Translations under genes and position numbers: made by a program | Notes under the pieces: generated by a model | Seen by the model: the letters and a program-made list of their open reading frames with translations, nothing else | Told to the model about the DNA's origin: nothing | Databases searched by the model: none | In this document: piece after piece, positions 1-64,000 of the stretch | Layout of the letters: the number at the start of each line of letters is the position of its first letter | How positions within the stretch are numbered: the first letter of the stretch is position 1 | DNA from: an uncultured Gammaproteobacteria bacterium | GTDB taxonomy: Bacteria > Pseudomonadota > Gammaproteobacteria > UBA6429 > Thiohalophilaceae | Length of the DNA stretch: 64,000 bases | Reading direction: 5' to 3' | Assembly (NCBI GenBank): GCA_913064945.1 | Contig: CAJYAN010000003.1 | Coordinates: forward strand, 62,001-126,000

Positions 1-1254
1 TGAGGCCAGAGGAATGTCTGAATCTTGCAGCGCAATGTCGACCAGTTTATATCTTATCGATAACGGTATTTGTGCAGGTCGTTTATAGTAATGATTTTCA
101 AGGAACATCCTCTTGAGTAATGTCCCCGCCGCTGGCATCGCCTGCGTCTTTTTCAGAAACAGGGCCGCCGCCTGTTCGACGACGTCGCGTTGCTGTCCTT
201 TAAGAATCAAAAAAGCATAGAGTGCCCGCGCCTTCAAATGGTCCTTGACGTCAATCTTTTTCGCGTAGTCAAGCCAGCTTTTATCATCGCCAATCAGGAG
301 TTGGTGTTGATTGCCCAGCTGTTCCGCCTCGGTAGTATAGGCCTGCCACAGGCCAGCGGCATCCATGTCCTTGAAAAGACCGGCGGGGAGTTGTTGTGGC
401 TTGACCAGTGCAACCAGATGTTCCAGGGCATTTATGGTGGCATGGCGATCACCACTGCGTCGAGCCGCCTCGACAATAACCGCCCACAGGCGATACTTTA
501 AATTTTCATCCACCCACTTACCACGTAACTGACGGAAAGCGGCCTGAAGGACTTTTTTGGGCTTACGCTCACCGCTACGCAACTGTGCCACCAGATACAA
601 CATACCAACCTGCGGGTCTTTTGTGTGTTTGCTTAAGAGTTCCACTGCCTCCGCGATGCGATTGTTCAATAACAAAATCCGTGCACGCATAAAACGGTCG
701 GTTTCGGTTAATAGCCCATAATCCAGTTGATATCGTTGTTCCGCCGTATAGGTATCTGTTAACAGCCCCTGCTCAAGATAGGTTTCGATGACCTGGCGGC
801 GCCATTTTGGCAACCACTCCCGATTTTGCTCGCCACTAAGCGTGGGCGATGACCAGATGAGAGCGCGCAATTCATCGCGTGATTCACGGTATTGTTGCAA
901 CTCAAACAGCGCCTGTGCCCTCGCCGTTTTAGCCCAAAGTAAAAAATCCATATCGACACCGGCAGGCAGTCTGCTTGTCCTCTCGACCAGTGCGCTCCAG
1001 TTTCCTGTTTGCTGGTAGATCCGCAGTCGCTCACGTTCCCAGTCTGTCCATTGTTGTAAATGACCCTGTGCCTCAGGTTGCTGGCGATCCATGAGCTGCA
1101 ATACCAGTTGCTCGGCACCATTTGCTTCCAGATTTCGCAGGTCCTGTAACGTATCCTGTGCAGAGGCTGGCAGGCTCAGCAGGCACAGGCATAACCCGAA
1201 TAACCAACGCCGGTGATAACCTTCAAAATACTTGATCGGTATAGTCGTCATCAT
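1..1254 (-). CDS. Secreted helical-repeat protein, 3' end outside window
   Basis: The frame is open from two adjacent ATG codons at 1254 and 1251 to the left edge, giving at least 418 residues with no stop. The first 35 or so residues form a signal peptide: basic GYHRRW, a Leu/Cys-rich core, then PASAQ as a likely cleavage site. The rest is Leu/Ala/Gln-rich helix with Trp- and Arg-containing repeats, like the superhelical (TPR-like) domain of periplasmic scaffolds or of soluble lytic transglycosylases. The catalytic part that would decide this is not in the window. It lies directly downstream of the rplS terminator and points the same way. Function unknown. Confidence 0.7.
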   Translation of the reverse strand, partial: MMTTIPIKYFEGYHRRWLFGLCLCLLSLPASAQDTLQDLRNLEANGAEQLVLQLMDRQQPEAQGHLQQWTDWERERLRIYQQTGNWSALVERTSRLPAGVDMDFLLWAKTARAQALFELQQYRESRDELRALIWSSPTLSGEQNREWLPKWRRQVIETYLEQGLLTDTYTAEQRYQLDYGLLTETDRFMRARILLLNNRIAEAVELLSKHTKDPQVGMLYLVAQLRSGERKPKKVLQAAFRQLRGKWVDENLKYRLWAVIVEAARRSGDRHATINALEHLVALVKPQQLPAGLFKDMDAAGLWQAYTTEAEQLGNQHQLLIGDDKSWLDYAKKIDVKDHLKARALYAFLILKGQQRDVVEQAAALFLKKTQAMPAAGTLLKRMFLENHYYKRPAQIPLSIRYKLVDIALQDSDIPLAS

Positions 1255-1289
1255 AAAAAAAACGGGTAGCGCGCCTGGCGATACCCGTT
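1255..1289 (-). terminator. Intrinsic terminator after rplS
   Basis: On the minus strand an 8-bp perfect stem, AACGGGTA (1289-1282) with TACCCGTT (1268-1261), closes a 13-nt loop and runs into a T tract at 1260-1255. It ends the rpsP-rimM-trmD-rplS transcript. The start codon of the next gene begins right at the end of the T tract. Confidence 0.88.
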
Positions 1290-1337
1290 CTCAGTTTACC
1301 CTGTTGTTCACGTCACCAATGTGACGGTCGACGCGGC

Positions 1338-1691
1338 TTACTTTCTAACCAGCTTTTCCTTGATACGTGCTGACCTGCCGGAAAGCTCACGTAGATAATA
1401 CAGCTTGGCACGGCGAACATCACCGCGACGCTTGACTTCAATGCTGGCGATACTGGGGCTGTGCGTCTGAAAGACACGCTCAACACCTTCACCATGTGAA
1501 ATCTTGCGTACAGTAAAAGCCGAATCCAGACCACGGTTACGCTTGGCAATGACAATACCTTCGTATGCCTGCAAACGCTCGCGGTTACCTTCTTTAACAT
1601 TGACCTGAACCACAACCGTGTCACCGGGGCCAAACTCTGGCACGTCCTGTTTTAGCTGTTCTGCGTTCAGTTCATCAATAATATTTGCCAT
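1338..1691 (-). CDS. rplS: 50S ribosomal protein L19
   Basis: L19 lies at the 30S-50S interface of the ribosome. The product starts [12 protein letters not shown] and contains the family segments [13 protein letters not shown] and [16 protein letters not shown]; its 117 residues match the usual length. I chose the ATG at 1691, with a GGAG about 12 nt upstream, over an upstream in-frame ATG at 1706, because L19 proteins begin with this MANII-type sequence. It is the last gene of the classical rpsP-rimM-trmD-rplS operon, 37 nt after trmD, and is followed by a strong terminator. Confidence 0.97.
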
Positions 1692-1728
1692 GACCTTTTT
1701 CTCCAAAGTCGAATCTCAAAATTATAAC

Positions 1729-2469
1729 TTATTCTGCTTCATTCTCGCGAATAAACTCCGCCAGTAAATTCTGCTGTTCGGCATCCAGCTCTACCTCAGC
1801 CAGCAGGTCCGGGCGTCGTAGCCAGGTCCGGCCCAGGGCCTGTTTGTGCCGCCAGCGTTGTATCGCCTGGTGGTCACCACTCTTGAGCACTGCCGGTATG
1901 CCCATGCCATCTACCTCTTCCGGTCGGGTAAAATGCGGGTAGTCCAGCAGGCCATCCGCAAACGAGTCTTCACTCGCCGAGTCCTGGTGTCCCAGGGCTC
2001 CGGGTAACAGGCGGGTAATTCCATCGACCATCACCATGGCCGCCAGCTCACCACCACTCAGCACGTAGTCACCAATGGACCACTCTTCATCTATCTCGGC
2101 CTTGATAATACGCTCATCAATGCCTTCGTATCGACCACAAACCATAATCAGACCGGCGCGACTGGATAATTCCTGCAGGCCGCGATGGTCGACTTTTCGC
2201 CCCTGCGGTGACAGGTAAATCACCCGACTTCCGGTACTGGCCTCACGCGCAGCTCGGATTGCCTCGCGTAGCGGTGGCAGCATCATGACCATCCCCGGTC
2301 CACCACCGTAGGGCCGATCATCGACAGTATTATGCGTATCCGTCGTGTAATCCCGAGGATTCCAGGTAAATAAATCCAGTAAACCCTGCTTCACTGCACG
2401 ACCAGTGATTCCATACTCCGCCATGGTCTTGATCATGGGCGGAAACAGGGTAACCACATCAATGCGCAT
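1729..2469 (-). CDS. trmD: tRNA (guanine37-N1)-methyltransferase TrmD
   Basis: Methylates G37 next to the anticodon using S-adenosylmethionine, which prevents +1 frameshifting. The 246-residue protein starts [12 protein letters not shown] and carries the SPOUT-knot signatures [24 protein letters not shown] and the PEEVDGM segment that precedes the C-terminal helical domain. Length is normal. It sits 12 nt after rimM in the ribosomal-protein operon, the standard gammaproteobacterial order. Confidence 0.97.
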
Positions 2470-2481
2470 ACAGTCTATTCC

Positions 2482-3012
2482 TTAAAACTCCGGGTCCCAG
2501 TCAACGCTAATGACCTTACCGGGGATATCCACCGAGACAACTACCTCCTCGAGGATAAATGGGATAAGCCTTTCCTGCGGCTCACTCCCTGAAATCTGTT
2601 GGTGGACGACCAGGACATCATTCGCACCGGTCTCCAGCATTTCATGCACCTGACCGAGGTCGATGCCTTCCTGGGTGACGATCCGGCAACCCACCAGATC
2701 TGCCCAATAATAACCTTCGTCCAGCTCGGGTAACTGCTGGCGTCGTATCAGAATCTCTGTCTTGAGCAGCTCTCGTGCCGCCTCACGGTCATCGCAACCG
2801 ACAAGATGTGCCACGATGCCCTCGCCATGAACTCGTCCGTCCTGTAGCTCGACCGGACGGCAGGTTTTACCCTGTTTTAGATACCATGGAGAGTAATTCA
2901 GAATATTCTGTCGCGGCCGAGTATAAGAATAGACCTTTACCCAACCTTTAACACCGTAGATCCCGGATATACGGCCTACCGCAACGTACTCATCCCCTGT
3001 CTCTACAGACAT
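2482..3012 (-). CDS. rimM: 16S rRNA processing protein RimM
   Basis: Ribosome maturation factor that binds S19 and helps assemble the 30S head. 176 residues: an N-terminal beta-barrel starting with the VGRISGIYGVKGWVKVYSYT signature, then a PRC-barrel domain (EGYYWADLVGC ... GQVHEMLETGANDVLVV). It lies 11 nt after rpsP and 12 nt before trmD in the same operon. Confidence 0.96.
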   Translation of the reverse strand: MSVETGDEYVAVGRISGIYGVKGWVKVYSYTRPRQNILNYSPWYLKQGKTCRPVELQDGRVHGEGIVAHLVGCDDREAARELLKTEILIRRQQLPELDEGYYWADLVGCRIVTQEGIDLGQVHEMLETGANDVLVVHQQISGSEPQERLIPFILEEVVVSVDIPGKVISVDWDPEF

Positions 3013-3023
3013 GGGTAAAAACG

Positions 3024-3266
3024 TTACGCCGCCTTTTCCTTCAACAACTGGCTAACGCGATCAGTTGCCTGTGCGCCCTGTCCAATCCAGTGTTCAATAC
3101 GCTCACGATCAACATTCAGGCGAATTTCCTGGCCCTTGGCAACCGGGTTGAAAAAGCCGACACGTTCAATATAGCGACCGTCTCGACGGTTGCGGCTGTC
3201 GGTGACCACAATGTGGTAGAAGGGGCGTTTCTTGGCGCCGCCACGTGATAAACGAATGCTAACCAT
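3024..3266 (-). CDS. rpsP: 30S ribosomal protein S16
   Basis: Small-subunit assembly protein, 80 residues. It begins [20 protein letters not shown] with the family segments [19 protein letters not shown] and [16 protein letters not shown]. It is the first gene of the rpsP-rimM-trmD-rplS operon. The 108-nt gap to ffh holds a weak hairpin and presumably the operon promoter. Confidence 0.97.
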
Positions 3267-3300
3267 CGTCTCGTCAATTCCTTAAAATATGAGTAGATAC

Positions 3301-3319
3301 AAACCCCATATTCGGGGCT
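3301..3319 (-). terminator. Possible weak terminator between ffh and rpsP
   Basis: On the minus strand a short stem (AGCCCC with GGGGTT, including one G-T pair) around a 6-nt loop is followed by TTTG. It is placed correctly to end the ffh transcript, but the stem is short and the T run poor. Confidence 0.35.
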
Positions 3320-3374
3320 GTGTAAAAGTCGGCCATTGTACTCAAAATTGCCCAAATGTGAAGGGGTTAAGTGA

Positions 3375-4736
3375 TTAAAATCCGCCAAAACCCGGCGGCA
3401 GGCGCCCGGCCATACCTCGCATCATGTTTTTGAGGCCCCCCTTACCCATTTTCTTCATCATTTTCTGCATTTGGGTGAATTGCTTCAACAGACGATTGAC
3501 ATCCTGCACCTGGACCCCGGAGCCAATGGCGATCCGTCGTTTGCGCGAACCCTTAATAAGGTCCGGCTTACGACGTTCCAGCGGGGTCATGGAGAGAATA
3601 ATGGCCTCCATTCTTGCCATCTGCTTGTCATTGACCATATCGGCGGCCCCGGCGGGCAAATTTCCCATCCCCGGCAGTTTATCCATCAGGCTACCCAGGC
3701 CACCCATTTTCTGCATTTGCTGGAATTGCATACGCAGGTCATTTAGGTCAAATCCCTTACCTTTTTTAAGCTTCTTAGCGAGTTTCTCGGCCTCAGCCAC
3801 ATCGACCTGCTGAACAGCCTGCTCGACCAGACTGACCATATCCCCCATACCCAGGATGCGGGAGGCGACCCGATCGGGGTGAAATGGCTCCAGGGCGGTG
3901 GTCTTTTCACCGACGCCGAGGAATTTAATGGGCTTGCCAGTTATCTGCCGAATCGACAGCGCGGCACCACCACGGGCATCACCATCGGTCTTGGTCAATA
4001 CCACGCCGGTCAATGGCAAAGCGTCGTTGAAGGCCTTGGCGGTGTTGGCGGCATCCTGGCCCGTCATACTATCGACCACGAACAGGGTCTCGACCGGTTT
4101 GATGGCCTGATGCAGCTGCTGGATCTCGGACATCATGTCGGTGTCGATATGCAGGCGGCCCGCCGTATCCACAATCAATACATCACAATTCTGTACCCGG
4201 GCATGCTGCAGCGCCGCCTCGGCAATGGCTTTGGGCTGCTGGCTGACTTCTGATGGAAACCACTCTGCACCGACCTCGGCCGCCACCGTCTTCAGCTGTT
4301 CAATCGCCGCCGGTCGATAGATATCGGCACTGACCACCAGGACCTTTTTCTTCTGCTGCTCGATAAGATAGCGGGCCAGCTTGGCGGTAGTCGTTGTCTT
4401 ACCCGAACCCTGCAGGCCGGCCATCAGAATCACCGCTGGCGGGGTGGCTGCCAGATTCAGGCCGTCGTTACCATCCCCCATGAGGTGGATGAGCTCATCA
4501 TTGACAATCTTGACCAGCAATTGCCCTGGTGTCAGGCTTTTAATAACCTCCTCACCTATAGCGCGTTCGCGCACGTGTTCGATGAAATCCTTAATCACCG
4601 ACAGGGCTACGTCAGCCTCCAACAGGGCCATACGCACTTCACGCAGAGTATCTTTTATATTGTCTTCGGTAAGGCGACCAACACCGCGTAGATTCCGTAC
4701 CGTCTTGCCAAGACGCTCGCTTAAACCATCAAACAT
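3375..4736 (-). CDS. ffh: Signal recognition particle protein Ffh
   Basis: GTPase of the signal recognition particle; with 4.5S RNA it targets membrane proteins to FtsY. 453 residues. The N domain covers about 1-90. The G domain has the P-loop GLQGSGKT at 107-114, DTAGR and TKTDGDARGG. The methionine-rich M domain runs from about 300 to the end (QFQQMQKMGGLGSLM ... MKKMGKGGLKNMMRG), with the RNA-binding segment GSRKRRIAIGSG. Length is normal. It is followed downstream by rpsP, with the MBL gene 37 nt upstream on the same strand. Confidence 0.97.
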   Translation of the reverse strand: MFDGLSERLGKTVRNLRGVGRLTEDNIKDTLREVRMALLEADVALSVIKDFIEHVRERAIGEEVIKSLTPGQLLVKIVNDELIHLMGDGNDGLNLAATPPAVILMAGLQGSGKTTTTAKLARYLIEQQKKKVLVVSADIYRPAAIEQLKTVAAEVGAEWFPSEVSQQPKAIAEAALQHARVQNCDVLIVDTAGRLHIDTDMMSEIQQLHQAIKPVETLFVVDSMTGQDAANTAKAFNDALPLTGVVLTKTDGDARGGAALSIRQITGKPIKFLGVGEKTTALEPFHPDRVASRILGMGDMVSLVEQAVQQVDVAEAEKLAKKLKKGKGFDLNDLRMQFQQMQKMGGLGSLMDKLPGMGNLPAGAADMVNDKQMARMEAIILSMTPLERRKPDLIKGSRKRRIAIGSGVQVQDVNRLLKQFTQMQKMMKKMGKGGLKNMMRGMAGRLPPGFGGF

Positions 4737-4773
4737 GAATATTTTCCAGCAATTGAACTAAACAGGGGGAGGA

Positions 4774-5538
4774 TTATAACGTGAAAGTCTCTTTGCCGTT
4801 GAGTAAATGCAACTTCCGCTCGGGCATGGCCTGCTGACACTCGGCAAAAATATTTTGCTCGTCGCCGGGTTTGGTATGACTAATGTAGATGTCAGGGTCA
4901 TGTTTGAGTTTACGCATGTCCTCGCCAAGTAATTGTGGACAGTAGTGTCCCGCCCGGCGACAGAGGTCGATATCCTTATTGGCAAAGGCCGCCTCAACCA
5001 TCAGGACATCCAGACGGTCGCCGGTATTGAGCGCCTGCCAGAGGGTGTCGTTGCTGGTAGTATCACCACTAAAGACGAAGACACCGGTGCCATTGCTTAC
5101 CCGGTATCCCGCCCCCGGCACAATGTGGTTTACCGGGATCATCTCGAAGTGACGACCATTCAGCTCACAGTGTTCATTGGGCGAGAGGACATTAAACGTC
5201 ATGACAGGTTTGTCGACACTGGGCAAGCGGGAAAAATCCGGCCAGATGATATTATTAAAAATGTGGTGTTTGAGGGCCTCAATGGTATCGGCACGGGCAT
5301 GTACGACCAGTGGTTCCTGAATACGGTCAAAAATAGTATCGACCAGCAGTGGCAGGCTGGCGATATGATCCAGGTGTGAGTGGGTGAGGAAGATATGCTG
5401 GATATGACTCATTTCCTCTAACGACAGGTCACCAACACCGGTCCCGGCATCGATAAGGATATCCTCGTCTACCATCAATGACGTTGTGCGTAAATTCGCA
5501 CTGACACCGCCACTACAACCCAATATCTTGATTTGCAT
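4774..5538 (-). CDS. MBL-fold class II cyclic-nucleotide phosphodiesterase-like protein
   Basis: Metallo-beta-lactamase-fold hydrolase of about 254 residues. It contains the metal motif THSHLDHI near residue 53, a further VNHIVPG histidine, FSGDTTSN supplying the bridging Asp, and a late ISHTKPGDE histidine. The SHLDH form and overall plan resemble class II 3',5'-cyclic-nucleotide phosphodiesterases; tRNase Z-like hydrolases share the fold. The ATG at 5538 is preferred to an in-frame TTG two codons earlier. It stands directly upstream of ffh on the same strand. A membrane nucleotide cyclase is encoded at 35.7 kb, so a cAMP role is conceivable but unproven. Confidence 0.75.
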   Translation of the reverse strand: MQIKILGCSGGVSANLRTTSLMVDEDILIDAGTGVGDLSLEEMSHIQHIFLTHSHLDHIASLPLLVDTIFDRIQEPLVVHARADTIEALKHHIFNNIIWPDFSRLPSVDKPVMTFNVLSPNEHCELNGRHFEMIPVNHIVPGAGYRVSNGTGVFVFSGDTTSNDTLWQALNTGDRLDVLMVEAAFANKDIDLCRRAGHYCPQLLGEDMRKLKHDPDIYISHTKPGDEQNIFAECQQAMPERKLHLLNGKETFTL

Positions 5539-5838
5539 ATCCAACCCACTGACGTATACAACCAGATTTTACTGTCCTGCGCCTGGTGTCTAACGCCCTG
5601 TCCTCTGTCCTTGTTATCTGATAGTTGATCATGCCACTGTCATATCAACCAGAATGCTACCTCGGTCACAAGTCAATGCCCTTCAAAAAAGGTTTATCGG
5701 ACAACAACTTCCAGAACTATAGCGGGAATCATCGCAAATGTATCGATTTTGCAATCGCTGCAAAAACACCTTCTCAGCCTGTGACGCTTGTGCGATGATC
5801 GAGCACAGAAGAATTCGCGTATAGAGACAAGGAATTTA
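5539..5838. other. Divergent intergenic region, MBL gene to ccsA-like gene
   Basis: About 300 nt that must hold two divergent promoters. I see no convincing operator, RNA or repeat. A 28-codon frame at 5738-5824 on the plus strand encodes two CxxC pairs and is listed separately at low confidence. Confidence 0.5.
5738..5824 (+). CDS. Possible 28-residue CxxC-CxxC micropeptide
   Basis: An ATG at 5738 opens a 28-codon frame ending with TAG at 5822-5824, just before the ccsA-like gene. The product has two CxxC pairs (CNRC and CDAC) separated by six residues, like a minimal zinc knuckle. No good ribosome binding site precedes it, and a frame this short can arise by chance, so it is only a candidate. 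Confidence 0.2.
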   Translation: MYRFCNRCKNTFSACDACAMIEHRRIRV

Positions 5839-6654
5839 ATGACAGCTTCAATTCTCGGCTGGTTAGCAATCACGTCCTACCTGGCAGGCAGCGCACTGAT
5901 TGTTCAACAACTGCGCACGAACGCGATTAAGGCTGCACTGTTTAAGCGTAGCGTGCAGCTCTGTGGCAGTCTCGCTCTGTTACTGCATACTTTCAACATC
6001 TATTACACCATGATCGTCCCGAGCGGTTTTGATATCGGCCTGTTTAGTATTTTATCCGTCGTCGCCTGGTTAGCCGTGGCCCTGCTCCTGGTCGTCACAG
6101 TGCAGGACACTGTCGAGTGCCTGGGCGTCATTGTCTTTCCCTTTGCAGCCGGGACGCTGCTGCTTCGGCTACTTTACCCGCAACCGTATCTCATGTCTGA
6201 GTCACTGACCCCGGGGCTGGATTTTCATATTCTGACTTCACTACTGGCATACAGCCTGCTGTCCATTGCTGCCGTACAGGCCGTATTACTCTATTTCCAG
6301 GACCGGCACCTGCACAGCAAGCAGCCCGGTGGTTTTATACGTGCCCTGCCGCCATTGGAGAGTATGGAAAAGCTGCTCTTTAAACTGATTATTCTGGGGT
6401 TTTGTGTCCTGAGTATTGCCCTCGCCAGCGGCATGTACTATTTGCAGAATATGTTCACCCAGCACCTGGCACATAAAACCATTTTGTCGATCATTGCCTG
6501 GTTCGTTTTTGCCATTCTACTCATTGGTCGCTGGCAGTTTGGCTGGCGGGGCCGAATCGCTATCCGCTGGGTGCTAAGTGGTTTTATTTTGCTGATGCTC
6601 GCCTATTTCGGCAGTAAGTTTGTTATTGAGATGCTCCTCAATCGCCCGATGTAG
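5839..6654 (+). CDS. CcsA/YpjD-type cytochrome c assembly family membrane protein
   Basis: Integral membrane protein of 271 residues with about eight hydrophobic segments, matching the CcsA/ResC/YpjD family that includes haem-handling cytochrome c assembly proteins. Histidines at helix ends (LLLHTFN, DFHILTS, QHLAHKT) could bind haem; I see no clear WWD tryptophan motif, as in YpjD. The ATG at 5839 follows an AAGGA; the longer frame upstream has no support. The order ffh / ypjD / yfjD is conserved in gammaproteobacteria, which supports a YpjD assignment. Its exact substrate is not known. Confidence 0.8.
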   Translation: MTASILGWLAITSYLAGSALIVQQLRTNAIKAALFKRSVQLCGSLALLLHTFNIYYTMIVPSGFDIGLFSILSVVAWLAVALLLVVTVQDTVECLGVIVFPFAAGTLLLRLLYPQPYLMSESLTPGLDFHILTSLLAYSLLSIAAVQAVLLYFQDRHLHSKQPGGFIRALPPLESMEKLLFKLIILGFCVLSIALASGMYYLQNMFTQHLAHKTILSIIAWFVFAILLIGRWQFGWRGRIAIRWVLSGFILLMLAYFGSKFVIEMLLNRPM

Positions 6655-6728
6655 AGCCGAGAACTTGACGCCCTGCTGTAGTGAAATGACAATACAACGC
6701 ATGCCCACAATGAGAGAGTTTACCTCCC

Positions 6729-8033
6729 TTGGATGATATTCCCCTTAGCGTCCTCATCGGCGCCCTGTTCTTCCTGATCCTGGTTTCAAGCTTTTTCTCC
6801 GGCTCTGAGACCGGTCTAATGAGCCTGAATCGCTATCGCCTGCGACACCTGGCAGATAGTAAACACAAGGGGGCGATCCGGGCGCAACGTCTGTTGGCCA
6901 GTCCGGAAAAACTCATTAGCCTTATTCTATTAGGCAATAACTTTGTCAATATCCTGGCCTCATCCATTGCGACCATTATCGGTATTCGCCTGTTTGATGA
7001 GGCAGGTATCTTAATGGCCACCATAATTCTAACCATCGTGGTCCTCATTTTTGCTGAGGTTACGCCCAAAACACTGGCCGCCTTACACGCCGAACGTTTT
7101 GCCCTGCCGGCGGCATATATTCTGGAGCCGCTCCTCAAGCTACTCTATCCCGTAGTCTGGTTGATCAACCTGGCGACCAGGGCCATTTTCCGCCTGTTTC
7201 GGGTCCCCCTGAACAAGAGCACCGGTGACACCCTCAGTCGAGAGGAACTACGCATTGTCGTCAACGAGGCCGGCTCCATGATTCCACAACAGCATCAGGA
7301 TATGCTGCTGAGTATTCTCGACCTGGAAAAAGTCACCGTCGAAGATATTATGATACCGCGCAACGAAATTGCAGGCGTCGACATAAATGATGACTGGTCG
7401 GATATCGTCAGACAGCTGACCGAGAGTCAGCATACCCGTCTGCCCGTATACGAGGATGATATTGACCACGTCATCGGTATGGTGCATATGCGCGATATCG
7501 TACGCCTGCTCAAAAACCCCGACTCGGACAGAAACAATTTTAAGGCCATGTTGCGTGATGTCTACTTTATCCCGGAAAACACCCCCCTCAATACCCAGTT
7601 GCTCAATTTTCAGCGTGAACGCCGCCGCATGGGGCTGGTGGTAAATGAATATGGCGATATGCTCGGTATGGTGACCATGGATGACCTACTGGAGGAGATA
7701 GTCGGTGAATTTACCACTGACCCCTCGGCCAGCAGCCGTGATGTCCACTTACAGGAGGACGGCACCTATCTCGTTGATGGTGGTGCCAGCCTGCGGGAAC
7801 TCAATCGTGTCCTCGGCTGGAACCTGCCAACCGATGGCCCCAAGACACTCAATGGCCTGGTCACGGAATTTCTGGAACATATTCCAGATCAGGGCACAAG
7901 CCTCCTGATTGGTGATTATCCTCTGGAGATCGTCCAAACCAGCCAAAATACAGTGAAAACCATCAGAATTGATCCCAACTGGAAACAACGACAGGAGGCC
8001 TCGTCCTCCAGCGACGACACAACAAACCGATAA
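6729..8033 (+). CDS. HlyC/CorC family transporter (CNNM-CBS-CorC, YfjD-like)
   Basis: Predicted inner-membrane divalent cation (Mg/Co) export protein of 434 residues. The N-terminal CNNM (DUF21) domain, about residues 1-190, has three or four membrane segments and the signature FFSGSETGLMSLN. A pair of CBS domains lies at about 205-330 (EDIMIPRNEIAG ... YEDDIDHVIGMVHMRD ... VNEYGDMLGMVTMDDLLEEIVGE). A C-terminal CorC/HlyC domain follows (DGTYLVDGGASLRELNRVLGW). Translation appears to start at TTG 6729. It follows the YpjD-like gene as in many relatives. Confidence 0.88.
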   Translation: MDDIPLSVLIGALFFLILVSSFFSGSETGLMSLNRYRLRHLADSKHKGAIRAQRLLASPEKLISLILLGNNFVNILASSIATIIGIRLFDEAGILMATIILTIVVLIFAEVTPKTLAALHAERFALPAAYILEPLLKLLYPVVWLINLATRAIFRLFRVPLNKSTGDTLSREELRIVVNEAGSMIPQQHQDMLLSILDLEKVTVEDIMIPRNEIAGVDINDDWSDIVRQLTESQHTRLPVYEDDIDHVIGMVHMRDIVRLLKNPDSDRNNFKAMLRDVYFIPENTPLNTQLLNFQRERRRMGLVVNEYGDMLGMVTMDDLLEEIVGEFTTDPSASSRDVHLQEDGTYLVDGGASLRELNRVLGWNLPTDGPKTLNGLVTEFLEHIPDQGTSLLIGDYPLEIVQTSQNTVKTIRIDPNWKQRQEASSSSDDTTNR

Positions 8034-8068
8034 ACGGTGGTGGCTTAACGGCCCAATGGCACCCGCTG

Positions 8069-8099
8069 TTGTACAATTGCATTAAATAATGTCTATAAT
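8069..8099 (+). promoter_or_regulatory. Possible sigma-70 promoter of the FHA-PilZ pair
   Basis: A perfect -10 TATAAT at 8094-8099 lies 45 nt before the FHA gene. A TTGTAC at 8069-8074 could be the -35, but the 19-nt spacer is longer than ideal. Confidence 0.4.
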
Positions 8100-8143
8100 G
8101 CCAAGATAAATATAGAGTTTTACTACTTATTGGAGAGCGTAGG

Positions 8144-8782
8144 GTGTCCAAGCTGACGCTGTCGTTCAAAGGGCAGAGTTTAAAATTATTCTCCATTCGT
8201 CGGGGCAGTCTGTTTATTGGCAGCGATCCTACCTGTGAGATCCATATTGACAGCCTGGCTGTCAATGCCAGGCATGCCCGCCTGGATACCGAAGACCAGG
8301 TCACAATCTTAAATGACCTGTCCACCGGTGAGACCGAAGGACTCACTGTCAACAAGGAAAAGATTCAGCAGCACACCCTGAAGGATGGCGATGTCATCCA
8401 GGTCGGCAAGCATACGCTCACCTACAAATATGAACCGATTCAGGATGACGATATCGAGTTTAGCCAGATGTCCTCCGCCTCACTGGAAATGCCCAGTGTC
8501 ACGAGCAGTCAGGAAATGGTTCGGCCCGGCTGGCTTCAAATCATGACAGGGCAAAATCTGGGGAAGACACTGAGCCTGAATCGCTCCATGACAAATCTGG
8601 GTAAACCCGGCGTCGCGACCGCCCTGATCACACGTCGCAGTGATGGCTATTTTATTTCACATCTGGAAGGCAAACATCCACCGCTGGTGGGCAACCAGCC
8701 GATTGCGGAGAAAAACCACAAACTCAATGACGGCGACACCATTCAAATTGGTAACGTCAAGATGCAATTCTATCTCGAATAG
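8144..8782 (+). CDS. FHA-domain protein with two FHA-like halves
   Basis: Cytoplasmic phosphopeptide-binding-type protein of 212 residues, GTG start with GGAG 8 nt upstream. The first half has the FHA pattern SLFIGSDPTCEIHIDS followed by ARHARL and later GDVIQVGKHTLTY. The second half (about 125-212) repeats the pattern in a weaker form (NRSMTNLGKPG ... HKLNDGDTIQIGNVKM). There is no kinase, phosphatase or membrane segment. A PilZ gene follows 45 nt later in the same direction, so it may act in c-di-GMP-linked surface or secretion control; that is inference. Confidence 0.8.
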   Translation: MSKLTLSFKGQSLKLFSIRRGSLFIGSDPTCEIHIDSLAVNARHARLDTEDQVTILNDLSTGETEGLTVNKEKIQQHTLKDGDVIQVGKHTLTYKYEPIQDDDIEFSQMSSASLEMPSVTSSQEMVRPGWLQIMTGQNLGKTLSLNRSMTNLGKPGVATALITRRSDGYFISHLEGKHPPLVGNQPIAEKNHKLNDGDTIQIGNVKMQFYLE

Positions 8783-8827
8783 ACATTAGCTTTCAGACTC
8801 GAGATGAAATCGATATAAGGGATTCTC

Positions 8828-9196
8828 ATGAACAATCCTCAAATGCGTCATTTTACCCGCGTTCCCTTCGATTGTGAGGCGCGCCTGATTTCCGGCATAC
8901 AAAGCTGGCCTAGCCACCTCATTGATATCAGTCTCAAAGGGGCGTTAATCAGTTTGCCAACCAACTGGCAGGGACGGCGCGGAGATCAATTTATTCTCGA
9001 AATATTTCTCGGCGGCACGACGGTAAACATCAGGATGGAAGTGCGTGTTTCACATGTTGAAGAGGACCGTATCGGCTTTAGCTGTGACTATGTCGACATT
9101 GAAAGCGCATCGCACCTGCGTCGGCTTATGGAATTGAATCTCGGTAATGAGGACCTGTTAGAACGCGAGATCCATGAAATGATTAAACTCAAATAG
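8828..9196 (+). CDS. PilZ domain protein (c-di-GMP receptor)
   Basis: Single-domain PilZ protein of 122 residues. The c-di-GMP binding motifs are intact: RHFTR (RxxxR) at the N-terminus and DISLKG (D/NxSxxG) near residue 38. Proteins of this type bind the second messenger and change the activity of a partner in motility, pilus or polysaccharide systems; the partner cannot be read from this sequence. It is probably co-transcribed with the FHA gene and ends 13 nt from the convergent radA. Confidence 0.88.
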   Translation: MNNPQMRHFTRVPFDCEARLISGIQSWPSHLIDISLKGALISLPTNWQGRRGDQFILEIFLGGTTVNIRMEVRVSHVEEDRIGFSCDYVDIESASHLRRLMELNLGNEDLLEREIHEMIKLK

Positions 9197-9209
9197 CACA
9201 CCACACCTG

Positions 9210-10574
9210 TTAATTCAGGGCATTGAGGGCCTCATCGAGTCGTTGTACCCCCGTTATCTCCATACCAGCAATACCTTTTTTGGGCACATTACCTTTGGGA
9301 ACCACGGCGCGTTGATAACCATGTTTTTGCGCCTCATGCAGACGCTCCTGCCCGCTGGCAACGGGGCGGATCTCACCCGCCAGACCGATTTCACCGAAGA
9401 CGACGACATCATTGGGCAGAGGCCGATCACGCAGGCTCGACATGATGGACATCAATATGGGTAAGTCCGCCGCCGTTTCCGTCACCCGCACACCACCGAC
9501 CACATTGGCAAACACATCCTGATCATGCGTCACCACCCCTCCATGACGATGCAGTACCGCCAGCAACATAGCCAGACGATTGTGCTCTAAACCCACCGTC
9601 ACACGTCGCGGATTACTCAAGGGGCTTTCATCCACCAATGCCTGGACCTCGACCAGGAGGGGCCGACTACCCTCCAGCGTGACCATAACAACACTGCCCG
9701 AGACCTGTGCATCATGTCGGGAAAGGAAAATAGCGGAAGGATTGGTAACCTCTTTCAGGCCTGTCTCCGTCATGGCAAAGACACCTAACTCGTTGACCGC
9801 CCCAAAGCGGTTTTTGATCGCCCGTACCAGACGATAGCGGCTGCCGCTATCCCCTTCAAAATACAATACCGTATCGACCATGTGTTCAAGGACGCGCGGC
9901 CCCGCCAGCGTTCCCTCTTTGGTGACATGTCCCACCAGGAATAACGCGGTATTGGTCTGCTTTGCAAAGCGTACCAGTTGTGCCGCACTCTCCCGTACCT
10001 GCGCGACGGAACCAGGCGCCGATTGTAATTGTTCAGTAAACACTGTCTGAATGGAATCAATCACGATCACATCCGGCTGCTCCGCCTGGGTCGCCAGCAG
10101 AATTTGCTCTATCTGGGTTTCTGCCAATAACCGGACCCGGCTGGCTTCCAGACCAAGACGATGTGCACGCAGACTGACCTGTTGTAAAGATTCTTCGCCC
10201 GTGACATACAATACCTTTTGTGTCAGCGCTAACTGTACCAGCGTCTGCAGGAGCAGCGTGGATTTACCAATCCCCGGGTCACCACCAATCAGGCTCACCG
10301 AGCCGGGTACCAGGCCGCCACCGAGGACACGATCAAATTCGCCAATACCCGTCGCCTGACGGGTGATCTGTTCTGGAGAGACCTCGGTCAGGGAAACGAT
10401 CTCAGTACTCAAGCTACCCGTAAAACCCGCAAAGCGAGGGTGGCGGCCGGGTCCCGCAGCGGCCGCCATCTCTATAATGGTATTCCAGGCGCCACAGTCA
10501 CCACACTGCCCGGCCCACTTAGGTGCCTGCGCCCCACAGGCGCTGCAACTATAGACATACTTCGTTTTTGACAT
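9210..10574 (-). CDS. radA: DNA repair protein RadA
   Basis: Hexameric RecA-like helicase that processes recombination intermediates and branch migration. 454 residues. The zinc finger has CSACG and CGDCG pairs at about residues 10-28. The Walker A GGDPGIGKST is at 97-106, the RadA-specific KNRFG motif at 254-258, and a Lon-protease-like domain forms the C-terminus (FGEIGLAGEIRPV). Length is normal. It is transcribed away from a long riboswitch-bearing intergenic region. Confidence 0.97.
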   Translation of the reverse strand: MSKTKYVYSCSACGAQAPKWAGQCGDCGAWNTIIEMAAAAGPGRHPRFAGFTGSLSTEIVSLTEVSPEQITRQATGIGEFDRVLGGGLVPGSVSLIGGDPGIGKSTLLLQTLVQLALTQKVLYVTGEESLQQVSLRAHRLGLEASRVRLLAETQIEQILLATQAEQPDVIVIDSIQTVFTEQLQSAPGSVAQVRESAAQLVRFAKQTNTALFLVGHVTKEGTLAGPRVLEHMVDTVLYFEGDSGSRYRLVRAIKNRFGAVNELGVFAMTETGLKEVTNPSAIFLSRHDAQVSGSVVMVTLEGSRPLLVEVQALVDESPLSNPRRVTVGLEHNRLAMLLAVLHRHGGVVTHDQDVFANVVGGVRVTETAADLPILMSIMSSLRDRPLPNDVVVFGEIGLAGEIRPVASGQERLHEAQKHGYQRAVVPKGNVPKKGIAGMEITGVQRLDEALNALN

Positions 10575-10704
10575 GGCTTATTATAATCGACCTGTCCTGT
10601 GCAAATATACCGGAAATCCAGCATCCATCGCCTGAAAACGGCTATTTCCAGACCGTAAACTTTCTTTTTAAAGACTTGTTTTGCCATGCCGATAAATTTC
10701 ATAT

Positions 10705-10719
10705 CCTGATTAAATCAGG
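10705..10719. repeat. Perfect 15-bp palindrome upstream of riboswitch
   Basis: CCTGATT-A-AATCAGG, seven perfectly paired bases around one central base, starts 33 nt before the riboswitch. It falls where the promoter of the riboswitch transcript should be, so it may be an operator. Confidence 0.45.
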
Positions 10720-10737
10720 CGTCAGTACTCAATATTT

Positions 10738-10836
10738 CCTGTACTGCCAAAGGCAACCACGGCTGAAAAGCGATGGACGCAAAGTTATCGATCTAAGGAA
10801 CTCTGGTTCTATGATAGCGGGACCGCCAATAACAGG
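10738..10836 (+). promoter_or_regulatory. c-di-GMP-I (GEMM-I) riboswitch
   Basis: Conserved GEMM-I elements occur in order: AGGCAACC at 10751; a helix CCACGGCT/AGCGATGG closed by a GAAA tetraloop; GGACGCAAAG at 10775-10784; a short hairpin and CTAAGG; a GGAAC/GTTCT hairpin; then ATAGCGGGACC at 10814-10824. CCTGT (10738-10742) and ACAGG (10832-10836) can close the outer stem. It lies 107 nt before a gene for a receiver-PilZ protein, so the second messenger probably controls expression of its own effector. The direction of control cannot be decided from sequence. Confidence 0.85.
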
Positions 10837-10942
10837 TCACATACTGTAACCAGGCAGGCGTTACGGTGTTTTGTCATTGCGCGCCCCGCTCTCCTATTAC
10901 CTCAGGCCTTAGCCTATTAAATCGATATATCGGGGAGCTCAA

Positions 10943-11719
10943 GTGCAAAACACCAGTTCAGCAACGCCCACCGAGGCAAACACTTTTGATAACACCGTCT
11001 ATGTACTCATTGTTACCGATAGTCCACTCACGAAAAAATATGTGGCCTCGATCCTGCGTGAAATAATTAACCTGGGTAATGTTATTTCTCTGCCGGATAG
11101 AAAACAGGCCCTTCAGCATATCCAGAATAACCGTTCACAACATTGCAGTTTTATTTTTTATGAAGATACCATCTCAGTTGAGACACAGCGCCCCTTTATT
11201 GAGGCCCTCCGTCAGGAACCGGCTACGGCAAGTACACCCGTCGTTGTTCTGGGACAGCAACAGCCCGAGGGTCATGACCCTGAAATTGCCCGACGACAGC
11301 TCAGTACCTTTTTGCAACGACCATTCATTCCCTCGACACTGATAACACTGTTATTTGAATTATTTCAGGAAAAAGACCGGCGACTCGCCAAACGCATTGA
11401 TACCAATAAATTACCCTGCCGTGTCGATATGGGGTACTACGCGACGAAACCCTATACAGGGCAATTAGTAAATATCTCGTATACCGGCTGTCTGCTGCAA
11501 ACCGCGCATAATATTGAGGACTGTGGTGGTATGGATGATGTTGGCAGTATTAGTTTCAACACTGCAGACAGTGGCGACATTCACCTGAGTGGCAGGATCA
11601 TCCGAGCCGAGGCAGGCAAATATCAGCAGATTGGATTTCAGTTTCAATACAACGAAGAACAGGATTTAGTCAAGCTGGGGCGTTTTATCACCGCACTCAG
11701 CAAAGCCTCACCCGCCTGA
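10943..11719 (+). CDS. Degenerate receiver-PilZ protein
   Basis: 258 residues, GTG start after GGGGAG. Residues about 18-150 look like a response-regulator fold (VYVLIVTDSPLTKKYVASILRE ... TPVVVLG ... FLQRPFIPSTL), but no Asp sits at the usual phosphorylation position (SFIFYED), so phosphotransfer is doubtful. The C-terminal part is PilZ: RRLAKR supplies RxxxR and NISYTG supplies NxSxxG. It is preceded by a c-di-GMP-I riboswitch. The next gene, bolA, is convergent. Confidence 0.82.
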   Translation: MQNTSSATPTEANTFDNTVYVLIVTDSPLTKKYVASILREIINLGNVISLPDRKQALQHIQNNRSQHCSFIFYEDTISVETQRPFIEALRQEPATASTPVVVLGQQQPEGHDPEIARRQLSTFLQRPFIPSTLITLLFELFQEKDRRLAKRIDTNKLPCRVDMGYYATKPYTGQLVNISYTGCLLQTAHNIEDCGGMDDVGSISFNTADSGDIHLSGRIIRAEAGKYQQIGFQFQYNEEQDLVKLGRFITALSKASPA

Positions 11720-11735
11720 GGCCCAAGATGGAGGG

Positions 11736-12047
11736 TTATTTCCCACCCCCCATACAGGGAGGCGACATAGGGGTCTGTCCTGATTTTTCCTGCCACTCCT
11801 GCTCAGTATAAGTATGCATAGACAGGGCGTGAATTTGTCCCGCTAATTCGTCGGCAAGAATCTCATTGATCATACGATGGCGCTTTATCAGCATTTTGTC
11901 GGTAAAATCGTTGGACACCAGCACCAGTTTGAAGTGTGATTCAGACCCCGGCGGCACGTTGTGTTGACTGCTTTCGTTAATGACTTCCATGTGCTGTAAA
12001 TTCAGGCCAGTCATCAACTTGCTTTCGATTGTACTTTGTACTGTCAT
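11736..12047 (-). CDS. BolA family protein
   Basis: Small BolA/IbaG-type protein of about 103 residues; such proteins pair with monothiol glutaredoxins in iron-sulfur handling and some act as regulators. The sequence shows SKLMTGLNLQHMEVINES, then SHFKLVLVSNDFTDKMLIKRHRMINEIL and a late LAGQIHALSMHTYT, typical of the family. The tail ending CMGGGK contains an extra Cys. ATG 12047 follows GAGG with a 5-nt spacer and is preferred to the in-frame GTG at 12053. Confidence 0.9.
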   Translation of the reverse strand: MTVQSTIESKLMTGLNLQHMEVINESSQHNVPPGSESHFKLVLVSNDFTDKMLIKRHRMINEILADELAGQIHALSMHTYTEQEWQEKSGQTPMSPPCMGGGK

Positions 12048-12117
12048 AGCCACCTCAGTATGATATGTCGGCCACGATTATATCGTCGCCCGCTCAAAAA
12101 GTAGAGCCAGGATCCTG

Positions 12118-12336
12118 ATGAATAAAAGCATTTTACCACCGGAACTGCAAGTCATTGAATTTCCAGACTGGGTAAGCTGGCTGGCACAGGATGCCGATGG
12201 CGCCTGGTGGGGCTATGAAGTGGAACCCCTGCTACACGATAATGGCTGGTATGAAAATGAACTTGGTCGTCATATCGGGGTATTGACGGCGCTCCCATGT
12301 GAAGACTGGCGAGAGCGATTGGTGCGGGTGAAATAA
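12118..12336 (+). CDS. Small hypothetical protein, 72 aa
   Basis: Acidic, Trp-rich (six Trp) protein of 72 residues with AGGA five bases before its ATG. I recognise no motif, signal peptide or membrane segment. The pattern of Trp and Asp/Glu (FPDWVSWL, GAWWGYEVEPLL) suggests a small folded soluble protein. It lies between divergent bolA and convergent cheX, with its stop one base from the end of cheX. Function unknown. Confidence 0.6.
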   Translation: MNKSILPPELQVIEFPDWVSWLAQDADGAWWGYEVEPLLHDNGWYENELGRHIGVLTALPCEDWRERLVRVK

Positions 12337-12337
12337 C

Positions 12338-12808
12338 TCAGGCAATATCCTCAAAGCAAATCTCGATACAAAACACGCCTGACTCGGCTGTAAAAGGCAA
12401 CATAATAGTTTGGGCATCACAATTGTGTTGAATATCGTGGGGTTGGCCACTGAACACCTTCGGCAAAGACATTTCAAAGTCAAAACCCTTATCCAGGAGA
12501 ATATTCTTGGCACCGCCAACCACCATATTCGTCATCTCGCCAGTCAGATCTCGGGCGACATCACCAATATCCGTTAACTCCTCACCCAGCATGCGCCGGG
12601 CAATCTCAAAAATCACTGGACGGGTAAAGCTAATCGCCATACTACCGCGGGTCTGAGTACTCTCCATTTGCATAAAGCCGCTCACTTCACCCAGGGCCTG
12701 CTGATTCTGCTTCAACGCGAGCCTGCCGACTTTTGGCTCCATTTCGGCCATGGTTCCCAGAACATTCAACAGGGTTTCTAGCACCGGGTTAATAAAACGG
12801 ACATCCAC
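12338..12808 (-). CDS. CheX-type chemotaxis phosphatase
   Basis: 156-residue CheC/CheX family protein; such proteins dephosphorylate CheY-P or act in related response-regulator pathways. Visible signatures are MDVRFINPVLE at the start and the active-site helix with Glu and Asn (VARDLTGEMTNMVVGGAKNIL), followed by SLPKVFSG. The start is GTG 12808. No other chemotaxis genes are in the window; it sits between a small hypothetical gene and a PilZ gene on the same strand. Confidence 0.85.
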   Translation of the reverse strand: MDVRFINPVLETLLNVLGTMAEMEPKVGRLALKQNQQALGEVSGFMQMESTQTRGSMAISFTRPVIFEIARRMLGEELTDIGDVARDLTGEMTNMVVGGAKNILLDKGFDFEMSLPKVFSGQPHDIQHNCDAQTIMLPFTAESGVFCIEICFEDIA

Positions 12809-12870
12809 TCGGAGTTGTTCCTTACGGTTACATTACCTACGTCTGTTAACGGCCAGGCGGCCTGACCGCT

Positions 12871-13158
12871 TTACCTGTACTTGCGTCGAAATTGCAGACC
12901 ATTAATAAAATAGTCACCATCGGTATCGATGCGTACGACTTCCGCAATTACATGCATTACGTTAGCCTTTTCCCGGGGAGCAATACTCATGGTCATTTTC
13001 AGCATACTGCCGACAGGATAGGGATAATCACTCAAAAAACTAATCCCGGACATGGAGAAGTCATGCGCCTGATGCACCTGACGCTCCCCTGGTTCTGTAC
13101 TCACAAAGACTGGACACTCTAAGGTAATACGACGACGAGAACGCCGTTCCATTTCCAT
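12871..13158 (-). CDS. PilZ domain protein, 95 aa
   Basis: Minimal PilZ domain: RRSRRR at the N-terminus (RxxxR) and DFSMSG (D/NxSxxG) near residue 33, so c-di-GMP binding is expected. AAGGAG precedes the ATG at 13158. It lies 62 nt upstream of cheX on the same strand and is likely co-transcribed, joining c-di-GMP sensing to a chemotaxis-type phosphatase. Output not determinable. Confidence 0.85.
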   Translation of the reverse strand: MEMERRSRRRITLECPVFVSTEPGERQVHQAHDFSMSGISFLSDYPYPVGSMLKMTMSIAPREKANVMHVIAEVVRIDTDGDYFINGLQFRRKYR

Positions 13159-13275
13159 ACTTGTCTCCTTAATACACTTAAATAAAGTATCTTAAATGAT
13201 GAATAGTAAAGAATCCTGGCATTCACTGCTAATTTATATATTGCTAATATAATCATAAAGTTAAATTACAGCTGT

Positions 13276-13289
13276 TTGATCTGGATCAA
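13276..13289 (+). promoter_or_regulatory. FNR/ANR box
   Basis: TTGAT-CTGG-ATCAA is a perfect match to the FNR/ANR consensus TTGAT-N4-ATCAA. A -10-like TATTTT at 13313-13318 puts transcription start near 13324, so the box is centred at about -41.5, the class II activation position. The gene it would control is the 34-residue membrane peptide starting at 13352. Confidence 0.72.
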
Positions 13290-13351
13290 TTCCCTTAATT
13301 TAAACGCGAGTCTATTTTTATTTTACCGTAAATTAAATAGAGGGATTCACC

Positions 13352-13456
13352 ATGCATGCTGACGATAAACAAATGGGAATACAGATCGCTATCACCATCC
13401 TGATTCTGATCGGTGTCATGACCGGCCTCATCATCGCGGCCAACCTCATCACGTAA
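13352..13456 (+). CDS. Small transmembrane peptide, 34 aa
   Basis: ATG 13352 is preceded by AGAGGG and TAA follows at 13454-13456. The product is a polar head of about nine residues (MHADDKQMG), one hydrophobic helix rich in Ile/Leu/Gly, and a short tail. It resembles in architecture the single-span accessory peptides of terminal oxidases and transporters, but I recognise no family. The FNR-type box upstream argues that it is real and expressed at low oxygen. Confidence 0.6.
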   Translation: MHADDKQMGIQIAITILILIGVMTGLIIAANLIT

Positions 13457-13508
13457 TGAATGATATTCCAAATTGAGCATGGCAAACGGGGCGGATTAGC
13501 GAACCTTT

Positions 13509-14498
13509 TTATCTAACGACCGGCTCGGTCAAAATTATCCATATCAGGATCGCCAGAGTGACAAGCCAGAGTAAGACATATAGCCATAGAGACTGCTTGG
13601 CCTTTTTTTGCTCCAGCCAGGTTCGTGGTCGCACCCCTTTGATTAAAAACACCACTTTGGCTGCCAGGTTGACACTAACAATATTGACCGCCAGTAATAG
13701 TGCCGCGCCCTCTGCCATATTGATATGACCCACTGCCAGCATCAGACCAAGGGTCGCTGCCGGGGGCAGCAGTGCGACCGCCACCATGACCCCGACCAGC
13801 ACACTCGAAACACCGCTGGTCAGTGACATGACGGCCGCCGCACCGGACGCCAGCGCCAGGGCGATCGAGTCGAGCCCGACGGTCGTACGACTAATCAGTT
13901 CATGGCTATCCAGGGCTGATGGCCAGACCAGGCCCAGTAAAAATGACAGGCCAATGGCAAGCACCAAGCCTACGACGATACTCAGCAGCGACTGACCCGC
14001 CAGTTCACGGTCACCAAGCGCGGTGGCCAGACCAAAGGCCAGATTGGGACCCAGTAACGGTGCGATAACCATTGCCCCGATGATGACGGCAACATTATTC
14101 TCTGCCAGACCAATGGCCGCTACCAGTGTCGACAGCACAACCAGGGTAATATAATGACTATCGAGCTTGGTCTCGTTGGCAATAGCGTTATAGATTTCCT
14201 CCCGATACGTCGCCTTCTTCTTACGGGCATCACCCTCGTCCTTATCGGTTTCCGCCATCTTGGGCAGCACCACCTCCGTCGCCTGCACTATAATGTGAGT
14301 GTTTTCAGTACCGCCGAGTAAGCTCTGGAGACGGTCCAGTACCGTCTGGATAATATCCGTCTTTACCAGCAGACGTATAGATTGGCGGCCGTCTTCTCCC
14401 TCGGCCCCGAGCCAGTAGTCAACGGCATCGTACTGGTCCGCAAGGCCAATAATCGTATCGATGTGCCCCTTGTCCGTTATGATCTCAATTGTTTTCAT
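13509..14498 (-). CDS. TIGR00341/DUF389 family membrane protein
   Basis: 329 residues: a soluble N-terminal ferredoxin-like part (about 1-95, MKTIEIITDKGHID ...), a charged linker, then about six hydrophobic segments. The membrane part carries the DUF389 signatures NNVAVIIGAMVIAPLLGP and SGVSSVLVGVMVAVALLPPAATLG. The family occurs widely in bacteria; its function is not established. It is monocistronic, between the FNR-linked micropeptide and htpG. Confidence 0.85.
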   Translation of the reverse strand: MKTIEIITDKGHIDTIIGLADQYDAVDYWLGAEGEDGRQSIRLLVKTDIIQTVLDRLQSLLGGTENTHIIVQATEVVLPKMAETDKDEGDARKKKATYREEIYNAIANETKLDSHYITLVVLSTLVAAIGLAENNVAVIIGAMVIAPLLGPNLAFGLATALGDRELAGQSLLSIVVGLVLAIGLSFLLGLVWPSALDSHELISRTTVGLDSIALALASGAAAVMSLTSGVSSVLVGVMVAVALLPPAATLGLMLAVGHINMAEGAALLLAVNIVSVNLAAKVVFLIKGVRPRTWLEQKKAKQSLWLYVLLWLVTLAILIWIILTEPVVR

Positions 14499-14583
14499 GC
14501 CTTGATCCGTTATCTTATTTTATTTTTAATAATGGACAGTGTATGCAATTTATGACCCGGCTTCATCCAAACTTTCATCCCCA

Positions 14584-14618
14584 ACAAAAAAGACGGCCCG
14601 CAGGCCGCCTTTTTGTGT
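14584..14618 (-). terminator. Intrinsic terminator after htpG
   Basis: A GGCGGCC/GGCCGTC stem with a short TGCG loop is flanked by A and T runs, so it reads as a terminator on the minus strand (after htpG, which ends at 14635) and could also work on the other strand. Confidence 0.85.
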
Positions 14619-14634
14619 AGCTTGCCCAAAGAAA

Positions 14635-16533
14635 TCAGGGCTTGGCATTCATGAGTAACAGCAGTGCATTCATGCGTTTTACAAAGCTGGAAGGGTCCTC
14701 CAGTTGCCCGCCTTCACTCAACATCGCCTGATCAAACAGCAGGTGCGTCCAGTCGGCAAAGCGTTCCTCATCAGCTTCATCCTTGAGGCGTTTTACCAGT
14801 GGATGTTCGATATTCACTTCGAGGATCGGCTCCAGATTAGGCACGGCATGACCTGCCTGTTTTAACAGTTTTTGCATACTAACCGCCATGTCCTGTTCTT
14901 CGACTACCAGGCAGGATGGTGAGTCGGTCAGGCGATTGGAGACGCGTACCTCTTTAACCTTATCACCCAGCAGCTCTTTCATTTGCTTGAACATGCCCTG
15001 ATAATCTTTGGCGGCCTTTTCGACCTTCTTCTTTTCTTCCTTGTCTTCCATTTTACCAAGGTCAACCGCACCCTTGGCGACGGACACCAATGACTTGCCG
15101 GCAAATTCATTCAGGTAGGACATCATCCATTCGTCAACGCGGTCATGCATTAATAGTACTTCAATGCCTTTTTTCTTAAACAGCTCAAGGTGGGGGCTAT
15201 TCCTGACGGCGGTATACGAGTCACCGGTGATGTAGTAGATCTTTTCCTGTTCCGGCTTCATGCGGCTGATATAGTCATCCAGACTAACGCTTTCATCGGC
15301 ATTATCATTCGCGGTAGAGCTAAAGCGCAACAATTTGGCAATCTTTTCCTGGTTGGAAAAATCTTCTGCCGGGCCTTCTTTCAGCACCTTGCCAAACTCT
15401 TTCCAGAAAGTCGCATATTGTTCTGCTTCATTCTTTGCCAGGTTTTCCAATTGACCCAGGATTTTCTTTATTGAGGCATTACGAATGGTGTCAATATGCT
15501 TGTTACGCTGCAGGATCTCACGTGAGATATTCAAGGGTAGATCATCGGAATCCACGACCCCACGAATAAAACGCAGGTAGTTGGGCATAAGCTGTTCGGC
15601 ATCATCCATAATGAAGACACGTTTGACATACAACTTCACGCCATGGCGCTTTTCACGGTCGAACATATCAAAGGGGGCACGCTTGGGCACGTAAAATAAT
15701 GTGGTATATTCCTGGCTACCCTCGACTTTGTTATGCATCCATAACAGTGGCTCATCAAAGTCATGTCCCACATGCTTATAAAATTCTTTGTATTCATCAT
15801 CGCTAATTTCAGACTTGGCTCGGGTCCACAGTGCGGAGGCCTTGTTGACACTTTCCTCTTCTTCCGTCAGCTCACCCTTGTCATCACGCTTTTTCATCAT
15901 GATAGGCAGAGAGATATGATCGGAGTATTTACTAATGATATTGCGTAGGCGATAGTCTTCAAGAAACTCTGTTTCATCATCACGCAGATGCATGATCACG
16001 CGGGTACCACGTTGTGCCAGATCGATGTTTTCGAGGCTGTACTCACCCTCGCCTTTCGATATCCAGCGCACACCATGTTCGGCACCAAGACCGGCACGAC
16101 GAGTCTCGACGGTGACTTCATCCGCGACAATAAAGGCAGAATAGAAACCAACACCAAATTGGCCAATCAGGTTGGCATCCTTGGCCTGATCACCGGTGAG
16201 ACTCTCCAGAAAGTGTTTGGTACCGGAGCGGGCAATGGTGCCGATATTATCCATGACTTCCTGACGATTCATGCCAATACCGTTGTCGGTAATGGTGATG
16301 GTTTTGGCATCCTTGTCACAGTCAATCTTAATCTTGAGATCAGCATCGTTTTCAAACAATGCCTCATCACTGAGGGCTTCAAAGCGCAACTTGTCACAGG
16401 CATCCGAGGCATTGGAAATCAGCTCGCGCAGGAAAATTTCTTTATTGGAATATAACGAGTGAATCATCAGCTGTAGCAGCTGTTTGACTTCGGTCTGAAA
16501 ACTTAGGGTCTCTTTTTGCGCTTCGACACTCAT
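14635..16533 (-). CDS. htpG: Molecular chaperone HtpG (Hsp90)
   Basis: Homodimeric ATP-dependent chaperone of the cytoplasm, 632 residues as usual. The N-terminal GHKL ATPase domain shows [26 protein letters not shown] and [11 protein letters not shown]. Middle ([24 protein letters not shown]) and dimerisation domains follow. AAGGAG precedes the ATG. A textbook sigma-32 promoter lies about 70-95 nt upstream and a strong terminator follows, so it is a single-gene heat-shock unit. Confidence 0.98.
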
Positions 16534-16599
16534 GAATGTTGACTCCTTACTTCAACGCTTTATAAAACAAATAGTTAAGAAATAACCGGCTTTCGCCTG

Positions 16600-16628
16600 A
16601 GATGGGGATCGGACCTCTCTATTTCAAG
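16600..16628 (-). promoter_or_regulatory. Sigma-32 heat-shock promoter of htpG
   Basis: Minus strand CTTGAAA (16628-16622), 14-nt spacer, CCCCATCT (16607-16600): an exact match to the RpoH consensus CTTGAAA-N14-CCCCATNT. It places the start of transcription near 16592, about 60 nt before the htpG ATG. Confidence 0.9.
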
Positions 16629-16646
16629 ACCTTATAGGTAACAGGC

Positions 16647-17474
16647 TTACTTTTTAGTGTGGGCCAGGACCGCAGTGGCAATCTCCTCCACCGAGCGTTC
16701 GGTGACATCCAGATTGGGCAGCCGCCACTGTCGATACAGGGCCTCCAGCTGCCGCACCTCCTGTTCGCACTGGACCCGACTGGCGTAGCGGGTATCCGGC
16801 AGGCGCTGCTGCCGGATCTGATGCAGGCGTTGTGCAGCAATGGTCAAGCCAAACAGCCGGTCACGATAGCGTTGGAGGCACTCCGGGATTTCCGGGCGCT
16901 GCAGGTCCGACTCCACCAGGGGATAGTTGGCGGCAAAGAGACCATAGTGCATCGACAAATACAGGCAGGCCGGGGTCTTACCACAGCGGGACAGTCCAAC
17001 CAGAATGACATCGGCATTTTCATAATGACGCTGCCCCTGGCCATCATCATGCTCCATGGCAAAGTGGACGGCATCAATACGTTGCAGATAATTTCGTGCG
17101 TAATGCAGTGAATGACTATGTCCGGCAACGCGCTCTGCTTTCACACCCAGGACGGCTTCCATCTGAGGTAATAACGGTGCGATCAGGTCAATCACAACGC
17201 CATTAAGCTTTTCCATGTGCTGGCGCACCTCTGGGTCTACAATACTCGTTAGCACCAGTGGCAGTTCGGCCTCATCCTTGCTGGCAACATGGATTTCCGC
17301 AATTGTCTGGTCTGCCTTCTCGATGGTATCAATATATCGCCGGATAATTTGCTTAAAGTGGATAGGGAATTGAGATAACAGGGCGCGAGCCATACCCTCA
17401 ATAGTGATACCGGTGCTGTCCGATACCAGAAAGACCGTGCGCTGATCGGCGTTATTGGATAATTGATTTTTCAT
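16647..17474 (-). CDS. ppsR: PEP synthetase regulatory protein PpsR (kinase/pyrophosphorylase)
   Basis: Bifunctional regulator that phosphorylates PEP synthase with ADP and reactivates it by phosphorolysis. About 275 residues with the family P-loop GLSRCGKT (near 160-167), FLVSDSTGIT at the N-terminus and FAANYPLVESDL after the loop. ATG 17474 is chosen over a TTG two codons upstream; the ribosome binding site is poor for either. It is divergent from ppsA, its target, 72 nt away. Confidence 0.93.
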   Translation of the reverse strand: MKNQLSNNADQRTVFLVSDSTGITIEGMARALLSQFPIHFKQIIRRYIDTIEKADQTIAEIHVASKDEAELPLVLTSIVDPEVRQHMEKLNGVVIDLIAPLLPQMEAVLGVKAERVAGHSHSLHYARNYLQRIDAVHFAMEHDDGQGQRHYENADVILVGLSRCGKTPACLYLSMHYGLFAANYPLVESDLQRPEIPECLQRYRDRLFGLTIAAQRLHQIRQQRLPDTRYASRVQCEQEVRQLEALYRQWRLPNLDVTERSVEEIATAVLAHTKK

Positions 17475-17546
17475 ATGCAAAGAAATTAGTCATATCCTTT
17501 TAAAATGCGTACGATAAGATATTAGTGTAGATAAAGGTAAAGTCAT

Positions 17547-19928
17547 ATGACATCTTATATCCGTTGGTTACATGATGTTGACCTCAACCAGCTCGCCGAG
17601 GTCGGTGGTAAGAATGCCTCTCTGGGTGAGATGCTTCAACAGCTGTCTTCCGAAGGCATACGTGTCCCTGGTGGTTTTGCGACCACGGCAGCTGCCTACC
17701 AGCACTTTGTCGCCCACAATGAACTTGACAAAAAAATTTCTCAACAACTTAGTGGTCTGAATACGAACGATGTAGTTGCCTTGAGTCAGGCGGGCAAGAC
17801 GATTCGTGACTGGTTTAACGCCGCCGATTTTCCGCCCGACCTCGAACAGGCCATTCGCCAGTATTATCAATCACTGGTTAAGGAAAATGGTTCCGAGGCG
17901 ACTTATGCGGTGCGTTCCTCCGCCACGGCCGAAGACCTGCCCGAGGCCTCTTTTGCCGGACAACAGGAGACCTATTTAAACATTCAGGGGGAAGATGCCC
18001 TGCTCGACGCTATCCGGGCGGTGTTCGCCTCCTTGTACAATGATCGCGCCATCGCCTACCGCGTCCATCAGGGCTTTGCCGATGAGAGTGTCGCGCTCTC
18101 CGCAGGTGTTCAACGTATGGTCCGTAGCGACCTTGCCAGCAGTGGCGTCATGTTTACGCTGGATACCGAGTCCGGCTTTGATGGCGTGGTCTTTATTACT
18201 GCTGCCTATGGTCTGGGTGAAACCGTTGTTCAGGGTCTGGTCAATCCCGATGAGTTTTACATCCACAAGAAACGTCTACAGGACGGTTATCCGGCCCTGA
18301 TACAAAAACGCATCGGCAGTAAACAACTTCGCATGACATTTACTGATACCAATGGTTATCAGACGTCGACCAGAATTACGGATACCAGCACAGAAGAACA
18401 GACTCAGTTTTGCGTTACAAAGGAGGATGTCCTGCAGTTGGCCGACATGGCCATCCGTATCGAAAAACACTATGGCCGCCCCATGGATATTGAATGGGCC
18501 AAGGATGGTCAGGATGGGCAACTCTACATTGTACAGGCGCGACCCGAGACAGTAAAAAGTCAGTCTCACAAAAATAAACTCGTGCGCTACCAGTTACAGG
18601 AACAGGGACCTAAACTGATAGAAGGTCGTAGCATTGGTCAGGCCATCGGCCAGGGGGTGGCCAAGGTGGTTCTCTCCTCTGCCGACATGGTAGAGATCAA
18701 TCCCGGTGACGTATTGGTGACCGATATGACGGATCCCGACTGGGAGCCAATCATGAAAAAGGCCTCAGCGATCGTAACGAATCGTGGTGGCCGCACCTGT
18801 CATGCCGCCATTATTGCCCGCGAGATGGGTATTCCGGCCATTGTCGGCTGTCAGGACGCCACGGAAAAGATTGCCAACGGCAAAGACGTAACCGTCTCAT
18901 GCGCCGAGGGTGACGTGGGGTATGTCTACGCGGGCAAACTGGCGTTTGATATTATTGAAACCTCACTCGAAAAGCTGCCAGAGCTACCGGTCAAACTCAT
19001 GCTCAATGTCGGTTCTCCTGAACGTGCCTTTGACTTTCAATTCCTGCCCAACCATGGCGTCGGTCTGGCACGATTGGAATTTATTATTAACAATCTGATT
19101 GGTGTCCACCCCAAGGCGCTACTCAACTTTACGCAACAACCGGCAGCAATTCAGCAGGCGATTCAACAACGCATGGCGGGCTACCCCGACCCTACCCGTT
19201 TTTTCATTGAAAAATTGAGTGAGGGCATTGCGACCATTGCCGGGGCCTTCTGGCCGAAACCGGTGATCGTGCGTTTCTCCGATTTCAAATCCAATGAATA
19301 TGCCAATCTCCTCGGGGGTGAGAGCTTTGAACCACAGGAAGAAAATCCCATGATCGGCTTTCGCGGTGCCTCGCGTTATGTCTCGCCGGATTTCGAAGAC
19401 TGTTTTGAAATGGAGTGCGCCGCGATTAAAAAAGTCCGCGATGAAATGGGACTGACCAATGTGGCCGTGATGATCCCCTTTGTGCGTACCCCCGCCGAGG
19501 CAGCTCAGGTCAGTAAGCTGCTGGCAAAAAATAACCTGCGTCGCGGTGAAAACGAGCTAAAGATCATGATGATGTGTGAAATCCCGGCCAATGCCCTGAT
19601 CGCGGAACAGTTCCTCGAATTTTTTGATGGCTACTCCATTGGCTCAAACGATCTCACCCAATTGACGCTGGGCCTGGACCGTGATTCCTCCCTGGTCGCC
19701 CAACTTTTCGATGAGCGCAATGATGCCGTTAAGGTACTATTGCAGCAGGCGATTCAACGTTGTCTCACTGAGGATAAATACATTGGGATTTGTGGTCAGG
19801 GACCGTCGGATTACCCGGACTTTGCCGCCTGGTTGATAGAACAGGGCATCCAGACGATTTCACTGAATCCCGATTCGGTCATTCGCACCTGGCAATACCT
19901 GGCAGATTTCCTGGAAAAAAAGCACTAG
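17547..19928 (+). CDS. ppsA: Phosphoenolpyruvate synthase
   Basis: Converts pyruvate, ATP and water to PEP, AMP and phosphate for gluconeogenesis. 793 residues. The N-terminal ATP-grasp domain shows VGGKNASLGEM and YAVRSSATAEDLPEASFAGQ. The phosphohistidine domain shows GGRTCHAAIIAREMGIPA near 414-431. The C-terminal PEP/pyruvate barrel ends with IGICGQGPSDYPDF. Length is normal. It is regulated by the divergent PpsR and followed after 1 nt by a small membrane-protein gene. Confidence 0.97.
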   Translation: MTSYIRWLHDVDLNQLAEVGGKNASLGEMLQQLSSEGIRVPGGFATTAAAYQHFVAHNELDKKISQQLSGLNTNDVVALSQAGKTIRDWFNAADFPPDLEQAIRQYYQSLVKENGSEATYAVRSSATAEDLPEASFAGQQETYLNIQGEDALLDAIRAVFASLYNDRAIAYRVHQGFADESVALSAGVQRMVRSDLASSGVMFTLDTESGFDGVVFITAAYGLGETVVQGLVNPDEFYIHKKRLQDGYPALIQKRIGSKQLRMTFTDTNGYQTSTRITDTSTEEQTQFCVTKEDVLQLADMAIRIEKHYGRPMDIEWAKDGQDGQLYIVQARPETVKSQSHKNKLVRYQLQEQGPKLIEGRSIGQAIGQGVAKVVLSSADMVEINPGDVLVTDMTDPDWEPIMKKASAIVTNRGGRTCHAAIIAREMGIPAIVGCQDATEKIANGKDVTVSCAEGDVGYVYAGKLAFDIIETSLEKLPELPVKLMLNVGSPERAFDFQFLPNHGVGLARLEFIINNLIGVHPKALLNFTQQPAAIQQAIQQRMAGYPDPTRFFIEKLSEGIATIAGAFWPKPVIVRFSDFKSNEYANLLGGESFEPQEENPMIGFRGASRYVSPDFEDCFEMECAAIKKVRDEMGLTNVAVMIPFVRTPAEAAQVSKLLAKNNLRRGENELKIMMMCEIPANALIAEQFLEFFDGYSIGSNDLTQLTLGLDRDSSLVAQLFDERNDAVKVLLQQAIQRCLTEDKYIGICGQGPSDYPDFAAWLIEQGIQTISLNPDSVIRTWQYLADFLEKKH

Positions 19929-19929
19929 C

Positions 19930-20097
19930 ATGCTCGTCATCTTTTTTATAGAAATTATGCTGGCGGCGGGCCTGAGCTATTACGGCTTCCAGCTACGCAA
20001 GACACAACCCCAATGGTCGGCGGCGCTGTTACTGTTAGCCGTCGGCCTTTGGGGTCTGTTAATTGCGGGTTTCTGGGGTCTGTTAGGCGGCCGCTGA
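19930..20097 (+). CDS. Small membrane protein, 55 aa, downstream of ppsA
   Basis: ATG at 19930, one base after the ppsA stop, with TGA at 20095-20097. The product has two hydrophobic stretches (LVIFFIEIMLAAGLSYYGF and a second Ala/Leu/Gly-rich one) joined by QLRKTQPQW, so a two-span hairpin in the inner membrane is likely. The tight spacing suggests translational coupling to ppsA. Its last 15 nt overlap the end of the convergent aminotransferase gene. No family recognised. Confidence 0.55.
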   Translation: MLVIFFIEIMLAAGLSYYGFQLRKTQPQWSAALLLLAVGLWGLLIAGFWGLLGGR

Positions 20098-21279
20098 AGA
20101 CGCCAGGACTTGCTTGGCCGCGTCCACCGCGGCACCACTTTTCACCGCGGCGCCCATCTTGCTCAATACTTCGTCCAGCGCATTCACGCAATAGATGACA
20201 TTGTCCGCATTACTGGCATGTCCCATTAAACCGATACGCCAGACCTTGCCTGCCAGCGCACCCAGACCGGCACCAATCTCCAGATTATAATCATTTAGCA
20301 ACGTACTACGAACTTGCGCGTCATCGATGCCTTCCGGGATGGTGACGGCATTGAGCTGTGGTAGACGATAGGCCTCCGGCACGACAAAATTCAGTCCCAG
20401 GGTTTCCAGACCGGCACGCAGTGCCTGATGCATATGGGCATGGCGTGACCAGGCATTTTCCAGGCCTTCTTCTTTGAGGATTAAAAGCGCCTCATGCAAA
20501 CCGTAGAGGTTATTGATCGGTGCCGTATGATGATAGGCACGCCTGGCACCTGCCCCCCAGTAGCCCATGACCAGGCTCAGGTCGAGAAACCAGCTCTGAA
20601 CTTTCGTCTTGCGATTTTTGATCGCCTCGGCGGCGCGTTCGCTGAAACTTACCGGCGATAAGCCCGGCGGTGCAGACAGACATTTTTGTGTCCCGGAATA
20701 AATGGCATCGATATTCCACTCGTCGACTTTCAGTGGCGAGCCACCCAGCGACGTTACTGCATCGACGATCGTCAGGCAGTCGTGTCGGTGTGCCACTTCG
20801 ACCAGGGTCCTGGCATCCGACTGGGCTCCGGTTGACGTCTCGGCGTGTACAAAGGCCACCAGCCTGGCATCAGGATTCGTCTTTAAGGCATCTTCCAGTT
20901 TGTCGGGGTCCACCGGCTGACCCCAGTCATCCTGCACCATCACGGCGGTAGCACCGCAGCGTTCAACGTTTTCTTTCATACGACCGCCAAAGACGCCGTT
21001 TTGACAGACGATGACCTTATCGCCCGCTTCCAGCAGATTAACAAAACAGGCTTCCATCCCCGCAGAACCAGGAGCAGACACCGGGAAAGTCAGTTCATTA
21101 TTTGTTTGAAAGGCGTACTGCAACAGCCCTTTCATTTCATCCATCATACCGACAAAGGCGGGATCAAGATGGCCGATGGTAGGCCGTGCCAGTGCGTCCA
21201 GAACACGCTGACTGACATCTGATGGACCCGGTCCCATTAAACGGCGTTGAGGTGGCTGAAACGACTTTGGCTGACTCAT
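20083..21279 (-). CDS. Class V aminotransferase (alanine/serine-glyoxylate type)
   Basis: PLP enzyme of 398 residues related to alanine-glyoxylate and serine-glyoxylate aminotransferases. It begins with RLMGPGPSDVS and has the Schiff-base lysine in YSGTQKCLSAPPG, the cofactor Asp in TIVDAVTSLGG and WRIGLMGHASNADNV near the C-terminus. An unusual Ala/Ser-rich tail of about 25 residues follows. ATG 21279 is preceded by AAGGAG; the 27 extra codons upstream are rejected. It could recycle glyoxylate from photorespiration in an autotroph. Confidence 0.88.
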   Translation of the reverse strand: MSQPKSFQPPQRRLMGPGPSDVSQRVLDALARPTIGHLDPAFVGMMDEMKGLLQYAFQTNNELTFPVSAPGSAGMEACFVNLLEAGDKVIVCQNGVFGGRMKENVERCGATAVMVQDDWGQPVDPDKLEDALKTNPDARLVAFVHAETSTGAQSDARTLVEVAHRHDCLTIVDAVTSLGGSPLKVDEWNIDAIYSGTQKCLSAPPGLSPVSFSERAAEAIKNRKTKVQSWFLDLSLVMGYWGAGARRAYHHTAPINNLYGLHEALLILKEEGLENAWSRHAHMHQALRAGLETLGLNFVVPEAYRLPQLNAVTIPEGIDDAQVRSTLLNDYNLEIGAGLGALAGKVWRIGLMGHASNADNVIYCVNALDEVLSKMGAAVKSGAAVDAAKQVLASSAAA

Positions 21280-21512
21280 GTTAAAACTCCTTGGCAGATT
21301 TTTTGCAGCAAGGAGTATACAGCAAAAAATTTTATTGACGACTATTCCCCCTTTAAACAAAGGGTTAATTGCCGGAAAAATACACCCAAAGCAAGCGACC
21401 TTCCGTCACGGCGACGTGACAGCATTCTGCGCGAATATTGATTTAGCAACACAGCTGTTATGCTCACTCCCTACGCTTATTATCTCATAATGAGACTCGA
21501 CAAGGGTTTGAC

Positions 21513-22319
21513 ATGTCTGAACGACTACTGGAGCCACGCGCACTCGATTTGTTGCTTCGGCGCAATAAGACACTCGTGGTTGACCTCTCCTCAGCCGCGA
21601 CTTATGTGCAATATCATATTCCCGGCGCTGTTTATCTAAACTATGAGTGGATTGTCCATGCCGAACCACCACGCATGGGACTCCTGCCCGCCAGCACGCA
21701 GCTGGTAAATGTCTTTAGTTCGCTGGGTATTACAGCGGAGACGCATGTCATTGCCTATGATGATGAAGGTGGTGGACGTGCCTGCCGCTTTTTGTGGACA
21801 CTCGACTGTGCCGGACACAAGCACTTTTCTTTGCTCAACGGCGGTCTACAATGCTGGACCAATGAAGGTTATGCCGTCAGCAGTAATATCCAGTGGCCAA
21901 TACCGGCGGGTTTTACCTATCGACACAATGCAAAACCACTGGCCGATCGCCAATACATCCTGGAACATTTAAACCACGAGGATGTCGTTATTCTTGATAC
22001 TCGATCGCCACAGGAATACAGCGGAGCCAAAGTCTTTGCCCAGCGGGCCGGACATATTCCTGGGGCGGTGAATTTTGAGTGGACCGAGGCAATGGACACG
22101 TCACGGCACCTGCGACTCAAACCCGATGCCGAGTTACGTGATATGTTGGCCGCGAAAGGCATTCACCCCGACAAGGAAGTCATTACCCACTGTCAGTCTC
22201 ACCACCGCTCGGCCCATACCTATATCATGCTCAAGCATCTGGGGTTTGAAAAGGTCAGGGGATATCCCGGTTCGTGGTCGGACTGGGGCAATGATCCGAC
22301 CACGCCAGTTGAAAACTAA
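21513..22319 (+). CDS. Cytoplasmic sulfurtransferase, two rhodanese domains
   Basis: 268 residues without signal peptide. The N-terminal non-catalytic rhodanese domain has VVDLSSAATYVQYHIPGAV. The C-terminal domain has LDTRSPQEYSG, GHIPGAVNFEW and the active-site loop CQSHHRS with the persulfide cysteine. The layout fits thiosulfate or 3-mercaptopyruvate sulfurtransferases; the loop does not match either reference sequence closely enough to choose. It ends overlapping by 4 nt with the convergent Mut7-C gene. Confidence 0.88.
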   Translation: MSERLLEPRALDLLLRRNKTLVVDLSSAATYVQYHIPGAVYLNYEWIVHAEPPRMGLLPASTQLVNVFSSLGITAETHVIAYDDEGGGRACRFLWTLDCAGHKHFSLLNGGLQCWTNEGYAVSSNIQWPIPAGFTYRHNAKPLADRQYILEHLNHEDVVILDTRSPQEYSGAKVFAQRAGHIPGAVNFEWTEAMDTSRHLRLKPDAELRDMLAAKGIHPDKEVITHCQSHHRSAHTYIMLKHLGFEKVRGYPGSWSDWGNDPTTPVEN

Positions 22320-22822
22320 TCGCTGCTTTGACAGTAATCCCCATCCTGCCAACGGCTCAGGTGTGTACGCATACGACTGACATTGCTATCGTCCCAGAAA
22401 ACTTGCTGGCAGCCAGGACAATAATATAACGGGCGATCAATTTCTTCCGGCACGACTGCTTGCGTGACCTGGCTTGCGGATGCCAGCAGGCTATTACATT
22501 GCAGGCAACGGCCAAAGGGATCTAATTGCCAGTTTATGGCCAGTCGTTCCGTCAACTCCTGTGCACAGCCCTCCAGATTATCGGACTGTAACACCACCAC
22601 GGACTTTTCGGCACGACGCATTTTTGCCAGCGCAGGATCCCGTGTCAGCAATATACGGCCATCATCAATGGCGCGACGAAGGCGGGCATAATCCGCCTCG
22701 CCTTCAGCGGCCATCACCACATCATAACCTGCCGTTCGCAGCCAGTGACCAAGTCGCTGAAGCATGGCATCACAAAGAAACCGGGGCGTTGTCGCGGGGA
22801 TTGCCTCGGGCGGCAAGGACAT
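22316..22822 (-). CDS. Mut7-C RNase (PIN-like) domain protein with zinc ribbon
   Basis: 168 residues. The N-terminal half fits the Mut7-C PIN-like fold (FLCDAMLQRLGHWLRTAGYD, RILLTRDPAL with acidic residues). The C-terminal zinc ribbon has CLQC and CPGC pairs about 40 residues apart, then FWDDSN. Proteins of this family are predicted nucleases; a substrate is not established. It is co-directional with and 10 nt downstream of the LexA-like gene, so the two are probably one operon. Confidence 0.85.
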   Translation of the reverse strand: MSLPPEAIPATTPRFLCDAMLQRLGHWLRTAGYDVVMAAEGEADYARLRRAIDDGRILLTRDPALAKMRRAEKSVVVLQSDNLEGCAQELTERLAINWQLDPFGRCLQCNSLLASASQVTQAVVPEEIDRPLYYCPGCQQVFWDDSNVSRMRTHLSRWQDGDYCQSSD

Positions 22823-22832
22823 GTGCGAAGTA

Positions 22833-23300
22833 TCAAGCTTCCGTAGAACGTATCACCCCGGTCACGATTCCCAGGATCTGGACTTCGTCATTGCGTAGCA
22901 TAATAGGTGACATCTTCGGGTTGGCCGGTTGCAGACGAATGCCGTCAAGCTCGACGTAAAACTTTTTCAGGGTTACCTGCTCGCCATTGATCATGGCAAT
23001 CACCGATTGGCCATTCTCAGCGGATTCACGTTTTTCAATGATCACGATATCGCCATCCTGAATATTGTCGTCGACCATTGAATGGCCACGCACCCGCAAG
23101 GCATAGGTATTCTTCTGTACCATGCTGCGCGGGACCGCAACACGCTGGGGATCTTCACAGATATCAATGGGTTGCCCTGCCGTGACCCACCCAAGGAGGG
23201 GGATCTCCATCAAGTCATCACGAACCATGTCGACGCTTTCCAGAGCCGGATGCCATATTTTTTTATTATTCTTTGGAATCATATAGTTAATAGATGACAT
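22833..23300 (-). CDS. LexA/UmuD-like S24 peptidase without DNA-binding domain
   Basis: 155 residues. The peptidase fold is complete: a likely self-cleavage site Ala41-Gly42 in GWVTAGQPI, the nucleophile Ser74 in RGHSMVDD and the general-base Lys112 in QVTLKK. The 40 residues before the cleavage site are too few for the LexA winged helix and look like the UmuD leader. No umuC is adjacent; the partner gene encodes a Mut7-C nuclease. The ATG is preceded by AGGGG, and a perfect inverted repeat lies 13 nt upstream. I see no CTGT-N8-ACAG SOS box. Confidence 0.78.
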   Translation of the reverse strand: MSSINYMIPKNNKKIWHPALESVDMVRDDLMEIPLLGWVTAGQPIDICEDPQRVAVPRSMVQKNTYALRVRGHSMVDDNIQDGDIVIIEKRESAENGQSVIAMINGEQVTLKKFYVELDGIRLQPANPKMSPIMLRNDEVQILGIVTGVIRSTEA

Positions 23301-23312
23301 TGATATACCCCT

Positions 23313-23329
23313 TTAGATTTTCAATCTAA
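23313..23329. promoter_or_regulatory. Inverted repeat, likely operator of LexA-like gene
   Basis: TTAGATT-TTC-AATCTAA: 7 bp perfectly inverted around 3 nt, ending 13 nt before the start codon of the LexA-like gene on the minus strand. It does not match an SOS box. It could also serve the divergent sco1 gene at 23439. Confidence 0.5.
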
Positions 23330-23438
23330 CATATCGCTATTTATGATAAATTTCAAATATAAAATATCCTTTTGCCTGCCAAGGCGCGGCAAAATGTCGC
23401 ATTGCCAGTCTCCCTGCCAGCCCGCATAATACGCCCCC

Positions 23439-24086
23439 ATGACCACGACCAAGCTCAGCAATAAAAACCTGCTCCTCATTCTCATCGCCCTGCTTAGCAT
23501 TAGCCTCGGTTTATGGCTAAGCCAGCAAACTGGTCACCAGAAGCAACCCCCGACTGGCCTGGCGGCAACGTTCTTGATCAAGGGCAAACCCCTCACCCCC
23601 TTTCACCTGCTTGATCAAGATCGCAAAACCTTTAATCTGGCTCGATTAAAGGGTAAGTGGAGTTTTATGTTTTTTGGCTACACCAACTGCCCCGATGTCT
23701 GTCCTATCAGCATGAAGGTAATGCAGGGCGTCTGGCATAAATTGCCCCCCGCGCTCCTCAAAAAATCTCAGATGGTGTTTGTCTCGGTCGACCCGGGGCG
23801 TGACACACCGGAGATCCTCAAGAGTTATGTACAGTACTTCCACCCTGATTTTCTGGGCGTCACCGGCGACCCTGATCAAATTGATATCCTGACCCGTCAA
23901 ATCGGTATTCTCTATGGCTTCGAGGACCCCGAACCCGGGTCGAAAAACTATACCGTCAATCACAGTGCTCAAATTATTCTGATTGACCCGGAGGGTGATA
24001 TGCGCGCTGTTTTTTCACCTCCACATGACGCCGAAAAAATTGCCGCCAGCTTTCAAAAAATTATCGCCTTCGTGGAGCAAACATAA
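23439..24086 (+). CDS. SCO1/SenC copper chaperone
   Basis: Membrane-anchored thioredoxin-fold protein that delivers copper to the CuA site of cytochrome c oxidase. 215 residues: an N-terminal anchor at about 9-28, the copper ligands Cys84 and Cys88 in TNCPDVCP, and His175 in VNHSAQI. Length is normal. Its stop overlaps the ATG of the PCuAC gene, so the two are coupled and probably work on the same oxidase; no oxidase genes are in the window. Confidence 0.93.
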   Translation: MTTTKLSNKNLLLILIALLSISLGLWLSQQTGHQKQPPTGLAATFLIKGKPLTPFHLLDQDRKTFNLARLKGKWSFMFFGYTNCPDVCPISMKVMQGVWHKLPPALLKKSQMVFVSVDPGRDTPEILKSYVQYFHPDFLGVTGDPDQIDILTRQIGILYGFEDPEPGSKNYTVNHSAQIILIDPEGDMRAVFSPPHDAEKIAASFQKIIAFVEQT

Positions 24087-24514
24087 TGCAAAAATACCGG
24101 ATAACACTATTCGCCAGCCTGGCACTACTCTTCTCAGCAAACGTCTTTGCCGACAGTCTAACGATCAACAATGCCTGGTCACCCGAAGCGCCGCCGACGG
24201 CACGGGTCATGGCGGGATATATGGATATTCACAACAACGGTAATAAAGAAATTCTCGTCGAGAAAGTCACCAGCCCGCAATTCAAGACCATTGAAATTCA
24301 CCGCACGGTAGAAAAAAACGGTATGTCGATGATGGTCTGGCAACCTCACGTACATGTACCAGCGGGCAAGGTTACCAAGCTGGAGCCCGGTGGTAAGCAC
24401 CTCATGCTGATGCACCCGGTAAAGCGTCTTAAGGCCGGTGACAAGATAAAACTCATCCTCTATCTGTCAAACCATCAACAGCAAACGGTAATCGCCACGG
24501 TTCGTAAAAACTAG
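24086..24514 (+). CDS. Periplasmic copper chaperone PCu(A)C
   Basis: 142 residues with a signal peptide ending near NVFADS. The PCuAC copper motif is present: HRTVEKNGMSMM and, about 20 residues later, HLMLM (His and Met ligands). The family hands Cu(I) to Sco and CuA during oxidase assembly. ATG 24086 lies within the sco1 stop (TAATG). Confidence 0.92.
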   Translation: MQKYRITLFASLALLFSANVFADSLTINNAWSPEAPPTARVMAGYMDIHNNGNKEILVEKVTSPQFKTIEIHRTVEKNGMSMMVWQPHVHVPAGKVTKLEPGGKHLMLMHPVKRLKAGDKIKLILYLSNHQQQTVIATVRKN

Positions 24515-24523
24515 AGAATATTT

Positions 24524-25408
24524 GTGTCAACGACTCCCCCTGTAACGCCATACAAATGGCTATTTGCCCTATTCCAGTATTTGCTGCCTCACCACCTGCT
24601 TTCACGGCTGATGGGCAAAATCACCCACTGTCGAATTGACTGGGTCAAATTGACCTATATGAAAACCATTATTCGTCAATTCAATGTGGACGTCAGTGAG
24701 GCGGCAGAACAAAACCTGGATCGTTACGAGCACTTCAACGCCTTTTTTACCCGTCAATTGAAAGAAGGCGCCCGCACCTTCGTCAGTGGTGACGAAAACA
24801 TTGCCAGCCCGGTGGATGGCAGTGTCAGCCAGGCTGGTGAAATTACCGAGGGGCGAATTTTTCAGGCCAAGGGTCATGACTATTCCCTGACGACACTGCT
24901 TGGCGGTGAGGATGACTGGTCCACAAGATTTAATGGCGGTAATTTCACGACACTGTATTTATCCCCGCGGGACTACCACCGTATCCACATGCCCATGGAC
25001 GCCAGCCTCAGGGAAATGCGCCATGTTCCGGGTCGACTGTTTAGCGTCAGTCCATCCACCGTGCGTACCATACCCGGATTGTTTGCACGCAATGAGCGCG
25101 TCGTCTGTCTGTTCGATACAGCATCCGGCCCCATGGCCATGATCCTGGTCGGCGCAATCTTTGTCGCCAGTGTCGATACTGTCTGGCATGGTACCGTCAC
25201 CCCCCCTACCCGGCCTGACATCCAGACCTGGCAATACGGTCACGATGGAAATTACATCCGGCTTGCCAAAGGCGAGGAAATGGGACGTTTCAACATGGGC
25301 TCGACCGTCATCCTGCTTTATGGTCCACAGCAAATACAGTGGGTTTCGGAGCTGGTCGCTGACGCGCCCGTACAAATGGGGCAGCAAATAGCCACTCTCA
25401 GCAGGTAA
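24524..25408 (+). CDS. psd: Phosphatidylserine decarboxylase proenzyme
   Basis: Membrane-associated pyruvoyl enzyme making phosphatidylethanolamine. 294 residues, GTG start. The catalytic triad is visible: Asp in SPVDGSV, His in SPRDYHRIHMP and the self-processing Ser in FNMGSTV near residue 260. The residue before GST is Met rather than the Leu of the E. coli LGST motif. It is followed after about 115 nt by an intrinsic terminator. Confidence 0.95.
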   Translation: MSTTPPVTPYKWLFALFQYLLPHHLLSRLMGKITHCRIDWVKLTYMKTIIRQFNVDVSEAAEQNLDRYEHFNAFFTRQLKEGARTFVSGDENIASPVDGSVSQAGEITEGRIFQAKGHDYSLTTLLGGEDDWSTRFNGGNFTTLYLSPRDYHRIHMPMDASLREMRHVPGRLFSVSPSTVRTIPGLFARNERVVCLFDTASGPMAMILVGAIFVASVDTVWHGTVTPPTRPDIQTWQYGHDGNYIRLAKGEEMGRFNMGSTVILLYGPQQIQWVSELVADAPVQMGQQIATLSR

Positions 25409-25777
25409 AAATTCAATTATCCCTCAAGGTATTCGACAGGGGTGTTCTCAATAGCGAAGCAATCCTGTGCCGATGAACTTCGGGTGAAGCTGCCCGAGAA
25501 TACAATTCTATGCGATATCCTCAAATCCGGCTGTTGCCGGTATTTTTTTGCCTTAATTTTCTACGGAGAATCACCTGAGCCCCATACTTCCTGATTACAG
25601 AAATTCATCGCTAGGTATCAATAATAACTGATATATTACGGCGTTTTAATCTTAATTAATTTATACTATTGCACGCTGGTGTAACAACAGCAGAGGTAAA
25701 TAACCACAGTTCCAGACTTCATGTACCCCTGCATTCGCAAGATTTCACATGACGAAACGAACAGGTAAATATTAGCA
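25409..25777. other. Intergenic region, psd to carbonic anhydrase
   Basis: 369 nt holding the psd terminator (25525-25549) and AT-rich sequence from about 25610 that probably contains the carbonic anhydrase promoter. No gene, operator or structured RNA is recognisable. Confidence 0.5.
25525..25549 (+). terminator. Intrinsic terminator after psd
   Basis: CCGGC-TGTT-GCCGG stem-loop followed by TATTTTTTT, a standard Rho-independent terminator on the plus strand. Confidence 0.88.
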
Positions 25778-26413
25778 ATGCCGAAAACAAAAAATGCTAT
25801 CGAAGCCCTTCAACATTTGCGTGAAGGCAATATTCGCTTTTCAAACAACCTGCGAGATCCCGACGCAGTAGCCACGCATGCCAAGCGCGTAGAGCTTACC
25901 GCCGGACAGGACCCCTTTGCTGTCATACTGGGTTGCTCGGATTCACGCGTGCCTGCCGAGATGGTGTTTGATCAAGGACTTGGGGATTTGTTTGTGATTC
26001 GTGTCGCCGGCAATATTGTCGCCCCGTCGCAGATTGGCAGTGTTGAATTTGCCGTATCACGTTTCGGTACCCGCCTGGTGATCGTCCTGGGACATTCAAA
26101 ATGTGGTGCCATCACGGCCACCATTGATGAACTGGCCAGGGGCAATAGTAGTCCATCGAAAAATATCAGTTCCATTGTCGACCGCGTCAAACCCGCCGTG
26201 GAAAGTCTGATGTGCACCGATCTCAAAAATGATCCAGATAAACTGGTAGAAGCGGCAGTGCGCGCCAATGTACGTGTCTCGGCAAACCAGTTACGTCACG
26301 GCTCGGAGATTATTGAGAACCTGATTCAAAATGATGGCTTACTGATCGTGGGTGCGGAATACTGTCTGGAAACTGGTGTCGTCGACTTTTTTGATGGTAT
26401 GCCTAAAGACTAA
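25778..26413 (+). CDS. Beta-class carbonic anhydrase
   Basis: Interconverts CO2 and bicarbonate in the cytoplasm. 211 residues with zinc ligands Cys53, His106 and Cys109 (GCSDSRVP; LGHSKCGA) and the Asp55-Arg57 dyad. Length is normal. It is monogenic, with the stop 15 nt from convergent epmA. The enzyme could supply CO2/bicarbonate for fixation or for the bicarbonate-dependent biotin carboxylase encoded at 40-44 kb. Confidence 0.95.
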   Translation: MPKTKNAIEALQHLREGNIRFSNNLRDPDAVATHAKRVELTAGQDPFAVILGCSDSRVPAEMVFDQGLGDLFVIRVAGNIVAPSQIGSVEFAVSRFGTRLVIVLGHSKCGAITATIDELARGNSSPSKNISSIVDRVKPAVESLMCTDLKNDPDKLVEAAVRANVRVSANQLRHGSEIIENLIQNDGLLIVGAEYCLETGVVDFFDGMPKD

Positions 26414-26428
26414 CCTCTTACTTTAGGC

Positions 26429-27394
26429 TTAAGTAGATTCAAAACTAAGCACTGCCTGAATATTATCTTTACCACCAGCCAACATCATGACTCGATCAAA
26501 GCCCAGCGCCACGCCGGCACAGTCCGGTAACGAGTTCAGGGCACCTAATAATTTTTCATCCATGGGTATTTGCCGCTTACCTGCACGCCGACGCTTTTTA
26601 TTATCCTCTGCAAAACGCTGACGTTGCTCGTTCGCGTCCGTTAGCTCATGAAAGCCATTGGCCAGCTCCATACCATTAATGTAAAGCTCGAAGCGTTCGG
26701 CGACGGGATTGGGTTCCTGGCGTACCTTTGCCAGCGCCGCCTGACTGGCGGGATAATCGTAAATAAACACCGGCGTCTCTCTGGGGAGGGCTGGTTCGAT
26801 ACAGTAATTCATGATCAACTGTAACCAGGCATCTTTATCCTCCATGTCGCCCACGGTCTCAATACCCTGTTGCAAGGCATACGCCTGCAGCTCATCCGGC
26901 GCTGCAGTAAACGGGTCAATATTGAGAGTCTGCTGCCAGGCCTGTCGGTAAGTCCACTTTAGTGTGGGCTGCAAACTCAATCGATCTCGCAACAGTTCCC
27001 GCACCAGGGCATCGACTTCATCCATTAACTGCCGATGATCGAAACCGGGGCGATACCACTCCAGCATGGTGAATTCGGGGTGATGCTGTCGGCCATACTC
27101 AGCATAACGAAATACCTTCGCCAGTTGATAAATGGCCCCGCTACCCGCGGCAAGCAGACGTTTCATGGCAAATTCAGGCGAGGTCTGCAGATACAGCGTC
27201 ACATCCTGCTCAAGTCCCGCATGCGTGACCATGCTGTCGATATAAAGATCTGTGGTTCCTGCAATCGAGAGAATAGGGGTTTCAACTTCCAATACCTTGC
27301 GGGCCTGAAAAAAAGCCCGAATCCGTTGCCGGAGGCGGGCCCTTAGCTGCAAGATTTCGATGCTGCTACCAGGTTGCCAGCGATTTGACGACAT
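26429..27394 (-). CDS. epmA: EF-P--(R)-beta-lysine ligase EpmA
   Basis: Class II lysyl-tRNA synthetase paralogue that attaches (R)-beta-lysine to EF-P Lys34. 321 residues, lacking the anticodon-binding domain, with the class II motifs FRYAEYGRQHHPEFTMLEWYRPG and GVALGFDRVMML. The start codon lies 7 nt after the efp stop, so efp-epmA form an operon, with epmB divergent. Confidence 0.96.
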   Translation of the reverse strand: MSSNRWQPGSSIEILQLRARLRQRIRAFFQARKVLEVETPILSIAGTTDLYIDSMVTHAGLEQDVTLYLQTSPEFAMKRLLAAGSGAIYQLAKVFRYAEYGRQHHPEFTMLEWYRPGFDHRQLMDEVDALVRELLRDRLSLQPTLKWTYRQAWQQTLNIDPFTAAPDELQAYALQQGIETVGDMEDKDAWLQLIMNYCIEPALPRETPVFIYDYPASQAALAKVRQEPNPVAERFELYINGMELANGFHELTDANEQRQRFAEDNKKRRRAGKRQIPMDEKLLGALNSLPDCAGVALGFDRVMMLAGGKDNIQAVLSFEST

Positions 27395-27401
27395 CGATTA
27401 G

Positions 27402-27971
27402 CTAGTCTTTGACACGACCCACGTACTCACCCGTGCGAGTATCCACTTTGATCTGTTCACCGATATCGATAAACAGCGGTACACGCACGACGGCGCCGGT
27501 ATCACAGGTCGCCGGTTTACCGCCACCACCGGAAGTATCCCCTCGCACACCGGGGTCAGTTTCAACAATCGTCAGAACGACGTGGTTGGGTGGTGTAATC
27601 GCAATCGGAACACTATCCCAGAGGGTCACCACCACGGTATCCTGTTCTTTGAGCCACTTACGCGCATCACCCAGTGTGGTTTCGTCGGCGGTAAATTGTT
27701 CGAAGCTCTCCGGGTGCATGAAATGCCAGGCCTCGCCATCACTATAGAGATACTGCATGTCAGTATCGACGACATCGGCGGCCTCAACGGTTTCACCGGA
27801 CTTGAAGGTCTTTTCCAGCACCCGGCCGGTCTTGAGGTTACGGATCTTGACCCGGTTAAAGGCCTGACCCTTACCCGGTTTGACAAATTCATTTTCAATT
27901 ATCGAGCAGGGGTAACCATCCATCATAATTTTTAACCCACTGCGGAATTCATTAGTGCTATAACTCGCCAT
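27402..27971 (-). CDS. efp: Elongation factor P
   Basis: Relieves ribosome stalling at polyproline. 189 residues in three beta-barrel domains. The modifiable Lys34 sits in the loop KPGKGQAF. The late sequence [15 protein letters not shown] and [26 protein letters not shown] are standard. The adjacent epmA and epmB genes show that Lys34 is beta-lysylated. Confidence 0.97.
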
Positions 27972-27994
27972 CGCTAAACCTTTAAAATACAGTC

Positions 27995-29026
27995 ATGAAC
28001 AAGATGCATATCATACCTCGATCTGAGCCTGCTGGGCAGACACCGGCCTGGCAAGCTGAACTGGCGCAGGCCATTCGCGCACCGGCAGCTTTACTAGAGC
28101 GGTTACAACTGCCGCAGAGTCTCCTGGCTGCCGCCGAGGCGGCCAGCAAGGACTTTCCCCTGCGTGTGCCGCAGAGCTATCTAGAACGTATTGAAGCCGG
28201 GAATCCCCACGACCCCCTGCTACGACAGATATTACCGCTGGCAGACGAACTTACTGAATTAAAAGGATTTTGTGCTGATCCGGTAGGCGACCAGCAGGCC
28301 ATGGCCAGCCCCGGCCTCATCCATAAATACCACGGACGGGTATTACTGACGCTGACCGGAGCCTGTGCCGTCCACTGTCGCTATTGTTTTCGCCGCCACT
28401 TTCCTTATAGCGAGGCCAACCCGATGGAAGATAGTTGGCAGGCGGCGATCGATTACCTCCTTCGCCACCCCGAGATCCACGAAGTCATCCTCAGTGGCGG
28501 CGACCCCCTTAGCCTCAGTGATCGCCGTCTCGCCAGACTGGTGACACTTCTGGATACCATCCCGCATTTGCAGCGCCTGCGCTGGCATAGCCGAGTCCCC
28601 GTAGTGCTACCGTCAAGGCTCACTCCAGAGTTACACCAAATTTGGCAATCGAGCCGCCTGCAACAAGTGCTGGTTCTGCACTTTAACCACCCAAATGAAA
28701 TTAATTATGAAGTAAAACAGTCACTTAAATCATTATCCCGCACTGATGTACAACTCCTGAATCAGTCCGTTCTGCTGCGCGGCGTCAATGATAGTGCCGC
28801 CTCCTTACGCAAGCTGAGCGAACAATTATTTGCCATCGGCATTTTACCCTACTACCTGCATCTGTTAGACCGTGTGCAAGGTGCCCATCATTTTGAAGTT
28901 GACCCAAAACGTAGCCAGCAGATATATCGGGATTTGCAAAGGCAGCTGCCCGGTTACCTGGTCCCCAGACTGGTGCGCGACAATGCCGGTGAGAGTTTTA
29001 AACAATTACAGACAATATTGACATAA
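27995..29026 (+). CDS. epmB: EF-P beta-lysylation protein EpmB (lysine 2,3-aminomutase)
   Basis: Radical SAM and PLP enzyme that makes (R)-beta-lysine for EpmA. 343 residues with the radical SAM cysteines in CAVHCRYC (CxxxCxxC) and ILSGGDPLSLSDRRL, and HFNHPNE in the barrel. It lies 23 nt from divergent efp, so the promoters of the two genes must overlap or lie inside coding sequence. Confidence 0.96.
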   Translation: MNKMHIIPRSEPAGQTPAWQAELAQAIRAPAALLERLQLPQSLLAAAEAASKDFPLRVPQSYLERIEAGNPHDPLLRQILPLADELTELKGFCADPVGDQQAMASPGLIHKYHGRVLLTLTGACAVHCRYCFRRHFPYSEANPMEDSWQAAIDYLLRHPEIHEVILSGGDPLSLSDRRLARLVTLLDTIPHLQRLRWHSRVPVVLPSRLTPELHQIWQSSRLQQVLVLHFNHPNEINYEVKQSLKSLSRTDVQLLNQSVLLRGVNDSAASLRKLSEQLFAIGILPYYLHLLDRVQGAHHFEVDPKRSQQIYRDLQRQLPGYLVPRLVRDNAGESFKQLQTILT

Positions 29027-29142
29027 ATTAGATTTTAGTCTTCTGGACGCCTGTCGATATAATAGTTCATAATTCAATAAGTTGTGGCGTATCTTTCGTG
29101 CGTTACTTACAATAATCCCATATTAAACCAAGGGGAAATGAA

Positions 29143-30981
29143 GTGGCCAAGGTCATCGGCCTAATTCTGCCAAGCAGGCGCAAGCCCGCCAAGACAGATA
29201 TCGATATACGCTCAAAGAATATTGAGCAGTGGATCGCTGACCTCCCCAAGGCCAATGTCGGGGAAACGGCACGTCGCGTGTTTGAAATTCTCGTCACCAC
29301 GAATCAGCTGAACTATCCACCCGTTCAACGCTACAAGTTTCTCGAAGAGCTTCGTGATTCGGTTCAGTATGTCACCGAGGCGCTACGAAAACACTTTGTC
29401 GGTGTCTCATTCCCCCTCCCCGAGAAAAGTCAGAAAATTGCCGCTGTCACGCGTGAAATTTATCTGGAGATGTCCACTGGTTATAAAATCGCCCTGGAAG
29501 ACAGTCTATCGAAGACACTGTTCTTCATGGACAAAAAACTGATTACCTTCTTGTGTCACCGTGCCATTACCGCCATGTCGCGCAGTCTGCTCACGTCTTA
29601 TCAGACATATGCCCCCTATCCGGTTAATTTATGGCTGGAGTTGCATAAGCTATATCAGTTTGCCGAAGTGCAAAAGCTGCTGCGTATTTCCGTCAGGGAT
29701 GATCAACATCGCTATGTTGAGAAATCGACAATTTATACCGAGTATACCCGTATCCTGCTGGTCGCCCTGACCTCGCCCTATCGTTTACGCCATGGCGAGG
29801 TCGGCAAAGTCTACGACACACTTGAACGATGGACCATGCATACGGAAATCCTGCCGCTGGATGCAAAACAGCCTAACAAGGGACACTTTGGATTTAATAT
29901 GGCCGCGGATAGACCGCCGCGTTCACTGGTACTGGCAACCGATAATTGTGACCATGCTGCCTGTCGAATTCTGAATACCGAACCACTGGCGCATATTATC
30001 CGTGATGAAATCCTCAATACGGCAGATGTGAGTGGTACCACCTTAACCAGCATCGACATGCAGCGGCCGGATCTTTCACATGACTTATTACGACGTTTAT
30101 TAATCGCCTGGGGGGTTATCTCCAAGCGAAATTTCCCCCGAAACAACCGTTACGAAAGCGTGCAGGTCACAATTGGGCTAAGTGCAACCCACAAAGTGAT
30201 TACCGATGGCCGTAAAAGCAAGCGCAATGATATGCGTAACCATAAAGGTGGCATGGAAGATATCTATGGCACGTCTGCAAAATACAGTTCATCGGTAATA
30301 GAGAGTGTTAATGACACCAAACCCGATGTCTGGGACATGATTTATCCAAATGATACCAGCCGCTATGAGCGCCAGAAACAGGCGGAACAGCAGAAGCTCA
30401 AAAAGGCCCCACCACCAACACCTCCCGCCGAGGCAGACCCCTATACGGTCGAAACATGGTCAATATTGAATGAGAGCGCCAGTGGCTATTGCTTGCAATG
30501 TGAAGATCAGAGCAAGGCCAAGATTCAGGTCGGAGAACTCATTGGTATACGCCGTAGCGGTGACGGCCATACCTGGAAATGGGGGATCGGTGTTATTCGC
30601 TGGATGCGCCTTAACGAAGAACAACGTCTCTTACTCGGGATTGAAATGCTCACCCCGGACGCCGCGGCCATTGGCATCAAACCCGCGGTAAATGATGGTC
30701 TCAATGACTATAAACGCACTCTGATGCTGCCTGAACTAACGGCAATCAATCAACCGCCTACGTTAATTACCGGGCCGGTGCCATATCGTGTGGGTAACAA
30801 GCTAATTATTAATATCCTTGGTAAACGTGTCAACGTTGAGCTGACAAAGTTACTGCAAAATACCGGTCTGTTTGCCCAGTTTCAATTTACGATCAACTCC
30901 GATAAAGACAAAGTCAACATAGGCAATGTCAGCGACTGGTCCATGGACCGCGACTTTAGTAATATCTGGTCATCGATTTGA
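29143..30981 (+). CDS. Large protein with C-terminal PilZ-like domain, 612 aa
   Basis: 612 residues, GTG start after AAGGGG. The N-terminal 390 residues are helical and match no motif I know (FEILVTTNQLNYPPVQRYKFLEEL). A low-complexity linker (about 415-430, KKAPPPTPPAEAD) leads to a C-terminal domain about 100 residues long with NESASG, fitting NxSxxG of PilZ, and a beta-rich segment (VGELIGIRR ... WGIGVIRWMR). The RxxxR motif is not evident, so c-di-GMP binding is uncertain. The FimX-like gene follows in the same direction, which suggests a shared role in type IV pilus control. Confidence 0.6.
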   Translation: MAKVIGLILPSRRKPAKTDIDIRSKNIEQWIADLPKANVGETARRVFEILVTTNQLNYPPVQRYKFLEELRDSVQYVTEALRKHFVGVSFPLPEKSQKIAAVTREIYLEMSTGYKIALEDSLSKTLFFMDKKLITFLCHRAITAMSRSLLTSYQTYAPYPVNLWLELHKLYQFAEVQKLLRISVRDDQHRYVEKSTIYTEYTRILLVALTSPYRLRHGEVGKVYDTLERWTMHTEILPLDAKQPNKGHFGFNMAADRPPRSLVLATDNCDHAACRILNTEPLAHIIRDEILNTADVSGTTLTSIDMQRPDLSHDLLRRLLIAWGVISKRNFPRNNRYESVQVTIGLSATHKVITDGRKSKRNDMRNHKGGMEDIYGTSAKYSSSVIESVNDTKPDVWDMIYPNDTSRYERQKQAEQQKLKKAPPPTPPAEADPYTVETWSILNESASGYCLQCEDQSKAKIQVGELIGIRRSGDGHTWKWGIGVIRWMRLNEEQRLLLGIEMLTPDAAAIGIKPAVNDGLNDYKRTLMLPELTAINQPPTLITGPVPYRVGNKLIINILGKRVNVELTKLLQNTGLFAQFQFTINSDKDKVNIGNVSDWSMDRDFSNIWSSI

Positions 30982-31203
30982 TGCCGTGACATCGTGATAG
31001 CTTCCTGCTCAATTTTCAAACAAAAACTATCCGAAATCGACGTGCCAACGAACGTCTGTGTTACGCCTTCAGCAGTAATTTATATAACGCTAATATAAGT
31101 ATGAAAATTCAAGCCGCTATTCAAGCTGGCCGATAGTCTATGATGAATCCAGACAATAATTTAGCGGGATAAAAACAAACCACCTTACGGATACATTCAC
31201 TGA

Positions 31204-33285
31204 ATGAGCAATGAAAATCTACTACGTCTGCTAATGCTGTTTGATGCCTCGGAAGAGGCTGAAGTCATGATCAACACACTACGAAATGCCGGTCTGATCG
31301 TTCGAGACATCCGCGCCGAAGACGAAGAAGACTTACAGATGGCCATCGAAGACAATCCTATTGATATGGTCATTGCTCAACAGCAACTCTCAGGTTACAG
31401 CGCAAGGCAGGCGGGTGAATTCTTGATACGTGCGGGCAGGGACATACCACTCATCGTCATCACCCCTCCGGGGAAAGAGACTACAGCACTGGATGTCCTG
31501 CAGGCCGGCGGTCGTGACCTTGTCGCCAGCGATCAAACCGAGCGCTTCAAACATGTGATTAAGCGTGAATTGAGGGATTTGCATGATCGGCGCGCCTTGC
31601 GTCGTGCAGAAAAAATGCTGCGTGAAACAGAGAAACGTGCCCGTATCCTTATTGATAATTCACGCGATGCCATTGCCTATGTCCACGATGGTATGCACAT
31701 TTATGCGAATACCGCCTACCTCAAAATGTTTGGCTATGAGGATATGGAGGACCTTGAAGGAGTTCCCATAATGGACATGGTTAGCAGCGAGGAACACCCA
31801 AAACTCAAGGAGTTCTTGCGTAATTATAGCAAGGGTCAGAGTGATGCCAGTAGCCTTGAAGTTCTGGGTCAACATGTTGAAGGAAAAAAATTCAAGATCA
31901 CGCTGGAATTTTCTCCCGCCAGCATGGAGGGCGAGTCGTGCACACAGATTATTATCCGCGATCAGTCGCTGAGCAAAGAGCTGGAGAAAAAACTTAATGT
32001 CCTTAGCCAGCAAGACTTACTCACCGGGCTTTACAATCGCAATTATTTTATAGAACACCTGGACAAATTCATCAGCCGGGCGGTCGATGGCGAAGAACGC
32101 GGTGCCCTGCTCTACATATCGCATGATCAATTTACCAGCATCAAAGCAGATATTGGCATCTCTGCCAGTGATATTATCCTGACAGATATTGCACAGCTGT
32201 TAAAAACAAAACTGAGCGATCTGGGTGTGTTGGCACGGTTTGAAGGTCCGGTGTTTACACTCATGCTGCGTAAAGTCGATGCCAAAGAGGCGGGGAAAAT
32301 TTCAGGCGCCATCTGTAAGCTCGTCAATGACCACATCCCGGACATTAATGGTAAATCCATTAAAACGACCGTCAGCATTGGTATCGCCCTGATCAATGAA
32401 ACCACCAGCAATCGTGAAGACCTGATCATGCGTGCCGAGAAAGGCGCACAACAGGCACAAAAGGACGGTGGCAATCGGCATCATCTGTATAGTCCTGTGG
32501 TCGAGGAAATGGCTGAGCAGGAACAGACCAATGTCTGGACGCAACGTATCAAGTCGGCGCTCAAAAACAACCGGTTCCGTCTCCTCTACCAGCCCATTGT
32601 CAGTCTGCACGGTGAACCCGGCGCTTATTATGAAGTGTTAGTAAGAATGCTCGATGAGCAGGGCGAGGAAATTCCGCCCAGGGAATTTATTACCGCGGCG
32701 GAACAAATGGGCCTAATGAATTTTATCGACCGCTGGGTAATCGCAAACTCACTGCTAACGCTATCCAAGCGACATCAGGATGGCGAGGATACCCATTTCT
32801 TTATTAAACTTTCACAGGGAAGTCTGACCGACCCTGAGTTTCTACACTGGGTTAGTGAGCGGATCAAATCACAGCGTATGAATACCGAGAGCCTGGTCTT
32901 TCAAATGAGCGAACAGACAGCCCTGAATTACCTTAAACCGGCCAAGCGGATTGTCGAAGGTTTAAAAGAGCTGCACTGCCGTACTGCCTTGGAAGGTTTT
33001 GGCCTTGAGCAGAATACCTACCAGTCTCTTAAACACCTCGACGTCGATTTTGTCAAAATCCACATGAACCTGGTGCAGGGTCTGGCACAAAATGTCGAGA
33101 ATCAGGAAAAGATCAAGAGCATTGCCGAAGAGGTCAGCGGCGAAGGACGTCAATCCATCGCCGCCTTTGTGGAAGATGCCAATAGCCTGGCTGTCTTATG
33201 GCAATGTAGTGTCGACTTTATCCAGGGCCACTTTCTACAGCAACCCGAAGTCGATCTCAGTTACGACTTTGAAGAAAGTTTCTAG
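31204..33285 (+). CDS. FimX-like protein: REC-PAS-GGDEF-EAL, degenerate
   Basis: 693 residues: receiver-like domain (about 8-125) without a clear phospho-Asp, PAS (about 145-255), GGDEF (about 265-435) and EAL (about 445-685). The GGDEF loop reads FEGPVF and the EAL motif reads EVLVRM. In FimX of Pseudomonas and Xanthomonas, both domains are similarly degenerate and the EVL-type site binds c-di-GMP without hydrolysing it, promoting type IV pilus assembly. The same binding-only role is inferred here. No pilus genes are in the window. Confidence 0.8.
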   Translation: MSNENLLRLLMLFDASEEAEVMINTLRNAGLIVRDIRAEDEEDLQMAIEDNPIDMVIAQQQLSGYSARQAGEFLIRAGRDIPLIVITPPGKETTALDVLQAGGRDLVASDQTERFKHVIKRELRDLHDRRALRRAEKMLRETEKRARILIDNSRDAIAYVHDGMHIYANTAYLKMFGYEDMEDLEGVPIMDMVSSEEHPKLKEFLRNYSKGQSDASSLEVLGQHVEGKKFKITLEFSPASMEGESCTQIIIRDQSLSKELEKKLNVLSQQDLLTGLYNRNYFIEHLDKFISRAVDGEERGALLYISHDQFTSIKADIGISASDIILTDIAQLLKTKLSDLGVLARFEGPVFTLMLRKVDAKEAGKISGAICKLVNDHIPDINGKSIKTTVSIGIALINETTSNREDLIMRAEKGAQQAQKDGGNRHHLYSPVVEEMAEQEQTNVWTQRIKSALKNNRFRLLYQPIVSLHGEPGAYYEVLVRMLDEQGEEIPPREFITAAEQMGLMNFIDRWVIANSLLTLSKRHQDGEDTHFFIKLSQGSLTDPEFLHWVSERIKSQRMNTESLVFQMSEQTALNYLKPAKRIVEGLKELHCRTALEGFGLEQNTYQSLKHLDVDFVKIHMNLVQGLAQNVENQEKIKSIAEEVSGEGRQSIAAFVEDANSLAVLWQCSVDFIQGHFLQQPEVDLSYDFEESF

Positions 33286-33290
33286 CCCGA

Positions 33291-34526
33291 CTAATCGAGA
33301 ACGTGCGAGACCAGGCCATCCGCCAGCTTGGGCTCAAACCAGGTGGACTTCGGCGGCATGACTTCGCCTGCATCCGCCACCGCCATCAAATCAGCCATGC
33401 TGGTCGGATAGAACGAAAACGCCACGGCCATTTCACCGGAGTTGACCCGTTTTTCCAATTCGGCCAGACCGCGTATGCCACCCACAAAATCAATTCGTTT
33501 ATCCCGACGTGGGTCATCTATTCCCAGCAACGGGCTAATGAGTTGATTCTGTAACAAGCTAACGTCCAGACGGCCCACCGGATCATTGGTCGGGATTAAT
33601 GCCTGTTGTATCGTCAACCGGTACCACTGGCCATCCAGATACATTCCAAACTGACCGGGAGCCGCCGGTTTTACCGCCTGCGCTACGCTCTCCACGGCAA
33701 AGCTCTTGCTGACGGCCTGTAAGAACGATGCTTTATCCTGGCCATTCAGGTCCTTGATGACACGATTATAATCGAGTATCTGCATCTGGTTATCCGGAAA
33801 AATGACGGAGAGAAAATATTGCGAAATATCATCGCTGCCGGCTCCCTGTTCGCGTCGTAGCGCCGCCACGCGTGACGCGGCCGCCGAACGATGATGGCCA
33901 TCGGCAATATATAGACAGTTCATTTTATCAAAACTCCGGGTCAGAGCCTCAATCTCCTGTGGCTCCCTGAGTACCCACAGGGTGTGCTGCACGCCATCAT
34001 CAGCCGTCAGATCGTATTCCGGTGATTGTCTACAGGCCTTCTCGATGACCTTATCGACCGTATCGTCGTGTCGGTAAGTAAGAAACACCGGTCCTGTCTG
34101 GGCATTCAGGGCATCGATCTGTCGGACCCGATCGTCTTCCTTATCCGGCCGGGTAAATTCGTGTTTACGGATCCGGTTTGTATCGTAATCAGCAACCGAG
34201 GCGATGGCGACGATGCCCGTTTGTACATGACCCCGCATATTCAGACGATAGAGGTAGTAACAGTCCTGCGAATCACGCTGCAGGACCTTGTCCTGGATCA
34301 ACGCCTGTAGATTTTCCGCCCCCTTGGCATAAACCTTATCATCATAGGGACTCATATCTTCCGGCAGGTCGATCTCCGGCTTGGAAATATGCAAAAAACT
34401 CCGTGGACGCCCTGCCACACGCTCCCTGGCCTCTGCGGTACTCAGCACATCGTATGGTGGTGCAACAACATCGGCAGCACTTTCGGGACGGGGACGTAAA
34501 CCTGCAAAGGGACGGATCAAAGTCAT
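33291..34526 (-). CDS. DUF1015 family protein
   Basis: About 411 residues starting MTLIRPFAGLRPRPE and containing APPYDVLSTAEAR, CLYIADGHHRSAAASR and a late PKSTWFEPKLADGLV, all typical of DUF1015. The DGHHR segment looks like a possible active site. Function of the family is unknown; the family name is all that can be given. ATG 34526 is preferred over the ATG at 34643, because the family begins here. It is convergent with the FimX-like gene, 5 nt apart. Confidence 0.85.
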   Translation of the reverse strand: MTLIRPFAGLRPRPESAADVVAPPYDVLSTAEARERVAGRPRSFLHISKPEIDLPEDMSPYDDKVYAKGAENLQALIQDKVLQRDSQDCYYLYRLNMRGHVQTGIVAIASVADYDTNRIRKHEFTRPDKEDDRVRQIDALNAQTGPVFLTYRHDDTVDKVIEKACRQSPEYDLTADDGVQHTLWVLREPQEIEALTRSFDKMNCLYIADGHHRSAAASRVAALRREQGAGSDDISQYFLSVIFPDNQMQILDYNRVIKDLNGQDKASFLQAVSKSFAVESVAQAVKPAAPGQFGMYLDGQWYRLTIQQALIPTNDPVGRLDVSLLQNQLISPLLGIDDPRRDKRIDFVGGIRGLAELEKRVNSGEMAVAFSFYPTSMADLMAVADAGEVMPPKSTWFEPKLADGLVSHVLD

Positions 34527-34596
34527 AACAATACCACTCAATTCAATTCGATAAGAAATAACGCCAGCCAATTGTAACGAATCCGCCGCCTTTCTC

Positions 34597-35469
34597 CTAC
34601 TCCCAGGTAGGACCATCTGCCATACTGTCCGTACACAGGGCATTAATCCGATGGCGAATCGGTGGATGTGAGGTGAAATAGTCGCGTAATACTGGCAGCC
34701 ACTCGAGGATCAAGACCTTGTCCCGACGCATTGTCTTTAAACGATACAGCAGCCACAGGTATTGCTCATGTCCGACCAGTTTGCTGGCCAGGGCATCAGC
34801 CCGGTATTCGCTACGCCGACGATAAACTAACATCACTAGCCAAAGTGGAAATAGCATGCCGCCATAAACCAGGATCATGGCAATCGATTTTGCTGTCTCC
34901 CTATTGCGATCTTTCGCCAGCAGGACCAGGAAATTGCCGAGCGTATACTGCGATAAGTACTGGCAAATCATGCTCATCCCAAAGAAAGCTTCGTTGACGA
35001 CCACGTCACGATAATATATATGCGCAATCTCATGAGCGATAACGGCCTCAATCTCATCCGGACTCAGTTGTCGGAATAAACTCTCACTCAAATAAAGATG
35101 CTGCTGCTGCCAAATACCGCCGACAATAAAGGCATTCAGATCATCACTCTCATAAACATGCAGGACGGGTGGTGCAATCTTCAGGAGGCTGGCCTGCCGA
35201 TGCAGGACATGGACAACATCGGCAAGACCGGTATTAGCATCACGTATATCAACCCTCTGCGGACCGAAGTGCCAGCGGACCCAACGCCGCGAGGCCAGAA
35301 CAACCGTCAGACTTGAGGCGAGTACCAGGATCACCAGGGCACTTAGCAGCTGGGGATGTCCACCAAGCCCCACCCCCGTCAACAGCCTGAACAGGCCTTC
35401 AAGCCAGGCCAGTGACAGAAATAGCAACAGACTATACTTCAACAAACTCAATAAGACTGTGTGGCGCAT
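34597..35469 (-). CDS. M48 family membrane metalloprotease
   Basis: 290 residues. Two N-terminal membrane spans (about 10-32 and 42-60), the zinc motif HEIAH at 146-150 with EYRADALA supplying the third ligand, and further hydrophobic spans around 155-215. The plan is that of HtpX/Ste24-type proteases that degrade or process membrane proteins. The C-terminus has SHPPIRHRINAL, a common M48 ending. It lies 70 nt upstream of the DUF1015 gene on the same strand. Confidence 0.87.
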   Translation of the reverse strand: MRHTVLLSLLKYSLLLFLSLAWLEGLFRLLTGVGLGGHPQLLSALVILVLASSLTVVLASRRWVRWHFGPQRVDIRDANTGLADVVHVLHRQASLLKIAPPVLHVYESDDLNAFIVGGIWQQQHLYLSESLFRQLSPDEIEAVIAHEIAHIYYRDVVVNEAFFGMSMICQYLSQYTLGNFLVLLAKDRNRETAKSIAMILVYGGMLFPLWLVMLVYRRRSEYRADALASKLVGHEQYLWLLYRLKTMRRDKVLILEWLPVLRDYFTSHPPIRHRINALCTDSMADGPTWE

Positions 35470-35667
35470 GGAGCTTCATCCTTCCGGAGATTCCGGCAAA
35501 CGGCAGGTAATGTGAACCAGCTAACAGTTTCTGTCACCGTTTAATAATATCAATAACTTAGCGGTATTTTTACCACATCCCCGCAGCAGGTCAAGCAACA
35601 GATGTGCTAGACTTGTGACCTTGTACAGCGCACTTGGCGTCTCACTTTTTATTCAACGGAAGAAGCA

Positions 35668-37191
35668 ATGACAAGGTCTCCAGGTCCCGGCATTTGGCGA
35701 CAGCAACTGGCTCGCTGGCGGGGACTCAAACAACACTGGCAACAGCGACATGTCCCCATTGCCGTTAAGCTGGCGGTTATCCTGACTTTATTGATCAGCT
35801 CTGGCATGGTCTTGCTTGGTCTGGCCATTGTCACCAACCAGACCACCATCCTACGCAATCAGATGCATGACTTTGGCCAGGCCGTCGTCAGCCAGCTGGC
35901 CGACTCCTCAAAAGAACTATTACTGTCGGACGATATTCTGAGCCTTATGGTCGTCACCAGTAATCTGGGCAGCAATAGTGGAATCCTTGGTGCCGCTATT
36001 TATTCTGATAAGGGTCAGCCAATTGCCTCCAATGGTGTGCTGCCGCAAGACGATATCACCCTCCTCTACAAACAGACAGATAAAAAACAAAGCGACAGCG
36101 CCGAGGTCGAATGGCGATTACAGCGCCCGGGTAAGGCCGCCATTGAAGTCATCTCATTTTCGACTCCGATACGTTTTCAGGACCTGGTCGTAGGCCACGC
36201 CGTGGTCACCTTTAGCAAGGCACTGCTTGGCGAATCGTTAACGCAGACCATTCACGCCATTATCGGTGCGACCCTTTTTATGATAGTGCTGGGTATTATT
36301 ACCGCCTACTTTCTTGGCAGGCGTCTGTCGCGCCCTATCCATCATCTCATGCATGCCAGCCAGGCCATACACGAGGGTAACTACGATTATCGTATTGAAG
36401 AGCAACGCAACGATGAAATTGGCTATTTGATCGGTGCCTTCAACAAAATGGCCAATGGCCTGCTGGAAAAATCCCAGGTGGAGAACGCCTTCTCACGTTT
36501 TGTCTCGCCTAACGTGGCCAAACAGATCATGGAAAATCTGGATCAGGTTCAACTAGGTGGTGAGCGAGTCAACGCTACCGCGCTGTTCGCCGACATCGCC
36601 GGGTTTACCAGTATGTCGGAAAAGATGACGGCCGAAGACATCGCCAGCCTGCTTAACGAGTACTTTGGTTATATCGCCGAGGTTAGTCGTCTCTATCACG
36701 GCACCATTGACAAATATATGGGTGACTGCGCCATGATCATCTTCGGTGCCCCCATCGAAGACCCGCAACATAAATTTAATGCGGTCTGTTGCGCCATTCT
36801 GATACAGCGTCTAATTAAACGTTTGAATATTGAGCGTGAGAAACAGGGCAAGATCACCATTGATTTCAGAATTGGACTCAATAGCGGTGAAATGCTCGCC
36901 GGTAACCTGGGGGCCCACGACCGCATGCAATACACCGTCGTCGGCGAATGCGTCAACCTGGCCGCCCGTTTGCACTCGACCGCTCAGCGTGGACAAATTG
37001 CGGTTACCGATTATTTTGTCAAGGACACCGATATCCAGTGGTACATCATTGCCCATCGGCATGAGGCACTTCAGTTACGTGGCATTAGCGAGAAAGTCAC
37101 AACCTATATCATTACTGATATAAAAGCACCGTATAGTGACAAGATTGACGCCCAGCTTGAAGACATACTGAGAAAAACTGCTGTCGCATGA
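35668..37191 (+). CDS. Membrane-bound class III adenylate/guanylate cyclase
   Basis: 507 residues: a membrane span at about 32-55, an extracytoplasmic sensor region, a second span at about 190-215, HAMP (about 215-270) and a class III cyclase domain (about 295-480). Metal-binding aspartates are present in ALFADIAGFTSM and KYMGDCAMIIFG, with GLNSGEMLAGNLG after them. It should make cAMP or cGMP in response to a periplasmic signal. It overlaps the next gene by 4 nt (ATGA), so the lipoprotein is translationally coupled. Confidence 0.88.
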   Translation: MTRSPGPGIWRQQLARWRGLKQHWQQRHVPIAVKLAVILTLLISSGMVLLGLAIVTNQTTILRNQMHDFGQAVVSQLADSSKELLLSDDILSLMVVTSNLGSNSGILGAAIYSDKGQPIASNGVLPQDDITLLYKQTDKKQSDSAEVEWRLQRPGKAAIEVISFSTPIRFQDLVVGHAVVTFSKALLGESLTQTIHAIIGATLFMIVLGIITAYFLGRRLSRPIHHLMHASQAIHEGNYDYRIEEQRNDEIGYLIGAFNKMANGLLEKSQVENAFSRFVSPNVAKQIMENLDQVQLGGERVNATALFADIAGFTSMSEKMTAEDIASLLNEYFGYIAEVSRLYHGTIDKYMGDCAMIIFGAPIEDPQHKFNAVCCAILIQRLIKRLNIEREKQGKITIDFRIGLNSGEMLAGNLGAHDRMQYTVVGECVNLAARLHSTAQRGQIAVTDYFVKDTDIQWYIIAHRHEALQLRGISEKVTTYIITDIKAPYSDKIDAQLEDILRKTAVA

Positions 37192-38243
37192 ACCGTTTTC
37201 GATTACTACTCCTTTTCATCACCTTACTATCGTTTACCGGTTGTGCCTATATTCATTCCTTTGATGATAATCTTCCACAGCAGGTCGACGTTTGGATGAA
37301 AAACAAGGAGTACAACAAGGTCATCAAAACACTTGCTTACATCCACCCGAACAATCCACAATATATCAAACTTTCCCCAATACGGGAACTGGCGATGCAA
37401 AAGGCGTTACAGTACGAGACCGAAGTCCTGAGCCATGGCAAACAACTACTTGATGATCAACACTGGCAACAGGCTTACCTGACATACGAACAGGGCTTAG
37501 AAAAATTGCCGGGCAGCGCTGCGATTCAGGCTGCCATGCACGAGTTCCTCCTGCAGCGTGATGCCTATATTAAACAGCTCTCCTATCAGATACTGCTTAA
37601 CAAGAGCCAGGTTATCCTTGCCAACGACCCTCTCCAGAAAAAAATCACTACTGCTGTACCAGATGATTATGCCTATCAAATTCAGACCAGACATCATGAG
37701 GAGGAAAAAAACGATGTAGCAGCAAAACTAATAGAGTGCGCGGAATACAGCCTCAAAGCCAATCAACTCGTTACCAGTCAGAGATGCCTCAGTCTTGCCA
37801 GTCGCCTATATGATAAATCGCCTCCTAAAAATCAGCAAGTTTTACAGGAACAGTTAAATAAAAAGCGCCAAGCTCTCAGTCGACTATTAAGTGAAACCGC
37901 CCAAATTAACCTGTCTGCCGCTGAAGATTCACTAAAAAACAATCGACTCAAGGAAGCCATGGACTATTTAAAAAAGGTCCCGGCGGAAGAACAACAAAAA
38001 CCCGCAGTAAAAAAACTCCAGCAACAACTCAGCGAGAAAATAAAACGGGCAGTAAAAAAAGGTGCCGCTCGCGGGCGCAAGCTCTATAGCGATGGCAAAA
38101 TCAAGGCGGCCCTGGAGAGATGGCAGGCCCTGCTGGTACTGGACCCGGGAAACCAGGAACTACGAAAGCTTATTGACCGCGCCGAACGGGTCCTGAAAAA
38201 ATTAAAATCATTGGGTAGTAAGCCTGCCGCTACAGTGAAGTAA
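37188..38243 (+). CDS. Lipoprotein with helical/TPR-like repeats
   Basis: 351 residues with a lipoprotein signal: MNRFRLLLLF, hydrophobic core, FTGC lipobox with Cys at about residue 19. The mature part is charged, Lys/Gln-rich helices in repeat-like units (AYLTYEQGLEKLPG, AAEDSLKNNRLKEAMDYLKK, GKIKAALERWQALLVLDPGN), consistent with tetratricopeptide repeats. It starts within the cyclase stop codon, so it may present ligands or partners to the cyclase periplasmic domain. Confidence 0.78.
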   Translation: MNRFRLLLLFITLLSFTGCAYIHSFDDNLPQQVDVWMKNKEYNKVIKTLAYIHPNNPQYIKLSPIRELAMQKALQYETEVLSHGKQLLDDQHWQQAYLTYEQGLEKLPGSAAIQAAMHEFLLQRDAYIKQLSYQILLNKSQVILANDPLQKKITTAVPDDYAYQIQTRHHEEEKNDVAAKLIECAEYSLKANQLVTSQRCLSLASRLYDKSPPKNQQVLQEQLNKKRQALSRLLSETAQINLSAAEDSLKNNRLKEAMDYLKKVPAEEQQKPAVKKLQQQLSEKIKRAVKKGAARGRKLYSDGKIKAALERWQALLVLDPGNQELRKLIDRAERVLKKLKSLGSKPAATVK

Positions 38244-38372
38244 GGTGGCTTTCTCAATTATTGCAACAACTCAGTAGAGATGAGTTTCAGCAGTTTTGGC
38301 ATTCCAGAGGCCTGTTCATTCCCGTCCACTCCATCATCTCACTACCTGAACCTGTGTCTACACACCTTTTTG

Positions 38373-40169
38373 TTATTGTTTCGCCAGGTAGGTACGCCAG
38401 CCGCCCAGGCTAGTAATTTCTATCGCATCGCTCACTCCATGTCCTTCACAAATGAAGCCTGGCAACCAACGACCATCGAAGAGTTCCAGCTTCCCAATTC
38501 CCAAAGGTGCAGGTATACCAGCAACAAAACTGCCGAACTCATTAGCCGGTACCTGCCAGACTTCCACTTCAATCGCAGCGCCTTCCTCGTCATCACGGAT
38601 CAAACCAGCTCGATACGGTGGTCCTCCGGCCAGGGCATACATGCGATAGTGGTTTGACGTGATAGTTTTCTCACTGAAAATAGCACCACGCTCACGTAGC
38701 TGCCAGTTCAATGGCAATCCATCAAGATGCGCGCCACAAACGACGACTGGTATAGTCTTCGAGAATATCGTCCCGCTGTCGTTACTGGCTGCCAGGGGCT
38801 GTTGTGTTGCACCCAGTGCTAATCGCAGTTCCTGTTGCCAACGGTTGGCATAACTCAACAACTTACGATCCTGTAGTGCCGTGCTAAACAGGGTAATCCC
38901 CCAGGGCAAATCATTATCGAGAAAGCCTGCTGGCATAGCGATCGCCGAACTATCGAGCAAATTCATGAAGTTCGTGTAATAGCCCAATTGCGTATTGAGC
39001 TTCACTGGTTCCTGTTCCAGTTGATCGATCGTAAAAATGGTTCCCGTTGTTGGGGTAACGACAAAGTCGACAGTTGCGAGGATTTTTTCTGCCTGTCGAT
39101 GATATGTCTTTAACGTATATTCCGCTTTGAAGGCATCCACTGCCGTTTTACCTGTAGCCTGTTCGATAATACCCCGGGTTACCGGCAGCATGGATTCAGG
39201 TATTTGCGTGATAATATCCTCGGTCGCAATGAATCGTTCTGCCAGCCAGGGCCCGTCATACAACAAGCGCGCCGCATCCAGGAATGGGCTGAAATCAATT
39301 TCAATTTTCTTGCCACCCATGGCTTCGAGTTTTTCAATCGAATTGGTAAACACAGCCTGTGCAGAGACATCGCCAAAAAATTCCAGTTGCCCGGCCATCG
39401 GTACGCCAAAGTTGAATTCACCTACCGGCATACCATAGTGTCGCTGCATATTATTAAAGGTGTTTGGCCTGGCATAGGGGTCCGCCGGATCAAAAACCGC
39501 CATGTGCTCAAGCACAACATTCGCATCATCTGTCGTCAATACAAACAGGCTGACACAGTCCAGGCTACGGCAGGCAGGCACTACGCCCGTCATACTAACC
39601 AGGCCACAGCTTGGTTTAACTCCCACGATATTATTAAATGAGGCAGGCACACGTCCCGAGCCTGCAGTATCCGTGCCCAGCGCAAAAGATACTAGGCCTA
39701 ATGCTGTTGCCACTGCCGACCCAGCACTGGAGCCCCCCGAAATAAAGTCATGATTAAACGCATTGCGACAGGCACCCCAGGGTGAGCGCGTGCCGACCAG
39801 ACCCGTAGCGAATTGATCCAGGTTAGTCTTGCCAATGGGGATCGCACCTGCCTCGATTAACTGCTGCACAACGAAGGCCGATTGCGATGGTGTATAGGTA
39901 AAGGCTTCACAGGCCGCCGTGGTGGCTATATCTGCCAGGTCGATATTGTCCTTAATCGCAAACGGAATACCGTACAGTGGCAACGAATCCGGCGAGTGTT
40001 GTTTTAACCGCGCAAGATATGGCGCCAATTCATCTCGCGTTAACTTGCGAATCCAGATATTAAGATCGTCATACTCCTCGCATTGCGTCAGGATATGATC
40101 AACCACGACCTCCGGTGTCAATTGTTGACCCCGGTAGGCATTCAACAAACCTGCTACCGTCATATCCAT
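38373..40169 (-). CDS. atzF: Allophanate hydrolase
   Basis: Hydrolyses allophanate to ammonia and CO2, the last step of guanidine or urea assimilation through carboxylation. 598 residues. The amidase-signature domain has Lys73 (FAIKDNID), the Ser in GGSSAGSA (about 146-152) and nucleophile Ser171 in GTDTAGSGR. The extra C-terminal domain from about 460 (VVCGAHLDGLPLNWQL ... GGWRTYLA) distinguishes it from simple amidases. It is the last gene of the operon, 2 nt after the carboxylase. Confidence 0.92.
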   Translation of the reverse strand: MDMTVAGLLNAYRGQQLTPEVVVDHILTQCEEYDDLNIWIRKLTRDELAPYLARLKQHSPDSLPLYGIPFAIKDNIDLADIATTAACEAFTYTPSQSAFVVQQLIEAGAIPIGKTNLDQFATGLVGTRSPWGACRNAFNHDFISGGSSAGSAVATALGLVSFALGTDTAGSGRVPASFNNIVGVKPSCGLVSMTGVVPACRSLDCVSLFVLTTDDANVVLEHMAVFDPADPYARPNTFNNMQRHYGMPVGEFNFGVPMAGQLEFFGDVSAQAVFTNSIEKLEAMGGKKIEIDFSPFLDAARLLYDGPWLAERFIATEDIITQIPESMLPVTRGIIEQATGKTAVDAFKAEYTLKTYHRQAEKILATVDFVVTPTTGTIFTIDQLEQEPVKLNTQLGYYTNFMNLLDSSAIAMPAGFLDNDLPWGITLFSTALQDRKLLSYANRWQQELRLALGATQQPLAASNDSGTIFSKTIPVVVCGAHLDGLPLNWQLRERGAIFSEKTITSNHYRMYALAGGPPYRAGLIRDDEEGAAIEVEVWQVPANEFGSFVAGIPAPLGIGKLELFDGRWLPGFICEGHGVSDAIEITSLGGWRTYLAKQ

Positions 40170-40171
40170 AC

Positions 40172-43100
40172 TCAGTCTTCCTGCAGGACTAGTAGTGGTT
40201 GTCCCGCGTTGACCTGGTTACCTTCCTGTCGGGTAATGGCATAGACCGTACCATCATGTGGTGCTGTCACTTCAATCTCCATTTTCATTGATTCGAGAAT
40301 GAGTAGAGCCTGACCGGCTTGGACACGATCCCCCTGATTCACCATGACCTGCCAGACACTGCCAGCAACCGGGCTCTCGATAGCGACACAGTTCTCCGGT
40401 AATGCCTCTTCTTCACCTGCCTCGTGGGCAATATCCTGCGCGGAATCAAAATTGATCTGGCCTGAACTAACCCAGCGGTGCAGTTCCTCGGCAAATGCCT
40501 GTTCACGTCGTGTCGTGAACTCACTGACACTACTCTCATGCTGGTGCAGGAATGCCTGGTAGTCATTTAATTTAAAGCTTGTCGTCTCGATACGGAGTGG
40601 ATAACGACCCTTGGGAAAGTCTTCACGGATCTTCAACAATTCATCACCGCTGACTTCATAGAAACGAATTTGATCGAAAAAGCGTAACAACCAGGGTTGC
40701 TCGAACTCTTGCGTATGGTGATATCGGTTCCACATTTGCAAGGTACGACCGACAAACTGATAACCACCCGGACCTTCCATGCCATAGACACACATATAGG
40801 ATCCACCGATGCCGACTGAGTTTTCCGCCGTCCAGGTACGCGCCGGATTGTACTTGGTGGTTACGAGTCGATGGCGTGGATCCATGGGAGTTGCCACGGG
40901 CGCGCCCAGGTAGACATCACCCAGGCCCATAACCAGGTAACTGGCATCGAAGACGGTCTGTTTCACTTCATCAATATTCGTTAGCCCGTTGATACGGCGA
41001 ATAAACTCGATATTACTCGGACACCAGGGAGCATCCTTACGCACCGATTGCATGTATTTATCTATCGCCAGTTGGCAGGCCTCATCATCCCAACTCAGCG
41101 GCAGATGTACGACACGCGCAGGCAGTTCCAGTTCATCAATATCCTGCAACTCATATTCTGCGCGTTCCAGTAACTCCAGTAACGTGTCCACTGCCAATCG
41201 TTGACTATCATAATGGATCTGCAAGGAGCGTATTCCCGGTGTCAGTTCCAGCATACCCACTGTCATATGCTCCTGTAGCCATAACATCAGCGCATGCACA
41301 CGAAAGCGCAAGGCAATGTCCAACATCAGAGGTCCATATTCAACCAATAGGTAATTATCCCCGGAAGGCCGGTAGACCACCTGTACGCCATGCTGGCTTT
41401 CGGTAATAACCCTCAGAACGGGGGACGTCGGGTGCATGTTACTATACGTATGCTGGACCGGGCTGAGCTGTTCAATCTGTTGCAGTTGTGCATGTTGTAT
41501 CTGTACCGCATCATCAATACTGACCACATCAAAACGGATCTTGTTACCCGCCTTGAGTTGCCCCAGCTTCCAGAGGTCCGCAGCAATCACCGTGGCCGGA
41601 CAGACAAATCCACCCAATGAGGGACCATCCGGTCCCAGGATCACGGGCATGTCACCAGTAAAGTCGATGGTGCCAATCGCATAGGCATTGTCGTGAATAT
41701 TCGACGGGTGCATACCGGCCTCGCCACCATCACTTCGTGCCCACTTCGGCTTGGGACCGATCAGGCGAATGCCGGTGCGACTGGAGTTGTAATGTACTTC
41801 CCAGGTCGCAGCAAAAAAGGTTTCGATATCCTCTGGGGTAAAAAAGTCCGGCGCGCCATGTGGGCCATAGATCACCCGCAGAGTCCAGGTTTGCTCGATA
41901 GCGGGTTGAATCGCCTCGGCAATGGCCATTGGTTTAAGCGCTTTCGTCTGTGCTGGCAGGTGCAGCACATCACCGGCACGCAGGGCGCGTCCAACATGTC
42001 CACCGAACTGGCCAAGTGTAAAGGTGGATTTCGCACCAAGATAGTTGGGACAACTAAAGCCATCCTTCACTAATAAATAGCTGCGTGCACCCGCTGCACT
42101 GACTTTACCGAAGTGAAGCACTTGACCGGCATTTACCGTGACCACTTGCCAGAAGGGTACGGATACCTCGTCCAGGGTGACCCGCATAGCGGCACCTGCC
42201 AGGACAATTTGCCTGGCGCTGTTAAACCGCAATGTCGGACCGTTGAGGGTGATTTCCAGGCCGGCACAGGTCGCATCGTTTTCCAACAGGCGATTACCCA
42301 GACAGAACGAATAACTATCGAAAGGTCCGGAGGGTGGCACACCCACATGCCAGTACCCGACACGCCCCGGGTAATCCTGTATTGTGGTCATAGTACCGCC
42401 ACTGATCACATCCAGCGTCGAAGGATGATAGATAAACGTATTTAGATAACGGGTAAAAATGCGGCCTTGCAGAAATTCATTTGTGTTAAGTACGGCACGC
42501 ACATATGCAATATTGGTCTCGATACCATAGAGACGGGTTTGTGCCAGCACTTCATCCAGTTGTTGTCGTGCCTGATCACGCGTCTGCGCCGTAACAATAA
42601 CCTTGGCCAGCATCGGATCAAAAAAAGGTGATATCTCAGTACCGGTTTCAATCCAGTGATCAATACGTAAATTGTCCTGCTGTGGAAAGTTCACCTCGTT
42701 GAGCAAACCGGCACAGGGTTGAAAATCCTTGTTGGGGTCTTCGGCATAGACACGCACCTGGATGGCATGACCGTTCGCGTCGGGAACCGCAGGTAAGGCC
42801 GACATATCACCTGCGGCAAGTTGCAGCATCCACGCGACCAGATCGACACCATAAACCTGCTCAGTGACACCGTGTTCCACCTGCAGGCGCGTGTTGACTT
42901 CCAGAAAATAAAACTGATCTTCACCCTGGTCATAAACAAATTCGACAGTGCCAGCATTGCGATACTGTACCGCCTGTACCAGGCGCACTGCGGTAGTATG
43001 CAATTGTTCACGAATGGTGTGAGGAATATTGGGCGCTGGACATTCTTCGATAACCTTTTGATTGCGACGCTGCGTGGAACAATCGCGTTCCCCCAGGGCG

Positions 43101-43762
43101 ATAGCATTCCCCTGTCCATCGCCAAAAATCTGCACTTCGATATGCCGCGCATGTTCAATAAATTTTTCGAGGAAAACGCCGTTGTTAGAAAAATTACTTT
43201 CGCTCAGGCGGCGTACTGAATCGAAGGCCTTGTTTAATTCCTCGTCGCTACGACACAGTTGCATGCCGATGCCACCACCGCCAGCGGTGCTCTTGAGCAT
43301 CACCGGATAACCAATACTGTTAGCCGTAATGGTGGCCTCGTTAATGTCGTTTAACAAATCGCTACCGGGTAATAACGGCATCTGATTTTCCCGTGCCAGT
43401 ATGCGCGCCGTGTGTTTTAAACCGAAGGCACGCATCTGTGCTGGTGTCGGACCAATAAAGGCAAGACCCGCGGCCTCGCAACGCCTGACAAAATCCGGAT
43501 TCTCACTCAGAAACCCATAACCGGGATGAATCGCCTCAGCGCCACAACGCTGAGCAATCTCCAGCAGTTTATCCTGGTTCAAATAGGTATCGCTGGCGCG
43601 ACCACTACCCAGCGAAAAGGCTTCGTCCGCCTGGCTAACATGCAACGAGTCGATATCGGCCTCGGCATAGACCGCCACGGCAGAGACGCCCAGTTGCTTG
43701 AGGGTACGAATAATACGAGTGGCGATAGCGCCACGGTTGGCAATCAAGACCTTGTTAAACAT
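40172..43762 (-). CDS. Biotin-dependent urea/guanidine carboxylase
   Basis: 1196 residues. A biotin carboxylase domain (about 1-450, MFNKVLIANRGAIATRII, KSTAGGGGIGM) is followed by a two-part carboxyltransferase of the AHS2/AHS1 type (SGGTMTTIQDYPGR; LGAPVATPMDPRHR) and a C-terminal biotinyl domain with Lys1160 in ESMKMEI. It carboxylates urea or guanidine using bicarbonate and ATP. Two DUF1989 genes in the operon and a guanidine-II riboswitch immediately upstream favour guanidine, giving carboxyguanidine. Direct assignment needs the selectivity residue of the carboxyltransferase site to be checked. Confidence 0.93.
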   Translation of the reverse strand: MFNKVLIANRGAIATRIIRTLKQLGVSAVAVYAEADIDSLHVSQADEAFSLGSGRASDTYLNQDKLLEIAQRCGAEAIHPGYGFLSENPDFVRRCEAAGLAFIGPTPAQMRAFGLKHTARILARENQMPLLPGSDLLNDINEATITANSIGYPVMLKSTAGGGGIGMQLCRSDEELNKAFDSVRRLSESNFSNNGVFLEKFIEHARHIEVQIFGDGQGNAIALGERDCSTQRRNQKVIEECPAPNIPHTIREQLHTTAVRLVQAVQYRNAGTVEFVYDQGEDQFYFLEVNTRLQVEHGVTEQVYGVDLVAWMLQLAAGDMSALPAVPDANGHAIQVRVYAEDPNKDFQPCAGLLNEVNFPQQDNLRIDHWIETGTEISPFFDPMLAKVIVTAQTRDQARQQLDEVLAQTRLYGIETNIAYVRAVLNTNEFLQGRIFTRYLNTFIYHPSTLDVISGGTMTTIQDYPGRVGYWHVGVPPSGPFDSYSFCLGNRLLENDATCAGLEITLNGPTLRFNSARQIVLAGAAMRVTLDEVSVPFWQVVTVNAGQVLHFGKVSAAGARSYLLVKDGFSCPNYLGAKSTFTLGQFGGHVGRALRAGDVLHLPAQTKALKPMAIAEAIQPAIEQTWTLRVIYGPHGAPDFFTPEDIETFFAATWEVHYNSSRTGIRLIGPKPKWARSDGGEAGMHPSNIHDNAYAIGTIDFTGDMPVILGPDGPSLGGFVCPATVIAADLWKLGQLKAGNKIRFDVVSIDDAVQIQHAQLQQIEQLSPVQHTYSNMHPTSPVLRVITESQHGVQVVYRPSGDNYLLVEYGPLMLDIALRFRVHALMLWLQEHMTVGMLELTPGIRSLQIHYDSQRLAVDTLLELLERAEYELQDIDELELPARVVHLPLSWDDEACQLAIDKYMQSVRKDAPWCPSNIEFIRRINGLTNIDEVKQTVFDASYLVMGLGDVYLGAPVATPMDPRHRLVTTKYNPARTWTAENSVGIGGSYMCVYGMEGPGGYQFVGRTLQMWNRYHHTQEFEQPWLLRFFDQIRFYEVSGDELLKIREDFPKGRYPLRIETTSFKLNDYQAFLHQHESSVSEFTTRREQAFAEELHRWVSSGQINFDSAQDIAHEAGEEEALPENCVAIESPVAGSVWQVMVNQGDRVQAGQALLILESMKMEIEVTAPHDGTVYAITRQEGNQVNAGQPLLVLQED

Positions 43763-43786
43763 AGTGGTATCGTATTCACTTTGTCA

Positions 43787-43832
43787 GGCAGGCCGTCCTG
43801 CCATTGATGTGAAATCACACGGGTCGTCCCGT
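43787..43832 (-). promoter_or_regulatory. Guanidine-II (mini-ykkC) riboswitch
   Basis: On the minus strand two hairpins carry ACGR tetraloops: ACGGG-ACGA-CCCGT (43832-43819), then a 16-nt linker, then GGCAGG-ACGG-CCTGCC (43802-43787). Paired ACGR-loop hairpins are the defining structure of the mini-ykkC motif, which binds guanidine at each loop. It lies 25 nt before the carboxylase ATG, inside the operon. The element probably controls translation or readthrough into the carboxylase and allophanate hydrolase genes. Confidence 0.85.
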
Positions 43833-43851
43833 AGATATTTTCCAGCCAGCA

Positions 43852-44490
43852 TCAGTCCCAGATCAGAATTTCGATAGGCGTCGGGTTATAACCATTACAC
43901 GGGTTATTCAACTGTGGACAGTTGGAGATTAACACAATGACATCCATGGCCGCGCGCAGCTCGACGTATTTGCCCGGTGCAGAGATACCGTCAGCGAAAC
44001 TGAGACCACCGTCAGCGGTGATCGGCACATTCATGAAGAAGTTGATGTTGTGCGTGATGTCACGCTTGCTCATACCGAAATCTTCATTCTCTGCCACTGC
44101 CAGCATCCAGCTGTCGCGACAGGCGTGCATGCACTTCTTCTCCAGTGCATAGCGTACAGTATTGCTTTCGGTGGCGCAGGCACCGCCCAGGGTGTCATGC
44201 CGTCCACAGGTATCGGCGACGATCTCCAGTAGAACATTGCCTTCATTAGAGACGAGCTTACTACCGGCAGTAAGATAAACGTTGCCCTGTTCACGAATCG
44301 TATCCATAGCGCTATAGCGCTCGGCTGGGTCGTTAACATTATAAAACAGGGTGTCGGCAGCCTGATTGCCCTCCAGGTCAAGAATGCGAAAGGTCTGTCC
44401 GGCCTTAACCACCTTCATGAAATAGTCACCGGCGGGTACGATCTCACGGTACAGTGCCTGCTCGGCCTGTAACGAACTCTGCTTAATCAT
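43852..44490 (-). CDS. DUF1989 protein, carboxyguanidine deiminase subunit (CgdA/B-like)
   Basis: About 212 residues from the ATG at 44490 (MIKQSSLQ), which overlaps the end of the preceding gene by 8 nt. The DUF1989 (urea carboxylase-associated) fold shows [37 protein letters not shown] and [16 protein letters not shown], with conserved Cys/His as metal ligands. In characterised operons two such proteins form the heteromeric carboxyguanidine deiminase that yields allophanate. I cannot tell from sequence which subunit this is. Confidence 0.85.
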
Positions 44491-45226
44491 GCTGGCAGGC
44501 TCCATGCCCGAGATGATAGATGCGATTGTTTTCAAAGCCGCGGCGATTTTCATCACGCGCATTTAAACAGGCATCATCACTGTTCATGGCTGCGGCCTGG
44601 CGAATTTCGAAACGTATCGCCTTGCGTGGATACTCGCTAGCGGGATTCAATGGATGCGGACAGGTATGTAACAACACAAGGGTATCCATCTCGAAACGCA
44701 ACTCGACGTAATCCCCGGCCTGGCTATTATCTGCGACATATTGCAGATCGCCGTCATCGTTGACTTCGACCTTGCTGAAGAAATTGACGTTGGCGGCCAT
44801 ATCACGTTTGCCCAATCCATACTTGGCCAGTTCTACCAGGAAACTATTATAACCATTCTGTTGCCAGTCGTTACGATATTCCTGATAACGACGCTCGCCC
44901 CATTTTTGGGCCACGATGGCTTTAGTCGAATTACCACACACGGTCTCGTGCCAGCCCACGCTATCTTCGACGATGGAACAGAAAATTCGCCCCATATCGG
45001 AATATAGACAATTCCCCTGGGTGAGTTTGAAAGTGTGCTGGCATTTTAAGGTATCCGGAGCGTTATAACGCTCTAGTATATTTTCCGGATTATAAAATAA
45101 CATACCAACATTGGCACCACCTTCAATATCGATGAGCCGCAGACTTGTGCCGCGGCACATGTGCAAAGACCAGTGGCAGGCGGCAGCAAGTTCATCGGCA
45201 TACAGAATGTTGTTTTGTTCGCTCAT
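44483..45226 (-). CDS. DUF1989 protein, carboxyguanidine deiminase subunit (CgdA/B-like)
   Basis: 247 residues, second DUF1989 protein of the operon: [40 protein letters not shown] and [14 protein letters not shown] align with the neighbouring gene product. Its ATG overlaps the stop of the NikR-like gene (ATGA). It is presumed to partner the next gene product as carboxyguanidine deiminase; older annotation calls it urea carboxylase-associated protein. Confidence 0.85.
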
Positions 45227-45687
45227 TTGTTTTTACTCTGTGTTGGCAAAGGATGTAATGGCGGCATAATCGCCGCCGACATCAGCAACTGTCCAGTGTG
45301 TACCCCCCGGCAACTCGTCATACTATCCGCGATCATCTTTAACTTCTTTGCGGGACCCTGAACCAGTATAACTGCCAGGGTTTGTGTATCTACCAGGTTG
45401 ACATTTAGTGAGCTGATCACTTCATTTATATTGTCATGTTGAATATCAGCCAGCATCTTTTGTAGTCCACGAACCGAGTGATTATAGACCAAGTTAATAG
45501 TCCCAACCATAATGGAATCATCAAACTTTGTTTTATGTTCCGCAACCTGGCGATTGATCATCTCCGAGATCGCTTGTGATCTACTCTCAAAACCGCAATC
45601 GCTTACCAAATTATCAAATTCTTGCAGAACATTTTCCTGCAAAGAAATACTGATTCTGCTGACATTTTGTTTAACTTGCACATCCAT
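45223..45687 (-). CDS. NikR-like ribbon-helix-helix regulator without nickel ligands
   Basis: About 154 residues from ATG 45687 (MDVQVKQNVSRISISL). The N-terminal ribbon-helix-helix DNA-binding part (NVSRISISLQENVLQEF ... SRSQAISEMI) is followed by a C-terminal ACT-like sensor aligning with NikR (GTINLVYNHSVRGLQ). Of the four E. coli nickel ligands only His76 is kept (IQHD); positions 87, 89 and 95 are Asn, Asn and Thr (LNVNLVDTQT). It should therefore sense something other than nickel, or with other affinity. It sits between the ABC ATPase and the DUF1989 genes and likely binds the dyads at 48580-48607 and 52386-52413. Confidence 0.82.
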   Translation of the reverse strand: MDVQVKQNVSRISISLQENVLQEFDNLVSDCGFESRSQAISEMINRQVAEHKTKFDDSIMVGTINLVYNHSVRGLQKMLADIQHDNINEVISSLNVNLVDTQTLAVILVQGPAKKLKMIADSMTSCRGVHTGQLLMSAAIMPPLHPLPTQSKNK

Positions 45688-45688
45688 A

Positions 45689-46597
45689 TCAAAAGACACT
45701 CGAAACATCATCCGTCACAGGCACCATACGCACCAAGTTCATGTGATCGTCGCTTACCTCTTCTTCCGGTGGATGGATTAAGTCTTCCAGACGTTTCTTT
45801 GTCGCCAGAAACTCCGGGCTCAACATCTGATCGGGAGAGCGTGGTTGCGGCACGGGAACCTCAATCACTTCCTGGACTTCGCCAGGATGTGCCTTTAACA
45901 CCAATATTCTGTCTGCCAGGTAAATCGCTTCGTCCAGGTCATGGGTAATAAACAAAATAGTAATATCAATATTCTGCCAGATACCCATTAAATAAGATTG
46001 CATCTTGGCGCGGGTTTGCGCATCCAGTGCCCCGAACGGTTCATCCATTAACAGTATTCTGGGTTGATTGGCCAGGGCTCTGGCAATCGCCACACGCTGT
46101 TTCATGCCACCTGAAAGCTGATGCGGATAGCTATCTTCGAATTTGCTTAAGCCAACTAGGTCAATCCATTGACGTGCCTCTTCTTCGGAGGAAAACTTAC
46201 CCTGCCCCCTCGCCTCAAGACCAAACATGACATTGCGCTTTACGGTAAGCCAGGGAAATAACGTATAGCCCTGAAAGACCATCCCACGATCGGGACCAGG
46301 TTCACTCACATCTTTGCCATCGAGCAATACTTTGCCGGATGTTTTATTCTCTAGTCCAGCCAGAATACGAATCAAGGTGGACTTACCACAGCCGGAAGGA
46401 CCGATCACGCAAACGAATTCACGACGATGCACCTCAAAGTTAATATTCTTCAGTGCAGTAACATGACCTTGCCGCGATTCAAAGTCCTTATGCAAGCCGT
46501 CGATTTCCAAAATCACAGGGCGCGCCTTTAGACGTTGAAAACGGTCTTTGACATCCTCGGTTTGCTCAAGATAGCTTGGTAATTCAATTTTTGTCAT
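45689..46597 (-). CDS. NitT/TauT-type ABC transporter ATPase
   Basis: About 302 residues from ATG 46597, which overlaps the permease stop (ATGA). Walker A is GPSGCGKST, the signature LSGGMKQR, Walker [15 protein letters not shown] and the H-loop ITHDLDEA. It energises the co-encoded permease; substrate in this context is most likely guanidine or a related nitrogen compound. The longer frame to 46645 overlaps the permease and has no support. Confidence 0.92.
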
Positions 46598-47565
46598 GAC
46601 TTCGCCATTTCTCTTTCCCACGGAAACAGGCGCCGCCCTAACCATGCGAGGATAATATCGATACTTAGACCGAGAATCCCAATCATCATAATGGCGGCAT
46701 AAACATTATCAAAATTCTTGTAGCGTGCCTGTTGTGTAATAAACCAGGTAATACCAGAACTCGCCCCGATCAACTCGGCGACAATCAAATACGTCCAGGC
46801 CCAGCCAAGTAAGACACGCAGGTCCTTGTATAGGTTGGTAATAATTCCAGGAACCACCACCCTGAATAATAGTGTTGTCCGTTTAGCGCCTAGCGTTAGT
46901 GCTGCTTCCAGCAGGGATGGATCCAGCTTGCGTGTCGTATTGGACACAATCAGGACCTGTTGGAAAAAAGTACCAATAAAAATGATTGCAATTTTGGGTG
47001 CTGAATAGATGCCCAGAATCGCTACCGCCAAGGCACCGAAGGCAGGCGCTGGCAAATAGCGGAAAAATTCGACAAAAGGTTCAAATAGTTTCGAGAAGAA
47101 ATCATAGGTCCCACACAGTATCCCTAGAGGAACGCCAACCAGCGAGGAAATCAGAAACCCCCAAAAGATGACCTGTATGCTGTCCCACAAGCTTTCATGT
47201 AACCACTTTTCGCTGCGCAGCTTAGGCTCGGTTGTAAAGGCTGTATAAAATGCAATAGCAACTTGATGTGGTGCTGGCAAATAGACCGGGTTGGCGCGGA
47301 TGCCCTCTGGTTGTGGTTTGCCTTGCTTTACGGTATTTTGTAACTCACTTTCAAAAACGTCACGGTCTACCAACATACCCTTGGTAAAATATTCGACACT
47401 ACCTGGATTAGTCACTTCCATTTTAGGGTGCCAGATGAAGGGGACATAACTAACCAGGCTCCAGACAAGCAATGGCAACAAAAAACTGAATATCATTACT
47501 AGTAAGCGTGTTTTTGGTTTCAACTCGCGTCGCACTGAAAACAGTTGTGAAATTGCCATGCTCAT
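46594..47565 (-). CDS. NitT/TauT-type ABC transporter permease
   Basis: 323 residues with an N-terminal span, a periplasmic insert of about 90 residues ([15 protein letters not shown] ... YLPAPHQVA), then five or more spans. The EAA loop ([21 protein letters not shown]) contacts the ATPase. It lies 21 nt after the binding-protein gene. Confidence 0.9.
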
Positions 47566-47586
47566 CTGGAATCCGCTACAGCTCTC

Positions 47587-48564
47587 TTACATGCCCAACG
47601 TCAGGGAGAAGTCAATGTAAGAACTGACGTCTTCCGGCTTTTTGTATACTTTGTTAGCGACATTAAAATCATCAGAAATTTTTGTTGAACCGGTGACTGA
47701 CTTAAAGCCCTTGACCTTAGTCATGTACTTTTTCGCCTCTTCCAGCTTGAGTATCTTGGTGCCCAAGACAAACTTTTTGTACTCCGCTGGTTTAAGCCCG
47801 ACACGCGAGGCCATAATCTTGATGGCATCTTCACGAGTTTTAGGGTCATAAAAGTAGTCAACGGCACGGTACCAAACTTTCAGAAACTTCTTGAGATCAT
47901 CCTTACGCTTCGCGTATACCTTCGGTGAAGCCGCATAGACGTCATAGATCAGACCCGGCTCATCGGCACTGGTATAAATAGGCTTAGAGCCTGGTACCTG
48001 CTGCAGGGCAATCCCAGAACTTGGCTGCCATGCGGCGATGGCATCCACCTGGCCAGAGGCCAGCACCTGGGGCGTTTCGTTGGTCGGGACATTGACGAGT
48101 GTAACGTCAGATTCCTTTAAACCATTTTTCTTAAGTGCGTTCAATACCAGCAAGTGATCGACAAAACCAATCTCAACACCTATTTTCTTGCCTTTTAAGT
48201 CCTTGATAGAATTAATGCCAGGTTTGGCAACAATCATATCGTTGCCGTTACTGTAATCATTCAACAGGAACATAATGCCTTTGGCACCCGTTGAGCCCGT
48301 TACCAGCGTATCGCCGTTCGTCATACCGACAATATCAATTTTGCCGGCAGCGAAGGCATCCATCGAGGCAACATAATCGAACCACTCAAATTTGACATCC
48401 AGGCCTTCTTGCTTAAACCACTGCTTTTGAATTGCCACTTCCCACAAGACCCAGCCTGGCCAGTCACTGTAGCCAACACGTAACGGTTCGGATGCATGAG
48501 CCGAGGCACTAAATAACATGGCCGCGGCGATTACACCCATCACTTTTCTCATCATAGAATGCAT
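47587..48564 (-). CDS. NitT/TauT-type ABC transporter substrate-binding protein
   Basis: 325 residues with a signal peptide cleaved near SAHASEPLRVGY. The fold is that of nitrate/taurine-type binding proteins (LRVGYSDWPGWVLWEVAIQKQWFK; DAIAAWQPSSGIALQQVPG). It is the first gene of the operon for guanidine degradation and the probable determinant of uptake specificity. Start may be 48564 or the ATG at 48555. A sigma-54 promoter and a dyad operator lie upstream. Confidence 0.9.
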   Translation of the reverse strand: MHSMMRKVMGVIAAAMLFSASAHASEPLRVGYSDWPGWVLWEVAIQKQWFKQEGLDVKFEWFDYVASMDAFAAGKIDIVGMTNGDTLVTGSTGAKGIMFLLNDYSNGNDMIVAKPGINSIKDLKGKKIGVEIGFVDHLLVLNALKKNGLKESDVTLVNVPTNETPQVLASGQVDAIAAWQPSSGIALQQVPGSKPIYTSADEPGLIYDVYAASPKVYAKRKDDLKKFLKVWYRAVDYFYDPKTREDAIKIMASRVGLKPAEYKKFVLGTKILKLEEAKKYMTKVKGFKSVTGSTKISDDFNVANKVYKKPEDVSSYIDFSLTLGM

Positions 48565-48579
48565 ATCGATACCCCTGTA

Positions 48580-48607
48580 GTAATACGAAATAAACTTTTC
48601 GTAATAC
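48580..48607 (-). promoter_or_regulatory. Dyad operator at the guanidine operon promoter
   Basis: GTAATACGA-N10-TCGTAATAC on the plus strand, 8 of 9 positions symmetric. It spans the predicted sigma-54 transcription start (about 48602), 16 nt before the first ATG, a position suited to repression. The right half-site is identical to that at 52405-52413. The obvious candidate ligand is the operon-encoded NikR-like protein, whose family binds long-spaced dyads. Confidence 0.75.
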
Positions 48608-48612
48608 TGGAT

Positions 48613-48629
48613 AGCAACCTATATGCCAG
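48613..48629 (-). promoter_or_regulatory. Sigma-54 promoter of the guanidine operon
   Basis: Minus strand TGGC (48628-48625), 7 nt, TTGC (48617-48614) followed by T: fits the consensus TGGCAC-N5-TTGCW with correct -24/-12 spacing. It implies RpoN control, presumably by NtrC under nitrogen limitation; an NtrC site was not identified. Confidence 0.78.
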
Positions 48630-48814
48630 TAGCAACCCGTCTCACATTCATCATAAAAAACAATTAGTTATAACCACCGACTATTATGTAATGCTTTAAA
48701 AACGCACCAGACAAGTGCGACAGACACAGAATGTATTTAAATTCGTGCATTTTTGAGCATCACAACTGAGTAATTGAATTGCTTTGCCAGGCGCCACTTG
48801 TTATTTTCGTTGTT

Positions 48815-49663
48815 ATGAAACTTACATTATTTAAAACACTGTGGGGCTTTACTGGCAGTTATCAAAGTGCCATCCAGCAAGCACAAACCGCTGATATGTA
48901 TGGTATCGAAGCCCCTGCGCCTGAAAAATCAAAAGGCCGACTTGAGCTTAAGCTACTACTCGAAAATCATGGCATGAATTATATTGCCGAGATAACAACG
49001 GCAGGGAGTTATGTGCCTGATCGACATGCAACACTACAGCAGCATCTCGATTCGTTTGAATTAAAACTTGAAGCAAGCCTTGATTTAGATCCGTTGTTCA
49101 TTACCTGTCTTGGTGGTTGTGATGCCTGGCCGGAATCACAGAGTATCGAGTTTTTTCAGCGGGCGATTGAAATGGCCCAGCATTATAATACTACGGTTAG
49201 CTTTGAAACGCATCGTGGCCGCTCACTGTTCAGTCCCTGGGTTACGCAACGCATTGTCAATCAGATACCGGAAATAAAACTTACTTGTGATTTTAGTCAC
49301 TGGTGTGTAGTCTGTGAGCGATTAATCGATACCGAGATCGATATTATTAAACTTATTGCAAAAAACGCCCATCATATACATGCCCGTGTCGGTTACGACC
49401 AGGGCCCCCAGGTACCCAACCCCGCTGCTCCGGAATATGCTACAGCACTTCAGGCCCATCAACGCTGGTGGGAAATTATCTGGGAGTCACAACAACGACG
49501 TGAATATCAGGTAACGACCATGACTCCGGAGTTCGGCCCGGATGGCTACCTGCATGAGGCGCCTTTTACGAGAAAGCCTGTTGCTGATCTCTGGGAGTTA
49601 AATACCTGGATGGCGAATCAGGAAACAGAACATTTTAACAGTTATGTACGTGACTTAGACTAA
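48815..49663 (+). CDS. Sugar-phosphate isomerase/epimerase-like TIM-barrel protein
   Basis: 282 residues from ATG 48815 (MKLTLFKTLWGF), preferred over a longer frame from 48779. It has the xylose isomerase-like AP endonuclease 2 barrel pattern with metal ligands in SFETHRG (Glu), LTCDFSHW (Asp/His), HHIHARV (His) and TPEFGPDGY (Glu). Reaction unknown. It is transcribed away from the guanidine operon and its stop overlaps by 4 nt that of the convergent EamA gene. The two operons flanking it share a promoter design. Confidence 0.78.
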   Translation: MKLTLFKTLWGFTGSYQSAIQQAQTADMYGIEAPAPEKSKGRLELKLLLENHGMNYIAEITTAGSYVPDRHATLQQHLDSFELKLEASLDLDPLFITCLGGCDAWPESQSIEFFQRAIEMAQHYNTTVSFETHRGRSLFSPWVTQRIVNQIPEIKLTCDFSHWCVVCERLIDTEIDIIKLIAKNAHHIHARVGYDQGPQVPNPAAPEYATALQAHQRWWEIIWESQQRREYQVTTMTPEFGPDGYLHEAPFTRKPVADLWELNTWMANQETEHFNSYVRDLD

Positions 49664-50556
49664 CTCTCGCCTGTCATCTTCAATGCTGGTTCGGCTGCCA
49701 CTGTGGGTTCACGCCAGCCTTCGACAATAGCAGCAATTAAAACGAGAAGGCCACCGAAACATTCACTCATCGATAGACTCATATCGGTAAGCAGTGCAAC
49801 AGAGGTAACAGCCACCACCAGTTCCATGACAATAATCAGAGCACCACGTGCCGCTTCGAGTTGAGTCACCCCCCACTGGGTACCAAAGGTAATCAGGGAC
49901 AACATCACCACGCCATACAAGACGGCATATAAAGGAGAATTATTCCTCGGCAGGTCTACTGCGGCGGAATTGAACAACAGAAATATACCCATCATTACCG
50001 CGCAACTAATAAACATTGCACTTACCTTGCTGGCAATTGGTTGGCTGGCAGTCTTCCGAAACAGGATATTATTGAAAGCAAATGCCATACCTGAGCCAAT
50101 CGCTGTCAGATCAATCCAGCCCAGTCCCTGAAACGTGTTACTGTCAACGCCCAGGATCAGAATGGCACCTACTAATGACATAATGACAGCCACAATTCGG
50201 ACCCGGTCAGGCTTTTCCTTGAGCAGATACCATCCACCTAGAACACTCCAGGCAGGTAATAAGTAAAACAAAATCATGACGCGGACCACATCACCATGAT
50301 AGAGCGCGGTTTGAAACAATAGATTGGCAATACCGCCAAACAATGCAATCAGTAACAGGTACTTTAGATTACCTTTCCAGGCATGGCGTTGAGTATATAG
50401 AAATGGGCTCAAGAGTAGCCCGGCACTGGCAAAGGCTATCAAGATCAGGTGAATGCCATCCAGTCCCATTTGGTTCATCAACTTGATAGGAAACCAGGTG
50501 AGTCCCCAGCCAATTGAACTCAAAAACAACACACCAATCGCCAGCCCATGCTTCAT
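49660..50556 (-). CDS. EamA/DMT family transporter
   Basis: 298 residues, about ten membrane helices in two EamA halves (SIGWGLTWFPIKLMNQ; second half starting GSGMAFAFNNILF). Drug/metabolite transporters of this type exchange or export small organic compounds; the substrate is not readable. It is the last gene of the desaturase-MBL-EamA operon. Small multidrug transporters that export guanidinium belong to the same superfamily, but this is a different, two-repeat protein. Confidence 0.86.
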   Translation of the reverse strand: MKHGLAIGVLFLSSIGWGLTWFPIKLMNQMGLDGIHLILIAFASAGLLLSPFLYTQRHAWKGNLKYLLLIALFGGIANLLFQTALYHGDVVRVMILFYLLPAWSVLGGWYLLKEKPDRVRIVAVIMSLVGAILILGVDSNTFQGLGWIDLTAIGSGMAFAFNNILFRKTASQPIASKVSAMFISCAVMMGIFLLFNSAAVDLPRNNSPLYAVLYGVVMLSLITFGTQWGVTQLEAARGALIIVMELVVAVTSVALLTDMSLSMSECFGGLLVLIAAIVEGWREPTVAAEPALKMTGES

Positions 50557-50573
50557 GTCATGTCCCTGCTTGA

Positions 50574-51359
50574 TTAATCATAAAAGCCGGGAAACGGCTC
50601 ACATGCAGGAAAAAATGACATATCATGATTCGGCCAGAGTCGCGCGTCTGTCTCGGCGGCAATGGCTTTTAGTTTACGAATACTCTCTAGTGCCAGTTCC
50701 TCGCTATTATGCCAGCACAGGCCAGGAGCGATTTCCTGTTCAATGTTTTCCTGTAAATCCGCCGCATCGCCCGCCAGTAATATCGGTTTACCTTTCGGTA
50801 ATTCGATCAACATCGACATATGACCAGCGGTATGTCCCGGGGTTTCGATAGCACGCACACCCGGCACCAGATCATACTCCTGGTCCTGGAAGCGCCAGCG
50901 ATAATCACCGACAAAATCGTTAATGAAATAGGCGCCATCCTCGGGGACCCTGGCCGCCTCGTATTCCTTCTTATGTACATGCACTTCGGCATGTGCCATA
51001 TCACAAATACCTCCGCCGTGGTCAAAATGCAAATGCCCAATAAAGACCGTATCCACGTCCACCGGTTGCAAACCAAGTTGCCGCAGGCGGTTTTCCAGTT
51101 TCTGTTCTTCATCCATTTGTGGCGGACCAAACGGGAATTCCTCGTTATCATAATACTGTTTGCGTAGCGTCGGGTTATTGATCTTTTCATAGTCACAACC
51201 CACGTCGTACAAAATTCTGCCGTTCCTCGTCTCCATCAAATAGGCCAGGATGGGGGCTTCAATAATCTGGCCATGACCATGATTTCGGGTCGACAGGGTC
51301 TTCTCATACTTGTGAGTCCCCGTCAGTATTGGCCAGAATTTTTTTACCTGTGCCATCAC
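50574..51359 (-). CDS. MBL-fold hydrolase, AHL-lactonase-like
   Basis: 261 residues. Zinc motif HLHFDHGGG near residue 109, then GHTAGHMS and LLAGDAADL, matching N-acyl-homoserine lactonase-type hydrolases; a late LWPNHDMSFF carries another His. Sequence alone does not tell lactonase, esterase or amidase activity. It lies 7 nt after the desaturase-like gene and 17 nt before the EamA gene, so the three should work on one compound. Confidence 0.8.
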   Translation of the reverse strand: MMAQVKKFWPILTGTHKYEKTLSTRNHGHGQIIEAPILAYLMETRNGRILYDVGCDYEKINNPTLRKQYYDNEEFPFGPPQMDEEQKLENRLRQLGLQPVDVDTVFIGHLHFDHGGGICDMAHAEVHVHKKEYEAARVPEDGAYFINDFVGDYRWRFQDQEYDLVPGVRAIETPGHTAGHMSMLIELPKGKPILLAGDAADLQENIEQEIAPGLCWHNSEELALESIRKLKAIAAETDARLWPNHDMSFFPACEPFPGFYD

Positions 51360-51366
51360 AATCCCT

Positions 51367-52365
51367 TTAATGTGCCGTTAGAAATGAGACGCCATCCACA
51401 CCAATAAAGCGACGGCCTTTTTCCAGGTCTGCAAGATCGCCTTCATCAGCATTTAACATACGTGGTACCCGGTACTGGTGATATGACTTGATTAAATTGA
51501 CGAATGGAAACATCTGTCTTGTATCACAGGCGAAAAGTTCATGATGTAGTGTTGGCAGCTTATACCAGGGCATGGTCGGTTTCTCATGATGTGCATTGTG
51601 ATAGCCAAAATTCAGCACCAACAGGTTTAACCACGGATGGCGCATTGAAATCATGTTAGAGAAAGTGTTTCGCACCTCATATTCATGATCAAAATGTTTT
51701 CCCTCATCCCCTCGGGGTTGATCCAGCGTTTCAAAGATTTCATAGGTATGTTGATGGACGTCCATATAACGCATGATAGTCAAGAACAGCATATAGGCAA
51801 CAGCATAGAACATCATCGCGGCAGGTTGATAAGAAAAGATTATCGCAAAGACTGTGCCGCGAGTTAGTAGCACTCTGATCACCAAAGCACGTTTATGCCG
51901 ACGGTTTGCTAACGTAAATGGCAGGATAATGACTAGTACGTGCATCATGATCTCAATTGCGGGGATATAACACCACTCCAGCGCTTTCATTACCTTTACC
52001 AGTCGGGGGTATTGTGCCAGCCTCGGCCGATAATCAAACGCCACCACGTCAGCTTTATCAACATGATGTCGAAAATGTTTATGCCGTATTTCCTCGTAGG
52101 TGCCATAGCAGGCTCCGGTGAACCACATCAACACACGGCCTAGATTGGCATTCCATTTGTTATTGGCGAAAATGGTATTGTGTGCGCATTCATGAATCAT
52201 GTAGGCCGCAAAGATCATGCTATGCGCCAGCAACACAACACCGAGCGGATACCACATACTTTGACCCACCATTAGCAGCCACCAGCCAGTGAAATATCCC
52301 GTCAGGATATAGCCCAGTGCCAGCAGGTTTGGCCAGAAACCATCCTGATATCTCATAACTTTCAT
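51367..52365 (-). CDS. Membrane fatty-acid-desaturase-like diiron enzyme
   Basis: 332 residues with four or more hydrophobic segments and three histidine boxes: HECAH (58-62), HKHFRHH (95-101) and HNAHH (about 254). The family uses O2 and a diiron centre to desaturate or hydroxylate lipids, carotenoids, alkanes and smaller compounds. The context (MBL hydrolase, transporter, promoter shared with a guanidine operon) suggests a nitrogen-containing substrate rather than a membrane lipid; that is inference. Confidence 0.82.
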   Translation of the reverse strand: MKVMRYQDGFWPNLLALGYILTGYFTGWWLLMVGQSMWYPLGVVLLAHSMIFAAYMIHECAHNTIFANNKWNANLGRVLMWFTGACYGTYEEIRHKHFRHHVDKADVVAFDYRPRLAQYPRLVKVMKALEWCYIPAIEIMMHVLVIILPFTLANRRHKRALVIRVLLTRGTVFAIIFSYQPAAMMFYAVAYMLFLTIMRYMDVHQHTYEIFETLDQPRGDEGKHFDHEYEVRNTFSNMISMRHPWLNLLVLNFGYHNAHHEKPTMPWYKLPTLHHELFACDTRQMFPFVNLIKSYHQYRVPRMLNADEGDLADLEKGRRFIGVDGVSFLTAH

Positions 52366-52385
52366 ACTAGGACTACTTACCTGTA

Positions 52386-52413
52386 ATATTATGATACTGT
52401 GATTTCGTAATAC
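52386..52413 (-). promoter_or_regulatory. Dyad operator at the desaturase operon promoter
   Basis: ATATTATGA-N10-TCGTAATAC on the plus strand. The right half is identical to, and the spacing the same as, the operator at 48580-48607; the left half matches it at 6 of 9 positions. It sits 20 nt before the desaturase ATG, over the predicted transcription start. Confidence 0.65.
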
Positions 52414-52415
52414 TT

Positions 52416-52432
52416 AGCAAAGCATGTACCAT
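52416..52432 (-). promoter_or_regulatory. Sigma-54 promoter of the desaturase operon
   Basis: Minus strand TGGT (52431-52428), ACATGCT, TTGC (52420-52417), then T. Only one base differs from TGGCAC-N5-TTGCW and the spacing is exact. Geometry relative to the dyad is almost the same as in the guanidine operon. Confidence 0.7.
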
Positions 52433-52493
52433 ACCGTTATTCATATAAGATATTGATTTATATTGATAAATTATATTATGGCGAAAATAGAAT

Positions 52494-52552
52494 GCACCAT
52501 ATTTGCACATGGATGTGCTAATACGATTATATCTGTGCATTGATATATGGTG
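52494..52552. repeat. Nested inverted repeats
   Basis: An outer pair CACCATAT (52495-52502) and ATATGGTG (52545-52552) encloses the palindrome GCACAT-GG-ATGTGC (52505-52518). This looks like a protein-binding region or a cruciform, possibly a control site for the PhnD-like/kinase genes. Confidence 0.45.
52525..52544 (+). repeat. Near-identical 20-nt repeat, copy 1
   Basis: GATTATATCTGTGCATTGAT matches the copy at 52822-52841 at 17 of 20 positions, 297 nt apart. Confidence 0.45.
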
Positions 52553-52821
52553 TAAATGCTTGTCTACCCATTGAGATGCGGTGCAATATAAGGTTTAGCT
52601 TTAGTGCCTGCGTATGTACATATATGGGATGCTTCTTCGACGACAGGCATAAAACCATGACTCCTTCCTAGAAGTAACTAGAAGTAATTTAAGGGGCGCT
52701 CCGCTAGTACTTTCACGCGAAAACATCTGCATCTGTAATTGTCACTTAATGGGTTTATTTCAGAGATTTTTAGAGGTCCCGGCACAGAATATGATTTTCG
52801 ATTGTGACTATCCTATTATAA

Positions 52822-52841
52822 GATTATATCCGTGCACTCAT
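52822..52841 (+). repeat. Near-identical 20-nt repeat, copy 2
   Basis: GATTATATCCGTGCACTCAT spans the GTG start of the PhnD-like gene, so binding here would block transcription or translation of the sensor genes. Confidence 0.45.
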
Positions 52842-53776
52842 TAACCAAGCCATGCTCCGCCCTGTTAACGCCAGTTGGTAAGTTTCTGGCCTGTACGCTA
52901 TTGTCTGTAGCGTTCTACACCGCGGGCCCTGGCTCCCTTTGGGCAAGTGAAACAATACGTCCTGCGCCTGAACAAATTTCAGGAACAGTGGTTGCAACCC
53001 CGCAGGCAGTCTCCACGCAGACAGAACACCCGCGACCTTATCTCCGCTTCGGTATACTGCCATTACAGAGTCCGACCAAACTGGCCGCCATGTTTATACC
53101 CATTACTGAGTATCTGCAACAGGTGCTGAAAACCTCGGTGCAGTTTGTGACGGCACCCAATTTTAGTCGTTACATGGCGCGCGTTAAACAACGGGATTAC
53201 GATATTATCTATTTGAATCCGCTCACTTACACCGAGGCGCGCAAGGCCGGTTATCGCGTCATCGTGAAAGTCGCACAGGAGCCCTTCACAGGCATACTCG
53301 TGGTACGTAAAAATGGCCCTATTAAGGACCTTGACCCGCATCACCTCGCCAGCGGAATGCGTCTTGGCTTTCCCGATCCCAATGCCTTTGCCGCCACGGT
53401 CATGACCCGACAGTACATGGAGGACCATGGCATTAATGTCGACCATCAATTTCATGTCCACTATTTTGGTTCTCAGGATTCTGCACTAATGGCACTGTAT
53501 TCCGGACTCGTCGATATCATCGGCACCTGGCGGCCATCGCTGCGGTCGATGCCCGCGAACGTACGCAAGGATCTGCATATCATTGCTGAGACACCACCCC
53601 AGCCCCAGATGCCGATTGCCGTTAAGGCCAACATGCCGGAACAGGAGGTCCAGCGCATCACCCACTGTCTGCTGACCCTCACCCATACTGAGCAGGGACG
53701 CAAGGCACTGACCGCGCTAGGATTCAAAAACGGATTTGTCCGTGCCGATGATACTGAATATCTTGGAGTACACTAA
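52832..53776 (+). CDS. PhnD-like periplasmic binding protein, putative sensor input
   Basis: 314 residues, GTG start, long signal peptide (cleavage near SLWASE). The mature part matches the PhnD/phosphonate-type binding fold (LRFGILPLQSPTKLAAMFIPITEYLQ; DYDIIYLNPLTYTEARKAGY; RLGFPDPNAFAATVM). No transporter genes are linked; instead a sensor kinase and a response regulator follow. It probably presents an oxyanion or sulfur compound to the kinase. The start is uncertain because no good ribosome binding site precedes it. Confidence 0.82.
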   Translation: MHSLTKPCSALLTPVGKFLACTLLSVAFYTAGPGSLWASETIRPAPEQISGTVVATPQAVSTQTEHPRPYLRFGILPLQSPTKLAAMFIPITEYLQQVLKTSVQFVTAPNFSRYMARVKQRDYDIIYLNPLTYTEARKAGYRVIVKVAQEPFTGILVVRKNGPIKDLDPHHLASGMRLGFPDPNAFAATVMTRQYMEDHGINVDHQFHVHYFGSQDSALMALYSGLVDIIGTWRPSLRSMPANVRKDLHIIAETPPQPQMPIAVKANMPEQEVQRITHCLLTLTHTEQGRKALTALGFKNGFVRADDTEYLGVH

Positions 53777-53777
53777 C

Positions 53778-55268
53778 ATGAGCAGCATTGCAGATAATGT
53801 CGCTGAAGCGGATACCGAGCATCCACTTCTGGATACAAACGATACGAAGTTTAACGGCAAAGATAATGAATTGCGCTGGTATGCCACCCTACGCTTTCGC
53901 CTGATCATTTCGGTTGCCCTGGTACACGCGATCCTCATGGGGGCCTTTATCTGGGATGCCGTCACCGAACAATCAAACAGCATTCGTGCCGAACTCCAAA
54001 ACCGTGGTCATGCACTCTCAAGCCTGATGGCCGTTGCCACCACCAACGCCCTGCTTGCCGAAGACCTCGCCTCATTAGCTGAGGTCATTACCCGAATCCG
54101 AAATCAACCCGATGTGGCATACGGCGAGGTACTCGATGCACAGGGTAATATTCTTGCCAGTACCGATGCCACACGTGTCGGTCAGCGTATTGTGCCACAG
54201 ATCATGGTCAGTGATAAAATGCCGCTCAGTGCCAACGATCACGTGCTGGACCTTCGCGAACATATCCATGTTGCCGGTCGTGACGTCGGTAGCGTCTTTC
54301 TTGGTTTATCGACAGATAATCTGGACAAGGCGCTCGCGGCCACTCGCAATGAAGGCCTGTTATTCATTCTATTCGCGCTCGTGATTGGTAGTCTTGCTGC
54401 CGGTGCACTGTCTTTCGCTACCACACGCAACCTGCATGCCATGACCATGGCGGTCCGCCGACTCACCAGTGGCGACCTCAATGTACGCGTAACGGCCAAA
54501 GGCCATGATGAAGTGGGCCTGCTGGCGCGTGCCTTTAATACCATGGTCGCTTCCTTACAACGCTCTTCTCGCCAGGTAAAAATGGAACATGAGAAACGCA
54601 CCGAGGCCGAGCGTCTCGCCTGCGTCGGTGAATTGTCGGCCAGCATTGCCCATGAAATTCGTAACCCGCTATCCGCCATTATCAACTCGGTCAACCTGCT
54701 GGCTCGCGGTGACCTGCAGGCTGATGATCAAAAGCAGGTAACCCATATTGTGAATGCGGAGTCCGAACGACTACAACGCATCCTCAACGACTTTTTGACG
54801 TTTTCACGAATACCACACTCCGATATGCAAACCATCGAACTATGTCATTTGATACGTGATACCGTTATTCTGCTATCCAATGACCCGGAACTGCCCGATA
54901 ATGTCAAAGTCGAAACCCATTTGCCTGCGACGAGCTGCATGGGGCGAATGGATAAGGACCAGATCCGCCAGGTCCTGATGAATCTTATTATGAATGGCGT
55001 GCAGGCGATGCCGGATGGGGGCACATTGAGCATTGAAGTCGTATCGGAAAGCGATAAGTTGTCCGTTCGCATCATCGATGATGGTATTGGCATTCCAGAC
55101 TCTCTGGTTGAGAAAGTCATACGACCTTTCGTCACCGGGCGCAAAAATGGTACCGGCCTCGGGCTTTCAATTGTACAGCGCATTTTAATGCAACATGGCA
55201 CAAAACTGGATATTGTGAGCCACCCTGATACAGGAACGGAAATGAGTTTCTCATTGCAAGCCGCATAA
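53778..55268 (+). CDS. Sensor histidine kinase
   Basis: About 496 residues from ATG 53778, one base after the PhnD-like stop. An N-terminal cytoplasmic stretch, membrane span about 40-60, periplasmic domain of about 130 residues, second span about 190-212, HAMP, HisKA with His in ASIAHEIRNPL and HATPase motifs (NLIMNGVQAMPDGG; DDGIGIPD; GTGLGLSIV). It should relay the PhnD-like protein signal to the NtrC-type regulator encoded 10 nt downstream. Confidence 0.92.
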   Translation: MSSIADNVAEADTEHPLLDTNDTKFNGKDNELRWYATLRFRLIISVALVHAILMGAFIWDAVTEQSNSIRAELQNRGHALSSLMAVATTNALLAEDLASLAEVITRIRNQPDVAYGEVLDAQGNILASTDATRVGQRIVPQIMVSDKMPLSANDHVLDLREHIHVAGRDVGSVFLGLSTDNLDKALAATRNEGLLFILFALVIGSLAAGALSFATTRNLHAMTMAVRRLTSGDLNVRVTAKGHDEVGLLARAFNTMVASLQRSSRQVKMEHEKRTEAERLACVGELSASIAHEIRNPLSAIINSVNLLARGDLQADDQKQVTHIVNAESERLQRILNDFLTFSRIPHSDMQTIELCHLIRDTVILLSNDPELPDNVKVETHLPATSCMGRMDKDQIRQVLMNLIMNGVQAMPDGGTLSIEVVSESDKLSVRIIDDGIGIPDSLVEKVIRPFVTGRKNGTGLGLSIVQRILMQHGTKLDIVSHPDTGTEMSFSLQAA

Positions 55269-55278
55269 AGTAAATACG

Positions 55279-56646
55279 ATGTCTACCATATTAATCGTCG
55301 ATGATGAATTTTCCATTCGCAAGACCCTGGGGATCCTGCTCAAGTCCGAAGGTTACCGGGCCCTGGAAGCCGCCAATCTTGAGCAGGCAAAACGATTGCT
55401 ACAGAGTGAGTCCGTTGACCTGCTTATGACGGATCTCAGATTGGGCCAGGAAAATGGTATGGACCTGCTCAGTTGGTTAAATGCCAACGGACGCGAGGTG
55501 GAGAGCGTCATCATGACCGCCTACGGCTCCATCGAAAATGCCGTCACCGCCATGAAACTCGGTGCCTATGATTATCTCACCAAACCCATTAATCCCGATG
55601 AGTTGCTGTTGCGCGTCAACAAGGTGCTGGAAAAAAAATCCCTGCGCGATGAGGTGACCCGTCTGCGTGAACGTCTCGAAGGCCGCGAGCAACTCCAGGG
55701 GATCGTTGCCCAGAGCAAGCCCATGCGGCATATTTTACAAATCATTGAGCGTATCAATACACAGGATATCCCGGTACTCATTACAGGTGAAACCGGTGTC
55801 GGCAAAGAGGTCATTGCACAGGCCATCCACAATACCAGTGCGCGTGCAAAAGGCCCCTTTGTACCGATAAACTGCTGTACCCTACCCGAAGAGCTGCTGG
55901 ACTCGGAGTTGTTCGGTCATGTTAAGGGGGCCTTCACCGGCGCGACATCAAATAAAGCCGGACTCTTCCGCGAAGCCAATGGAGGCACACTCTTTCTCGA
56001 TGAAATCGGCGATATCGGCGCCAGACTCCAGGTCAAGTTGCTACGCGTCCTCCAGGAAGGCGAGGTCCGCCCCGTGGGTGGCGGCAGTTCAATCAAGGTG
56101 GATGTACGTGTCCTCGCCGCGACCAATAGTCACCTGGAGGCTGCCGTCGAAGAAGGACGATTCCGCAGTGACCTGCTGTTTCGGCTCAATGTCTTACCAA
56201 TTACGATTCCACCGCTACGTGAACGACGAGAGGATATTGCCCCGCTGGTAGAGCATTTTCTCAAAACATTACGCAAGCGCTTGGATAATCCTGAGCTCAA
56301 CATCACAGCCGATGCCCGGCGTAAACTCATGTTGTATGACTGGCCGGGAAATGTCCGCCAGCTGGAAAATATTCTCGAACGCAGCTTCGCCCTGTATCCA
56401 GGGCCAAGGCTCGATGCCGATGAAATTGCCATCAACATGCCACTCAACAAATCAATCGCCAGCACGGCTAACGGAAACGCCGCCGCGGCCAGTGAAGATA
56501 ACCCAGACCTGTCACTGCAGGACATTGAGAATCGCCATATTCAGCGAGTCCTCGCCGCCTGTGAAAATAATCAGGTTGCGGCGGCCCGGGTGCTCGGTAT
56601 TAGTCGCTCGACACTCAGGCGCAAGCTCGAACAAATGGAGCCCTGA
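55279..56646 (+). CDS. NtrC-family sigma-54 response regulator
   Basis: 455 residues. The receiver domain (1-120) has DD at the start and phospho-Asp in LLMTDLRLG. The AAA+ domain has Walker A GETGVGKE, the sigma-54 contact loop GAFTGAT and the DEIGD segment. The C-terminal Fis-type helix-turn-helix reads AARVLGISRSTLRRKLEQM. Its likely target is the sigma-54 promoter 150 nt downstream that drives the YeeE-TusA-rhodanese operon. Confidence 0.94.
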   Translation: MSTILIVDDEFSIRKTLGILLKSEGYRALEAANLEQAKRLLQSESVDLLMTDLRLGQENGMDLLSWLNANGREVESVIMTAYGSIENAVTAMKLGAYDYLTKPINPDELLLRVNKVLEKKSLRDEVTRLRERLEGREQLQGIVAQSKPMRHILQIIERINTQDIPVLITGETGVGKEVIAQAIHNTSARAKGPFVPINCCTLPEELLDSELFGHVKGAFTGATSNKAGLFREANGGTLFLDEIGDIGARLQVKLLRVLQEGEVRPVGGGSSIKVDVRVLAATNSHLEAAVEEGRFRSDLLFRLNVLPITIPPLRERREDIAPLVEHFLKTLRKRLDNPELNITADARRKLMLYDWPGNVRQLENILERSFALYPGPRLDADEIAINMPLNKSIASTANGNAAAASEDNPDLSLQDIENRHIQRVLAACENNQVAAARVLGISRSTLRRKLEQMEP

Positions 56647-56724
56647 CCAGCTACCGCCGCAGGGATATGGCCTGATCTGCACCACCCTCTCTGTCTCATT
56701 TCACTACACCCTCTGTATCAGAAT

Positions 56725-56747
56725 AAGACATCTATACCGCATGTCTT
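56725..56747 (+). promoter_or_regulatory. Inverted repeat, probable activator site
   Basis: AAGACAT-N9-ATGTCTT, a perfect 7-bp inverted repeat centred about 86 nt before the predicted start of transcription. The spacing is right for an NtrC-type enhancer, and the adjacent response regulator is the natural candidate to bind it. Confidence 0.6.
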
Positions 56748-56794
56748 GACAGGCTTTCTCTAATAACCATCTGAATATTAAGCAAAATTCAATC

Positions 56795-56811
56795 CTGGCG
56801 TCAGTCTTGCA
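56795..56811 (+). promoter_or_regulatory. Sigma-54 promoter of the sulfur operon
   Basis: TGGC (56796-56799), 7 nt, TTGC (56807-56810) then A; fits the -24/-12 consensus with exact spacing. Start of transcription would be near 56822, with the first gene at 56859. Confidence 0.78.
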
Positions 56812-56858
56812 ATATCGTGCGTAATTCGACAAATAATGAATAATTGTGGAGGAGCTGA

Positions 56859-57350
56859 ATGGAGCTGTTTAAGAAGACTCTGGACCCTGTCATCGCACTG
56901 TCTATTATCGCGTTGCTGGATATTTTTATGTTTCTGGTCGTTGGTGCCTGGACTGTGGGCGGTGGTGAAACCATGATGACCGGCCTTATCGCCAAATTCT
57001 TCATGGGTGACCAGCTTCAACATATCCCCTTTTGGGATATCGTCTTCAAGCCGGATGCCACTTACTGGAAGATTTACATCAGCCTGGGTATGTTATTTGG
57101 CTCAATCGTAGGTGCCTTCCTGAGTAAAGAATTTTACTGGCGTATTCCGCGCCACCTCTCCGAGTGGGTCATGATCACTGTCGGTGGCCTGCTCATGGGA
57201 ATCGGTATACGTCTGGCTTTCGTCTGCAATGTCAGTACCTTCTTCGGCCTCACGCCGGAGATGAATCTTGGCGGATATCTTTCCATCAGCGGTATTATTG
57301 CCGGTGCCTGGGTTGGTTCACTCATCTATAAAAAAGTTCTTGGGGGTTGA
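56859..57350 (+). CDS. YeeE/YedE family protein, first half-transporter
   Basis: 163 residues, about four membrane helices, with GGAGGAG upstream of the ATG. The conserved motif LAFVCNVSTFFG (Cys in helix) matches the YeeE/YedE family, members of which import thiosulfate or are linked to sulfur and selenium metabolism. It is about half the size of full-length YeeE, and the next gene supplies the other half. First gene of the sigma-54-controlled operon. Confidence 0.85.
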   Translation: MELFKKTLDPVIALSIIALLDIFMFLVVGAWTVGGGETMMTGLIAKFFMGDQLQHIPFWDIVFKPDATYWKIYISLGMLFGSIVGAFLSKEFYWRIPRHLSEWVMITVGGLLMGIGIRLAFVCNVSTFFGLTPEMNLGGYLSISGIIAGAWVGSLIYKKVLGG

Positions 57351-57351
57351 T

Positions 57352-57945
57352 ATGTCACCAATCGGTCAATGTCTCGCCGCATTCGTCTTCGGTTCAGTAG
57401 CCGGACTTCTCGTACAACGGTCACGATTTTGTAACACCGCCGCACTACGCGATGCCATGTTATTCAAAACCTATCGCAATACCAAAGCCCTGCTGGTTTG
57501 CATGATGATACTTACCATAGGTTTTACCGCCTTTATAACCGTTGGCGAAGGCCATACCATGCACTTCGATGTTGGCGTCAACCAAATGCTTGGCCTTTTT
57601 CTATTTGGCATTGGAATGGTACTGGCGGGCGCCTGTACCGTCTCCACCTGGGTCAAGGCTGGCGAGGGTAACGTCGGGGCCATCTGGGCGTTGTTGTTTA
57701 CGTTTATAGGCATGTTCCTGTTCTCGCTGATCTGGTCATACAGTTACTGGCCACCGGCACCAGGCTCGATGGATCACCTGCCGCACCTCGAAGCCTTGCA
57801 GTTTGGTTATGCCAATGCCGCTACTCTGCAGGCCAAGACCGGGATACCCGCTATTTTCTTCGGTCTGTTTCAGTTTCTGGTGCTGTTTGGCATTTACCGC
57901 GCCATCCTGCGCAAGGAAGCCCGCATGGCCGAAGCCAATACTTAA
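57352..57945 (+). CDS. YeeE/YedE family protein, second half-transporter
   Basis: About 197 residues from ATG 57352 (MSPIGQCLAA), two bases after the first half; the longer frame from 57268 is rejected because it lies inside the previous gene. Five or so helices with QRSRFCNTAALRD and GACTVSTWVKAGEGN, each bringing a conserved Cys. With the preceding protein it should form one sulfur-compound channel. Confidence 0.85.
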   Translation: MSPIGQCLAAFVFGSVAGLLVQRSRFCNTAALRDAMLFKTYRNTKALLVCMMILTIGFTAFITVGEGHTMHFDVGVNQMLGLFLFGIGMVLAGACTVSTWVKAGEGNVGAIWALLFTFIGMFLFSLIWSYSYWPPAPGSMDHLPHLEALQFGYANAATLQAKTGIPAIFFGLFQFLVLFGIYRAILRKEARMAEANT

Positions 57946-58021
57946 ACGTCGCATCTACCATAGCTGTTCAGGAAAGTGAACAATCAACAAATACATTTTA
58001 TGAGATAAGAAGGAGAAAAAA

Positions 58022-58333
58022 ATGGGCTTGTTTGGCCGTGATAAAGATAAAAAAATAACTACCGATCAATCTGCAGGAAACATAACCCTGAGCAATGGCG
58101 ATACGCTGGCCATTAACCAGGTCATCGATTGCCTGGGGGACTCCTGCCCTCGTCCACAGCTGATGACAAAAAAAGCCATGGCACAGGCCGCCAGCGGTGA
58201 TGTTATTGAGGTGAAGATCGATAATTCTACCTCGATGGAAGCCATCCCGCCCATGATGGGTGAATTGAATGGTACTCACCTAGAAACCATCAAAAAAGAT
58301 CGATACTGGCAGGTCATCGTTCGTAAAAACTAA
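58022..58333 (+). CDS. TusA-family sulfur carrier
   Basis: 103 residues. The TusA motif is DCLGDSCPRPQLM with the sulfur-carrying Cys42 in CPxP; a N-terminal extension of about 30 residues rich in Lys/Asp precedes the domain. TusA-type proteins carry persulfide sulfur in the cytoplasm and commonly pair with YeeE transporters (thiosulfate uptake) or with rhodaneses and DsrE proteins (sulfur oxidation). AAGGAG precedes the ATG. Confidence 0.92.
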   Translation: MGLFGRDKDKKITTDQSAGNITLSNGDTLAINQVIDCLGDSCPRPQLMTKKAMAQAASGDVIEVKIDNSTSMEAIPPMMGELNGTHLETIKKDRYWQVIVRKN

Positions 58334-58346
58334 GAGGAGATATCAT

Positions 58347-58562
58347 ATGGGAAAGGGACAATGGCAAATGGCCATCTACTCGGCACTTATCGCGTTTATC
58401 GGTTTTGGTGGAATAATCTATGTCTTCGTGACCCAGCCCGCTTACCTGCATGCATCCCGTGATGGTGTACCTTATTTTTCACCACAAGTGGTCAATCCAA
58501 TGGGTGGTGAGCCGCTTAACCTGAAAGATCTGATTCGCAACTACAAGGGGCAAGCCAAATGA
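58347..58562 (+). CDS. Small single-span membrane protein, 71 aa
   Basis: N-terminal span of about 20 residues (MAIYSALIAFIGFGG ...) then a polar tail of about 40 residues (SRDGVPYFSPQVVNP). AGGAG lies 9 nt before the ATG. No family recognised. The stop overlaps the start of the next, 31-residue peptide gene, so the two are coupled. Confidence 0.7.
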   Translation: MGKGQWQMAIYSALIAFIGFGGIIYVFVTQPAYLHASRDGVPYFSPQVVNPMGGEPLNLKDLIRNYKGQAK

Positions 58563-58654
58563 GTCATCTTGATTTTGAGACGATCGTGCAATTCGTAATG
58601 TTCGTTGTGGCATTTTATGTCATGTATCTAAGCCTGACGAATGATACGTTATAA
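58559..58654 (+). CDS. 31-residue membrane peptide
   Basis: ATG 58559 overlaps the preceding stop (ATGA); TAA at 58652-58654. The product is MSHLDFETIVQ then a hydrophobic helix (FVMFVVAFYVMYLSL) and a short tail. Stop-start overlap within an operon is good evidence that it is translated. No family recognised. Confidence 0.6.
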   Translation: MSHLDFETIVQFVMFVVAFYVMYLSLTNDTL

Positions 58655-58707
58655 ATATCAATCACGACTAATTATGCCCGCAAGCATTATCCTGGCGAGG
58701 AGATAAA

Positions 58708-58983
58708 ATGAAAAAATTGAAAATTCTGATTTTCTGCGGCAGCAGTCTATTGTTGAGTTTAGTTGTAGCCATATTGCTCTATCCACATGCACAACTTTCA
58801 CAAAAGACCCTTGCATTCAGTCAGACACCACAGGCTATGGAAGATATACCGGACATTGATCTTGGTAAAAATTTTGGTCCGGTCTCGGTGACCGATCTCG
58901 TTGGCTACTACATCGATAACCCACCGCAGCCCGTTGCAGTCGGTGCTGGCGTGCGACACGAAGAACAGTTCGGTGGCTGCTAG
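58708..58983 (+). CDS. Small anchored protein with C-terminal GGC, 91 aa
   Basis: N-terminal signal anchor (KILIFCGSSLLLSLVVAILL), then a short exported region (EDIPDIDLGKNFGPVSVTDLVGYYID) ending in the residues GGC. A C-terminal cysteine is unusual and could carry sulfur or attach covalently. GGAG precedes the ATG. Its stop lies 7 nt before the inactive rhodanese gene. Confidence 0.7.
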   Translation: MKKLKILIFCGSSLLLSLVVAILLYPHAQLSQKTLAFSQTPQAMEDIPDIDLGKNFGPVSVTDLVGYYIDNPPQPVAVGAGVRHEEQFGGC

Positions 58984-58990
58984 ACTTGCC

Positions 58991-60010
58991 ATGCAACGCC
59001 ACATCAACATCGCCTGTTTTATGTTGTTGATTGCGACACCCTGTGTCGCCGTTACAGACGAACACGTGCCAACCCCACTACGCTACGTCAGCGCCGATCA
59101 GGCCACACCGTTGGCACAGGTCATTGACACCCGGGCATTGGCTAACTGCCAAAAACGAACCATCGCGGGTGCTCACTGCCTGCCCGCAAGTGACCTGGTC
59201 GGACCGGATGGGCAACTCCCCAGTTTCGTCGATATTTTCTGGGCGCTGGGCACCGCGGGGATATCTCCACATAGACCAGTGCTCATTGTCGGTAATCAAT
59301 CACGCGCACGTGACTTTGTCGCCGGTTTACTCTATCTATGCGGGCAAAGCAGTGTCCAGATTCTCAAGACACCTGTCGAACTTGTGCTTCACCAAAAGCA
59401 CTGGCCTGCGGCACAGGGACAAACCCGCGGTATTCTCAGACACACGGTCTATGACGCAAATATGCGTGATAAGTTGATCGTATTACCAACAGAGCTTATC
59501 CATTTACTGGCCACAGACAATTCTCTCATTACTATTGATGGGCGGAACGAATCAGCACAAAATGCCGACGAATATCGTACTGGACACATACCAGGTGCCA
59601 TACGGTTAGTCTCGACACAGGCAAGGCCAATCAGTCGTTATCTGCCCCGGCCAGCGACCGACAAGCACGGCACGCGCCTCCCTCTGACTGCACCGGCAGG
59701 GCCAGCCCGTTTCGTCACCTACGCAAATAACGCGGTAGATTCAATCGCATATTTCACCCGGGTGCGTGCCAGCGAGCCCAACCCACAAGTTGATATCCGT
59801 GTATTGCCTGCTGGTTGGCAGGGCTGGATCAAGTATCAGAATTTCCCGATGACACCATCTGGTTCGTCACCACAACGTCAAGCTGGTCACACTTATCTAC
59901 CACCCATTAACAACAGTATCTATCCTGTCGCGGCTATTTTGGTATCTGCAACGGCGATGCTAATTATCTTTATGAGTTTGAGAAAAAGAGGAGAAAAACA
60001 GTGGAGTTGA
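58991..60010 (+). CDS. Membrane-anchored rhodanese-like protein lacking the active cysteine
   Basis: About 339 residues from ATG 58991. Signal peptide (ACFMLLIATPCVAV), two rhodanese-like domains (VIDTRALANCQ; TIDGRNESAQNADEYRTGHIPGAI), then a C-terminal span (AAILVSATAMLIIFMSL) with a basic tail. Where an active enzyme has Cys, the second domain reads YANNAVDS, so it should not form a persulfide. It may be a periplasm-facing scaffold or receptor for the active rhodanese encoded nearby. Overlaps the next gene by 10 nt. Confidence 0.8.
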   Translation: MQRHINIACFMLLIATPCVAVTDEHVPTPLRYVSADQATPLAQVIDTRALANCQKRTIAGAHCLPASDLVGPDGQLPSFVDIFWALGTAGISPHRPVLIVGNQSRARDFVAGLLYLCGQSSVQILKTPVELVLHQKHWPAAQGQTRGILRHTVYDANMRDKLIVLPTELIHLLATDNSLITIDGRNESAQNADEYRTGHIPGAIRLVSTQARPISRYLPRPATDKHGTRLPLTAPAGPARFVTYANNAVDSIAYFTRVRASEPNPQVDIRVLPAGWQGWIKYQNFPMTPSGSSPQRQAGHTYLPPINNSIYPVAAILVSATAMLIIFMSLRKRGEKQWS

Positions 60011-60291
60011 TGTTTACCGTATCACAGCGCGATGCATTGCCTGTGTTATTACCGTTATTAAGGGCAAGTAAACGCCGTGGGGCACAATGGGGATGTTTCT
60101 TTACTGACTCAGGAGTAGAGGCACTCGATAGCAAGGAACTCGTCGACTTACTTACCTGTGCAACCCAGGCTGTCGCCTGTGAATTTTCGTGGGAACGCTA
60201 TCGTAGCGGCGCACACTGTCCTATCAATTCAGGTAGTCAAACCAACAACAGTGCCATGACGGCCGATGCCAGGCATATCATCAGTCTGTAG
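60001..60291 (+). CDS. Small DsrE-like protein, 96 aa
   Basis: GTG start at 60001 with AGGAG 7 nt upstream; overlaps the preceding stop. Cytoplasmic. WGCFFTDSGVEAL followed by a late CPINSGSQTNNSAM resembles the DsrE/DsrF fold, with Cys residues that could carry sulfur. Similarity is recognised by eye only. It is the first of three consecutive small genes where dsrEFH-like genes occur in some sulfur oxidisers. Confidence 0.55.
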   Translation: MELMFTVSQRDALPVLLPLLRASKRRGAQWGCFFTDSGVEALDSKELVDLLTCATQAVACEFSWERYRSGAHCPINSGSQTNNSAMTADARHIISL

Positions 60292-60301
60292 GAGAAAGAA
60301 T

Positions 60302-60577
60302 GTGAATGAAACAAAAAAAATGCTTGTGCTGGGTAGGCGAAATCATACGGAAGCCATGCGGGTAGCGGCCGGCTTGACCATTTTTGGTCACCAGGTGCGA
60401 CTGATATTCATGACCTCGCCAATAGCGGAAACCGCAGAGAATGCCGCACAGGCGGAGTTGCTTGAGCTTGCCGATATTATGCCGGAAACCACCGTCGCGG
60501 ACACGGAACTCAATCATATTCAACCTACCGAACTCGCCATGGCGATGCTCCACTCACAGGGCGTTATCAACTTATAA
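60302..60577 (+). CDS. Small DsrE-like protein, 91 aa
   Basis: GTG 60302 follows AGGAG with suitable spacing; the ATG at 60320 is a possible alternative. The product contains KKMLVLGRRNHTEAMRVAAGL and GHQVRLIFM, a Rossmann-like beginning as in DsrE-family proteins, but no cysteine, so it cannot carry sulfur itself. It may be a partner subunit of the preceding protein. Confidence 0.5.
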   Translation: MNETKKMLVLGRRNHTEAMRVAAGLTIFGHQVRLIFMTSPIAETAENAAQAELLELADIMPETTVADTELNHIQPTELAMAMLHSQGVINL

Positions 60578-60590
60578 AAAGGAGGCACAC

Positions 60591-60776
60591 TTGAACATCG
60601 CAATATTACAAACAGATTTGTTCCCGGATATCGATACGATGGAAGAGGCGATCACCCACCTCGAAACAATTCATAGCGTCTATCGCTACGCGCTCAACCA
60701 GCCGGACAGAACTGACGCGCAATGGGATCAACTGCTGGATGAGATTATTGCCTCAGACAGGGTATTAACAATATAA
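60591..60776 (+). CDS. Small protein, 61 aa
   Basis: TTG start at 60591 with a perfect AAGGAGG 5 nt upstream. Acidic (MEEAITHLETIHSVYRYAL), no Cys, no membrane segment. Position after two DsrE-like genes recalls DsrH/TusB, but the sequence gives no clear match. Function unknown. Confidence 0.55.
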   Translation: MNIAILQTDLFPDIDTMEEAITHLETIHSVYRYALNQPDRTDAQWDQLLDEIIASDRVLTI

Positions 60777-60863
60777 CCAAGTCTTTCCATCAGCTCTGAG
60801 GTCACAGATAAATCGACACAGAGCCGCCGGGGAGTAATATAAACAAAAAAGAGGAGTCTACAA

Positions 60864-61802
60864 ATGAAAAAACGCATCTACACGTCCGGCATACTGGCTG
60901 GCCTGATGTTAGCAGGGGCCGGAACAGCTCTCGCAGCAACATCAGCACCGCCACTGGTCGATGCCAGTTGGGTAAAGTCCAATTCCTGTAAACCCGGTGT
61001 TGTGGTACTCGATATACGCAACAAACTCGATGGCCATAGTCGAACCGACTATCTACGTGGTCATATTCCCTGTGCGGTTTATAGCGATTATCTCAAAGAT
61101 GGCTGGCGCAGTAAGGTTAACAATGTCGTCGGACAGTTATCACCGGTGCCCAAACTGGAAAAACTTATTGGCAAACTGGGCATTAACGATAAGACACATG
61201 TCGTAATCTACTCTGCTGGCAAGAATGCCCTGGATATGGGGAGCGATACACGTGTCTTCTGGACCTTTAATGTTCTTGGTCATGACAATGTCTCAATACT
61301 CAACGGAGGATTTGCCGCCTACACCAAGGATAAAAAGAATCCAGTCGAGCACGGTAATAACACCCCCAAACCCGCCAAGTTTGTCGCGCATTTACGTCAG
61401 GATATGCTGGTCTCGAAAGCCGATGTCCTCAAGGCGATGAAAAATAAGGAAGTACTGGTCGACAATCGTCCGCACGATCAGTATGTCGGTGTCAATCGTC
61501 ACCCGAAGGCGGTACGCAATGGTACGATTCCAGGCGCCATTAATTTGCCAGAGAGCTGGTTAACAGCCAACAATGGCGGGACTTTCCGTTCAGTTGACCA
61601 AATTAAAAAGCTCTATGCCGCCGCGCACGTCCCTACTGCCGGCAAGCAGATTAACTTTTGTAATACAGGTCACTGGGCCTCGCTAGGCTGGTTTGTCAGT
61701 TCCAAGTTGCTCGGCGACAAACAGGCAAAAGTCTATGATGGCTCGATGGTCGAATGGACCGCTGACAAGTCCATGCCAATGGAAGATAAGATCAAGATGT
61801 AA
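60864..61802 (+). CDS. Periplasmic thiosulfate sulfurtransferase-like rhodanese
   Basis: 312 residues with a signal peptide (cleavage near TALAATS). Two rhodanese domains; the C-terminal one has the active loop FCNTGHWAS with the persulfide Cys and GTIPGAINLPESW before it. It should transfer sulfane sulfur in the periplasm, from thiosulfate or a related donor, near the YeeE channel. GAGGAG precedes the ATG. The cytochrome gene follows after 9 nt. Confidence 0.9.
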   Translation: MKKRIYTSGILAGLMLAGAGTALAATSAPPLVDASWVKSNSCKPGVVVLDIRNKLDGHSRTDYLRGHIPCAVYSDYLKDGWRSKVNNVVGQLSPVPKLEKLIGKLGINDKTHVVIYSAGKNALDMGSDTRVFWTFNVLGHDNVSILNGGFAAYTKDKKNPVEHGNNTPKPAKFVAHLRQDMLVSKADVLKAMKNKEVLVDNRPHDQYVGVNRHPKAVRNGTIPGAINLPESWLTANNGGTFRSVDQIKKLYAAAHVPTAGKQINFCNTGHWASLGWFVSSKLLGDKQAKVYDGSMVEWTADKSMPMEDKIKM

Positions 61803-61811
61803 TAAAGACCA

Positions 61812-62465
61812 TTGCCGTCACTTAGAGTCATAGGTGTCTATACATTAACCGCGGCGGTACTCTCCGTCGCGGTTATTTTATCTTGCCAGGCCAATGAACA
61901 GACACGACGTTTCCCTTTTGAACTGGAAATTCTGGCTGCCAATGCACATGCATTACTTTCACCCACACTAGCCAGGCAACATAAACAAGCTCTGAAAACT
62001 CGTATCGCCAGTTCGTTAGGTACACTGCGTATACTGGCACGGGAATATATCCAGGCAAAACACCTATCCAAGACAGATCTACTTAATCGAATTGATGCAT
62101 TGCAAGACGTTTTCAAAAGTAAAAAGTGGCAATACTTTGCGACAACCAGCAGAAAGCTTGCCAATCAATACCCTGCTGTACTCAACGGTCTACTGCCCGC
62201 TGATGCTAAACCGAAGGATATTTCTTCAGGACGCCGTATCTATCAGCATCTCTGTATCGGCTGCCATGAAAATACGGATATGAGTCAGGCCAGTCCGGCA
62301 CTCAATTTGTTTGATATAGCAAAAACACAACCCCAACCTGAATTCATTGCCCGGCTGGTTTGTGGTGTCCACGGTACGCCGGCGGTCGCCTTACATAACC
62401 CTTTTAGCGATGCTGAAATCGCCGGACTGACGGCATATCTGCTGAAGGGAAAACAGCCGCACTAA
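61812..62465 (+). CDS. Monohaem c-type cytochrome, probable lipoprotein
   Basis: 217 residues, TTG start with a weak ribosome binding site. The signal ends in VILSC, which could be a lipobox at Cys25. A helical domain (about 35-125) precedes the cytochrome domain with haem motif CIGCH at 148-152. The usual distal Met segment (x-MP) reads HGTPAV, so the sixth ligand may be His or absent. It may accept electrons from a sulfur reaction catalysed by the neighbouring rhodanese; inference from position. Confidence 0.78.
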   Translation: MPSLRVIGVYTLTAAVLSVAVILSCQANEQTRRFPFELEILAANAHALLSPTLARQHKQALKTRIASSLGTLRILAREYIQAKHLSKTDLLNRIDALQDVFKSKKWQYFATTSRKLANQYPAVLNGLLPADAKPKDISSGRRIYQHLCIGCHENTDMSQASPALNLFDIAKTQPQPEFIARLVCGVHGTPAVALHNPFSDAEIAGLTAYLLKGKQPH

Positions 62466-62546
62466 ACCATTTTAGATAACGGGCTCTATCTTATAGCTGC
62501 AAAGGAAAATTTTGACCTATCGGTCATTATCGTTACAGATTAAGCT

Positions 62547-64000
62547 CTAATCCTCTTTGGCGGGCAGCATACGCTCTACACTACGAAAACCCTGTGGCAA
62601 CTTATGCCCGCGCTGCGCGCGTTCACCTTCGTAGTGAGCCATATCTTCCGGCTTGAGGACTTTATGACGTCTACCGGAATAGATCATCAGACTATCGTCT
62701 TCGTTAATCACGGTAATGGCACTGACCAGCTCGTCACCGGATTTGAGCTTGGCGGAGGGAATGTTAATGATCTTAATGCCTTTGCCCTTTGGCATCTGTG
62801 GCAGTTCGCTGATGTGGTGAAAGAGTAAATGACCCTCACTGGAGACTACGGCAACCCAGTCATGTTCCATATCAGTTACGGGTACAGGCGGCAGGACATT
62901 GGCACCGGCAGGCACCTTTAACAGCGTCTTGCCTTTTTTATTGCGCGTAATACAGTCTTCCAGTTTGACAATAAAGCCATAACCATGCGTGGTCGCCAGT
63001 AAATAGAGCTGTTCGGTATCACCGGTCATGACGCCACAAAAGTGCGCGCCGGCTGGCGGTGTCAGACGACCGGTTAACGGCTCACCCTGGCCGCGGGCCG
63101 ACGGTAACGTGTGTGTTGGCAGCGCATAGGTACGGCCCGTGGAATCAATGAACACTGACAGTTGATTGGTTTTTCCCGGCTTACTATCGAGCAGGCCGTC
63201 ACCGGCTTTATAACTGAGCGCTTCGGGATCCACTTCGTGCCCCTTACCCGCACGGATCCAGCCTTTGTTCGACAACACAACGGTGACCGGTTCGGAACTA
63301 ATCAGAGCCGTTTCGTCCATGGCCTGAGCGGCCTCACGGGCGACAATAGGTGAACGACGTTTGTCACCATGCTTGACGGCAATCTCTTCCAGCTCGGTAC
63401 GTATCAAAGTCTTCATACGTTGCGCCGAACCCAGGGTCTTTTCCAGGTCTTCTTTCTCGGCCTTGAGGTCTTTTTTCTCCGCCTTGATGGTCATTTCTTC
63501 CAGCTTGGCCAGGTGGCGTAATTTCAATTCGAGGATCGCCTCGGCCTGAATATCGGAAAGCTTGAAGCTTTGCATCAAAATCGGCTTGGGCTTGTCGTTC
63601 TCACGAATAATCTTGATGACTTCATCCAGATTCAAATACGCCGTTAACAGACCATCAAGAATATGCAGTCGCGCCAGCACTTTATCCAGGCGAAACTGCA
63701 GACGACGACGCACCGTCTCGGTTCTGAAGCGTAACCATTCGGAGAGAATCTCCTGTAGATTTTTTACCCCGGGGCGGCCATTCAGACCAATCATATTCAT
63801 ATTGACGCGATAGGTGCGCTCAAGGTCGGTGGTAGCAAACAGGTGCGTCATTAATTCATCGACATCGACCTTGGTTGATTTGGGAATAATGACCAGACGT
63901 GTCGGGTTTTCATGATCGGATTCGTCGCGCAGGTCAGCCAGCATAGGCAATTTTTTCGCCAGCATCTGGTTGGCTATCTGCTCCAGCAGTTTGGCAGGTG
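62547..64000 (-). CDS. parC: DNA topoisomerase IV subunit A, 5' end outside window
   Basis: The frame is open to the right edge; about 484 C-terminal residues are seen. They include [46 protein letters not shown], the coiled-coil tower ([21 protein letters not shown]) and a C-terminal beta-propeller ending with LPAKED. No GyrA box is visible, so ParC rather than GyrA. It is convergent with the sulfur operon, 81 nt away. Confidence 0.92.

Follow-up and report, generated by a model that had tools for sequence, protein, structure and literature searches.

The DNA analysed here (the window) is a stretch of 64,000 nucleotides from the 3.2-Mb genome of an uncultured gammaproteobacterium, and it contains two operons of interest, both on the minus strand. 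The guanidine operon starts with the genes of an ABC transporter, namely the substrate-binding protein (47587-48564, with the ATG at 48564), the permease (46594-47565) and the ATPase (45689-46645). These are followed by a NikR-like ribbon-helix-helix (RHH) regulator (45223-45711) and by two DUF1989 proteins, UAAP1 (44483-45226; TIGR03425), which we take to be a carboxyguanidine deiminase subunit, and UAAP2 (43852-44562; TIGR03424). A guanidine-II riboswitch (43788-43835; RF01068, 33 bits, gathering score 32) lies within the operon before the urea/guanidine carboxylase (40172-43762; TIGR02712), and the allophanate hydrolase follows (38373-40169; TIGR02713, 778 bits, cut-off 511). Judged by homology, the components expected of a guanidine carboxylase operon are all present, namely the carboxylase, UAAP1/2, the allophanate hydrolase and a guanidine riboswitch; the substrate preferred by the carboxylase may be urea or guanidine.

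The desaturase operon includes a membrane protein of the fatty-acid-desaturase family (51367-52365, with the ATG at 52365; PF00487), which is presumably a diiron enzyme, an MBL-fold lactonase-like hydrolase (50574-51359) and an EamA-family transporter (49660-50556). Between the two operons, a xylose-isomerase-like TIM-barrel protein is encoded on the plus strand (48812-49663; PF01261, 31.3 bits, cut-off 31.1); its gene also adjoins the desaturase genes in several relatives. The desaturase matched the arginine hydroxylase GntB model weakly (27.7 bits, cut-off 380) and no solved structure up to E 1, and the low quality of its AlphaFold model (mean pLDDT 41.4) precluded a comparison of folds. The isomerase-like protein gave one structural match, to an unrelated-looking entry (E 0.64). 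Searches for the desaturase yielded no pattern match in viral contigs and one distant match in plasmids. A guanidine aptamer was found in the desaturase leader of 7 of 13 loci elsewhere (guanidine-II in four, guanidine-I in three), which ties the desaturase/lactonase-like operon to guanidine metabolism. The desaturase leader of the window had no Rfam match at the gathering score.

Each operon is preceded by a composite site, made up of a sigma-54 -24/-12 element and, after a gap of 5 or 2 nt, a 28-bp dyad, at the positions given in an earlier note on this DNA. Both -24/-12 elements contain the GG and GC. The element of the guanidine operon, TGGCATATAGGTTGCT (48628-48613, minus strand), has one mismatch to TGGCACN5TTGCW and is kept in a related locus, L005; that of the desaturase operon, TGGTACATGCTTTGCT (52431-52416, minus strand), also has one mismatch, and its L005 counterpart is TGGTACATCGTTTGCT. 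The dyads, which are putative operators of the NikR-like protein, are GTATTACGAAAAGTTTATTTCGTATTAC in the guanidine leader (48607-48580, minus strand) and GTATTACGAAATCACAGTATCATAATAT in the desaturase leader (52413-52386, minus strand). Numbered with the C of the -12 element as -12, they span about -5 to +23 and about -8 to +20, respectively; the predicted transcript starts lie near 48602 and 52405 (minus strand). The earlier note had described the dyad as two halves with N10 spacing. Its right half, the 9-mer TCGTAATAC (plus strand), is indeed identical at both sites; in the desaturase dyad, the opposite half has two mismatches to that pattern. The 9-mer-N10 arrangement did not hold as the conserved unit, and the core derived from the relatives is a 7-mer, GTAWTAC-N14-GTAWTAC.

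The composite occurred twice in the window and never in 200 dinucleotide shuffles, under limits chosen after the sites had been seen (at most one mismatch in the sigma-54 element and two in the dyad, 2-19 nt apart). This agrees with the previous estimate that chance recurrence of the layout 3.8 kb apart is unlikely. For the dyad pattern with up to three mismatches, a mean of 0.01 matches was expected in the window and four were found, which are the two near-palindromic sites counted on both strands. The genome-wide search that had been suggested, with GTATTACGA-N10-TCGTAATAC, returned these two sites alone in the 3.2-Mb genome when up to two mismatches were allowed; with up to three allowed, it returned four sites and the reversed control motif two. 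The dyad alone, at up to one mismatch, was no commoner in the genome than its reversed control (7 vs 8), and the -24/-12 consensus alone did not significantly exceed chance in the window (48 matches vs 40.2 expected at up to two mismatches; 13 of 100 shuffles reached the count). The strict composite pattern matched one of 398 genomes of the phylum, which was the source genome itself; since the list held no other genome known to bear the NikR-like gene, this search measures background only. Perfect dyads were also seen in G381 contig 3, G404 contig 163 and G397 contig 24:28120, and the 3-kb stretches around the first two held no recognised guanidine-related gene.

Sixteen of the examined loci combine a NikR-like gene with an orthologous transporter whose leader could be read; the dyad was present in all 16, and a sigma-54 element lay just upstream of it in 15. 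Of 274 genomes sampled from the class, nine had the orthologous transporter, and eight of these had both a NikR-like match and the dyad; the ninth (G119) had neither, and carried a guanidine-I aptamer instead. Across Gamma- and Alphaproteobacteria as well as Verrucomicrobia, the presence of the dyad follows that of the NikR-like gene. The dyad stands before the regulator gene in two Verrucomicrobia, both without a sigma-54 element, and in three plasmid loci, of which one has such an element. At locus L063 the dyad has two mismatches and no sigma-54 element. Around other NikR homologues (L022-L040, n = 19), one locus had a nearby site within two mismatches. In an Acinetobacter plasmid locus (L120), the NikR-like gene has a gene annotated as a 2OG-Fe(II) oxygenase at a distance of about 4 kb. 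The dyad of the desaturase operon was found in the window and L005 alone among the loci examined, and was absent from the desaturase leaders of L061, L066, L073, L081 and L083. Phylogenetic footprinting, as proposed in the earlier note, thus upheld the dyad of the guanidine operon, and found that of the desaturase operon in a single relative.

The E. coli NikR operator is an inverted repeat of 28 bp, GTATGA-N16-TCATAC (excerpt of PMC7055735). The putative GTAWTAC-N14-GTAWTAC operator is an inverted repeat of the same length, with different arm sequences. That the NikR-like protein binds the dyad is a prediction, and the dyad might be bound by a different protein or act as an RNA or DNA hairpin. 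This alternative is highly improbable, as the dyad tracks the NikR-like gene, adjoins it in further groups and has the length of a NikR operator. The RNA hairpin was put aside because the expected start falls inside the dyad; a sigma-54-type start would leave part of the first arm out of the transcript, so that the arms could not pair fully. The earlier proposal that the NikR-like protein represses both operons therefore draws computational support from the tracking and the operator length, and it is less secure for the desaturase operon, whose dyad recurs in one relative only. Searches of one open-licence library, judged by titles and abstract starts, turned up no paper on control of these operons by a repressor, of the NikR/CopG type or otherwise.

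The regulator belongs to the NikR family by homology of its RHH and NikR_C parts (PF08753, 1.8e-22); NikR of Pyrococcus horikoshii (2bj1) matched over both parts (E 3.6e-29). One NikR model scored above its cut-off (NF003381, 119 bits, cut-off 105), and two scored below (TIGR02793 nikR, 73 against 175; NF002815, 82.4 against 83). The nickel ligands His76/His87/His89/Cys95 correspond to H/N/N/T in the window protein. It falls in a separate clade of NikR-like proteins (support 0.994), in which the full HHHC set occurs in 0/20 proteins, vs 19/19 of the others; Cys95 is missing in all 20, and His87 or His89 in many. At the potassium site, the window protein has Q/E in place of the pair E30/D34. 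Its NikR_C domain has been retained and is conserved. A monomer model was also built (pLDDT 69.3, pTM 0.50), on which no conclusion rests. Given the missing ligand set, the protein was filed as a NikR-fold homologue rather than a nickel-responsive NikR; a nickel response is unlikely by its sequence, and nickel sensing was dropped as the first choice with the loss of the ligands. It is conceivable that the same regulator and operator still answer nickel or another metal and tune guanidine use to metal supply. Family membership and the model above its cut-off speak for this reading, as do three relatives that retain three of the four ligands (HHHT in L055, L017 and L018), where metal binding might persist; moreover, a nickel-dependent guanidine hydrolase exists. 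However, the carboxylase pathway uses biotin and not nickel, and with the altered ligands and potassium-site pair metal sensing is improbable.

Both rpoN and ntrC are present in the genome, with a true NtrC (740 bits, cut-off 558.6). An exact GCAC-N7-GTGC was found upstream of the -24 element in 13/26 leaders, and eleven other spacings (range 2-13) in 0-2 of the 26 each. In a subset of 22 leaders the count was 13, vs a shuffle mean of 0.18 and a maximum of 2; L063, L073, L078 and L120, all within the 26, gave 0/4. This stricter count was chosen after the 17-bp score had found the site of the guanidine leader ordinary. That site, CGCACTTGTCTGGTGCG (48703-48719, minus strand), is an exact GCAC-N7-GTGC centred 83 bp upstream of the -24 element, a position shared with L005; it agrees with the 17-bp NtrC consensus TGCACCAnnnTGGTGCA (excerpt of PMC8743547) at 12/17, and 39/100 shuffles were as good. 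The desaturase leader has an NtrC-like site with one good half, the only exact arm, TGTGCAAATATGGTGCA (52493-52509, minus strand), 70 bp upstream of the -24 element, which agrees at 14/17 (0/100 shuffles as good); GCAC-N7-GTGC at up to one mismatch was not found there. The predicted nitrogen control through RpoN and NtrC is thus favoured by the encoded proteins and the recurring sites, with a single half site in the desaturase leader. The sigma-54 activator might instead be the response regulator next door (55279-56646), which has Sigma54_activat and HTH_8 domains and lies 3 kb from the desaturase promoter. This is quite improbable, since in L005 the desaturase operon is instead preceded by the gene of a BicA-like transporter, neither kinase nor regulator was found in that locus by tblastn, and NtrC-type sites recur in the leaders of other genomes.

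Taken together, both operons probably form a guanidine-use regulon of AND type, in which NtrC/sigma-54 activation would be gated by a NikR-fold repressor that responds to guanidine or a similar molecule. When nitrogen is limiting, NtrC at sites some 70-85 bp upstream from the -24 element would activate the sigma-54 polymerase at -24/-12. The NikR-like protein would occupy GTAWTAC-N14-GTAWTAC, which spans the start site (from about -8/-5 to +20/+23), and would block transcription until released by its effector, which is probably guanidine or a guanidino compound and not nickel. With its gene inside the operon that it would repress, the regulator would also control itself. The downstream guanidine-II riboswitch would be a second guanidine check ahead of the carboxylase, and the probable role of the desaturase operon is to provide guanidine or a precursor of it through oxidation of a guanidino compound. 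The position of the regulator gene and the RNA sensor downstream would also suit an RHH autorepressor without effector, setting only the expression level, with specific induction from the riboswitch and NtrC; the operon, which already contains a guanidine-II riboswitch, does not strictly require another guanidine sensor. This reading is rather unlikely. The conserved NikR_C domain argues against it, and it would leave without a specific signal the desaturase leader of the window and the three plasmid loci, in whose searched stretches no guanidine aptamer reached the gathering score.

To our knowledge, a protein sensor of guanidine has so far not been found, and the guanidine-responsive NikR-fold repressor proposed here is a candidate for it. 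More broadly, but only tentatively, at somewhat less than even confidence, the NikR-like proteins of guanidine operons may constitute a repressor family responsive to guanidine or guanidino compounds, with the nickel site turned into a small-molecule site, an operator common to Alpha- and Gammaproteobacteria and Verrucomicrobia, and evolutionary exchange with guanidine riboswitches in the same leaders. The dyad and the riboswitch are not strict alternatives, as both occur in one leader of G127. If true, such a family would provide the first example of a protein that senses guanidine without being a transporter or an enzyme. A concrete protein family, its putative operator and target promoters are now named, and the desaturase/lactonase-like operon is connected to guanidine metabolism.

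Compared with NikR of E. coli and P. horikoshii, the window regulator is homologous over the RHH and NikR_C parts, and its putative operator is inverted and equally long; whereas its ligands (H/N/N/T) and the operator arms (GTAWTAC vs GTATGA) differ, and the putative targets serve guanidine use rather than nickel uptake. Guanidine-I and -II riboswitches occur within the same operons, and relatives have them in the orthologous leaders; however, the desaturase and transporter leaders of the window carry the putative protein operator, and the aptamer is found only before the carboxylase. The urea carboxylase of Burkholderia cenocepacia is NtrC-dependent (PMC5491218), and sigma-54 control was predicted for COG3665 genes, 59% of which are called urea carboxylase (PMC12316311). 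The window likewise has a sigma-54 element and a candidate NtrC-type site, to which it adds a dyad over the start site, a feature not mentioned in the excerpts of these two papers. Finally, as in the methylguanidine hydroxylase (MgdH) extension (excerpt of PMC12508155), oxidative feeder genes appear to be joined to a guanidine carboxylase regulon, and the annotated 2OG-Fe(II) oxygenase gene of L120 is a further parallel; in the window, however, this part would be played by a membrane desaturase-family protein and an MBL hydrolase instead.

The guanidine operon (minus strand, 48564 down to 38373) contains eight genes in the order of three ABC transporter genes, the NikR-like gene, UAAP1, UAAP2, the carboxylase and the allophanate hydrolase. 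A guanidine-II riboswitch (33 bits; gathering score 32) precedes the carboxylase; on this basis, and from published work, the putative substrate of the enzymes is guanidine rather than urea. The desaturase operon encodes a desaturase-family protein, a lactonase-related MBL hydrolase and an EamA transporter. Adjoining it, window 52832-56646 encodes a phosphonate-type binding protein, a sensor kinase and a sigma-54-dependent response regulator in succession, a row that was not found in the related locus L005. The window also has a c-di-GMP-I riboswitch at 10742-10830 (59.2 bits).

On the minus strand, the guanidine leader consists of TGGCATATAGGTTGCT, 5 nt, the dyad GTATTACGAAAAGTTTATTTCGTATTAC, and an ATG 16 positions past the dyad's final base; the desaturase leader consists of TGGTACATGCTTTGCT, 2 nt, the dyad GTATTACGAAATCACAGTATCATAATAT, and an ATG 21 positions past it. 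Both follow the layout described in the earlier note, i.e., sigma-54 element, dyad and ATG in that order. With the -12 element's C set at -12, the dyads would span about -5 to +23 (guanidine) and about -8 to +20 (desaturase). The dyad pattern of that note, expected 0.01 times in the window at up to three mismatches, was found solely at the two leader sites. In the own genome, the fixed motif with up to two mismatches likewise gave these two sites only; at up to three mismatches there were two sites beyond the leaders, and two in the reversed control. The -24/-12 consensus by itself was no commoner in the window than chance. The combination of sigma-54 element and dyad, searched with limits set after the sites had been seen, occurred twice in the window and never in 200 dinucleotide shuffles, and the view that its recurrence by chance is unlikely was borne out. 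The two-leader finding is real and conserved, beyond a promoter coincidence.

Homologues of the NikR-like protein came from three sources: nine loci on named contigs; a set of 274 class genomes, of which 27, own included, matched at E ≤1e-15; and a set of 40 order genomes, of which 6, own included, matched at E ≤1e-25. The best 8 of the 27 genomes (E ≤2.1e-24; G000, G163, G145, G084, G127, G213, G192 and G048) were taken as the guanidine-linked clade in the class sample, and the remaining 19 homologues (L022-L040) possess the nickel ligands. The dyad was found with up to two mismatches in 16 of 19 scanned leaders of transporter-type binding-protein genes. The other three (L078 of G119, L074 of G263 and L075 of G107) each have a guanidine-I aptamer upstream, and the binding-protein homologues in L074 and L075 are distant (27-29% identity). 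A sigma-54 element (≤2 mismatches) ends 4-19 nt ahead of the dyad in 15 of the 16, L063 being the exception; this check drew on 24 leaders chosen beforehand for having the dyad. One of the 16, L072 (G299), showed no NikR-like gene on its contig; with G048 in its place, all 16 NikR-like-bearing loci have the dyad and 15 the sigma-54 element, and among the counted loci the closely related L007-L010 are not independent. Outside the 16 are L006/L068, L011, L012 and L013, which offer no readable orthologous leader, and the plasmid loci L118-L120, which were found later. Transporter homologues (E ≤1e-90) are present in 9 of the 274 class genomes, eight of them with a NikR-like match and the dyad. 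The ninth, G119, has its guanidine-I aptamer within 450 bp upstream, no NikR-like match and no dyad at up to three mismatches within 450 bp; this contrast is a single genome.

The dyad also occurs beyond transporter leaders. In the Verrucomicrobia loci L011 and L012, a perfect dyad without a sigma-54 element lies ahead of the regulator gene. In three plasmid loci, examined out of 49 plasmid records matched, the regulator adjoins urea-carboxylase-type genes and has an upstream dyad with one (Novosphingobium), two (Asticcacaulis) or no mismatches (Acinetobacter); only the Acinetobacter dyad has a sigma-54 element, and the DNA fetched for these loci gave no guanidine aptamer at or above the gathering score. 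The Acinetobacter sp. NCu2D-2 plasmid (L120), typed as mobilizable, carries urea/guanidine carboxylase genes, the NikR-like gene, an SMR transporter and an annotated 2OG-Fe(II) oxygenase gene. In G192, a perfect dyad lies ahead of genes for a creatininase-family protein and a type III glutamine-synthetase-like protein, an arrangement recorded at L063:10664-12947; in L058 and L007, a similar gene pair is flanked by the transporter genes and the NikR-like gene. In L060 (6338-6537; L098:1501-1700), the carboxylase gene and a second binding-protein gene diverge from a shared region that has two dyads, and a guanidine-II aptamer ahead of the carboxylase.

Among 552 ORF leaders in 21 loci, 27 rows had up to one mismatch, some sites being counted from more than one ORF, and by inspection all were guanidine-locus sites. 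Near the 19 other NikR homologues, scanned for about 1.5 kb per side as contigs permitted, there was one site at up to two mismatches (L022). In the own genome, the dyad alone at up to one mismatch was no more frequent genome-wide than its reversed control (7 vs 8), and G398, G395, G404, G163, G192 and G048 likewise showed no such enrichment. Positions 2, 3, 5, 6, 7, 23, 24, 26 and 27 were invariant over 24 sites, partly circularly since these were hand-collected by likeness, and because of these nine positions the core was taken as GTAWTAC-N14-GTAWTAC.

The window NikR-like protein matches the NikR structure 2bj1 over most of its length (residues 18-146, E 3.6e-29). The nickel ligands of E. 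coli NikR are His76, His87, His89 and Cys95 in excerpts of PMC7055735; the window protein has H/N/N/T at these positions, read against the E. coli NikR sequence. The complete ligand set was found in 0/20 sequences of the window protein's clade versus 19/19 other fetched homologues, and the three plasmid regulators likewise lack it (AHFS, LHFS and QHQV). The 20 guanidine-linked proteins form a single clade (FastTree support 0.994; 41 sequences). The carboxylase operon, whole or partial, was present in the fetched DNA of 19 of them; that of the remaining member, L019/L062 (G213), shows transporter genes only. Gene neighbourhoods among the 19 nickel-ligand homologues were viewed for L079 only. 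The NikR_C domain is retained and conserved, which favours a ligand. Dyads and guanidine aptamers sit in equivalent leaders, and on that ground guanidine or a closely related compound is our best guess for this ligand.

Thirteen desaturase-homologue loci were compared (11 from 369 class genomes, L005, and L070/L081). Footprinting in relatives, as the earlier note had proposed, showed the dyad kept before orthologous transporters (16/16 loci); in the desaturase leader it was confined to the window and L005 (2/13). In L063 (1/13), the desaturase lies downstream of the transporter gene, inside a dyad-bearing transporter operon. A guanidine-II aptamer is located at the desaturase operon in four loci (L061, L078, L081 and L083), and a guanidine-I aptamer in three, directly in L073 and before an upstream binding-protein gene in L074 and L075. 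Neither dyad nor guanidine aptamer was found in L066 (contig cut), L076 and L077. Sigma-54-like elements also lie upstream of the desaturase operon in L061, L066, L081 and L083. Since dyads or guanidine aptamers accompany relatives' desaturase operons, the operon is very likely part of guanidine metabolism, as judged from sequence. In the window lineage, the proposed protein operator occupies the place of an RNA sensor in several relatives' desaturase leaders. Both devices occur within one genome in G381 and G127, and the G127 carboxylase leader holds dyad and guanidine-II element together; the two are therefore partners as well as alternatives.

Both RpoN (516 bits against a cut-off of 277) and NtrC (740 bits against 558.6) are encoded in the own genome. 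The first scan of 23 leaders with the 17-bp NtrC consensus TGCACCAnnnTGGTGCA (from excerpts of PMC8743547) was mixed: the desaturase leader matched 14/17, equalled by 0/100 shuffles, the guanidine leader 12/17, equalled by 39/100, and the others were matched by 1-75 of 100. A count of GCAC-N7-GTGC, devised after recurrent arms had been noticed, covered the stretch from 20 to 200 bp ahead of the -24 element. Of 22 leaders, 13 carried the motif exactly and 18 had it when one mismatch was allowed, compared with means of 0.18 and 3.2 (maxima 2 and 7) in 200 shuffles. With L063, L073, L078 and L120 added, it was exact in 13/26; other spacings (2 to 13, not 7) gave 0-2/26 each. In both the window and L005, the guanidine leader has the exact motif at an identical place, -83 from the -24 element.

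No description of a NikR-fold regulator with a lost nickel site, a proposed operator and interchange with guanidine riboswitches was found in searches of an open-licence library, and section 8 of a review names guanidine-binding transcription factors as a topic for future research (PMC12186494). The sigma-54/NtrC half is of a known kind, because a urea carboxylase gene of B. cenocepacia is listed as NtrC-dependent in expression in excerpts of PMC5491218.
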